From: Odontesthes bonariensis
Lineage: Eukaryota > Chordata > Actinopteri > Atheriniformes > Atherinopsidae
Reading direction: 5' to 3'
DNA: 64,000 nt
NCBI RefSeq assembly: GCF_027942865.1
Contig: NC_134526.1
Coordinates: 9,456,284 to 9,520,283, forward strand
The translations under genes were made by a program, and so were the position numbers. Positions 1 through 64,000 of the stretch are shown piece by piece (within the stretch, counting starts at the first letter, position 1; each line of letters begins with the position of its first letter). Under the pieces are notes generated by a model, which saw only the letters and a list, made by a program, of their open reading frames with translations, ran no database searches and was not told where the DNA came from.

Positions 1-395
1 AAGCAGCTTTTGGTACAAGAGCACTGGGACAACCAGACTGGTTGAGATTAATGCATGCACACTTATGCACTCACACACTTCCAACTCCATGTTCCCCAAA
101 ACACTCAATCAGTGTGAGTGAGGAGGTGAGAACAAAGCAACCCAAATTCATGCCAAACACCAACCAATCACTTCTGCTCCTTTTTTTTTTTTTTAAACAA
201 AGACCACTCACACTATCGGCTGTTACACAAAAAAAAGTGTAATTTCTTGCACCGATTTGATCACGCGTGTGTATTTAAAAAAAAGTATTTTAAATTGTAT
301 GACCACTGACTCTTATCCTGACATTTCCCCATCATGTGCTAACAGTATAACTACATGACAAAGCCATGAATTAGCTTAAAACTGAGAAAAAGGAC

Positions 396-427
<32 letters not shown>

Positions 428-2108
428 GGAAATTAAAACATACAAATGGCTAAATAGCCATCATTCTGCTTAGGCGACATTCAACAGGATTAGACATGCG
501 CTTGCCTGTGTGGATCAAAGTATGTCAGTATACAAAGTCCAAAACAATCCCCTACATTTCAACAACACCCCACACCAAACCGTGGAATATAGGCTGAGAG
601 GAGTATGCATAATTTCCTATTAAGAGCTTAAACGAAAAAGGTCCCAGTTGTGTATATACTGTGTGTGTCAAATGACCTTTAACATGGTAACCCGTATCAT
701 TTCAACAGCAGCGAAGGAGGTGGGGTAAATCCTGATGGGGCCATGTGTCTGGCCCCTCACAGTGGCAGTATTTGAGTAATCCATCATCTGAAAGCAACTG
801 TTGACCAACAGTACTGAGAGCTGAGGTGGTCACTGATCACAGCATGTAAATCAGCGACCACATGGTCTTTGTTTTGTGTGTGTGCTTGAACAAGTGTAAG
901 GTTGTGTGTGCCTAGGTCATATATTGTTTAACTAAGGTTGATCACAAAATATCTGGTTAAACTGCAATTCCACTGAACGAAAAACCAAGCTGGCAAGACA
1001 TGTTTTGTATGACACAATACGCTATTTTGTATTTCATACTTTCGAAAAATCTAATGAAAAAGCAAAATTAAGAAATATTTTATGTACTGGAATGGAAAGC
1101 ACCATTTTACCATGATACGAATCTCAGACTTTGTCTGGATTCAACTAAACATTTACAAAATCTTTTTCTCCTTTACAAAAATTCCTCTCCCCCTTCTCAC
1201 TGTAACCTATGGCACTGCATCTTGCACTACTGCCATTGCTCATCTGGCAGAAAGCCTCAGTCTTGACCTTCGAACAGAGAGAAGCTCAGGTAGAACCAGT
1301 TACAACATTCATTAAACATTTCTGTGAGCCCCGGATTTTCTGCAGTTCAAATAGGAGGACAGGTGGAGTATTGCTATGGACAAAAAAAGCTCAAGTCCCG
1401 ACCAATGTGCAACCGTAAGTCAGCTTGACAAAAAGAGGAAAGTTCGATGAGACTGATCTTTGATGATCATTAAAGTCCAGGTATTACATAGGTTGACTTC
1501 CACCAGCAGCTTTTGATGAAAATGAGATCTCACCCATCAACGTACAAAGAGAACTCACAAAATCATTTTCTGTCGAGGAAAATGTTGAACACAACATTGG
1601 AAAATTTTGTCAGTTGATGAGGGTTTTTAAGTGGGGTCTCACTTAAATGTGTGCACTCAGGGTGCATTAGTCTCAATCTTTCACACATACAAAGATGTGT
1701 TTGTTTAGCTTGAACTGTTATCTGCTTAACAGAAGCAAGGTGTGTCCACACAAAAAGCCCGTATTTTTAAGTCATTGTGTTTTTAAGGCAACATATCTGC
1801 TCTGATATGACAGATATGTCCCTACTTAATCAATACTGCCATTTACTTAGGCTGCAACTGTAACTGCACTGCTTGAATGTTGGGTTCTGAGCACCTTCAA
1901 AGCACACATCTCCCTGCTGTGCCTGAAAGCCTCCTGTGTTGACCCATGTGGAATAATGGTACTGCTGCTCCGCCAGTGTGGCGCTAACGCAACGCCTTCT
2001 CTGTAGAAGTGACTTTAGGGAGGCTTACAGGTAAGAAAACGAGGCAGGACTGTGAGGGGACAATAAACGAGGCGAGGTTTTGTGCTGCCTGCTGACCTGG
2101 AGCTCAGT
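1..2108 (-). other. znf652: Probable znf652 3' UTR and flank
   Basis: No coding exon is seen here. No AATAAA was found on the minus strand (no TTTATT on the plus strand), so the znf652 3' UTR probably runs to or past the left edge of the window. A 30-base A run lies at 397-426. The short open frames here show no recognisable domain. Confidence 0.45.
397..426 (+). repeat. Poly(A) run, 30 bases
   Basis: An uninterrupted A tract of about 30 bases. It may be the tail of an old retroposed copy or a plain mononucleotide repeat; no flanking duplication was seen. Confidence 0.8.
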
Positions 2109-9210
<7,102 letters not shown>

Positions 9211-9631
9211 GAATAGGAGGCTGTTGGATCAGAAGATAGTTCAAAAGAGTAACTGCTATTGTACCAAGGAAGACTAGCTTAGTCTATGAAGAGGGGTAGG
9301 GGACGCCACACCAATCCCCCACCCTCCTTCTTCTGAAGAGACAGGAAGGAGGGGACAAGGCGAGACACAGTCAACCTGATTCAAAGAGTGCATCCATGCT
9401 GTCCAAGGCAGGAAATGCAGATGGAACGACATAAAAAATGTCCAAAAGTTTGTTCCATATGGTTCAAATTCAGACTATGAAAACTCAGATTCTGCTTTCT
9501 TGATGGTTACTGTTATTTACGCAGCCAAAGTCTTCAAACTGCACAGCAAGTAAAGATAAGCTGAATGCCAGACGGAGAGCTGCAGGAAGGACTTCTACGT
9601 CTTGCTTGGACAGCCATTTACTGTAAGGTAC
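9211..9631 (-). other. znf652: znf652 5' UTR part of the first coding exon
   Basis: On the minus strand a pyrimidine-rich tract ending in CTTCTAG lies just upstream of 9631 and is the best acceptor before the start codon. The exon would then be 9631-8137, with 421 bases of 5' UTR. A weaker acceptor (ccaacag) lies closer to the start. No transcript evidence is available, so this boundary is inferred. Confidence 0.5.
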
Positions 9632-12600
9632 CTAGAAGATACGACAAAAAAGAAACGGATAAAAATCAATTCAGAGAAGGTGCTCTTCCGCATTTTTGTG
9701 ACACTAGAAATTTCGTGACCTGAAACTGCAGCCATGTTGTCTAGTTTTAAACTGCGAGTGCCACATTTGCCCGCAAACGTTTCAGTGCTGTGAGTGGGAG
9801 TTGAAACCACAGCTTTCACAAATGAATGTGAGTGAATTTAATTTCAACAACTGCGCAGACTAAATATCTCTCGACCACAACAGAAACACCTCATTATCAA
9901 ATATAGTTTGATTTTTACAGTGATACACTACGATGCAGATCCTTAATCTAATAAATGCAATGTACTGCAACTGAACAAGGCATTTTTTCCCCAGAACATT
10001 GAAAAAAGATTACATTTACATGAGCCTCAAGGTAGATAAACCTCAAAAGCTTGTTGGCAGCACAACTTGCAGTGACCTATGAACAAACATAGATGCAATC
10101 GCCTTATCTAAAATTTCAGTCCTAAACAATAAACACTTGCTCCTGTCAGAAACTTACCTCAATCAGCTGTGTTCTTTCCAAATCTTTCAAGTGTAACACG
10201 AGGAACAACTTACAAAAATTTGGGTACTTTCCAGAAACCAAAAGCCCATATGAAAAGGCTGTAGAGGCACAGATTAAACACAAGTTTGTCTTTTGTCTTA
10301 AACATCATACATGCACACAACTCCCATTGACTGTTAGACAGCGTACTGTAACCACAGCTCAGGAGCTTGTATTGCAAGTAGAACCACAGGAAACTGTATG
10401 TCAACCTGTCAGGAGAGCTTATGTGCTGCACTTTTTGTAACTTACAGTAGCTTCATCATCCTTATACAAGTTAAACGAAGTGCATATTTATGGACTTTTG
10501 GTTTCTATGTTCAGCGCTGAAGTTGTGCGCATCATAACTGAGGCGTATGTGGCTGACTGCCGGTTGACCTCACACAGCCTTACAACTCACTACTCATTCT
10601 CAGCGTGCATCAAGGCGGTTTCTTTGCTAGAAAACCTCCCCGAGCAGTACACAAAAAGCGCATTTCCTTTCTTGGAGACGGCCAACATCCTCTCCTCTAA
10701 CACTTCACAAACAACTTATGCTCTACTTTTAATAAACAACAACCCGCTGTCTGCAAAGAAATCACACGGAGGCCACGAGAGCAGTTTTAATTTACAAACA
10801 CCTGCTCTCATTCGATGCATGGAAATTCCTTTGTTCTTATGTTTAAGATATCGTCGTAATAAACATGAAGAGTTTGCAAGAGTGCCAGAAAAAGAAGCAA
10901 GACAGTGTGCAAATAAGGAGATTACAAGTGACTTATCATATCCCCAATTATTGTGGACAACTGTGACTGATCATAAAAAACATTCTCACTAGTACAACCT
11001 CAAAGTTAATTATTTGTCAAATAAAACAACCTCTATTAACATGCTTATGCTCAAAATTATTTCACATGACATACATTTTTAAAAGCTAAATGTAACTAAC
11101 ATTGTTTCAGTTTATTCACCCACTCCCCCAAAAGACACTCTGCACATGACACTCTGTTTCATCTTTGATGTAACTGATTCTTAATACAAACAATCTAGGC
11201 CTATCTTTGTAAATTAATTTAAAACTGATTTTCTCATTCCTTCTGTTGATAAAAAGTATGCAAGAACGACAAAGTTTGTTAGTCAAATAAATCAGCCTGT
11301 TCTGCATTCTTTTGCAAGAAAAATTTAGGAAATTCATGCCGACTTTGTCCGTCTACTCGCATAAAGACATACGTCTTCCTGTGCACGCTGACTCTGATCC
11401 TCTCTGAGAAATGGACAGCAGTTTCGAGAGCATTATGAATACAGGGGGAGGGGGAGTTCATCACTGACAGAGCGACTCGACTCACAGGGTTGTCCTAGAC
11501 GCAAAGCCATAAAGATTATCCTACGTCTAGATGACAGAGCAATATGAAATCCATGAGAAAATATTGCCTGAGCATGACTTAGCATTCAATCAACTGTTTT
11601 TATTCTTTTCAAGCATATGGCTTCCAATAAAATACAAATAGCTTTAAAATATTAGGAGTGTAAAACTCACATATATGCAAATTAACACCGTAAGACTGTG
11701 TAAACCTGGATAACATGCTTCCTCTCTTTCATCAATATCAGCGATGAGTCATTTCTAGGTTTCACTCATAGTGAAATCATGCTGTCCTTTGATGTGGGAA
11801 TCATGTAGAGTGCATAACGTCCAATATCAATAGCAATTAAATCAGCACAATCTTCATTTCAAATCTTGAGGAGAAAACTATTGAACCGATTATAATTTGT
11901 GAAAGCCTTTATTTTGGACAGCTTTTAATGATTCACTTTACACCCTGACACATTAAAAGAAAAAAGTGCATCAACAAATGTCTCTCTGACAGCCTGTTTT
12001 ACCAATCCAAAGGACATTAATACTCTTTAAAAGTAAAATCTCTCTTCAGCAAATCTCTAATTCAAAGCGTTCCTAAATCAACTTTCAGAGACATGCCGGG
12101 AAACCAAAACTCAGTTGATGTAAGCCACAAAACCAGTCATATACCGGATAGATGCTACTGTGGCTTAAAATTTGTATGACACAGGATGGGAGTGTTAGTG
12201 AAACCACTATACAACACTAAAACCAAGAGCCTTAAAAGGTGCACACGCTGACAAATCCTTCGCTGAACTGTGACACTAAGGAAGATGAGATCTCTGCATT
12301 CAAAATACGTCACATTTTCCTCTTAACATGCTACAAAGCGACATAAATCCATGCACCCACTCAAGTCTAGACCTTAATGAGCTTTCTCTTTCGCAGCTTG
12401 CAGAGTATCATGTGAAGGTTCACATTCCTGACTCTGTCCAAATTCATAAGACCTTAACCAGCTCACTGGGTGGTGCACTGCAGGGGTGCTTCATGCCTCT
12501 GTAGGTATTTGGCCCTCAAGCCCATAATCAGGTCATAGAGCAATACCTTGGGATTTCAGTCTAGTGGAAATCATTTGAGGGAGTACTAAAAATTTAGAAT

Positions 12601-13574
12601 AAAGTTTCAACTCCTCTCCCATCTTTTAATCTTATTTCTGCAGACAATAAGACACCATCAAGCCTGACAGTTCCCTGATGTCAATTACTGAGATATTTCT
12701 ATTCGAATTGAAGAAAGATAATCACTGAAATCTGATTAAAATACAGCCAGACTGGCCAGCTTACAATTTGTATTAAATTAGGTTAAAAAGTCCATAATTT
12801 AGGGAAGTTTTATATTAGCTGAGTGCAATCAAAAGAAAAAAAAAAGATACTCTTGAAGTGTAAGATGCTGTATATATAAAGCAAAGAAAGGGTTAAAACT
12901 AAAAAGGCAACACTGTACAACGAATAGCAGTAAGGTACAGGCCTGACCAACTTAGGCTACTTAGCTAGCTAGCAGTAGTCTTTAGGTACTAACCTGAACA
13001 CACATGACAAGCTAACTTGGCTACATTAGCTCAAGGTGGAGCCATAAGGTTAATATATCTGCAGAATAATCACACAGCCTTGCGCAAGCTATACCATCTA
13101 AAGGCTAGAAATTGCTGGTATGCATTAGCTAAAATCTGATATGGGTACTTTCACTTTTTAACCCCAAACCGCCCAGATTATTGCTAGTTAGCTTAAAGCT
13201 AGCATTAACGTCAGATATCTAGCATAAACGTTTCACTTTATTGGGATGCTGCACATTGGATATAATGTGTGACAGTTATTGGGCCCACACGAAGCTAAAC
13301 GAAAAGCCGACGTCATGCTTTGTTTTCAGTGTATCTCCCTTGTTGAGCGCCGCTGTCCTAACAAAACCCAGACTGCTGTACAGGCAAACCCACTCAACTC
13401 GACTGTCACAAAGTCAGTGCGAGATGAGCTCACGGTCAATTCTCACCGTAGCTTCAGCCACCGGCTACCGCGTATCCGTGTGTGCTCCACCCGGCAGCTG
13501 CCGTGCGTGTCATTCATGTAAGTGCAGAAAATGTACTAGTATAGCGGTATTTTGTTGTCGGTTTGCTTGCTTAC
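9632..13574 (-). other. znf652: Probable first intron of znf652
   Basis: AT-rich noncoding DNA between the CpG-rich start region and the first coding exon. It holds one plus-strand open frame of 170 codons (10480-10992) with no recognisable domain, judged spurious. An AGCTA/TTAGC-rich patch lies at its promoter-side end (12954-13212). Confidence 0.55.
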
Positions 13575-13960
13575 CTCCGTTGAGAGCGACCTCCTTCTTG
13601 CGCTCGAGCAATCAGAGTTGCACAGATTCAGGGTTGCACGCGCACTTCTCTCGCTTGCCCTCCCTCTACATTCGCGGATGTGCATTTAGAGAAGGCAATG
13701 ACAGTTGTCTTTGTGTGCAAAATTTGGGCTGTTATTTGCTAATGTGCTGTACGAGCTGGGGAGATACCTGGACACACCGGCGTCCTCTGCCCCGCTACGT
13801 GGCCCAGCCAAGCACTGGCGCGCACCACCGCCGTCCCGCGCTCATCCCGGGCATTCAGGCCGCTGTCTGGGCAGGCGCGCGGCAGTGTCTGGGTCTGGAT
13901 TCTTTTCGTCTCCCCTCCAAACCAGACAAGGTACGCGCGCACACACGCGAGGTTGAAATC
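13575..13960 (-). promoter_or_regulatory. znf652: CpG-rich promoter and probable noncoding first exon of znf652
   Basis: This stretch is much richer in G+C and CpG than its surroundings, unlike the AT-rich DNA on both sides. Two minus-strand splice donors are visible: AACGGAG|GTAAGC ending an exon at 13575, and TGTCCAG|GTATCT ending one at 13768. Either would splice to the acceptor near 9631. A CpG-rich start about 4 kb upstream of the first coding exon fits a broadly expressed zinc finger gene. The exact transcription start cannot be read from sequence. Confidence 0.55.
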
Positions 13961-13990
13961 CTTGATTGATTAAATAATACCAGGAGGACC

Positions 13991-14875
13991 TTTTCATATT
14001 CTCCCGGGACAGTGGCAATTAATTTATGCATTTTTATAATCTAATATAAGACACTAAAAATTACCCTCTATGGCTTTAATGCCAGATTAAGGTCCTGGCA
14101 CTCGATATCTGAGGACATATTATCGAACTGGGCTAGTACAAAGAGTCCCAGGGGACAAAGGAGTCAGGGGGCTCCCCGTCTTATCCCAGAAGAAAAGAGA
14201 CTTACAGTAAATTTACTGTAGGAGATTTACAGTAAAACTACCAACGAAATACATTGAGAGGGGTGAAAATGATTAGAAATTAACAAAATGTGACCCAAAA
14301 AGACTAAAATGGAAGCAACCAATAACATTTTAAACAGATCCATATTCATCATACCATGCAAAAATAAGAAAAGGGGACACGCAACAGACATTAACCCAAA
14401 TCACAAATACAGGAAATGAGTAAAGTGAGATGGAAAATTGCTTAAATGCAACAGAAAAAAAATCATTTTAGATGAAATAATACCCACAAAAGAGTAAAAT
14501 ATATAAACATATTTGTGACTAGTCTCTTTAAATCAATACATCTTAGTTCTTGGAAGGGCAGGTGTGTGAGGGCAGGTAATTGATTGATAATCTGGATCTG
14601 TAGAATTTTCTGTGAAGCTTCTCCAGACGCTGCATGGGATACATGGTTTGAATATGCATTGATGTGAGACACTTTCACGAGATGCAGTCATTTACTTTAA
14701 AATTATACACAAAAAAAAAACATTTGGAAGTCTCATCAAAACAACTACATCTGATACTTAGCAGCATCATGTGCTCCTTTTGGATGTTGCATTTACGAGG
14801 AACCCTCCTGTCGTGACAGCATTAAGCTCAGTATCACATACATTCACATCGAGGTTGTTGACTGACAACTGATCA
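13991..14875. other. Intergenic DNA between phb and znf652
   Basis: AT-rich, with no gene recognised. It contains the 18-base palindrome at 14203-14220 and a related half-copy just after it. The two flanking genes are in the same orientation. Confidence 0.6.
14203..14238. repeat. Perfect 18-base palindrome TACAGTAAATTTACTGTA plus a third half-copy
   Basis: The palindrome occupies 14203-14220 and is followed by TTTACAGTAAAA at 14226-14237. ACAGTAAA-type inverted repeats occur in small non-autonomous DNA transposons, but no full element ends or target duplication were found. Confidence 0.6.
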
Positions 14876-15570
14876 CTGGGAGGTAGAAAGACAATTTTAT
14901 TGTTAAGTCGAGCCATTTGTGAATCATGGGGCTTACACACTGTCCAAAGACAGCAAAAACTATAAAGAAAGCAAAAGCTGTAAAAAAAATGTAAAGTATC
15001 ATCGTCTACCGTCAGATAGGCACATTCCAATTGATACAGGGTGGCAATATTATTAGTGAAGAATAATCATGAAGAGTGGATCGAAAAGCCTTTCATTTCA
15101 GATTTGTAAAGTTGCATAAGTCGCTTTAACTTTCCAGGACAACGATAACAGAACCACAGCATGTATTAATTTCCAATTGAACATATTTTAGAGGAACCAT
15201 ACACCACTTCCCTTGATGTAAATGACCATTACTTTTGACACATGATGTGCTCCCATTCTAAAACAAGCTTGTATGAGAATTGACTGCATTGGCGATGCTT
15301 CTCAAAGTATTACATATATAGGTTTCCATAAATGGAGCATTTTTACCCCTTCACTTCCATACACAAGGGTGAACTTCATAAATCTATCCATTACAAACCT
15401 CTCACTCCATCTCCCACCATACTGCTATCAGCAGTGCCCAGTCCAGTGGTGGTTAGAGAAAGAGTGGGAGGAATGCTTGAAGAGATGAGAACCCTCAATT
15501 GACTCTTCCAACCATCCCTCTCCGTTGCCCAAGTTACAGCGGAGTGGGACAGGCTTGGAATGGGATGCTA
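14876..15570 (-). other. phb: Probable phb 3' UTR
   Basis: Noncoding sequence between the phb stop and the candidate poly(A) signal at 14901-14896. No other feature was recognised. Confidence 0.5.
14896..14901 (-). terminator. phb: Poly(A) signal AATAAA, likely for phb
   Basis: TTTATT on the plus strand reads AATAAA on the minus strand, about 670 bases after the phb stop codon. That gives a 3' UTR of roughly 690 bases. It is the only clear canonical signal noticed downstream of phb. Confidence 0.55.
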
Positions 15571-17466
15571 TCACTGGGGCAGCTGGAACAACGTGCCCTG
15601 TCCGGAGGGCAGGTAAGTGACATTGCGGGAGCGGGACAGCTGGAAGGCGATGTCTTCTGCTGCTTCCAGCTTACGTAGCTCTACCAAACCATCACCAGCA
15701 TCCATCAGAGAGTTAGCAATGAGCAAGGCAGCCTGAGAATCTCCCTCTGCTGAGATGATGGCAGCCTGCTTCTGTTGCTCTGCCTAAAAGAATGAACGGA
15801 AATATCACTGTTATGTTTCCACTTTAAGTTTTAAATGCACCAGTAGCACAGGGAGGACATGCAAGTTAAAAGGAATACCTTTTCCACAACAAAACGGGCC
15901 CTCTCAGCCTCCTGCTGGGCCACCTGTTTCATCTCAACGGCCTCTGTGAATTCCTTGCCGAAGGTCAAGTGCGTCTAAAAGAACACCAACACTTTTTTTT
16001 GTCCAAAGTAAGACACAACCAATAGGATAACAATGGTGTGTTGGAAAACTCAAACAGCTTCATACCAGTGAAACATCATCCAGGATGAGACCAAAGGTGT
16101 TGGCTCTTTCTGTGAGGTCCTCACTGACCTGCCGAGACACGAGCTCTCTCTGAGTGATGAGCTCACCAGCATCAAACCTAGCCTGTGAGAAGGAGACATG
16201 CAGTGAGTCACTTCATTATTCAAAAGAGGAAAACGTAATACTTTTACTGTTGGCGTGATACTTACCACTACAGCCTTTAAGACCTCTGTGGTGATGGATG
16301 GTAGCACCCTCTCATCATAGTCCTCACCAATACTGGTGAAGATGCGTGGCAGCTGATTCGACACCGGACGGAAGAGGATACGCAGTGTGATGTTAACGTT
16401 CTGCAGATCTGCAGGAAAAAAGGTTCAAAAGTTACTTGTATTGTGCATAATTTGCCCACCAGTGAAAGGAATCATTTACACGTGTACATTAGCAATTTTA
16501 TCTTTACAGTTTGCATTGTTTACATAAATATTGTAACTACATGCAGAATAATGACATTTGGATTATAAACTTTATTGGTATATGAGAAAAACTAAAAAGG
16601 AACAATCAAAGTCATGGAGCCAACTGAGCCCATCCTATTGATTTTTAAAAGACAGAACATGCATGAGCAAAAGCAGAGAAAAATGCATTATTTATGTACC
16701 TTTGCTGCCTGTAATAACGGGCACATTACGTGGACGGGAGCGACAATCAAAGATAATGGGCTTCTGGACCCAGGGAATGAGGAAGTGGGTCCCTTCACCG
16801 ACAACGGCATCCTGAACACCTCGGAACCTGTCGAATATTACAGCCCGGTGCCCTGCATCAACTGCAGAAAGGAGGATAGTCACACATCTAATATACAGTG
16901 TACACAACTTAAGAAAAAAAGATGTTGCTCTCATTACAAACCTTATTATACTTTAGCTCAAGTATGATGAGGGTTAACACAAAGTGTGTAGTGGTGATAG
17001 ACTGATTTATCAAATAATTAATTAGGCTAATAATTATCTATTTGAAATAAATGGTATCAGTGCATCTACCCAAGGCAACTGAATATTAGGATAGTAAATA
17101 AAAAAACAAGAGCAGATATCTTCTTTGAAATAAAAACAAAAGTATTTAAAAAAAAAAACAACATTTGTTTATATTTAAAATAAGTATCCTGCAAAGTTGC
17201 ATGAATGTTTATTCAGGCTCAGCGATTTTGTGTCTGTTTACTATCATTAATTTATTACTACTAACACTTACATATGCTGTTATATTATCTAAATAAGAAG
17301 CCAATGGAAAAACCCCTAAATAATCCCAGTCACACGACAAGACTGCATCATTTACGTCTTGTGCAACTGTCCAATACTCACCATTAAAGAGGGCAGAGTT
17401 CACAACACCTCCACCGATGGCAAGGGCGAGCCCCAACTTTCCAATGGACTCAAATAACTTGGCCAT
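15571..17466 (-). CDS. phb: Prohibitin 1
   Basis: Coding exons on the minus strand: 17466-17382, 16861-16700, 16408-16266, 16182-16066, 15974-15879, 15783-15571. Together they give 271 residues, against 272 in human prohibitin, all in frame with GT-AG borders. The protein has the N-terminal hydrophobic anchor (about 2-24, [20 protein letters not shown]), the SPFH/band-7 domain (about 26-187, with [10 protein letters not shown] and [20 protein letters not shown]), a C-terminal coiled coil (about 177-211) and the ending [10 protein letters not shown]...FQLPQ. Prohibitin forms ring complexes with PHB2 in the inner mitochondrial membrane, supporting m-AAA protease control, cristae and OPA1 processing. 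The start codon lies nine bases after an acceptor and has G at -3 and +4. Confidence 0.98.
16862..17381 (-). other. phb: phb intron 2
   Basis: Donor GTGAGT after ...LFN, acceptor ...TTTCTGCAG, splitting the valine codon of VDAGHR. AT-rich with short A/T runs; nothing else seen. Confidence 0.85.
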
Positions 17467-17475
17467 GACAGTAAC

Positions 17476-18020
17476 CTGCAGGTAATGAAATGTAAAACGT
17501 TTATAACCTTTAAAACACAACACTTACTTTACTCCTACGCCATGCAGTGTAAACAACCTAAATCTTTGACGGAGTCATTAGAAAGCCAAGTTAAATCCCT
17601 TCTCTTCAGGAACAGTTAGCTTTGGCCTTGAGTGATGCCAAGGCTGAGGGGAGTAGCCAATTTAGCTTAATGGCTAGCATTAGCTTATCGGCCAGCTGCA
17701 ACTGAGACAAACAGCAAGCCAAGCTGACTAATCTGAGCTCTGCAGCTTAGAGTTTTATCTAGAGTTAAACCACTAGATAAAATATATAAATAAAGCCAGT
17801 GTCAACCAAATCCCGGCGGTATACTGTGTGGAGGTACGCATGTTAGCTTTCATGCATAGTGCCTGCTCCCGTTCATGTTACTCAACTCTTGTGTGCCACA
17901 TTACTGAAAGGTAACACATAATAACATCGCAATATTGTTCTGTCATAGTTTCTATACAAACATTTGGCTAAACAGTTAAGTAATTTCTTTGTTCCGGACA
18001 TACTATATGTCATAACTCAC
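17476..18020 (-). other. phb: phb first intron
   Basis: Lies between the noncoding exon 1 donor (CTGAG|GTGAGT, exon edge at 18021) and the acceptor CCTGCAG before 17475. It contains a TTAGC/GCTAGC-rich patch at 17606-17700 like the one near the znf652 promoter. Confidence 0.7.
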
Positions 18021-18131
18021 CTCAGGTTGCTCGGATGTCTGTGACCTCCACCAGACACGACGTTGAACACATGAAATACCTTGCTTCACTGCGCCTGCGC
18101 ACTGGATATCGCAATGTAGCTTTTGATTGGA
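18021..18131 (-). promoter_or_regulatory. phb: phb noncoding exon 1 and core promoter
   Basis: A splice donor at 18021/18020 defines a short noncoding first exon. Upstream on the minus strand are an NRF1-like site TGCGCCTGCGCA (18090-18101, one mismatch to YGCGCAYGCGCR) and an inverted CCAAT box (ATTGG on plus, 18126-18130). NRF1 control of nuclear genes for mitochondrial proteins is well established, and a palindromic GCGC site next to a CCAAT box fits a TATA-less housekeeping promoter. Binding itself is inferred. Confidence 0.6.
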
Positions 18132-19009
18132 TGAAAACACAGAGCTCTTCTTCTACGATTTGTTTAACACTTTTTGACATTCACTGTAACAACGCTTTAC
18201 CGCCAACTACGGTTCATGCCTGTGAATTTCTGGCGGATTAAATAAGTATGTTAAATAAGTATGGCACATCACACAAATGACAGATGACACTGGTTTTATC
18301 CCCATTAACAAGTAGGCTAAAGTACACAAAACTTCGTTGCAAATCAAAGAGCCACGAGGACACAAAATAAACTAACTCGACACACAAAATAACCCAAATC
18401 TGATGGAAAAATGAAGAAAAACGCCACAAAGAATACTCGTTTAGGACAAGAGACCAAATAAGCAATGGGGGACACATTACATCTAGAATGAGACACGTGT
18501 CAACAAAATGTGGATGCAAATAAACGGGGTGACTAGGCAAAATATACGAAAAGTTACCGCAATATTCTCAGTTCTGACCACTAAACGATGTGACATTAAA
18601 AATCTGATCTTAAAACAAACAAGAAACAAGAAACTTGTCCAAAACTGGGACTCAGCTTCTTGCATAACTAAAATTGATTTGTAGCCAGGGGCCTGCTGTT
18701 TCATAATCCGTGGCTGAACAGTACTGTCATGCACACAAATGTACTTATTAAATTGGTCAAATGTTCTCCTCAGGAGGCTATAACGCTGATAGCACCGATA
18801 TGGTTAGGCATACACTTGGCTCATATTCGTATAATCGTATTTCGCCTCCATGACGGAATAAGATAACTGATCAGTCTGACTGTAAACTCATGATTAAATG
18901 CAGGATTAAATGCGCGGTCATGGGTTTGAAACCTGCCAGAACACCTGCACATGTCTGAGACATAAACACGTTGTCGCCCCCTGGCGCGGAAACAACAAAT
19001 TACATACTT
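18132..19009. other. Divergent intergenic region between phb and the DTX-like gene
   Basis: About 0.9 kb separates two divergent promoters. It includes a degenerate ACACAAA-rich stretch (about 18290-18480) and a CTCF-like core at 18974-18986. No open frame with a recognisable domain. Confidence 0.6.
18974..18986. promoter_or_regulatory. CTCF-like core TCGCCCCCTGGCG
   Basis: Matches the reverse form of the CTCF core (GCGCCCCCTNGTGG) in its central GCCCCCTGG. It lies between a housekeeping promoter (phb) and a presumed interferon-driven one. A single short motif match, so occupancy is not established. Confidence 0.35.
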
Positions 19010-19023
19010 AGTTTCACTTTCCC
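19010..19023 (+). promoter_or_regulatory. Interferon-stimulated response element (ISRE)
   Basis: AGTTTCACTTTCCC fits the ISRE consensus AGTTTCNNTTTCNY at every defined position. It sits about 70 bases upstream of the inferred exon 1 donor of the DTX-like gene, a typical distance for ISGF3/IRF-driven genes. A GAS-like TTCCTTGAA is found at 19201-19209 in the first intron. Confidence 0.65.
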
Positions 19024-19044
19024 CCCACGGTGTGTAAAGCGTGA

Positions 19045-19091
19045 CGATCCTTGAAATTTACCAAGAGAAACCAGCATGAATCATCTCTAAG
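19045..19091 (+). other. Probable noncoding exon 1 of the DTX-like gene
   Basis: CTAAG|GTCAGT makes a good donor at 19091/19092, and the only matching acceptor before the start is CTCCAG(CAG) at 19990/19993. The exon carries a five-codon upstream frame, ATG-AAT-CAT-CTC-TAA, at 19076-19090. The 5' edge is a guess. Confidence 0.5.
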
Positions 19092-19993
19092 GTCAGTATT
19101 TATCTAATCCGAAAGAGATTCAAGATGCAGGGCTACGCCTAAAGTAACCTCGACGGCTGTGTGATAACCAGATTCAGTTGTACGTGTCTGATTTATTTAC
19201 TTCCTTGAAGCTCGACTCTGCAATGTGGCTTTTCCGATCGCCTACCAGTTCTACTTTGGGAGCTGTAAACACTCTCATCCTTTGCATTTTGGCACTATAA
19301 TTCAGGAGATGTTTCTAAAATAACCTTGTTGTTTGAGATTATTCAAATATCTGAAGGATATGAATGCAGCAACAGGTTTAGTAAGTTTCGCTTCCAGTAT
19401 AGCTGGTTTGTCACCAAAGAGCTGCAAACGAGTTAATGATCAGTACGTATCAGGAAAACGGGGAAGTATGGGACGGTTCACTTAATCTGTGACTGTAACT
19501 ATTGTTCTCAGTCATATCGATAAACACCAAAGAAGTGTAATTTATTTAACAGTACAGCAGATATCGCAGTGGATGTGCCATTAAGGTAACAAAATGTCAA
19601 TTAAAACAAAACAAACAACCCACAGTTGTCCTGGCCTGTTGTTGTTTTAAATAACCAGTCATACTTGCTTCCTAAAAATTTCTGGACAGAAAAATCTTGA
19701 TCAAGATGACGGATATTTTTTAATATGTGTGTGTAGTGTCATAGTAACCCCCAATAGAGGGTGTTAGATGATCAAATATGTCTTTCTTCTCATTTGTAAG
19801 GGTGGGGTCCTTGCATGACTTTCCCCGTATGTTAATAGTTTCATACAAAGATTCTGTCTTTTAGCTTAATATCGTCACCATTGTGCTGCTTTTAACACTC
19901 TGCTTCTCTGCAGAATCATGCCATTTTTGTGTCTCTGTCTCGCACTCACTCTCAGTTTCTCCCTGAAACCACTGATTGTGTTTCCTCCAGCAG
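19092..19993 (+). other. First intron of the DTX-like gene
   Basis: Inferred from the donor at 19092 and a pyrimidine-rich acceptor directly before the start codon. Contains the GAS-like motif at 19201-19209. No coding sequence recognised. Confidence 0.5.
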
Positions 19994-22900
19994 ATGGCAG
20001 AGCCTGGTAGGACTGTGAGGGTGAGTGGTCTTCCCACAGACATTGAGGATGACAGGCTGAGGGACAAGTTATCCATCCACTTCCTCCGAGCCAAGAATGG
20101 AGGAGGGGAAATAGATTCTGTTATCCTCATCAAGGCAACGCCCGCCTCAGCCCTCATCACCTTCGAGGACAGCACAGGTCAGCGGAGTCAAGCTGTGTTC
20201 ACATCTCTAAATTTGAGGTGTAGGGGAGTGGGATTCCTCTCTTAAACGCACTCTTTAAAAAAAATACTCTTTACTATACGATTATACTGTCTGTAATATC
20301 ACCAGGTCTAACAATATTGCAGAAAATGCCTCCTAACTTTCATCCTTTAGACCACAAATTGTAGTTGCATTTATTTACATAGTATTAGTAAGATGTTGCA
20401 CTATGTCTGCAGTCACCGGTGATTTATACTGAGCTGGAATGCTGGCATGCAAGTCAGTGGAGCGGCCAATGGCAGAAACGCTTAGTCAGGATGCTTTACA
20501 GACTCTGATTGATTTCCCTCCAATGACCTCTCTTACACAGTGGCACAGAGAGTAGTTCGACGCAGCTGGCACGTTCTTGACGTGGATGGGAAGAAGTATA
20601 AACTCACTGCAGTGGAGCATTGTGAAAGTTTGGATCCAGATCAGGTATGTTAGCTACAATTTTGCAAAATGTGGCAACACATGTTGAATTGTATAGAAAA
20701 AATTCCTGAGTTTTGGCTGTTTTTTGCTGTCATCTTAGATCATCTTAAATTTAACAGCAACTGTTAACTATAGCCAGCTTCCTGGCGGAGTCAACGCATT
20801 GACGAGCCTTCATAAGAGCCACCGTGACGTCCAGATGAACTACACTGCTAACAAGGGATCCTGCACATTGCACGGCTCCTACTCCAAAGTGCAGGCTGCC
20901 TTGGCTCAACTGCTTGGTCACCCAGCAGGTCCAGAGTCAGCAAACAACAGTCACTCAGATCGAGTTGACCCAAGTAGTTCCCAGTCTGCTCAGCCATCAC
21001 AGAAGCCTTGTACTCCAGGGTGTGAAGATCAGAGTAAAAAACCTAACCAGCAAAGAGAAAAAAATCCCATTAGCATTCTATCCGATGAGTACATTTCAAG
21101 TTCAGAAAGAGATCTTACTCCTGGTGTTCATGGCTGGGAGGATAGCAGACACACAGACAGCGCAGCTCTGCATCCCCCTGCCACATCCGTAGAGGACTCC
21201 TCTCTAATTGTGGATGCAGACATGTTCCACTATCTGCGAAAACACTGCGGCAAGGAATATCAGCATATCCTCAGTCAGTATGGTGTCGAGGTGATAGATG
21301 AGACAAATCAGGGCTTGACCACTTTGTTTTTCCATGGCGCAGAAACAGCAGTGATGGATGACGGCAGAGAGCAGGAGCGCTTGAAGCTAGCAAGAAAGGC
21401 GATAAGTCGGCTTTACCAGGAGAATGAGAGCAAGATCCGTCGAGCCCAGCTCGCAAAGGCTATTCTGTCCCCCAGAGGAGGACTGCAAAGGGCACTGCAA
21501 AACTTAAGTGTCAGATTTCCCAAGCTTCTTCTGAACGAAGATGAGAAAAATATTTACATTATTGGGTGCAGCAGTGACGTGTCCGAGGCCAAGACCTCGC
21601 TTCTCCTGGACCTTGATGAAGTGAGACATAAAAAGGAAGATGTGTATGATTTTGGGTCATCATTGACCTATGCTGATGAGCAAAGAGTCCCACACCCGAT
21701 GCATTCCACTGTAGGATCCGTAGATCCTGAAAGGACAGATCAGATGGTGGGGTCAGAGGAGGACGAAATGAGAGCTGGAGGAGGTCGAAGGTATAAACTA
21801 GCTGCTCGGTTTAAAGATTCAGGCCTGCCTGCATTAGGCAGTCGACCAACTGACTTCACCTTTCGAGCAAACTCATCGCCCAGTCAGCAAACGCGACTCG
21901 GGCCAATGCGAGGGCATGATGTGCTGGCAGAAAAAGCGGGGACTTCTGCTGAAGCAGTCTCCAGAGCAATACCCCAAAACACAGGAGGGGACATATTGTT
22001 TAAAACTGGATATTCGTTGCCTCCATTCACCCTCATGCAGAGTAAGACCTCTTCCAATACAGATATGATGGATACTCGACCCAAAACTTCAGCATCTCCT
22101 CATTCCAGTTTGTCAGGGAGCTCTGCGCTTCCACCTGCTGGGTCTGGATCCACCTTGAGGCGAGCCAGTAGTTTCTCAGGAACACCTCAGCAGAAGGCTC
22201 AAGTTGTGGGTCAGAAAAACCAAGATGATTCCAGCCAGTCCACAGTTAGAACCAGGGTGAGGTCCTCTAGCTTCAGTGATCAGATGGGAAGGAACGGGCA
22301 GGAAGTCCATCATGCAGAGATCTCAGTTTCCCGGGTGATGTGGTCGTACATAAACGAAGCCTACTGCACCCGAGTGGAAGACCTAACATCTGATGTCCTG
22401 ATGAAAGACAGCTACACAGAAGGTAGTAAGGATCTGATCGTAACTATAACAGGGGCAGACTCATCTCGAGTGAGGTCATGCCAGCAAAGTTTACAGAAGC
22501 TGGTTGACTCAGTAGGCTTAGACTTCTCTGTGCAGGAGCTGCGCCTGTCAGAGCTGGGTGTTACTGACGAAAAAGATGAAACCTTACAGGCCTGTTGCTC
22601 TGAGATGAAGAGCCGCTTCAAGAAAGTTACGGTTCAAATCTACAAGAAGAGCTTATATCTTCTTGGGCCACAACAGTTGTGCTCTCAGGTTGTTGCTACA
22701 CTGCGGGAGGTGTTTTCAGGAGACGCTGAGCAGCAACACCTCTCCAGCCCCTCTTCTTTTTTAAGGAACTCGCCCACTTCTTCACAAATGAATATGGTTG
22801 AAAGCACTTGCCTGGATTTTAACAGTAATTCAAACGTGGTGCTCGGGACTCAAACAGGCAAAAGTGCGACGAGCCCGGAGTGGAAAACCACCTACACAAG

Positions 22901-24395
22901 TGACTTTTGTGAGAAGGAGGGTGTTAACGGACCTATTAGCCAGTCGTCTGTGAGGAAGGACTATGTCATGAAGGAGAAAGTGAAGATTGCAAGTACAGTG
23001 GAGGTGGATGGACACAAGGGGGGCAATCAGTGCGTAAACAGAAATAATACAAGTACGAGTCCTGTGAATGGTATAGAGAAAGAGAGAACCACATGTGCTC
23101 CCCAGACAGACACTACAGGGCAGAACACTCCAGGGGAATCCAGGTCAGGTCAGGGAGGCTGGGTGAGCATCTGTGTGTGTGGGGAAAATGGGACAGCATT
23201 GATGAGGACAAAGTGCGGGGCAACCATGTGCCCTAAGTGCCTGGAAACAGTACATGCCAAATGCAAAGTTTGTCACGAGACGGAGCCGATGCAGCGAGGC
23301 ATCCAGGGCGACATCAAGAAATCTCGACTGAGCATCAGTTTACCAGGTCACAACAAGGACTGTGTTATCAAGATCACTTACCGCATCCCTGATGGTATCC
23401 AAGGGGTGAGTGGCTTACTTAAAACTTACTCTCAGGGACAGATGTAGTTATATCTGATACAGCCTTTCACTTTCTACCATGGTGACTTTTAAGCTTTTAC
23501 CTCAGAAGAGTGTCGATGAGACAAAAAAGGCTGCTAAAGTAGCATCTGTTGGGTGTTAGTCTATTGTTTTAATTGCTCTGCCACTTCACAGAAAGTAGTA
23601 TCACTCCGTGCCAGACCTTGAATATGTAGCTTTTATGTAAAGGGAAATTAAATCTCTATGCGTGGACTGTTCATTAGTAAGATACACATGTCATTTATAC
23701 TTGAGTTGTAGATAACTCCTACGAGATGTCAAGATCGATTTAGCAAACGATAGTGATACATGTTGGACTGGAAACTGATAATTTATTGTGGTGTGCAGAA
23801 GATTTTAGTTATGCAAGAAGCTGAGTCCCAGTTTTGCTTGCACTCATGCCTCCAATGAGATCTGCAAACATTAGACCATATAAACTTGTTTATTGTCAAA
23901 ATACAAATTAGTTGCAGTTGCACCTCACATTGTACAGAGGTTTGATATAAAGCTATATGAAGGTGAGTTTATGAAATATAATCTTTCATTTTGAATTTGC
24001 TTTTTCTAATTAGGAGGGTCACCCATCTCCTGGAAAACCGTTTAAAGGAGGGGTATTTGAGGCCTACCTCCCCGAATGCGAGAAGGCAAAGAAGCTGCTG
24101 CCCAGACTGGGGAAAGCCTTCAGGCAGGGACTCACCTTCACAGTGACAGGCACAGACACAGAGGCCAGAGTCACCTGGGACTGCATCCCACACAAGACCA
24201 GCTTACAGGGAGGCAAAGCAGAGTGAGTGAACCCAGGCCGAATGTCCATCTGGGCTGCAGAACTAAAGGTCACAAATATTAGTCCACAGATCTGAGCTGA
24301 ACGATTGTCTTTTCATTTCTTTCAGGAAAGGCTATCCAGACTCCACTTATCTGACGCGCTTATCGGAAGTCTTGAGCAATCATGGCATTGAGTAG
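19994..24395 (+). CDS. NID/RRM-like, KH-like, degenerate RING and Deltex C-terminal domain protein (DTX3L-related)
   Basis: Coding exons: 19994-20177, 20541-20644, 20739-23405, 24014-24222, 24326-24395; all joins keep frame, giving 1,077 residues. Residues 1-96 (RTVRVSGLP...RDKL...GGGEID...ALITFEDS) look like the NMI/IFI35 domain and RBM43. Residues 254-401 (VDADMFHYLRKHCG...IYIIGCSSD) also resemble RBM43. A Ser-rich linker is followed by a KH-like block (about 622-757). Residues 908-941 are RING-like but degenerate. Residues about 960-1077 are a Deltex C-terminal domain with HPSPGKPF, IPHKT and GYPDSTY. DTX3L with PARP9 joins ubiquitylation to ADP-ribosylation in interferon and DNA-damage responses. 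By analogy this is a candidate cytosolic or nuclear ADP-ribosylation/ubiquitin factor. Orthology is open: the position matches IFI35, the C-terminus DTX3L. Confidence 0.85.
20178..20540 (+). other. Intron 2 of the DTX-like gene
   Basis: Donor ACAG|GTCAGC, acceptor TCTTACACAG, splitting a valine codon inside the N-terminal RRM/NID-like domain. Nothing else seen. Confidence 0.85.
23406..24013 (+). other. Intron 4 of the DTX-like gene
   Basis: Donor GGG|GTGAGT and acceptor TTTTCTAATTAG, phase 0, between IPDGIQG and EGHPSPGKPF of the Deltex domain. Reading through it would add only a dozen residues before a stop, so a retained intron would remove most of the Deltex domain. Confidence 0.85.
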
Positions 24396-24910
24396 CCATC
24401 AGCCAGGCCTCACCAAAAATACATTGCAAAGAAGGTATTCTTATGTCAGTTTATGCATATTTTGTATATTTTTGTTTCATGCCATTTGCACTGCATTTAT
24501 CTTTTGATTAATACCAGCTTCTTTTCTAGTGTTGTAGAAAGTCTATCATGTCTTATGTGTCCACACAGTAACTGAAATCTTTCAGATGATAGTTATGTCA
24601 TTGCATTGCATTGATACTGTGGATTTTTACAATTCTTTTAACCTGCCTTACTGTTCCTTTTGTAAGAAAGGTGATTGATTCTCCACATGTGTATTACTGA
24701 CTCCTCATCATTTTCTGCATTTTTTCACAATGTAGTCTATTTTCAATTCTTCAAATAAAAATGTATACTGCGTAATGTGCACCTTACTGTATGGACAGAT
24801 ATTTTGTATGGTCCAGTTTAAGAAGAACTGGCTTTTATTTGTAAATTAAATTCCAAAAGTCTGTCTTTACTCTTGGGCACATAAATAAAAGAGCGCATTT
24901 CCTGGCTTTT
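24396..24910 (+). other. 3' UTR of the DTX-like gene with two AATAAA signals
   Basis: AATAAA occurs at 24754-24759 and 24884-24889, about 360 and 490 bases after the stop codon. Either may be used. The second lies opposite the candidate 3' end of vat1. Confidence 0.65.
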
Positions 24911-24924
24911 TTTGTTATGCTTTT

Positions 24925-24930
24925 TTTATT
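24925..24930 (-). terminator. vat1: Candidate distal poly(A) signal of vat1
   Basis: TTTATT on plus reads AATAAA on minus, followed on the minus strand by an A-rich stretch. If used, the vat1 3' UTR would be about 5 kb and would end within about 30 bases of the 3' end of the convergent DTX-like gene. Confidence 0.4.
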
Positions 24931-25425
24931 AGTCCTGGAAAACATGTAAGGCATATGGTAACATTACACACTGAAGCGTTACAAGCTCTAAAGGCCATGT
25001 GGACAACATGGCGTCACGCAGTAAACCCAGAGTCAAGCACAGAAGCAGCATCAATTCAAAGGGTTTAAAAAACAGTTGAGAGGAGAAGTGTGTTTGCAAC
25101 CAGCTAAGAAAAAAAAAAAAAAAAAAAGTCAATGTATGGACGGACAGAGCGAAGGAGATCTAGAAATCAACCTGTTGGGTATGCTTTGTAGAAAATTCCC
25201 AGTGTGACAGAACTCTAACAGCAGGCGTGTAGCGGGGATGGATGCGAAGCGAGTTTCTGAAGCATTCCCAGAGATAGGTTAAGATGTCTGATGGGTGTAC
25301 CAGCTGGCCGTGGCAGTGCAGCCCATGCTGAAGGTGAGAACAGGAACTCAGGTGACACAGGGAGCAGTGGAACGGCACTCTCCTCCCACATGACACACCA
25401 ATACATGAAACTAACGGTGAGCTAT

Positions 25426-25449
25426 ACACACACACACACACACACACAC
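25426..25449. repeat. CA microsatellite
   Basis: Twelve uninterrupted AC/CA units in the region downstream of vat1. Confidence 0.9.
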
Positions 25450-28400
25450 TCGTGCTTTATTTTCTGGTGGACTAAACATGCATTCTAGAACTGTACATGA
25501 CGAGCCCAAGCAGATTGTACCTCTAAATATCTGCAATACTTCTACAGAGGCACAGCTGTCCAGTAAAAATGACTGCTAAGGAAACAACATCTGCAGGCAG
25601 ATGTGGTTGTTTGGGCCCTCAGTGTGGATGTGCGACTCTGAATTGGAAAATAAACCTCCAACAGACTCTCCCTACACATCAAACACGGATGGTTTGAAGG
25701 AAAATTCGGTTTGTGCTGTGAACTCAGTGGAACCATGATGTCTGTGGGTGTGTGTGTGTGCGTTTTAAACTTTAAAAATTAAACATTTTCTTAGTGTGGA
25801 AAACTGCTGTTTGGAATGACCTGAGAAACCATATGTTCAAAAAAAAAGAAAGAGAGAAAAGGAACAAAAAAAAAAAATCACCCCAAAGCTTAACAGTGCA
25901 TGCTTGTGAGGGACATGAGCGAGACACAGATGCAGGTTATTGGAAATACAACACTCATTGTGTTTTTCTGACCTAAAACTATGAGTACACAATGAGTACT
26001 ATCAAATCAAAACTTGCAAAGAAAATGACCAATTTGCTTATCTGTGCTTTCTAACACTATTCTTCCCTTATGCATCTCTAAATTGCGCCTGCATAAATGT
26101 CTGGAATGACTGGGAAATCATTTCAAGATGACATACAATTCAGCTTCACCATGGTGGAAAAACTCTGACAGAAAGCCAAAGTAGGAAGGGGTGAGCTTCA
26201 GTTTAACCAACATATCCACTTAAGCCCCAACCCCAGATGCTTAGCACCCGCCCCTCTGATTGAGTTCATCTCAAAGGCATTAGCTCAAAAGAACCAAGGG
26301 GAAAATGTTAAAAAAAAAAAGAGCTTCTAATCTGTTTTCCACATGCAGATGAATGCATGCAATCTCAAATTCCAGATGTGAAAGTGGTTTGTTTTCTATG
26401 AATGTGTATGCAGAGGGAAAGGGGCTGATATGGAGAGGATTTTTGGCTGGCCGTTAGACTGCCGCACAGGCCAAGAGGCTCTGCAGATGTAGCACAGGGA
26501 AAAGGAACAACTCACAATCCATGAGTGAACTGAGACCATCTGTAAAGCGGAAATGTTGTGTCTGGGGTAGGCCAGGGCTGAACTATGTTCAGCCAATAAG
26601 CTGGGGTTTTGTTCAGCTGTGTTACAGTACTGGCCTCCCTGCACATCTGTGTGAGAACATCTGTTGCCTCACTTGTTACACGGACCATTTGCAAACATAC
26701 TGAAAGAAATATGCACAGGAATACCAATACCAAGCCGAGGAAAATTGCAGACTTCAGTCAATCTATTTACTTTTTTGTTGGAGTTTTGAGTCTTAATTGC
26801 ACGTTCCTATTCACTGTGATATTATAGCTGTAAACACAGGGGGGTTTAACCAGCTGTGGTTGGCTTGGGAGCTGGTAAAACACAGTGGAAATCATAGAAA
26901 TACAAAGGACGGGCCTCGGATCGAGGTAAGCTGTGGACAAGGGGAGAGGCACAGTGCAGGTCTATGCTTGAGCAAGACTGCAACAAAACCAAAATCAAAA
27001 ACCACAACAATTTTGTAAACTGCAAGAATAAACTGTCAGCACCCATGAGCATTTGAGATACAAAACTGACACACTGTCACAACTCATTTGCATTTTCTTT
27101 CCTCTTCAAGGTTAATGGAAAAGCATCCAAAAGCAGAATTTTCTTTATATATTTTTATGCACTGTTAATATTCAAAGCATTGACAGAGGAATATACATAC
27201 AATTTGGCACACATGGTTTGAACCAACAGAAAAACTTTATCACATTTAAAAGGAGTGCAGGTTGGCAGGTCCCCACATTAAGAGTACTGTATGAGCTTTG
27301 AACTTTAAACCCTTGAATAACAAAACAAAACAAACAAATGAAAATATAAAGGTCAATCAAAAATAACATAGTAAGTAAAACATTTGTCTTTTTTTTTTTT
27401 ACTTTTACTGAAGCATTTGTTTCTCACATGGCACTCGGAACAAAAGCACCGTCCACAGGTTCACAAAGGGAGCCCAGCAGATTAGAACGGAACACTAACC
27501 AGAGGCTGACAGGACACAATCACTCCCCACACCAGCGTGGCGGTCGCACTCCAGACCAGATCACCCTGCTCCACATTTTACTTCCCACAGGCAAGGCTGG
27601 ATGAATGCTTTGATTTTAGCTGCCACCCAGGAGAAGTTGGCCCGAGCAGGGACTGGCAAGCTGAAAATGAGGGGATCTTTACATGAGCGTGTGTGTGTGC
27701 CAACTGTGCCGCTTCAGCAGATACACTGGGACTGGATGATGGGAAACAGGCTGCAAACATGGAGCGAAGCCTGCTTAGGACTGGAGTGCAACTGCCATGC
27801 TTGCAAGTGCATTAAGATCAGCGAGCAGAGTGCAAAATACTAATACCAACTGTCCTCATAATACAGGCCTCTTATCAGACAGGAGGGAGAAATAGGGCGG
27901 GAAAGGTGGGTCGGACTGGAGCTACACGGTACTGTAGCAAAGTAGTGTAAGTTGGAAATGTGGCAGGGGCCGGTAAGGTGGGTGCTTTTAAAACCTGACA
28001 AACGACCTGAGGACACACGTCTTCACACACAATGGCACACCACACACAGCACATGAGGGAGGCCACTCATGCTTACACAACAACTTTTTCTTTCATTTTT
28101 TTCCTTTTTTTTTGGAAACATTTTTTTTTTTTTTTTTTTACAAAGTCACTAGTCACCGTCTGAGTCTCAACAGTGAGGCCGGACTCAAGAGACAGGCAGT
28201 GAGGCAGGCAGGTACGTCTGATATTTAAAGTTGATTAATAAAATTAAAACCCACTCAGAAATGAGACAGAATCCATAATCTCCATTAGGGGGAGCGGTGC
28301 ACTATGTTAGCCAGCATACTGCTAATTGCCCACATTGTCAACGTTAAAATTCAAAATTTCATACTAGTTGGAAATAACAGTTTTCTCGACCAACACTAAC

Positions 28401-28618
28401 AACCTCAAGAATTGCACCCCCTCCTTCTTTTAAACAGAGATTCTTAATACATTCTCCACCTGTTGAAATACTGGTCGACAGTAGGCAAATACAGAGTTGT
28501 TAGAGCAGAAAAGAGAGACGCAGCGAGAGGGAGTCAGAGAAACAGACCACAGTGCCATCTCTGACGAGCCTGACGCCTGTTGCTATGCCGACCACAGAGA
28601 GGGAAACAGAAAAAGGAA

Positions 28619-28636
28619 GGAGAGAGAGAGAGAGAA
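28619..28636. repeat. GA microsatellite
   Basis: Short GA dinucleotide run in purine-rich noncoding DNA downstream of vat1. Confidence 0.8.
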
Positions 28637-29855
28637 GAGTGGAGTGGGGAAGCAAAGTATGGACACCAGCTCCAGCTGAATTCTCCTCTCAGGCCATGCT
28701 GATCGACAGGCGAGTGGTTGCTGTGAAAGCAGCAGAATTCCATGGAATGCCTCGAGGAGGATGAGGAAAAAGAACTTGTATTCACCTTCTTAACTTGGTC
28801 ACTTCAGGCGCTTCACTGTCTCGTTATAACAGTGCCTCTTTCATCACATCCAGTGTGTGTGAGTGTTTATGTGTGTATTTGTTGCTTGTTTGAACAGAAA
28901 CAAATTCTCTCTTAATTGGCACTGTGCACTTCTTGCCAACAGTTGGTCAGCTAGAAAATCTGTAACTAAGGAGAAGGAAGCTGAGGGATGATTTCTGCCT
29001 CCCTATTCAACATGGCACAGAAAGGCTCATTATGAAGGAAATTCATATTCAGGCAAGTGCTTACTGTATGGACTTCACAGAAATTTGGTGAGAACACAGA
29101 AATGATATCGACCAAATAACCAAGGTTATGGCCAATAGCATTAACACCATTTTCAATGTACTCAAACATCGTGATCAAAAATCACGTTGAGAATGTCTCC
29201 TGGGGAGGTGAGGTGCTTTAGCCTATCAGAGGCATCTCTGACTCATCCTTAGTGACATAACTAAACGCTGGACACAGAGAAAGCGCCGTGTGGGTGGGTG
29301 TGGTTCTTGGTTTCTCTGCCTGTGTTTCTGCCTGTCTATGGGTCCGGCTCGTAGGTGTGTTGGGGCGGTGGTGATGGTGTGGGAGGTGTGTGTAAGGGGT
29401 GAGGGGAGAGACTCAGCACAGTGAGGGGGGGAAGTGCAGGTGGCAGGTGGAAGTCAGAGCAGAAAAATTTAGCACAGTGGGAGTTGTGGCGCGGAGGGGC
29501 ACAAGGGTCGAGGCTGGAGCCGGAGGGTGAGCGGGGATTAAGGTTGTCAAGGAAACAGTAATTTGCCCCAAGCCTGGACCATACCCACCATACTCCATGG
29601 CTTTCTTGTGTCTATGATTCCCAATGGCAAAAATTGTTTAATACTATAAGGAAGAAAGGGTGGAAGATAGGATTGGAGCTTCTAAGGGGTTGTAGAACTG
29701 GAATTTTGTTTAGACAAATGCATGAAACAGGAGAGGAATGGGAGGCAGGCGGAGCCAGGCCTGGGAAATCACTGTGGATTCGAAGTGAAGCAGAGGGGAG
29801 GTGAAAGACTGAAATGTTGCGATCGTTTTCTAATCTATCCCAACTCCTTCCAATC

Positions 29856-29861
29856 TTTATT
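29856..29861 (-). terminator. vat1: Proximal poly(A) signal of vat1
   Basis: TTTATT on plus (AATAAA on minus) lies about 96 bases beyond the vat1 stop codon and would give a 3' UTR of only about 110-120 bases. Confidence 0.5.
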
Positions 29862-29956
29862 CACACCCCACCCCCATGCTTATCTCCATTACACCTCCTG
29901 CTCCCAGGACACAAACTCCCTGCTGGTCTGCTTGACTATCCATCCTTCCCTCCCTC

Positions 29957-30181
29957 TCACTTCTCCTCCTTCTTTGCCTCTTCCTTCTTTTCCTCCTCCT
30001 TCTTCTCCTCCTTCTTCTCTTCCTTCTTCTCTTCCTTCTTAGGCTCCTCTTTCTTCTTGTCATCTTTCTTCTCCTCCTTCTTTCCATCGTCCTTCTTCTT
30101 GTCATCTTTCTTCTTCTCCTCCTTCTTCTTGTCCTCTTTCTTCTCCTCCTTCTTGGCCTCCTCCTTCTTTTCTTCCTCGGG
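29957..30181 (-). repeat. vat1: Coding AAG/GAG/GAA repeat for the VAT1 Lys/Glu tail
   Basis: The last 73 codons are AAG, AAA, GAG, GAA and GAC with a few Ala, Pro and Gly. On the plus strand this appears as a TTC/CTC-rich tract, which creates long spurious antisense open frames. Confidence 0.9.
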
Positions 30182-33100
30182 CATTGGCTCTGTGGTGAGG
30201 ATCACTTTGCCGATGTTGTTCCTCTCCTGCATCTTTCTCATGGCGTCGCCAACCTGGAGGAGGAACAAAGAAAGATGGGATAAAAGAGCAAAAATGTGAA
30301 GAAACAATTCCACAACGATATCTGTTTTTTTTTTTTTAATTTTTTTACTGTCAAAACCCCTAATCTTCCCTTTAAATTCAGCAGCGTAGAAACAAATCTT
30401 CAAGGATTGTCTTCAAATATCACTTTAATATGCAGTATATGAGAAATTATGTTTACATATATGAGACTTCAATAATCTTTCAGGGGAAATGAAATTATTA
30501 TAGCAGTGCACAGCAAGCAAAAAGTGGTGAAAAGATGACAAAACAAATGAAAGGAAAACACACAAAGCCAACAGATGAAGCAGAAATCGTGCTTTTATTT
30601 TCCATAATTTTATTTCACATCCAAACGCTGCCAAAAGTGCAAGCCACTTGGAAGAAAACGCCTCTAAAAGAAAGTGTGCACTTTGAGTTAGGGCAGATAA
30701 TAACTCAGATGCAGTTGCAGATTTCCTGGAAACTGAATGATGGAGGGAAACACTTGCTTTTGAATCTAATGGATGATGGATTTCATAGTCATTTACAGAT
30801 TCATAATTTCATTTTGAAAGTCTTTAATGCTAAAAAAACAAAAGTATATTTGTCTCATACTTCTGTTGTTGCAGTACATGTGGTCACCTTCTGCTGAAAA
30901 ACCTGCTCTTTCACAGCTCAGGGTGCCCCACAGTAGCCTCTTGGAAGGCATCTCACGAATGGGTTTCATTGTGATATTATTGTGACATTGTGATAGATTA
31001 TTGTAGGAAGCAAATGACTGTCCATGAATTAGGCATTTTAAGCCATTCAGCAGCAGTGTTTTCTGTGAGGAGGATGTTACTCTCATTAGTGTGAACTTTG
31101 GACACTACGGATCTGTTACACTCACAGAAAGCTAAAAGCTCCCCAAAAAACAAAATATGACCTCTTTAAATCAGCAATTATAATTCTATTCAGGCTTTTA
31201 CTGGACAGGCTTATCAATAAGATTTCAGAAGTGTAACACCATTTGCCCTTTTTTCACTGATACACTGAAGAAAACCACAACAAATGAATCAACCAATAAA
31301 CTTGCCATTAAATAATATCAAGTCTTTTTTGTTTTTTTAAAGGTGGATTCATGTTGACATTTTAATCACCTCTCATGTTGTGGTAGCAAACCCTCTCCAA
31401 AAAAGAGGAAGAAATTGAGGGTCCTTGTTCAGTGCAAATAATAAATTGAAATTTTAAGACGTGCACTGCAAAAATCCTGGTTCATGTTATAACCAGCCAC
31501 AAAAGGTTAGGGATGAGGAAAAGAGTTGTATAATCCAGATTGCTGACTACATTTAAGAATGAAGTTTTCTCAATAATCAGTGACACACTGCTTTAAGGCT
31601 ACCATAGGCAGCAATGTGAATGCAGAAACATGTAACCCTATGCTTTCAAAGGTAAACTCTTATCAAGTGAGCCTCCACAACAGGCACGGCACTTACTGCG
31701 TAAGAATGTTAAAAACTGAAGTGATGTTTATCCCTGAATATCTCTGTCCAAACTCAAAGATTTCTCTCCAAATTCCAGGCAAATAATTTACAGACTCTCC
31801 TTTAATGACAACCCCCAAACCCCTACACAGTAATGGATCAACCAACTGCCTCTCCATCATAATGAAGACTGGAGGATTCCAGCCAAGACCTACCCCGCCC
31901 TCCTCTTGACCACTGAGCTCTGTCCACTGTCTGTTCCAGTCTCCATCACATCCCCCTCCTGCTTTCTTCAAATCCCCCTATTTGTGTGAGGCAGGCAGAC
32001 CACCTAACGACCAATGCCACGGCAACAGGGCCATCTCCTAGCAACGTAAAGCCTGGCTGAAACGTGGCTCTGACGACTCAGACACATGGGAAAGAGGGGG
32101 GTGTAGGAGTTCGAAGTGGAGGGAGAGTGGAGAGGAGGAGGCGGAGGGAGCAACTGGTATCCCTCAGATGAAGAACAGGCACTGGAAGGGAGGGAGGGAG
32201 GGAGGGGTGAGTCGAGGAATTATAAGAATCATCTTCAGTGTGAATGAAAGTCAAAGTGAGAGCGTCTCTGCCTCTTTTATCAACTCCACCCACATCCACC
32301 CTCCACCCTCCACCCTCCACCCTCCACCCTCCACCCTCTAAGATCTGACATCCTTCCTGGCTCCCAGGCATCTTGGACAAGATTGCGCTATTTGTGGCTC
32401 CTGACATGACCATTATCATCGTGAGTGTTGGTGCAGATGTAGAAAATGAATCTGCACGAGGAAACAGTCATGCTAATTTCAAAATTTTGCTCAGGTTTAT
32501 TGATTTGTCGAGCAACAGCAAAGACTGACTGGGGGGGGGGATGGTTTTGACGAATGGGGTCAGGGTGTGGCATTTGTTCTCAGGTCATAATAATCGATCC
32601 ACAAGTCCCCAGGAGCTTTTTGTCTTTGACGCTACCACAAGCAGCAGCCTCTACGCTTGCGGACATCAACCCAGAACTTTACACCATGAACTGCTCCAAA
32701 GACAGACTGACATACACCTTCATCTCTCCTCTGCATCTCCACACTCCTTCCATGTCTTTCTCATACATCAGGGCCCCTCCCTGAGACAGACGCACATGCT
32801 GACTAAACGATGTCACCATAGCAACAAGAGAGAAAGAGCAAGAAAGATACACTGTGAGGAGGGAGAAAGAGAGAATAAAGCTAGATAGAGAGAGACAGAG
32901 AGTGACTCAATAACCTAAAGACGGAGAAAAAGAATCTAATATAAAGAGCAGACAGATGGAGAGGCAGAGAAAGAGCGTCAGATGGCGGAGAAAGACAGCG
33001 GGTGTTTCTCTCCGGCCACAATCACACAGCCAAAATACTGACCAGCTCTGACTTTGACAACAGAAGATATCAGCCTCTGACGCTCCCTTTCTCTATGTGT

Positions 33101-36100
33101 TTTTCACACTCTTTCTTTATTGGCAGTGTTAATTTTGTCAGCAACAATCTGAGTCTGTCGGCCTGCTACAAGAGACACAGAGCTTCTTGTGAAGTTGCTT
33201 GTTTTATGCGAATCTCGGGGCCACGCCCAGCTGCGGAAAAAACCCACCACAAGACAAACACAGACACAAACCCACCTGGTATTCATATGCTCTCTGGGTG
33301 ACTGAGTTGTAAGCGCTTGTTTCATGGAAAAATGCATGTAATTCAGGTGTAGAAGCACCTAAGTCACGGTGGATCATCTTGTCATTCAAACTGATGTGCA
33401 CAGTAATGGATTTGGTCACATTAATAAGCTAGAGTAAAATGGATGTGAAATTCAAATACAGACCAACAAAATTGCTTTGGAGTATTGATTCAGCCATGAA
33501 GAGCATTAAAACATGTACATCCCCCTTAGTCAAACAGTGACTGTTTACCCATTTTTTACGTTAAGTTCCAGCTAGTTCAGTCTGCTCTAATTAGTGTGCT
33601 ACATCACCCGAATCAATCTGCCCAACATTTTACATTAGCTTTACTAAAGTTAAAATTTTTTTTGCTAAAAAAGTATTTCATTGGCTAACTTTAATTGTCA
33701 CATTCTTTTTTTTGGTCATTTGCTACAACTGAAACTGTCTGAAAAGGAATAAACAAAATGTTTGTTTGGCTCTTTCTAATGCCCCTTATGTGAAATGTAA
33801 GATAATTCTGTGCCTGAGCGTAAACAACCAATAAGGCCCAAACTAAATCATTAACTGGTGTCAATAACTGCCACTTCTGCAGTTGCCATGGTGACTTGCC
33901 AGCGCTTGCGTGTCAGCCTTAAATTAAGTCCACCCTCTTTTATTTTTAAACCAAGTTCTGCCTTGATTACTTTACCCTACAAAAGTAAATACATAAACAG
34001 AATAATTAAATACAGTATGCCCATTGAAAAACATTTTATATGTAATTTCAAAACATTTTATTTAATTTCTTTTAAAATATGTTGGTTTTACTTTGGTTGG
34101 CGCAGTAATGCTCCGTTAACTATAAGATGCCAGTGTCAACTATACTTATTAATCTTTTTGTCCAGCCCAATCCGTAATTCCAGGTGTAAATGGGAGAGCA
34201 GACAGACACAAACCTGCTCAAGATGCCAAGTGGAATCGATGCGGGGTTTGATTTTGCCCTGTTTGTACAGATCCAGAACGGTGTCCATAGCCTGGGTGAT
34301 GAGCTCCATCTCCCCGTCCAGGTAACCTAGGTGAAAGCCACACACCGACTTGTTCCCCTGGATCAGGCTGAGTGTGTGGATGGAGAACTGATGGTACCAG
34401 TTCTTGGCCACGGCAAGCAGGTTCTTCCTCTGGCCCGCCAGCATGTTTGCCGCACCTGAGAGGAAAGAGGGTCGAAAGACAGGGACCCTAAATCTTCTTT
34501 ACTTGACATCGTGTGTCTCTAGTTCATTTTAAGACAATTTACAAGCTGAATGAAAAGGTGATATATCTATATTAAATTCTGTGAAGAACCTCTGGTTCTT
34601 TATCCCACCTCTGTCCTCCTGTGTTCTCACACTCTCACTCTGTCCCTTCACCCTAAAAACCTATTTCGCACATCAACTGTCTGTCACCACATCCCCTTCC
34701 AATTCCCCCCCTTATGTGTTCACATAGCTGCCTCTTATCTCGATGTCAGTCTCTCTCAGGGGAAACAGGGGACACAAAGCGAGCTCTGAGAGAACAGAGG
34801 GACCCAGCCTGCAACATTCAGACACATTCCAGGTTTTTTGTGGATAGAACGCCCATTGTTCCACCATGCCTACTTCTGATAAGCTGGAAGAGAAGCAGCC
34901 GGCACAGAGGGACCAGAGAGGGTGAATGGGTGAGGGTGGAGGGCACCATGCTGGGTAGTAGGTTTCTGAGTAACACGCAAAGGCAAGGCCCTGTTCTCCA
35001 TGGATGCCGACCCTGCCCACTGCATGTATCCAGATCGGTATTGTAACAGAGAGAGCGTAAAAGGGCTTCCCACGGAGGAGATGGGCCTCCACAGAGAGGC
35101 CACTCTGCACACCAGTTTTACACTGCGGCAAGAGTGAAGCCCAAAATTTTTACAGAGTCTATTGTATGCATCTACAGCTTTCTGTAGATCTCGGTGTAGC
35201 TAAACTTTCTTTCTGATAATTTCAATATGTAGCTAATGTGTTCCAAGAAGGAATTTCTGCCCAAAGATTGGGTGTCCCACCAATTTGTGTAGCACTGCCA
35301 ACGAGTTTGTGGGCTTCAGCGTTTCTTTTCTGGTATTTAAAAGCTGATAATGGCTGCAGGTCTGTTAGAGAGTTCAAAAAGAAATTTGCTCGTGCAAGTT
35401 ATTAGGAGATAATTAATTTGTTTTGGCTTGTACGAGTGGTCTTGATTATAATAGAGCAGGAAGTTTTCCAGACAGGGCATCTTGTATGGGTGGGTGTCTT
35501 ATATCAGTAAAAACAGTAAGAATTCTGAAAACTATCACTGTTCTCTCAGTGACAATTGCTTTTTACTTACCATAAGTAATAAGTTTGCCCATCGGCTTCA
35601 GCAGGTTGTAGGCCTTATGGGTGTCTGATCCTCCAAGAGGGTCCAGTATTATGTCCAGCCCTGAAGCAGAAAGAAGGGGAGGCAGTTATCACTATTGTGT
35701 ATTCAGAGTATTTGTGTGTGTGTATTCAGTCTGCCAAGTGTCCTCAGTGGCCCCCTTTGGATGCCAGAGTTCACTAGGAGCAGCGAGTGTAGCCAAGCTG
35801 CCATATTTACATGAAGGGGAGCCAATAAAGGAGGACAGGACGAAGGTAGTACAAGATCCTTCTCGTTTTATATGTTTTTACTCTTGTGACTCATAAAACA
35901 AGAGAGATAAAAGGTCTCTGTCATTCCAGAATAACAAAACAACATTTGAACAGATGGTTAAGCACAGCAAGCTAACCAAGAAGGTTTCTTTGTGGGATAT
36001 TAATGTCCAGCCATGTAGGCTCAGGCTTAATAATGTGCCTTTGTGCCAGAGGGGGCTCCTTAAATTGTTTGCCCCTCCTTGCTCTGTTGAACCCTGGTTC

Positions 36101-39100
36101 TATTGATTGTAGGAGGCTCACAGCAGGATTCTGCCTTCACCATGGCACAGATGAATTGACAGAGAGCCAGAGATAGAAGGATAGGTAGTGAGCAGGGCTG
36201 CACATTGATCCTGGCTTCTAATTAGATACATTCTGTCTAAAGTGTCACTTCTCGCTTTCGACGTATCCATCTCTGTAATGTTTGCCTGTCTCACCCTATG
36301 CTACAAAGGACAGAGACGGGTTGAAGAGGGGACTATGAAATGAGCCTCCGGCATAATAAATTTGTCCTAGGAACACAGCAGTGAGTGAAAAGGATAAACA
36401 GGAACTGGACATTGTTTAATTTAGCTGAAAAGCAGCATTTTAGCGCACTTTTTAGCAGAGAGCCCTTATACACAAATCTCTAGGGCTACATTATTTTTGG
36501 CAGTAAGACTCACTGTTTCGAGAGGTAGCTTTGTTTGGTAGCAACAGTTGTCAGTTTGGTGCATGTTGCAGCCAGCTTGGCGAAGAAATAATGAAAATGT
36601 ATCATCTGTTTGTCTGCAGTTTATTCAACACATCAACAAATGCTGCAGCCATACATATTGATCTGAACAATGAGTCTTATGAGACACTCACTGAACAATA
36701 AGCACAGCGCTACAAACCCTCACTTTACTCATGGCTGTAGAAATTATTTGATAGTATTTACAGTGACACGTTGTTGACACTAAATCCAAATTTGAATCAC
36801 TTCGTCATGGCAGATGGCTTATTATCTGACCTTTTGGACTGATCTTGCGGACTTCTTCCACATAGTCCTTGGTGCGATAGTCGATGGTGTGCGTCACTCC
36901 ACCCTGGCTGATGGTCTCATGTTTGCTGGCTGATGCAGTGCCAAACACAGTCACATCCTTCACGGTCTTGCACAGCTGAGTTGCAGCAATGCCCACACCA
37001 CCTGAATGAAGAGAAGGGTTAATACGTGGAAAATGTAAGGGTATGACTTCAAATGTAAACAAGCTATCAACGAGGATTTATGCCGAACCGAATATAGTCC
37101 CAGGCGACTCACACCAAATGGAATTCAACTGAAATTCCCATTAAGACACATATTTTCAATGGCAGGTAAATGTGATTTGCATTATTTATTGTCCAAAACA
37201 AGTAAGTCAATGAAACGGTGGATGTGTTTTGCTCAGGGGTATGTCAGGAGCGTATTAAACACAATCACATTACCCCAGCTGGCCAGGGGAAACAGAGTCC
37301 CACACACGCACAGACACACAACCAGCTCTGGAGAAAGTAGCCATTGTCACCCAATAACACAATCCATTTTTTTGGTTTCCTTTGCAAAGACAACCTAAAT
37401 TCCACAAAAAACACAAATGCAGCTAAAATGTCTCCGAAGAAAAATGACAAAACAAATCATCTAAATACAGTGTCTAAATACATGACTTAAAATACAAAGT
37501 AGAAGTTCTGAATATCTGGGTTTTTGTTCAATTTAGATGTACATAGTTGTGGCAAAAGCCTAAGCCAGTGTTTGCTGAGGGAGCCAGTGCAAGAAGTAAT
37601 AGGTTACTGATCAGCAGTGGCTTGTTTGAAATGCAGACTGACTTGAGGGCTGAAGCTGAAAGGCATCCATAAAGGTCATTCATGCCTGACCAAGTAAAGA
37701 GTACATGTTATCTGATGCATGAGAATAAGGAAACAGAAAGCAACAGGTGATTTTTCAATAACATTTGTTTTTAATGGCATAGCTGGCCTATTAGAGAGGT
37801 TTAAAGTAAAATAATGATTTACTTGCTTACATGTCTTAACCTATTCAGAATGCACAACAATTAATAATCAAACAGACAGAAGGTTCATTTCATTAGAATT
37901 ATGCAAGTGACCATACAGGGCATTTCTGATCTGTGGAATCAATTTCAGTCAATATTTTTCTATCTTTATGTGCTGTAAAGAAGTGCGCTTGAGCTTCATG
38001 TCTTGCAACAGACTTTAAACCCATTGGATCTCGATGCATTCTATGTGTATAATATCATCTCTGTGCCAGTTGCAAAGGGAGAATGTAGTGCATCAGATGA
38101 CACTGGTGAACATCTTGTCCCTTCGTTTAAACATTACATTTTTTCTGAGCCACTGAACCTGTCTAACAGCACAATGTCCTCAACTGCAAACTGGCAGCTT
38201 TTCTCTGTGGCTGGACTATCACACTAAAACAGAAAAATAGTACTGACACAAGCCAGAAATAATTATCTCCATGCAAGAATCACTCAGCATTAAAACAATA
38301 AAATAAAAAAAATAATAAAAAAAAGGATATTTTTATCATTTATATTTCTATATACATAAAATTGTGTATTTTGTGGATTAAACCCCTTCAGAATGTTTTC
38401 TGTTTTGAGGTGTTTATCTGTCAGCTTAAGCCCATGTGAGACAAACCAGCCAGTCTGCATTACTATAATCACCCCTGCTGACACTGAGAGTAGAACTGAT
38501 GAGAAATCAAAATCAAGGCTGTTGCTGTTGGATGTGAACGCTGTCGTGGCTGTGTTATAACAGCAACCATCTCTCTTTGTTCTCAGTGAGAAACCAAGTT
38601 TGTGTTGCCAAGGTAACCTCAGCCAAATTGCCAGCAATGACTAAGCAACGGGAGCCATTTTGTTTCATTGACTGTTCTTCCTTTGGTAACAATTGCAAGT
38701 TTGTCATCAGTTTATGTTTGACATATACTGGATCTCATCTTCCTCTTAGAGGCCACCAGGCATTTGATAGGAAGCTGCAGGTGAGCATATGGTCCCCCCT
38801 TCCCCGGTGAAATTATATCAAACAAACAGGGCTGATTCTCTTTAAACACACTCATCTCTTTAATCCCGTATCTTTTTACACATGCAAACTCTGCAAACAA
38901 AAATGTTTGCTTTTGGTACACAAATACCTGCGGAACAGCCCATGTGATGTAGAGGAGAAGACAGAAAAGAGGTGAGAAATGTTAAATATGCATTGTCTGA
39001 GTGGGTGGTTTAAAGGCTGTTTAACTAAATGGCTCTGTCACATAGTAGCAACCCTCACACACAGGTGTTAAAAAGTGTCCAACACAATGATGCATCCATT

Positions 39101-42100
39101 AATCCCACATTTACACAAGCATGCACTTGCATATTAATATTTAACTAACGCTGCTGTCATAAACACTGATTTCCCCTCTGTTGCGTCATCATGAAGAAAG
39201 TGTTGTGAAAACAACAGCGGAATTGACTTATTATTTTTACTCGTACTAAATTAAGTCTAAAAAAAATTCCTCTCCAAACCGTAAATCTTTATTTGGCAAA
39301 TACAGAACAATGAAGTCATTATATAATCAGATATGTTATGAGAGGGTAAAAATGTGTTTTCAGTCAAATGCAAGAGGGTACCTGTTTCTGAATTCCATGA
39401 GAACAAACTCCTGATCTCCCATCACAAGACCCTTGAGCTCTGCCAAGAGCCCCTTTCTGCACCCCACCTCAGATCACACACATCCATACGTACATAGATC
39501 ACAAAGGAGAGAGAGCTGTAGACTCGAGCAGTTCAATTTGCTGCTGGTATCTGCTAATCTGCACAAACACGCAAAAGATTAAAATATTAATCTTTCATTA
39601 ACCCTTAGTTCCTGGGCTTCCTTGGTTTCCCAATTTATATTTTCTCCAGTTTTTCTACTTTTTTCGGACCTGAACCACATCTCTTGGGAGAGTTTGACAT
39701 AAATACTTTGTGAAGAAAGAGCAGCTTAAGCAAATTCTTGCTGCTAATTGCATTTGTTCTCAAGATTCAATTGAATTGTTTACACATGGAAATAAGGACA
39801 TGTCAATAAGACATCCTCCCATCTGCTCAGTTTCACTCTCTCTTCAGAGACACAAGATACACAGTAGGGTTTTGTCTTTCCCTGAAATCCTTACATTCTC
39901 GAATTTTGGCACAAATTGCACTTGCATAACATGGCTGTTAGAAGCGAAGAGGAATTTTCTCCCAAAAACACAGAGGAATCCAGACTGACAGTGAGGCTAC
40001 TATTATTGCTCCACGCCCAGAGTTAAACGGCAGGGGTGGGTGGGGACATCAGGAATGGATGTATTAAAACATCTATCATGACAACTTTATCTGTCTTCAT
40101 CGTATCAATAAACACAATCTCACATCACAGTGACTGCATGAGCCAGGCTACGATCTCAGGTGTTAGTTAGGGGATGGATGGTGGCCATATGGTAACTGTC
40201 AACACCAGAGGATGACTGGTCCCTGGTGTCCGAGCTCTGTGTTGTATTTTCTTTCCTGGGATTTCTTTGAAATATTTTCACATTTCCTCAAGGACTCGTA
40301 ACTTTCCTAACCCATCATTACAGAATATCCTGTGGTGTTGGCTGACAGAGGGAAATACAAACATGGAACCAAGCGTTTCTTTTTACCCAGAGTCACCAAA
40401 GCAAAGTTACAACATCAACAGCACACAATTTTGTTGCCACTTCTGAAACAAAGATATGAGTCCTGTAACAACGAGAGGAGCTGTGGTTGGCTGCTTGTAC
40501 TGTTGAGGTGTGTGTGTGTGTGTGCGTGCGTGTGTGTGTGCATACACACTGTGGTTTTGAAGTGTAGTTTAATGTGGTGAATTTTAAAAAGAAGGCAATT
40601 TTTAGTTGCTGGGAGAGTAAATTTGCTCATGCGTGAAGGAAGCCCATGTGATTTCCTGAATAAGAGATCTCACAGTGCTAAACACAAATAAAACCACCAA
40701 ATACTGATTACATGATATGTATCTACATAGATAAACACACACGGAAAAAACTATTTCCCGTCTTAAACTAGAAACAGAAGCTAGTGCACACAACACAGAT
40801 CCATATGCAAAAGCAGGTGTCCTGACAAAGGGTTCACGTACACCTGCAAGTGCATGCGGTAGCTGGGAATGGGGTGGGGGGTGGGGTCATTTGTCAACGG
40901 CTGCAGCGATGAGAGTGCAAACAAGCAATGCGATTGGCAGGTTATATTGGAGGTTGCCCTGGTTTCCTTCTACTATCGGTGCAGCTGAGCTGCCGGCAGC
41001 GATGTCAGGCCTGAGGAACGCAGAGACGGTTCAACCGCGCAGCCCAGACTCCCGCTCAGTGGTCAGAGTGAATTAGCTTTCTTTAAACTAGGGTAAGACC
41101 TCCTGAGCAGATATTCTGATTGGAGTAGAGGGAAAATCACTTTAAAAGTGCAGACTTTTAACATGGCTCAAAAAACCCTCCAGAGTTGTAAGTACAAATG
41201 ATCTAATGTTCAAACAGCAGAGGAGTAAATAATGAATGAGCAATCTGGGAGGGAGTCCAGGGAGAAGCAAGATACACGGAATAGAAATAGTTATTTCTGT
41301 TCTTATAGTTTAAAAAGAGTTTATTGCAATGATCCGACCTCAAGGACATCATTTTGCTCGGAATTTTTCTTTTTCACTGAAGGCAAATACGCCTGAGGCC
41401 CTGTCTGCAAGTGCGACAGCAATCATAAAGATCTACACCAGGATGAGATTCTCATTCACCACACCCAAGAGATCCAGCCACCTGTTTCACTCGCTTCAGG
41501 CATTTAGAGTTTATATACAGCAAGACTTTGGCAGATATATTTAAAGCTGGAAATGTACCTTTTCTGGAAAACACAGCAAATAGAATTATACTGGTCATCA
41601 AAGTTCCTTCAAGTGTTTCTGTGTTCTGCTTAGAAAATGTAACGGACAGCTGGAAGGCTTCAAAAGCAGCACTAAATATGACAACTGAGTTAAACATAAT
41701 CTGTTTTTTTCATTAGTCATAACAGGAAACATTGAGCACAAGAAAATCCAACCAGAGAGCTTCACATTTTGTTACTAACACAGACCAGAGTCAGTCAACG
41801 GAAGAAGCTGTGTTTTGAAGAAAGTTTTAAACAGTCATATTATGGTTATAAATTTAAACGATCCAGGAGAGCACTTCATTTTGGTGTTGCTCAGCCTTGC
41901 AGATTAATACCTTTAACAAGAGTTTAACTCTAACTGTGACTGCTGCCACCCTTCACACTCAAGGTTGGATTTCACCCACATGCAGCAGCTGGAAGCCTCT
42001 TACTTTAAGTCTTGCCAGTTAATCCTCAGTTTAACCTGGTGTAACTCTACATTGTACAAAGACACTCCAAGAAGAAGCAGCTGCTGAAGTATGGAAGCCT

Positions 42101-45100
42101 CCATAATTTGCTAGTAGAATGAATAAAAACGCACACCCCTAAAACACACTACCGCAAAGCTTTATTGAAAGGAGATGATTTATAACTTGTGCTTAGCAGA
42201 CCAAAGCAGGGTTATTAGTAAGTGTATGATTTTTACAGTATGGGAGTTTAAATTGTGGTATTGTTGGTGCCAAAATGTCAAAGTCTTGACCTGAAGTGGA
42301 CACAAGCTCCTACAGCACCACCTAATCATATTATGCATTCCAAATCTGCAACACAATGCATGACACTTAATGTTGGAAACTCAATAGCTCATAAATAAAA
42401 CCGAGGTAGACGTCATCGTTGTAAGCAGCGGAGCCCCATATGTATGCAGGAATGTGTAGTGTGGGTGTGGTGGCTAGTTGGCTGGCTGAGGTTCATAAAC
42501 ATTACGACCAGTTCAGGGAGAGGTCAGAGGAAGGGCAGTTGGCTGGGTACAGTAGAAGACCCACGAGATACAACCAAATGTCGCAGAGCTTCCCCCTCCA
42601 CCCAAACTCTCTGGGGAAAACAAAAGGGGAAACGTGCGCGCGTTCCCCGATGACGAGGGCTACAGCACGGATATGGCGAGGTCACACAGAGGGATAGGAG
42701 GTTATGGAGGGCCGGAGGGGGAGGAGGACAACGGAGGATGCAGATGTGCAGTGGAGAGGAGAGGCACGATGGGAGGAAATACAACAAGCTATTGTTTTGG
42801 AGAGAAAGGCCAGGAGTGGAGCCACGAGAGGAGCAGCTGAGGATTATTCACCAGCATTTACGTACACACACATACATACATACATAACACCAGTCAGGCA
42901 TTCTTTATTGGTCACCTGATCATGATGGGTAAAGGTCACCATACTTTTGAGGAAAGGATGCTCTTTAAATTGATGTGACATAACCTGCAACCATGGAACA
43001 ATGGAAAAGCAAAAGGCAATAGAATGGCCATCATCACTCTTTAAAGGCCCTCACTACAGAGCTCAACAGGATATTTGCAGTATAGATCTTTACTTTAGAA
43101 GACCTTATAATACTTATTGTTGCTGTCGTAAGTGTGACCAGCAGCTAAGTTATGCTCTTACTTCTGTCATTAGTCTTCACTCCAGCTTTAGTTAATGCTA
43201 TCAAATTGTGAGAAATGCGCATATTTACCTCAAGTTTGGTGAGAAGACAGAGCTCTCAAATGTAGCTGAAACGTAGCGCTAGTTAGCTTAGCATAAAAAA
43301 AGCCTCCTTCTGTCCAAAGATTGTGTTTTTTATAATTTCAAATGGAAACCATTGACTTTATATTAGAAATGTTCAAGTTTTTTTAGGACCTTTTTTCATC
43401 GTGGTCTATGCACCAGGTTTTCTTCTTCATTTGTCTTATCTGTATATATCGCTAAAAGAACTTTTGTGGATATGCGTACAAAGAGAAAACAGAGGAGACT
43501 TTCTATCTCTGCCTTTTTGTTGGGAAAAAAGTGAGACTGCTTTCAAATTCACAATATTAAGATGCATGTCTTGACAGAAACCTGTTGATGATATCGTTAA
43601 ATAAAAATCCCATTTATAATCAATTCATAATGAACTATCTATTCAACTAGAGGCTACAGGGGATTTGGGAGAACAGAAATCTTGAAGTAATTGAAAGAAG
43701 TGTGATTAGTTTCCAAAAACAGTTAAATCAGTGGATTAAATTTGTTATAGAAAAACAGGTCAGCCATAAAACAGAGAGAGGATGAATGCCGAAAGCATTA
43801 AAAGCCAAAGAAAAGAATCACAGTCTTTGGCTGCTGATATAAGAAGCTGTTGATCTAGACCTTAAATGAAAATCACACTGTTCTAAATCATAATTATCGC
43901 TGGACCTTGGGACCAAGGATATAAAACAAATTTTTGCCTGTGTTCACTAACACATTTACTCCCCATCCAGACAGATTGCTCCCAGATAACCTCATGTATG
44001 TGCTCACTATTTTATCTTTGCTCAACATACAGTGATATAGAGTTGAGTATGAGTTCAGGCATGCAGGGCACACAAACGTACTGCTTTTTAGTTGGATGTA
44101 CAACTCACTGATGCAACCATCAGCTGCTAAGTCCTGAGACAGTCTAATGAGTTGAGGTAAAGCATTTCCTCACATAGCTAATACTGTATGTGGCTAAATG
44201 GGGTGTGTATGAAGTGGTGAGCGGTGATGAGTTGTAACAGAGTTCTTGTATTTACTTGTAATTGTGCTTTCATGTCATTGCAAAAATTTTATTTACTTTG
44301 ACTCAATATGTGAGAAAGGGAGACAAACTCTTGGAAAACTGTTGTTCAAAAACAAGAATTTTTGCTGTGGAAATAGTGATGGCGTTCCACATCATCATGT
44401 GATACTTTTTAAAGTCAAATAAATAGTCTGACGCAACTTCAAAGTAAGCACAGGGAATAAGAGAATCATTATTGAGCATGGGTAATACTTTAGATCAGCA
44501 GCTTGAAACCAGTGGGTTCGGAAACCCCCATTGCGTCTAAAGGGGGAAAAAAAAGCAGTTATGCAGTTTATTGAGAAACTGTGACATTTTCCAGAGTAAT
44601 GCTGGATATTTTCCATCTATGCTCAACAGCATTGATGGCATATATCAATAGATGCTTGAGTTGGCATCTGCTTACCATGCATATGTGTGACATGAAGATA
44701 TTTTCGGTTTCAGCCATAAAGGAAATTCATAATCATTTTTGGTATCATCATCTGAGGTTAACTCAGTCAACTTACCTTTGTCACTGGCAAAGTTAAACAA
44801 TTATTGGTGGCTCTATAAAATGTTAGAAAACATTTTGTTTTTGGTATCAAATTCATAATGATTCATAATTATGGAAAAAAACACCTAATCTTTATATTTG
44901 TGAGGCTGTAACTGGTGAATGTTGGAAATTTTTTAATGATAAAAGACTTAATTATATTGACTATAAGAATCTAATGCCTGCCTTGTTATAATAGGGTTAA
45001 AATCACCAGATCCTGTGGTGGAATATGTTTAGAAAGGAATATATAAAATATTGCCTGAAATATCTTTCATATTATTAAAACATATCTGACTTGAAAGAAC

Positions 45101-45235
45101 AGCACAGACTGGCTTATGCCCCCACCCCCCTCACTCTCTGGCCCTGTCACAGCAGACACCTTTGATCTGTCTAATCATTGAACATCAGGAACAATTCGAC
45201 AGCAGACTCCTGGTAGGAACAAACCCCCCACACAA

Positions 45236-45285
<50 letters not shown>

Positions 45286-48200
45286 AGCATCCAGCACCAT
45301 GTGAACCATGGAGCCCCACAATGAAGGCAGACAATCAAGAGAAGGGTGTGCACATCTTGCACATTTTATTCACAAAAGATACTGCTGCCATTCTCAACAA
45401 AGCTCAAAATGTCACCAGAGCATGTGTTGTACAGAGTCCCGTATAATAATTATTTACACATGGAAAGAATCCAGGCGTGACTGCTCAGAAAAAAGATTTT
45501 TGTCATAGCCTCAGTAATGTGCTTCGACAATGCTGATGTCCGGACAGCTGGCGAGCAAAGACTGGCAGCCTGCCCTGAGAAATGAGAGGTGCTGCCTCGA
45601 CTAAACCGGCAGGGAAAAGTGTCTCGAACCACATTTCCACAGCATTCCTCTTATAGCAAACATACTCTGCACAGAAAACTTCGAGCAGCATGTGTGCTCA
45701 CTGGGGTGAGTGACATCAACAGGATGATATGATAAAGGCAAACATTTGGGATTCCTCTATAGACCAACAGTCCCACAGCTATGAGCCTGTTAGCTATTGT
45801 TCAGCTGCGCGCAACTACTTACTCTTACAAGTCCATTCATTTTCAGTGCTAATGTCAAGGGGATATATACGCACCTGCGCTGGCGGGCTCCCAGAGCTCA
45901 TTGTTATTTTTTGTCTCCAGAGAGAATAAGGCCAGGTTTCCTTATGCACTGAGCCATTAACACCCACATGCTGTCCCAAATGCAGAGGATCCATTTCTAG
46001 ATCCCCCTACCCAGGAAAAGTAGGAATGAGAGGGAAAGTGAGGGCTGTACACCAGCAGATAACAAGTGGGAACAATTTCTTTTGGCAAATGCGCCATTGC
46101 TCTTTCCAACTGGCCTGACTGTGTAAACACAGCAAAATCAAATGCTCTCAGGCTCGATGCATCCCGCCCCAAAGCAGGTGCCTTTGCTCCCTTAGTCCTC
46201 ATCTTTTTCCCACCCACTCACTCTGATCTTAGACCTCACAGTCCAGGTGGCAGGTGTGCTAGCATTGGTGCAGTCCTGGTGCAAGCTGAGCTACATCTCA
46301 CACAAATGAAGTGGGACCTTCTCGAACAGTCATAAGTCATCTGGACAAACAATGCATGAACAGGAGGAGCTGAGAAGGAAGTCCTCATTTTCATGCCTGA
46401 AAATAAGCTTGCTGTTTCTCCTTTTTTTTGTGTGTTTTTGAAAACTATTCAAAACTATTCCTTGTAGCAAGACTTCCAAATACCAAGTCCAGTTTTGTGG
46501 CTGCTATAGTGTGAAATTTACTGCACAGTTACAGGGAAGCTTCCCACGGAGAGAAACTGAAAACCACAGTTTATCAGTTTAGGATTAGGATGTAGGATTT
46601 ATTTTCATATTTCCCTATAATGGGACTCACTGTTATCTAATGCCACTGTGAATTAACTATTAATCAATGTATACTTTGTCATATTCCCATTTAGGATGAA
46701 TAATTCAAAGAATTTCTGTTTGTTCCCTGTGTGCATGTGCTGTGTATGTGTTGGTACCTGCAGCAGCATGGATGAGGACGCTCTGGTTTGGCCGCAGGTT
46801 GCCAAAGTCAAACAGCATCATGTAGGCAGTGATGTAGTTGACAGGGAGGGCTGCTGCCTCTTCAAAACTCATCCCCTCTGGGATGAGGAAGGTGTGGCTG
46901 GCTGGCACCACTGCCACCTCCTGCCACAGCCCAAAACGGTTCAGCACCATCACCTTATCACCGACCTGAAACAGAGGGGAATGGAAGACACGAGCTGAGT
47001 GAAAATCAGAAAGGAAAGTACTCTCCACCAAAACTGTAAAATAAATTAATGTCCCCAAGGCAATAATTCTCAACCAGGGAGCTTCAGCTGAAGTCTGTGG
47101 GGTGTACATACAGAACTAAATAAAAAGAATTAAGAAGCAACAAAGGGAACAAAGGAAAACACAGAAAATGAATAGTAAATGGTTGAAAAATAAAGTTTGA
47201 GAAACAACATGGCAACTTACATTATTACACCTTATTTAATGAACACATTTATACCATTGATGGATTGTATTGAAGAAGGGATTCTTGAGTTAGACAGATA
47301 ACAGATTGGGGACTAATGCCCAACAATGCACTAGAAACAGAGGAAAACTGAGCAACTGCCACCAAGCAACTGAGAATCAAGTGAACTTCATAACACTGAA
47401 CCTAAATGAATAGCCAAGGCAACACTAAAACTGATTTTTATATGTGTGTCCTGGTCAGTCCTTTATCTGCGGTACAATGGCAGCATTTTAGCAATGTGGG
47501 CAAATGAGTCTTTAATCGCCAACAGCATTTTTCTGTAACTGCCCGAACTCTTGAGCTGACAAACATTCAAGTTGGAGCTTTTGGTGTCCTGCTATCTGAA
47601 CCTCATGGTGTCTGTGGTGCAGTGGGAATGATACAAATTATGTGCCTGGAAATGTAAGAATGAGGTTTATTGTTTGGCTTACAACAACAGCAGACATGCA
47701 AACATGAAACCACCTCAGACACCAAACCTCAAAGTGTTCGCCCTAAAAGAATAAAGGCAAACAAGTAAAGCGATAACTGTTCAGGAGGGTAAGAATAGCT
47801 GCAGGGCTTCATGGACAAAAAAACGAGACGGTAAAAGAATCAGGAGAGAAAAGGAAGAGGATCGTGTAAGATGAATATGAGAATTATACTGATGTATGGT
47901 TTGCTTGATTTACATGAAAATACAAGCAAGAAAAGTTAGCAAAAAACAATGAGGAAGTGACGCCCCAAAACTAAATCTGATTTACGATTTTAGGTTTTCA
48001 AACTTTCTGCAGGTTTCAACCTGATGCAAAAATTCTGATCCCCTTGTCCTGTGCTGTTCCCAACCTATCCTTATCAAAGCAGGATCCTCCGATACACAAC
48101 TGTCTCTTTCCAGAAGAATGAGCCATGATTTAAACTTCTCCCCCATCCCCGAACCAACCAATCAGAAGAACTCACTCGAGGGACACAGGAAACAGAGACG

Positions 48201-51200
48201 ACGGCAGCATTATAACTCTCTTCCTGTTTTCTTCCTCCCCCTTATCAACTCTCCCAACATAGCTTTCCCTCCCACCCCATTTCCATTCTCCTCACTTTTT
48301 CTCTTCCCTTCTTTCTCTTTCACTTCCTGAGTTCTTTTCCTCTCACAACTTCAGAACGTCTTCCTTCCCCTTCTCCAGTCCCCCGGTCTCATCCTGTCTG
48401 TGTCTGTCTTCTATGATGCTCCCTCTTTCATCCTCGGCTCCTCATGCTGTCTTTGCCTTCCCTTTTTCTTTTCTCACTTGTGAGGAGTGTCCCCTGTCCT
48501 CTCTTCCTCATCAGCTAAACAGGACAATGGGGCCCATCTTCTCCCCTGGCTTCTCTCCACTCATCAGTTTCCCTGCCAGATTCTTCCCCATGGCTGAGCA
48601 TAAGACAAGCTCTCTCCTCCTGGGAACAAACCCTCTCCACCCGGGCCTCTCTAATGGTCTGGAGGGACCCATGCGTCTCACTGTCTATCCACTCCAATTA
48701 GAGAGATCTCCGTCTCTCTTTCTTTTCATCTCCTCATCTTCCAGTCAAAGGCCAAGTCATTTAATTCATTTCAAACTCCACTTTCACTTTTTCACCGTGG
48801 GTTACCTTTCTTTGTTATTCATGCTGACCAGCTCTCCTTAGCGTCTCCATCTTTTTTCTTTTGTAGTGTTTGAGTCCTCTAACTCATCAAACTCACTGGT
48901 ATAATTGGGGGTACAGTGTGTGGTATGAATCGATACGCGGGGGAGTTCATTCTTTTACAGGAAATAAACATGACTCACACTCTCAAATGCATCTGCAGCT
49001 ATTCTTCCGTGCCCATGTAAAGCATGTGAGTTACTGTGAGTCGCACAGACACAAGGTATGAACAAGTAAACAAGCCTTGTGACACTTCTGTTTCAACATC
49101 TTCACAGTGTGACACATAAAAGACACAAGCACTTCTTGCATTTCCTCTCTCTGTCCCTTCATACTGCAACAAGTACAGCCACAGTCGGGGTCAGGAGTGC
49201 GGGGGCTCTGAACAAAGACACTTCCAGTTAACTGTATGTGAATGGACTTAATCAGATGGTGATTCAATTTTAGGGTATGCAGGCCTCAAAGTCAGCTGGT
49301 TTTGTGGCCAAGAGCTTTGTTGAGCTCAGCAAAAAAATTCATCAGCGGGCACAAAATTTCTTAAGCAGTTTTACTGAGTCAGGTGGAAGTAAAAGATGAG
49401 GGTTAAGGTTAAGAGCAACAACTCATGTGGCTCATGTGAATACAATGAAGAGGAAAGTGAAATATCTGTGGTGTCAGTGTAGGTGTTGCTGTGCTGTAAC
49501 CCAGTTTATATGATGTTAAGATAAAGGCCACGCCCGGCTTGGATACAGCAAAATCTGTCATATCAAGGTATACATGCTGCCTTTTGCAGTAATAGGCCAA
49601 ACTGGCTTACTACTTGTGTTCTTTCAAATAAGTGAACAAATATTAGCTTGATACATTTTATGCTTTGGAGAGGTGGAATATTTCATGTTTGTACATAATA
49701 TATTCTAAAAAAAAAAAACATACACATAATTTCACTGTCTTTTTAAATCTGTTTTTTAACAAATCCTAATGAAATGTTCCAAACAGATGAGAGCCTGGTT
49801 GGCCGATTACTTATCTATCCTCATAAGTAAAATTATATGTGTTCAACATTTCTAATTTGGTATTTTAGTACACCTCAATAATTTGAAATTGAATTATCCC
49901 TCTTCCATGGCTGCATGTTGGATTTCTGGGTCAAATAGATTTCACAAAAAAAGAAAAAAGAAACTAAATTAAAAATTTGAGATAGCAGCTGCTCGATGAG
50001 TTGACATGGCACGACCCAAACAGATCTGTAACTACATGCAAATGAGAATACCATCATCTTGTTTTCACAGCTGGATTTATAAATTCCACACTTCCAGACC
50101 TAAAGCAGAACCACACTGACCAAAGCAGAAAGACGGCATTTTTTCACCCAGAAGCAAATGCTCACAAGCTAGTAGATATCAGTGAAGAATTCAGTGATAG
50201 TCCAGTGGTTGAAGGAGGATTAACAAGATTACACAAAGCAAAGAAGCTATAGATAGGGGGAGGGAAGAATTGATGGAGGAAATACCAGACTGACAATGTG
50301 GGCCAGAGGGAGGTAATTGAGAACATATGGGCAGATCCTTCCAAAACTCACCAGGGGAGAGCTTTAATTTTTTTCTTAAACCAGGCCTGGAGGGGAAAAA
50401 AGTGCTGATATTTGGCATCAGGGGAGCCTCGGTGTGATTTGTGATATTTCCGCTCTCGGCTCACTTATTCACTGTTACACTTTTCCCTGCACTCCCTCTT
50501 AGGTCATTTCGGGTGAACTCACCGTAGTCTCACATCACTCAGCTTTATTGGGCATCTAGAAGGGTTGCTTGTCTTGCAAATATAATAGACATACAATATG
50601 AGGCATGCACGCAAGAATAAAGAAGCCAAAGACAGGAGCTGTATTTAACAGCTCCGAATTCTTTGACAGTTGCAGCACAAGCTTGACAGGAGTTTTTATG
50701 CCAAAAAAAAACCAAAAAAAAAAAAAACAACATAGATAGGCAGTATGACTATGACAAAAGCATCAATACAGGTATTTATCATTTTAAAAGGAATGTAAAT
50801 CATAAATACATTATCATAAGTGTAACTTAAGCCTCTCAAATGCTTCTATTATCTGAAAAACAGTCACATTAAAACATAATTACATATAAAATCTCACAAA
50901 GATAAAGTCAAAATCAATCACATTAGCTTCTAATGTATATGTTGCATTATTTGAAAAGCAGTATGGGTTTAATGCTTTATTGGGCACAAACACACAAGAC
51001 ACGCCCAATATGGCATGTCTTTGTGTGCATATGTGTGTCTGAGAGCAGCGGAGATGCGAGCCTCCCAAAAATTCTCTGCTGTCAGGGTCAGCACATTCCC
51101 TCCGAGTTAGCTGCCAAAAGATCCAGAGATCTCCATCCATTAGGAAGATTGGCTCTTAATTCTATAAGCAAAAGGCTGCAAGTGGATGTGGGAGTCTGGT

Positions 51201-53495
51201 AACATTCTGTGTGCGTCTGCATGTGTGTGCTTTGTGACCTTTAAATCCAATCAACATCACTGACAATGTGGAAAGAAGCAATAAAGTAACCTGGAAACAC
51301 AAGGGTCTTAACCTTCTATGATGTCTGGCTGTTGTTAGCTGAGCCATCATTTAATTTTGATTTTCCCAGTCATTTACTGTATGAGCTGCACTTTACAGAC
51401 ACATGTGCCACTCCCATCTAGATGCAATGATTCTGCACTTGCATCACTTGTGCTCCTCTTGGTTTTGTCCACAGATATCTAGTGGCCGATTTGAGAAAAC
51501 TGCTTTTACACCAAACACCGTGAGTCATTACTGTGTGTAACATTTAGGTTTTATAGTTAAATTACTGTTCAAACGGTTACCGTGGTGATGCCATGCTGCC
51601 GGGGGACGGACATATTACTTTCGGCCTGTGACTTGTCATGTAATGTAAGATGACACTGACAAACCTCTTGCAGTTACGGCATCATTCACATGGGTTTAAC
51701 ATTAAAGAAAGGTATTATCATTAGTCTTTATTTGACTTGACTTTATTGTCTGAGACGCACTGGTTTGAACTTAAATCGTGAATTACTTATGACTGTAAAT
51801 ATTCTCTGAATTCAACAGAGGCAATGCGCTATTTGCTGACAAAAATGATCCCTTAGCTCACACCACAATGTCTGTTGCATCGCGCCTCGCCCTTTCCACA
51901 CCATGCGATCGTGCGCCACAGTCGCTCCCGGTAACAAAAGGCGTCGGTGACTCCTGTCTTCACTACCGGTGTAAAGTGATATGAATTACAGTGGCTTCTT
52001 TCCAAAGGTCTCCAAAATAAAATCCCTGATTTGTTAACGTTCTAATGGCAAATTTGTGCCTGATGTTCACCGGTGCCTCACATTAGGCGTGTTTGTCATT
52101 TGAAAAACGTCATTTTTCAGTAAAATTCAGAGCCAGAGCAGAGAGGGTGTTTCATTTGATTTCAGCTTTAATGTACAGTGAAACCACCGCGATACGGCAT
52201 GTTATAGTCCAATGTCTTGTCACCCTTTATATCTCATGATTTCCTGAACTTCATGATGATGGTTCTTACAGATTTAGTTTGAGTTAATTTTGTATCCATA
52301 CAGGCAATTCTGGGCGCTCACAGCTTTAATTTGGAAGATACAGATTTGATTTCCGGTCTTTCTGTGGCTAACTTGACGCAACGCTCCGCACAGTGGCGCA
52401 CATCAGAGCGCACAACAGCGTGGGTGCAGCAAGCATGAAAGGCATCCCACGGATTTGGTTGTGTTTATTTAGGTTTAGACTTTCAACAGACAAGTTTGGT
52501 ATAAACAGTTAATCCATCCTTGCGTTTTTTTAAAACTTTAATTTACCCAGCGTTACGCACACGTAGCACAGTTTGAAAACCGGGGACACAAGAGGAGTGA
52601 CGTCTACAACAAGCGGCATTGTACTCAATTTATATCATTTGTATCCACTCTGGCCATTTTTACAAAAAAAGAAAAAGTACGACATGAATCACGAGGCATC
52701 TTTATTCCCAACTTTTGGTCAAGTGCTGCTTCCTCTCCGCGTAGCCTACAACCAATCTTCCATGAACAAACAGATATAGTTCAGTCAAAAAGCATGAGCA
52801 ATTCTTTTTAATAGTACTTTAATGATCAAGTTAACAGTCTTAACCGTTAGCCAAGAAGCATTTAATTAATTGAATTTAGAAAGTGGCAGAATAAAGCAGC
52901 CACCACATCTCTGAGGAACGAGCGAAGCCTGACACGCCCATATCCAGATGTAGCTGTTGAGCACCAATATGAAGCAAATACAATATCCATCACTTAAACA
53001 ATGAAATGGACACAGAAGAAATATATTTCATGACACGTGGAAAAAAAACGAAATTCGGTGTTTGCTTACTTTTCTGTCTGTTACTTCTTCCCCAACAGCC
53101 TCCACCACCCCGGAGCACTCCATACCGGGGGTGACCGGCGGGGACGGCAGCCGGTCGTAAAGCCCCTGTCTGGCCATCAAGTCGGCGAAGTTCAGCCCGC
53201 AAGCCTTGACCCGAACAAGGACCTCGCCAGCCTTAAGCGTGGGCTTTCCCTTCTTCCCTTGCAGCTTGACTTTATCATAGCCGCCGTAACCTGTGAGCAC
53301 CAGAGCGCGGTAGGTGAAGGTCTCCTCCTCGGGGACCTTCTCGGTGGTCGCCGCAGGGGTGGCGGCTGCCTCGGCGGCAGCGGCGGGTTCGGACTCCGTT
53401 TTGGGCTGCTCAGTTTTAGGTTCTTCGGTGGGTTTGGTCTCCTGCTTCTGGTCCACAGCGTTTTGCTGCTCTGCAGGTGCGTCCTCTCCAGACAT
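29957..53495 (-). CDS. vat1: Synaptic vesicle membrane protein VAT-1 homolog (MDR-family oxidoreductase)
   Basis: Coding exons on the minus strand: 53495-53070, 46965-46758, 37001-36831, 35660-35571, 34455-34214, 30253-29957. All joins keep frame; the product is 477 residues. An acidic, Ala/Pro-rich N-terminus (1-60) precedes a quinone-oxidoreductase fold: YRALVLTGYGGYDKVKLQ, CGLNFADLMARQGLYDRLP, PGMECSGVVEAVG, and the nucleotide-binding HAAAGGVGIAATQL (about 207-220). These are diagnostic for VAT1 over VAT1L. GFHLGYLDGE and NIGKVIL follow. VAT1 is a cytosolic, membrane-associated protein linked to synaptic vesicles, mitochondrial fusion control and lipid transfer. Residues 405-477 are almost only Lys, Glu and Asp, a tail absent from human VAT1 (393 residues) but, as I recall, present in zebrafish. 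The exon 5 donor (CAG|GTTTGT) is weak. The start has A at -3. Confidence 0.97.
32188..32207 (+). repeat. GGGA tandem repeat, G-quadruplex-prone on plus
   Basis: Five GGG runs separated by single A bases. A run of this form can fold into a four-stranded G structure on the plus strand. Confidence 0.8.
32296..32337 (-). repeat. CCACCCT minisatellite, six perfect units
   Basis: Six identical 7-base units. On the minus strand, the sense strand of vat1, they read AGGGTGG, giving six GGG runs with 4-base loops. Confidence 0.92.
34456..35570 (-). other. vat1: vat1 intron 4
   Basis: Donor TATG|GTAAGT, acceptor ...CCTCTCAG, splitting a glycine codon. Open frames here show no recognisable domain. Confidence 0.85.
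35661..36830 (-). other. vat1: vat1 intron 3
   Basis: Donor AAAAG|GTCAGA, acceptor ...CTGCTTCAG, splitting the glycine codon before LDIILDPLGG. Nothing else recognised. Confidence 0.85.
40508..40540. repeat. Interrupted TG microsatellite
   Basis: TG repeat broken by two CG steps, in vat1 intron 2. Confidence 0.88.
42870..42889. repeat. CA and ACAT microsatellite
   Basis: Short CA run followed by about four ACAT units, in vat1 intron 2. Confidence 0.75.
45241..45283. repeat. CA microsatellite, 21 units
   Basis: The longest uninterrupted dinucleotide repeat in the window, in vat1 intron 2. On the vat1 sense strand it is TG. Confidence 0.95.
46966..53069 (-). other. vat1: vat1 intron 1
   Basis: Donor AAAA|GTAAGC after the VTDRK codons, acceptor CTGTTTCAG, phase 0. 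Pyrimidine-rich near 48200-48500. A modestly CpG-richer patch lies at about 51840-52440. No gene recognised. Confidence 0.85.
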
Positions 53496-53860
53496 GGTGC
53501 AGGAAGCTACGAGACGGTGATGAATATAGAAAAAAATTACTTTTCACTACTTGTGAATTTTGCTGCCGTGGCTTGCTGTTTGGCTGCGTGCGCTTGCCTT
53601 GCAAGTCTAAGAAAATGTGAGAGTTAGAGCTTGTTTCTCAGCTGTCTTGGAAGGAGACACAAACCCCGGCAAAGTGGGCTGATCAGTGGCCAGTGACTGT
53701 CAACGCCGCGCTCTGACAGAGTCTGAGTGGGACGAGACAGAGGCAGACTGGAAAACACGGAGTGCTGATGAAATTCAGGGATTGGCTTGTGTGTTTGGCT
53801 GGGTTTGGCTATTTGTATAGCGCAGTAAATGAAGTCCATATATTGCATCAATCAGTGAAG
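53496..53860 (-). promoter_or_regulatory. vat1: vat1 5' UTR and promoter region
   Basis: Sequence just upstream of the vat1 start, which has a good ACC-ATG context. The first exon is GC- and CpG-rich, consistent with a CpG-type promoter. No TATA box was identified and the transcription start was not placed. Confidence 0.45.
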
Positions 53861-54184
53861 TGATTTGCAAAAAATTCCATTAGGCTTAAAGGCAGATAAA
53901 GTTAAAACCTTCTTCATAATCAGTTGGTTTCTGCAAAGCTCCATGAAGTCTTTAAGTGGACAAAACTGGAGGACATAAGTAGCTTGTCAAAAACAGATAC
54001 ACCTCTAAAAAACGCCAGTGATTAAAAATATTATTTGACTAATAATTAACTGAGGCACAAAGGATGCAACTTTAAGGTGCATATTGTGGATCTCTCTTTT
54101 TTTAATACATTTGTCACAATTTTGTATAAAAAATTAGTTTCAGCTTCCTCAGATGTCATAAATCACAAAATGGTGACAGACCTA

Positions 54185-54240
54185 ATTACATTACATTAAG
54201 GTCATTTTGCAGACGCTTTTATCCAAAGCGACTTACAAGT
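54185..54240 (+). repeat. Fragment of a widespread fish interspersed repeat
   Basis: Contains CAGACGCTTTTATCCAAAGC followed by GACTTACA, a sequence I recognise as repeated very widely in teleost genomes. Its formal family name is not certain. Only this short part is present. Confidence 0.7.
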
Positions 54241-56168
54241 GTCTTCAACATTGGTAGTAAGTGGAAAAATATGCACCTTATGCATCCAAATTTACTCCAG
54301 TCTGCATTTGCTGCCTGTTTACTGCTGCATGTTTAGCTGCTAGGTTTGTGAAACACCAGAAATCAGAGGAAATGTCTGTTTATGCTACCTATTCTACAGT
54401 AGGATTTGCAGGAACTTTTGGCCTGCGTATGGCTCATTGTTGTAACTTCCCTGCACAAGCAGCTCAGAAAATATGAGTTTGTGTTGAGGTCATGCCAGTT
54501 TTTGATGAAATGCTGCAATCAGCTTTGTATTTCTTGGCTTCTGTTGAGGGGGGATCCAGAGCTGTCGGGCAGGATGACCTCTCCATCAGACCAAGCACCG
54601 GTGGGGCAGGGGCATTCACTGAATTACAGGTTTGAATTTTATTGATGGCATCTTATGTGTTTATTGCAAGTTGAGGAAACTTGTTGGAAAGATATGTAAG
54701 TAGCACATGTTTTGGAATCACAGCAACTCTCAGTGAGACTTGTATGTGTCAGAAAAAGCAGCCAGCATCGAGCTGAGATTAGCCAGGGTTCATTCAGATG
54801 GAGTGACCACAGAAGGAGTGGTGAGACATCTTGTGGCCGTAAAGTGCCACTCAGCAATCCTTACGCCAACGTCAGCAATGTCCAAATCGATATCCCACAG
54901 GGGCTTACTGATGTAGGCATTATTGATCTACAGTTTTGACACGAGCAAACTGTTACACAGCAGGTGTCTGTTCTTCCCAACTGCTTCGAGCCACTTTGAC
55001 TATACATCAGTATGCAGTGGGTGCTCACAGAGTGGCTCCTGCTCACAACAGCTCTGACAGGGTGAATATGGTAATGTATCAGTCAGGTGCAGTCAGAAAA
55101 CTGAGCTGGGCTGCAGGTTGAAGTCTGAAAAAAGCATTAAAGGGGAGACAGAATGTGAATATCTCCTTCATTATATTCATGGTGTGGCCAAGAAAAAAAA
55201 ACTCAGAACATGTTCCAGGACAGGAAATGGCTGGAGTTAAAGGAAAGCAGGAACAGGAACAAAGATGGACTGTCTTGGGCACCTGGTGTAGTTTGGAGAC
55301 TTTCTCCATTGTCTAAGTAGGTTACAGAGTGCATAATGCTGCTCAGCAGCGTAATCAGCCTGGATAAAGTACTGTGTCACCACTCTGCTGGGCAAATATA
55401 CTGAGTCTGCAGGGAGTCTCTGAGGATGTGTGTCTGGACTACAAACACACACGTATTTAATTTCTATTAAAGCTGGGCAAACACCGGGATTTACAAGAAA
55501 TCTATGAAAAGGAATCAAATTCAAATCCCCTACATGGCTGCCAGCATCAATTACTGCAGATGCAAAATTATTAAAAGCTCATCACTGGATCTATCAAGGT
55601 GCTTAAATGTTTTATTGCTCTAAACCTGATCACCTTCATGAAATATGAAGGTATGTGTTATTCTTTTTTTTTACAACATTCTCAAGCAATATTCTGCATC
55701 ACTTTTGGTGCCGCAGAGGTTCCAGTCCCACTTGCTTATCAACCTCATTTTAATGACTAATGTAGAGTGGCCCTGTGGTCTGGCACACAGCAGCATGTGA
55801 CAAAACATTACACCACTGGACAAGAAAACAGAAACACAATAACATGAAAAACCCATCAAAAGTTCCCCATGAAATTTAAAAAAAAAAGAACACTCAGGGA
55901 AAGGCTTCCACAATTCACAAATACAAAGAACAAAATAAGAGTAAACATGGCAGCACCCACACAAAAAAGATTAATTAACCAAAACATCAAAACAGAAAAC
56001 ACATCTTTATGCCACCAGGTGTTTCAAAACAACATAACTATACTTCAGGAAACCCAACATTTAACAAAACACAACAACAGAAAGACAGCACAGCAAAATC
56101 TCATTAAAAAAGCACGTCATAAATGCTGTGTTTTATAAAAATGTGTTTTAGTGACATCTAATGACATC

Positions 56169-56482
56169 CATCCATCCATCCGTTATCTATACCGCTGAAT
56201 CCGTCGGTCGGGTCGCAGGGGGGCTGGAGCCTATCCCAGCAGTCAATGGGCGAGAGGCGGGGTACACCCTGGACAGGGCGCCAGTCCATCGCAGGGCCAC
56301 ATAGAGACAAACGAGACAAACAACCACACACACTCACTCACTCCTGAGGACAATTTAGAGATGCCAATTAACCTAGCATGCATGATTTTTTGGACGGTGG
56401 GAGGAAGCCGGAGTACCCGGAGAGAACCCACGCATACACGGGGAGAACATGCAAACTCCACACAGAAAGGCCCCAGCTGGGT
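56169..56482 (-). mobile_element. Complete short retroelement (fish SINE or LINE-tail type) with target-site duplication
   Basis: On the minus strand the element runs from a CCTTTCTGTGTGGAGTTTGC segment through GGTTCTCTCCGGGTACTCCG and ends in a GGATGGATGGAT repeat. This is a very common teleost repeat. The 13-base sequence ATCTAATGACATC is found at both edges (56156-56168 and 56483-56495), as expected for target-primed reverse transcription. It probably resembles the 3' end of an L2/CR1-like LINE mobilised in trans; the exact family is uncertain. It has no coding capacity. Confidence 0.88.
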
Positions 56483-57334
56483 ATCTAATGACATCTTAGT
56501 GTTAAATGTCATTATTTTGTTTTCATGTGAAATGTGTTTCTTTTTTATGTGTCATAATCGAGTTTTGCCTCCAGTGCTCAAAAGTAACTGAGGACTTTAA
56601 TCAAGCATGGTACCTAACTACAAATCATTGGTCCTTGAACTTGAGTAATTTCTGTTTTATGCTATTTCAGACTTTATTTGGCAGTTTTACTCAGCCACCT
56701 TTGAGATGAATTTGAAATGCAACCCAATGGTTAACAGTTTGTTTGAAATTTCACTTTCCAGATGGCAACATTTAATCAAACAGCTGTCTCTATATGTGAT
56801 GTTCACCACATGATTATTGTGGTTAAAATCATTCACAATTAGGATGTTTTTGTGATATGATACACAATTTTGAAAAAGTTAGTTAATATCAAACTAATGT
56901 ATCTTTGTTTTTGGAGTTTTTTGGAGGTCTCCTTTCTTTTATTGGTAATTGATTTACACCTAAGAACCTTTTTCAAAAAACACTTTGAAATGATGTTATT
57001 AGCAGAGATCAAATTATGATTTATCCTATCTGTATTATGAACATGATATAAATTATTATTCATTTATACATCATGATCATCTCCAATGCCAGTACATCAT
57101 GACATCTCTAATTTGAATCGCCAAAGTGGATTGAACAAGTAAAAGTATTGTATTTATTTGATGGCTCCTCACCACTTTAGTAATCATCTGCATATTTGCC
57201 TGTTCCATTAACCCTGCTATTGAATTGATATTTTACTTTGATCAATGCATGAATGTAAGGAGTTGTCCTGCAGAGACTGAGATTATTATAGATATACAGC
57301 CAATGACAGTGCAGAGCACTTCAGAGCACTACAC

Positions 57335-57352
57335 CCACCTGCTGGCAGGTGG
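57335..57352. promoter_or_regulatory. Inverted pair of CACCTG/CAGGTG E-boxes
   Basis: CCACCTGC and GCAGGTGG form a perfect inverted repeat with a 2-base spacer. CAGGTG sites are bound by Snail/ZEB and E-protein factors. Function here is only inferred. Confidence 0.35.
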
Positions 57353-58440
57353 ATATGATTGTGCTAAATACTCAGCATGAGAGTGATTGTAAACCACCCA
57401 CTATTTACTGTAAGAACAGATGCATTCACATATCAGAGCTTTAGCAAATATGTGTTATGTTACCAGTTGATGTTGTCTGCAGAATGCCTGTGCCATCTTT
57501 TCCCTCAAGTTCAGTTATTTGAAAAATTCAGTTTCCATAAAAAGAAAACCAACCCACAGGACTCATCTGTGGTGTGGGTTGTTCATGTTAGCGTTGCATT
57601 CGTATATGAAAGCTCACATTTATGGGAAATTCCTGAATATGTTTCAAGGACTGAACGGTGAGTTTGACCCAAACTTTCTTTTGCTTGTTTCGCTTCTGAA
57701 ATCATTGTAATGTACTGCAGATAATCAAAAGATTGTGGGCCTGGGCTGAAAGGTACAAAACCATGTTCTGGTTATGAATGAATACTGCCATCTACTGTTT
57801 AGTTGGATTGAGTGTGACAATAAAGGAGCATTTCTCCCAAATCCCAATAAAACTGATTTTGCTGCTTATCCCAGCTGATATGTAGCAATGCAGACAAGGG
57901 TTTGGAGATATTGTGCCACTTCCCTATAACAGTGAATGCTTGTTAGATGTTGACATTGACTGAAAATGTTAAATCGGGACACTAAGGAGACTTTGCACGA
58001 ATCACAAGGCTGAGTAAATTGAGAAGAATTGAAGAAGTAGAAAGGTAAACTTTAGAAGGAGTTTTCTAACTTCAATAAATTGTATCAAAACACTTCCAAG
58101 TGTCTCTGATTAGTTTGCCCTCACAGCTCTGGGGCTGTTACTGACTGCAGTTAGGGATGTTTTCCATAAGGAACTTTTTAGGACATTGGCATTCAAAGGA
58201 TAAAATGGCTTGTGGAGATAAAGGCTCACAGGATGCAATCTTTCCCACTGAATTTACTTCATATTATTTGGAACGGTTTGCAATATTTCACATCAAATGA
58301 TTCATTACTTAGAAAACCTTAAAGCTATGCTGCATTGTTGCAGCATCCACAGTCAGACACTGAAGTCAGTGATGCTGTTGAACTCTCGGACAAATTCTGA
58401 ATCTAAGAGCTCCTGCACACAAGGCTCATAAAGGACTAAC

Positions 58441-58460
58441 ACAAAACAAAACAAAACAAA
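58441..58460. repeat. AAAAC tandem repeat
   Basis: Four to five ACAAA units in an A-rich context. Confidence 0.7.
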
Positions 58461-58493
58461 AGAAAAAGACTCAGAACCACAAACAATGAAGAC

Positions 58494-58960
58494 ATGACTT
58501 TTGGTTGTTCATCTAAATTGTGTCTTGTGTATGTAGGAATTGCATTATTTTTTTCTGCCACTGTGCATCACTTTGTGGTTGTTTTTCATCCCATTTTTAA
58601 CCCTGAACTCATCTTTTATCTCTTTGTCATTGTGCATTGGGTTCAGTTGTTTTGTATTTCTGCTCATTATACATCTTTTTATGGTCATTCTACCTTCAAG
58701 GTTGTTTAGTTCTTTATACTGATCATTTTAGCATGTCTTAAAGATAATTTGCATTAAAATATTTTGCTTTGTGCAGTTTTTTTTCCTTGAATATCTTTTT
58801 TTTATTGTGCTGTATCTCTTTGAGCTAATTTCATGTCATAACTGGTTCACTTTGTGTCTATTGTTTGTCATTTTTAATTAATTTGTAGCCATTTTGTGGT
58901 AATTTTGTATCTCTCTTGGGCTGTTTTGTGTTGCACTTTGGTTGCTTTCCATATCAGTTG
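58494..58960. repeat. Degenerate tandem repeat rich in TTTTGT, TCTTT and TTGTGGT
   Basis: Variants of TTTTGTATCTCTTTG and TTTGTGGT(C/A)ATT recur every 20-25 bases with heavy divergence. This type of low-order tandem array is familiar from fish genomes. A similar stretch in reverse orientation may lie at about 18290-18480. Confidence 0.5.
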
Positions 58961-59846
58961 CTATTTCATCTCTTAGAAGATGTTTTAATAAATCAGCTTA
59001 GGCCTTTTGTTTGATCCCATATCATTATTTCTATATGTGTCTTGCTTTGACACATTATGTTGTAAGACTATAGAGGTCCCTGATACTTTATGGCCCCCAG
59101 GCTTGTGTCTGCAGGCCCTTTCAGTATTCTGACTGTTATTCTTACATTATTTCATGTTAAACTTGATAAATAAAAGCTCCTGGATGATTGGGCTAACATA
59201 AAGAGAATTTATTTGAAATCTGGCTTTTCTCTGCCTCTCTCCTCTGGTGTGTAAAGGCGTAAGATTACTGTTACCACTGACATAAATCTTTTATCATGAG
59301 ATAGGTGTTTCTATTGTAACAAGTGTGGTTATATGAGTAATACTATTTATCAGATTTTGTTGCTAGATATAAGATCTTCTGTAAAATTCATGAATACTCT
59401 ATCTTAGCACAGACTCTCTTAATCATATTTGCAGGGTATCAGAATTGCCTATAATCCAGAAAGTGACAGAGATATCAATAAAAACTTTAATGGAGTCTGA
59501 AAATTAAAATTTGAATACAATTTGAAAGTCTTATTCGCATAAGATAAATAACTCTACAGGCAAAAAATAACAACTGTGCAACTAATTAGCACGATGCATT
59601 TAATTTCACAAATAAGTTAACGGCATTGCAGTAAGCAATAATAAATGAGCAGTTACTGTTCAGTATGCTCAGGAACTCGCAAGGAAAGTGCATCCCCAAC
59701 GCTCCTGAAACCGGCTAAATGTTTTTTATCTACCATCTGCTCCTCAAATTTGAACTATTAGGGCGACACTTAGGTCGCCTCTGATTAGTAAATCATCACA
59801 TGCACTTCTTAATTACACATTTAATTGAGCACTGCTCCATTAGTGA

Positions 59847-59862
59847 CCAGAAGGGGGCAGTG
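59847..59862 (+). promoter_or_regulatory. CTCF-like motif CCAGAAGGGGGCAGTG
   Basis: Close match to the CTCF consensus CCASNAGGGGGCRSY, about 1.2 kb upstream of the rnd2 start. Occupancy is not shown by sequence. Confidence 0.4.
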
Positions 59863-60774
59863 TGGGTCTTCAGGCAAGTGCAGATGACTCATTGTGGTGA
59901 CCTACTGGCACGTGGTGGCTCGTCATTTCATTATCTCATTCAAAAAAAAAAAAAAAAAAAGAAGCATTAACTCCCTTGTTGGAGGATTTACAAGTAATAT
60001 CACCTAAATTAAAGACTACGAGGCTCATAAAAACAGCCCAGTTACCTCGAACGACTTAATTTGATGGACTACTTTATTCAGGCACGCTGCATTTATTGTA
60101 TGGCCATTAAAAGGTCATGCTTGCACTAAATCAAGAGGTAACCCAGAGCATGTGAGGAGACATGGGTTTTCATGATCAACAATTGGAAACAGACAGCTAC
60201 CATTCTTGAGTCAGTCAAATATTATAACAAGAGTAAAAAAAAAAAACCCTCACATTTCATTAAACACACTGGTAAACACTTGTTTCAAAAGTTGTGTTTG
60301 TTTAGAGTTTATATCAAACTTGAAGATTATGTCAAAATGAAAAACACAGCTGCAAACAGGGATAATCAGTGTATGCATATGCACCCAGCTGCAGTTCAAA
60401 AAGTAAAGGATATATCATAAATATATACTACAAGCTTTCATAATAGGAGAAAGACGTTCTCTTCTCGTTTATGCAGGGCTCTACATACGCTCACAGTTGA
60501 TGGTGATACAGTTTCAATTTAAAAATGTGCAAGAAGTTTTCATCCTGTCGAATATTATACTAGTCTGATGCCCTCAAATATAAATATTGCAAATAGTTTC
60601 CATCACTGTATTGGCACTTTAGAAGATTTAACAGCTGATGATGTTATGTCAAACTCAACCAGTCACTACTTTTATAAACACTGAAATATTTAGGTAAACA
60701 TAGAGGACGCAATGACTGTAATTCACCCCATAGACTCTTAACGCCCCATAATTGCAGACTGACATGTCTCAGAT

Positions 60775-61042
60775 GTGAATATTAGAAAGGCGTGGCCAGT
60801 AATGAAAATACCGGAGTTTCCAGGGAATCTGTGTGCGTCCTGCTTGTGGTTTCGGTCGCCGACCAATTCAGACACTCAGAAACCAGAGGGCTTCGCGTCG
60901 GACTGGGAGCTGGATAAAGCGCACCGGCTCGGCGCATGTGTTTGCACCCTTTTATTCTCAGTGTTCTATCTCTCGGCGTGTCTTATCGGATGCTGGATGC
61001 AATCGCTCCCCGTCTTAAGAATTCACGTCTGACGGACTAACC
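60775..61042 (+). promoter_or_regulatory. rnd2: rnd2 5' UTR and proximal promoter
   Basis: Local rise in GC and CpG content just upstream of the rnd2 start codon, ending in the strong Kozak context AACC-ATG-G. The open frames here have no recognisable domain and are taken as 5' UTR or promoter. Confidence 0.5.
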
Positions 61043-61660
61043 ATGGACAGTCTAGGCAGCCGTTGTAAGATCGTAGTGGTCGGAGATACGCAATGTGGGA
61101 AAACGGCACTCTTGCACGTTTTTGCCAAGGACTGCTATCCAGAGGTAGGTCTGTAAAAAGTCTGAACTTAGCCTTTTAGTTCTGTATGGGGAAAAGACTT
61201 ATTATAAAGAAAGACTTATAGAGTTATTAAAAATGAATGACAGAAACAGGATAGCTAAACTCCAGCTTTAAGTCAGCAGGTTAGATTCACCTGTCAAACA
61301 AAGAGGCAAAGAGGTGTTGGGGGGGAATGTCTGTAAATTCACAGTATCAGTCCTGTTTGAAAAAGTCCTTTGATCAGAAACTAAATGGCTTTGTCTCTGC
61401 CTGCCACATAGTTAATTTATATGTCATCTGGAAAAAGATTTGTATTGTTACTATGCTGTGGAATTTGACTGCCATTACCTTATGCATCAGAAGAATTCTC
61501 TGAAATGTGTTTTTTTTGGTTTTCATGGTCTTCTTCTTTACTTGATAACTAAAACAAACCTTTAATTTTCAGAATTACGTTCCCACAGTGTTTGAAAACT
61601 ACACAGCCAGTTTTGAGATAGACAAGCACCGGATTGAGCTGAATATGTGGGACACGTCAG
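61043..61660 (+). CDS. rnd2: Rho family GTPase 2 (Rnd2), first two coding exons only
   Basis: Exons 61043-61144 and 61573-61660 join in phase 0 and encode residues 1-63; the gene continues past the right edge after donor TCAG|GTAAGA. Visible are the P-loop [14 protein letters not shown], the switch I/effector segment [16 protein letters not shown] and the start of switch II, WDTSG. Rnd proteins bind GTP constitutively and lack GTPase activity; they antagonise RhoA signalling at membranes, and Rnd2 acts in neuronal migration and branching. The N-terminus ([15 protein letters not shown]) and [14 protein letters not shown] match RND2, while [15 protein letters not shown] is closer to RND3. Position next to vat1, divergent as in human, supports rnd2. 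The switch II Ser substitutions and CAAX box lie outside the window. Confidence 0.93.
61145..61572 (+). other. rnd2: rnd2 intron 1
   Basis: Donor GAG|GTAGGT, acceptor TTAATTTTCAG, phase 0, between YPE and [10 protein letters not shown]. Nothing else seen. Confidence 0.88.
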
Positions 61661-64000
61661 GTAAGACAATTTCATATCTCTGCGTGCACCCTCACTTAGA
61701 AGCTGCTGGCATCATATGAGTTCCCCTCCAGCCTTTCCATGGTGCTGGTTCCTGGCTGTGACTGTGAGAGGACTGCCTCCATCTCCCCTCTCCAACTTTT
61801 CCAGCAGTCATTTTTCTGATAAATTGCTTTGACCTGGCCAACTTAAGATGTGTTGTTTCTTTTTTAGTTTGAGGCATCTGCTATTTATGATTGTCGTCTT
61901 TGAGGGAGACTTCAGTGCCAGCCATGTCTGTGTGTCTTGTGTTTGCATTCCTTCCTGTGCATTACACTGTGTGTGGCTGACTCTTCCCATGCTCTGGCTC
62001 AGGGTCAGGCCACTCTGGGAGGGGAGAGGGGTGAGGACATGGCTAAGTCAGACAGGATGGGCCTGGAGGGACCAGTAATTACTCTAACATTAAAGTGTTT
62101 TCATCAGATTTAGATGGATGCAAGTTATCTGACATATATTATAAGGTTGGGTCATGTCGCCGGCCTGCTTTTGTGATCGAGTTTCCTGCTTTGCCACATT
62201 CTTAGATGGGGAAACATTCACTTTTGTTGTTGAGCTTGACTTCCTTTGCATATTTAATTTAGTTTGTTAATGAATCATTAATGAAAGGGATGGAATTTGA
62301 TTATCTGGAGAGTATGACATTTCCAGAGTTTATGCAGCTGGTCACTCCACATTCTTCAGCCCATTCATTAGGATTCATCCATCATTGTCTCAACTTATGG
62401 TTTTAGTGACATGTGGTGTGATATTTTAAGGGCTTTCCCCAGTCTCTTGAAAATTCTTGAAGCATTGATAATGTCTAATTTAAACATACTGATTTACTCT
62501 AAATACTAACTGCTGGTGACATCGGTATAAGAATATTTTCGAAGACTATGTCCACAGTGTTGTGCCATGAGAATGGGACTCAATGCGATTAGGGTACATT
62601 GACAGTATTGACAAAGTTCTTGCTGAGGAAGTAGATTTGCCTGTCAAGCAGCGAGACGCACTAGTGAGACTTCTGCTCTATCCCACTCTTGTCAGTGCAG
62701 ATGGATTTACTGCTCTGAGCTACACTGAGACTCTGCATGTCAAAGCAATCTCAGGCCAGATCGGCTCCTGCCAGCCAGCCATATGACCAGTGACAAGGCA
62801 GAGCACTTTGAGAACTGAATATTGAATTCTCCCAGGGGGAAGTTCTTTGTTTTACCATAAACATTCCCAAACCTAAAACCATCTTCCGGGAAAGAGGATG
62901 TGAGTATTTCTATGTCACATGGTGAGTCGGTGAAAGAATGTTATTTTAAGTTGAACCTCATGTCGACCCAGAGAGTAAATCTGCTTGAGCCTGTCCCTCA
63001 GGGGTGGGAGTCCTCTGGGGCCTGGGGCCACAATTTTGAGTCCCTTATCTCTCAGCTGTAAGTAGCTAATGATGTGGTGGGAATGTTGTGCTTCTGTCAA
63101 TCTTTAAAACCCTAAAGCACCTTTGGCAATGTAAGGCTTTAATCTTCAGTCAGGAGCCGCCCAACTCACAATCAGCGTGACGTCACCCAGCCCACAGGGC
63201 AAATGTGTGTGTTTGCCTGTGCGCCTCTCTGTGTACTGCGCCACTATTCGCTGATTCACAGCAAACACAGATGTTCATATTTTCTCTCAACAAAAAAAAC
63301 ATAATGATAATTGGCTCACATTTAGATCAAAAGAGATTTCATCTGTAGAAAAAAGTCAGTCTTCCAGATTTTTATTATTGCTTCACCCTTCTTCCCCTTC
63401 AGCTCCCCTTCTCTCATCTGCCTTTTAAGCACCGTCACCACCAGTTCAGCCTCGTCACACCAGCATTTAGTTAGACATTTAAGACATCTATTCCTTTTTT
63501 GTACAGACGATGACAGTGATCAGTTGACTTGTTATATGTATGACATACGTGGCATACAGTTAAACTTTGGTAAAGTTTGACCCATGACTTTGTTCTATCT
63601 GTCATTTGCAAGCTGTCTCGACAGCTCTGACCTTTCAGGCAACAGAAAGTCTGAGACTCCAAAAATGAAAAAGAAAACTTATCACAAGTAATAATAGCAA
63701 AAGAGCTATCCTCTATATATTTATTTTCTCATCAACAGAACCATTCACTCTGAATAGGAGCCTGCAGTCCACTGGACATTTTCTTTTTGACGTAACATTA
63801 GCTCAGTCTGTCTTCCGCCTGCCACTCCTCATTCCAGCCCCACGTACCAACATCTGTTTTCTTGCTCACAGCATATCACAAAAAGTATTGTCTCCTCTTT
63901 TATTGCTAGTGAAGTCTACCTGCTGTGGTCTGGCTCTGCTAACAAAAACATTATTGATCGCTGTTGAGGGCTATTGAATCTCGCCTGGCTCAAATTTCTC
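61661..64000 (+). other. rnd2: rnd2 intron 2 (continues past the window)
   Basis: Starts with donor GTAAGA. The next Rnd exon would encode a segment like SYYDNVRPL; no such sequence was found before the right edge, so this intron is at least 2.3 kb. The short open frames inside have no recognisable domain. Confidence 0.75.

What the first reader, a model, noticed from the sequence alone, without database searches (positions are those of the whole stretch)
19994..24395. Composite IFI35/RBM43-like and DTX3L-like protein at the IFI35 syntenic position
The sequence shows one in-frame, five-exon gene whose N-terminus resembles the NMI/IFI35 domain and RBM43 and whose C-terminus is a Deltex domain. 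From established gene maps, human IFI35(+), VAT1(-) and RND2(+) are consecutive in exactly this orientation. Inference: this locus may preserve an ancestral form from which IFI35-, RBM43- and DTX3L-type genes were derived, or may be a fish-specific fusion replacing IFI35. Either would be a little-described interferon effector architecture.
Basis: partly seen in the sequence, partly recalled or inferred. Interest (0 to 1): 0.8.

Follow-up and report, generated by a model that had tools for sequence, protein, structure and literature searches.

The report
DTX3L relative with inactive-looking ligase end
This fish-like genome carries an intact relative of the immune ubiquitin ligase DTX3L that keeps an IFI35/NMI-type front end but seems to have lost the residues needed for catalysis; it is an extra gene beside, not instead of, the species' own IFI35-like gene.

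Summary
The gene is real: five exons with GT-AG introns give one 1,077-residue protein, VAT1 (-) and an RND-type GTPase (+) follow, and it has an NMI/IFI35-type RRM, a likely DTX3L-type KH pair and a Deltex C-terminal (DTC) domain. It need not be a fusion and does not replace IFI35. RRM-KH-RING-DTC is the published layout of human DTX3L, and a canonical dtx3l in the same genome has the same five-exon layout: three introns match in place and phase, the fourth in phase. A separate two-NID gene lies 0.68 Mb away, 7 kb from RPL27; nmi- and rbm43-like genes are elsewhere. New here: (1) a phase-1 intron inside the RRM sits at the same nucleotide in the window gene, ifi35, dtx3l and, by donor only, nmi and rbm43. 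(2) The ligase end looks dead: two RING zinc ligands are lost, and the catalytic His and Glu are Pro and Val. I read it as a DTX3L-derived, probably interferon-induced, non-catalytic scaffold. Expression, other species and function are untested.

The parts
19994..20177 (+). Exon 1: start codon and first half of the NID-type RRM; ends in phase 1, 13 nt after the conserved Phe codon
20541..20644 (+). Exon 2: second half of the RRM plus linker (to aa 96), phase 0 end
20739..23405 (+). Exon 3: large exon, aa 97-985 (KH-like region, RING-like segment, start of DTC)
24014..24222 (+). Exon 4: middle of DTC, phase 2 end
24326..24395 (+). Exon 5: end of DTC and stop codon
20739..20936 (+). Region at the place of DTX3L KHL1/D2 (aa 97-162); homology to human D2 (8r79) not shown by sequence (shuffle p 0.26)
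21198..21665 (+). Likely KH pair, DTX3L type (aa 250-405)
   Evidence: KH_DTX3L 1.9e-4, under cut-off; p 0.005 against the C7 dtx3l pair; model mean pLDDT 59.7, first KH blocks 57-84; fold rows mostly KH but weak
22293..22736 (+). Presumed second KH pair (aa 615-762), inconclusive
   Evidence: no Pfam match; model pLDDT 38.7; weak similarity to the first pair, p 0.03-0.04
23166..23273 (+). Degenerate RING-like segment (aa 906-941): CxC instead of CxxC at the first pair, zinc-ligand His replaced by Ala
23307..24391 (+). DTC domain (aa 953-1076, across exons 3-5) with DTX2 H582 -> P (aa 1044) and E608 -> V (aa 1070)
19010..19023 (+). ISRE-like site AGTTTCACTTTCCC, 970 bases before the start codon; only strict match in the window
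   Evidence: expected 0.17 per window
24754..24759 (+). AATAAA polyadenylation signal 359 bases past the stop
17212..17523 (-). Left neighbour: open frame holding the first coding part of PHB1
30000..53543 (-). Right neighbour VAT1 (first exon in 53031-53543, a middle exon in 46708-47115, late exon in 34139-34498; low boundary approximate, last exon read by eye)
61549..61716 (+). Open frame with an exon of an RND-family GTPase (RND2 by position only)

Best explanation
The locus is one intact gene descended from the DTX3L line. It has kept an RRM close to the NID domains of NMI and IFI35, at least one likely DTX3L-type KH pair, and a DTC domain, with long low-complexity linkers, but its RING has lost two of eight zinc ligands and its DTC has lost the His-Glu pair that activates the acceptor hydroxyl. 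It most likely makes a non-catalytic DTX3L paralogue. Proposed mechanism: interferon (through the upstream ISRE-like site) induces it; the NID-type RRM and KH-like domains let it assemble with itself, DTX3L, PARP9/PARP14 or NMI/IFI35; and without E2 activation it acts as a scaffold or a competitor that tunes their ubiquitin/ADP-ribose output. Shown: reading frame and splice sites, RRM and DTC identities, intron correspondence, loss of catalytic and zinc-binding residues. Inferred: no ligase activity, interferon induction, partners, scaffold or decoy role.
For: Same five-exon layout as a canonical dtx3l on C3: RRM halves in exons 1 and 2 (phase 1), phase 0, big KH-RING-DTC exon, phase 0 after GIQ-x or GVQ-x, phase 2 just before GYPD (C3 junctions read by eye from printed sequence). 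DTC 1.2e-30 and PDB hits DTX2/DTX3L/DTX1. KH_DTX3L 1.9e-4, the family that also matches the two other dtx3l-like frames scanned (4e-5 and 0.021, all three under the cut-off). H582 is P and E608 is V; among the nine other Deltex rows, His is kept in 8 of 9 and Glu in 6 of 7 readable, the exception in both being the degenerate C25 copy; C15b, unreadable there, reads Glu. Literature seen as passages: both residues strictly conserved among DTX proteins, all tested substitutions impaired NAD+ ubiquitylation (PMC7615817); H707A in DTX3L abolished nucleic-acid ubiquitylation and E733A impaired it (PMC11460948). The C3HC4 spacing fits 4 of 4 fish paralogues tested and not the window. ISRE-like site. 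An uninterrupted 1,077-aa frame over five exons speaks against a pseudogene.
Confidence: 0.62

Rival explanations
1. Still an active Deltex ligase with shifted residues: a neighbouring Cys and the second His of the HHKT motif (kept in the window) take over the lost roles.
For: CxC keeps a cysteine one residue off, and the second His of the motif is kept; the frame is intact.
Against: RING His -> Ala, DTC E608 -> V and H582 -> P together; the conservative E608Q already has a marked effect (PMC7615817 passages).
Confidence: 0.13
2. A recent fish-specific fusion of an ifi35/rbm43-type RRM to a deltex gene, as the first reader suggested as one option.
Against: DTX3L already has RRM, KH, RING and DTC and the canonical dtx3l has the same exon layout, including the intron inside its RRM. 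Exon shuffling of the RRM exon pair alone is not excluded, because that intron is shared by all the families examined.
Confidence: 0.15
3. A decaying gene on its way to a pseudogene, expressed little or not at all.
For: Catalytic and zinc residues lost; longest branch of the tree, 1.25 changes per site.
Against: No stop or frame break in 1,077 codons, intact splice sites and a polyadenylation signal.
Confidence: 0.1

Closest known systems
DTX3L (human; dtx3l-like genes on C3 and C7 of this genome)
   Same: RRM at the front and DTC at the end with a KH_DTX3L match between; five-exon layout with matching introns (C3); DTC hit to 3pg6
   Different: RING and DTC catalytic residues lost; RRM of NID type; long linkers (aa 163-249, 406-614, 763-905); located at vat1-rnd, whereas human DTX3L shares a locus with PARP9 and PARP14
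IFI35 and NMI
   Same: RRM of the NID type with the GGGE/D signature; identical intron donor inside the first NID
   Different: One RRM instead of two NIDs; carries KH and DTC regions; the genome has separate ifi35-like and nmi-like genes
RBM43
   Same: Single RRM, 35% identical to the genome's rbm43-like exon, same intron donor
   Different: DTC and KH_DTX3L region present in the window gene; what follows the RRM in the rbm43-like gene was not read here
PARP14 (RRM and KH array)
   Same: RRM_PARP14 families match the window RRM; 6 PARP14-type RRM exon hits elsewhere in the genome end at profile 54-59, about where the window intron falls
   Different: Pfam gave no macrodomain or ART match at E up to 5; the exon-by-exon search did not list the window gene

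Membership tests
Deltex E3 ligases | DTC domain | tested here: met
   1.2e-30, 106.9 bits against cut-off 25
Deltex E3 ligases | C3HC4 RING with eight zinc ligands | tested here: not met
   First pair is CxC and His is Ala; 4 of 4 fish paralogues tested (C3b, C7, C15a, C15b) fit the pattern, the window does not; no RING family reaches its cut-off
Deltex E3 ligases | Catalytic His582/Glu608 (DTX2 numbering) | tested here: not met
   P and V
DTX3L | N-terminal RRM | tested here: met
   NID and RRM_PARP14 families above cut-off; intron shared with the dtx3l RRM
DTX3L | KH-like pairs D3/D4 | tested here: inconclusive
   First pair KH_DTX3L 1.9e-4, under the cut-off; second pair no match, model failed
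DTX3L | D2 (KHL1) oligomerisation domain | tested here: inconclusive
   Region at the right place but p 0.26 against human D2
DTX3L | Five-exon gene layout of a canonical dtx3l | tested here: met
   Introns 1, 3 and 4 match in position and phase, intron 2 in phase
DTX3L | Partnership with PARP9/PARP14 | not testable with these tools
   Needs protein interaction data
IFI35/NMI | Two tandem NIDs | tested here: not met
   Both NID half-hits form one RRM
IFI35/NMI | IFI35 position next to RPL27 (human order recalled) | tested here: not met
   RPL27 is at C26:8.80 Mb next to the other two-NID gene
RBM43 | RRM without a DTC domain (recalled) | tested here: not met
   DTC present

The most novel reading that the evidence does not exclude
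The IFI35-VAT1 interval is the birthplace of the NMI/IFI35 line: a DTX3L-type gene with an NID-type RRM stood there next to IFI35 in the same orientation, IFI35/NMI (and RBM43) arose from such a gene by losing the KH-DTC part, and the window gene is the surviving full-length sister that later lost its ligase chemistry and became an interferon-regulated pseudo-Deltex scaffold. An inversion later moved ifi35 and rpl27 about 0.68 Mb away.
Probability: 0.2. Interest if true: 0.75.

Novelty: new variant of a known kind. Interest (0 to 1): 0.5.

Why it matters
Two interferon pathways usually treated apart, the NMI/IFI35 regulators and the DTX3L-PARP9-PARP14 ADP-ribose/ubiquitin system, appear to share an RRM by descent, with a mark (one intron) that anyone can check in public genomes. 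A Deltex relative that has lost its catalytic pair, and is otherwise intact, would be a natural separation-of-function experiment on what DTX3L does as a scaffold. An RRM-bearing DTX3L relative in a probable fish also bears on the published view that the D2 region appeared with amniotes and is lacking in zebrafish (PMC10955461, passages), though D2 itself was not established here.

Tried and rejected
Two NIDs in tandem: rejected, the half-hits are one RRM. Replacement of IFI35: rejected. Human D2 against aa 93-162: not significant (p 0.26), fish C7 D2 p 0.07. Window segment aa 615-762: model failed, no Pfam match. KH fold search of aa 250-405: KH rows at probability up to 0.97 but E 0.13 or worse, a designed protein first, arginine kinases tied. 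Canonical dtx3l RRM exon from C3: no Pfam match. GAS-like sites: as many as expected. BLAST of the whole window protein against the first 19 stretches fetched found only RING-DTC or DTC parts of other Deltex genes, in 6 of 19 stretches, and no second copy there. Papers: in the listings I saw no title or abstract start that ties NMI/IFI35 or RBM43 to DTX3L by descent (open-licence PMC papers only; most listed papers were not opened, so 'not in print' is not claimed). A second vat1, the KH_DTX3L family and the full window protein against the own genome were asked but never answered by the busy machine.

Full report
What is there. Five exons on the + strand (19994-20177, 20541-20644, 20739-23405, 24014-24222, 24326-24395) join in frame to 1,077 codons plus stop, with GT-AG introns in phases 1,0,0,2. 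The main exon is part of a 902-codon open frame, by far the longest of 652 frames of 45+ aa. A polyadenylation signal follows the stop by 359 bases. The window is G000:C26:9456284-9520283 of a 945-Mb genome; that it is a ray-finned fish is inferred, not tested.

Domains. aa 5-92 is one RRM: Pfam NID 7.1e-15, RRM_PARP14_3 3.5e-8, RRM_PARP14_1 1.9e-7; solved NMI 8.1e-10 and IFI35 1.9e-6, with the NMI alignment running unbroken over the exon 1/2 junction. The NID model hits twice (aa 5-42 to profile 52-90; aa 57-92 to profile 1-36) because, as I read it, it is out of register with the fold. aa 254-381 matches KH_DTX3L at 1.9e-4, 21.7 bits under a cut-off of 27.4; the segment also aligns with the matching part of the C7 dtx3l-like gene (shuffle p 0.005). 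[quoted passage not shown]). Fold comparison lists many KH domains, among them KSRP KH3 4b8t, but with weak scores: no Foldseek match at E 0.001, a designed protein first, arginine kinases tied in the second look. The same 4b8t was overlaid on human DTX3L KHL2 in PMC11460948 (passage). aa 615-762 stays inconclusive. DTC spans aa 953-1076.

Not necessarily a fusion. By PMC11080071 and PMC13224862 (passages) human DTX3L is RRM, five KH-like domains, RING, DTC. In this genome the DTC family gives 27 matches, exon by exon, over several Deltex genes. One gene of a tandem pair on C3 and a gene on C7 were scanned and carry RING and DTC above cut-off and KH_DTX3L below it. For the C3 gene I read the exons by eye: RRM first half, donor 13 nt after the conserved Phe codon in phase 1; RRM second half, phase 0; big exon; phase 0 after GVQ-x; phase 2 just before GYPD. 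The window gene has the same. Intron 2 lies in a linker, so only its phase can be compared.

Not a replacement of IFI35. The NID family finds, besides the window gene (7 rows in all, 10 candidates scored): a two-NID gene at C26:8794100-8794728 (-), another at C17:1428924-1433134 (+), and a single RRM at C16:18262477 (-). RPL27 matches at one place, C26:8801865-8803169 (-) (2 rows, 5 candidates), 7.1 kb from the C26 two-NID gene; that gene is 0.68 Mb from the window gene. RPL27 next to IFI35 is the human order (recalled), so the C26 gene is read as ifi35; sequence alone does not decide (first NID: NMI 4.3e-8, IFI35 2.8e-6). The C17 gene is read as nmi (8.6e-14, NMI only). C16 is read as rbm43 by recalled resemblance; no database named it. 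The order on the + strand is ifi35(-), rpl27(-), then PHB1(-), the window gene (+), vat1(-), RND(+). One inversion of the block from ifi35 to PHB1 would give the human-like RPL27(+) IFI35(+) [this gene](+) VAT1(-) RND(+). This is inference: the stretch between rpl27 and the fetched flank of the window was not read.

Dead ligase end. RING: four of four fish paralogues tested (C3b, C7, C15a, C15b) fit C3HC4, the window does not (CxC for CxxC, His to Ala). DTC: H582 to P and E608 to V; in the nine other rows, His is kept in 8 (C25 has P), and Glu in 6 of 7 readable (C25 has I; C7 and C15b lacked the last exon there; C15b later read as Glu). The dtx1/2/4-type genes of this genome were not aligned. 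Window and C25 pair at 83/90 with long branches. PMC7615817 (passages) calls both residues strictly conserved among DTX proteins and catalytic; PMC11460948 (passages) gives the DTX3L equivalents H707 and E733. DTX2 numbering was counted from the chain end and agrees with the residues named there.

Regulation and mechanism. The one strict ISRE-like site (AGTTTCNNTTTCNY, consensus recalled) of the window lies 970 bases before the start codon; 0.17 expected per window, 16 of 100 shuffles have one or more. Looser and GAS patterns give no added support. NMI and IFP35 associate through NIDs and are induced in fish (PMC13030082, passages); DTX3L D1-D2 oligomerises (PMC10955461, passages) and its KH domains bind PARP9 and PARP14 (passages). 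From these I infer an interferon-induced, non-catalytic scaffold or competitor; none of this is shown for this protein.

Verdict. New variant of a known kind: DTX3L-derived, with NID-type RRM and lost ligase residues; not filed as a Deltex E3 because two defining features were tested and not met.

Noticed in passing
L027 (C25:29286517-29286768) and L028 (C25:29312560-29312775): A second degenerate Deltex gene: DTC with H582 -> P, W578 -> P, E608 -> I, and no RING seen in the frame before the start of its DTC; pieces 26 kb apart with transposon-like frames between.
   Followed up: partly
L011 and L012 (C3:20.112 and 20.122 Mb): Tandem near-identical dtx3l copies; beside each lies an extra last-exon-like piece (FGYPDPDGLQRV...), perhaps a trace of a further copy.
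   Followed up: no
window 18487-18684 and 23783-23968: The peptide QNWDSASCITKI is read in both frames: a repeat seems to lie upstream of the gene and again inside intron 3.
   Followed up: no
L032:501-950 and its 3' end: Tandem-repeat frames (PTPAKGA and KHLAAMLTSGASNI units) flank the first NID exon of the nmi-like gene on C17.
   Followed up: no
L029, L030, L032: Only the first NIDs of ifi35 and nmi show the shared RRM donor; the second NIDs have no GTA/GTG at that offset.
   Followed up: partly
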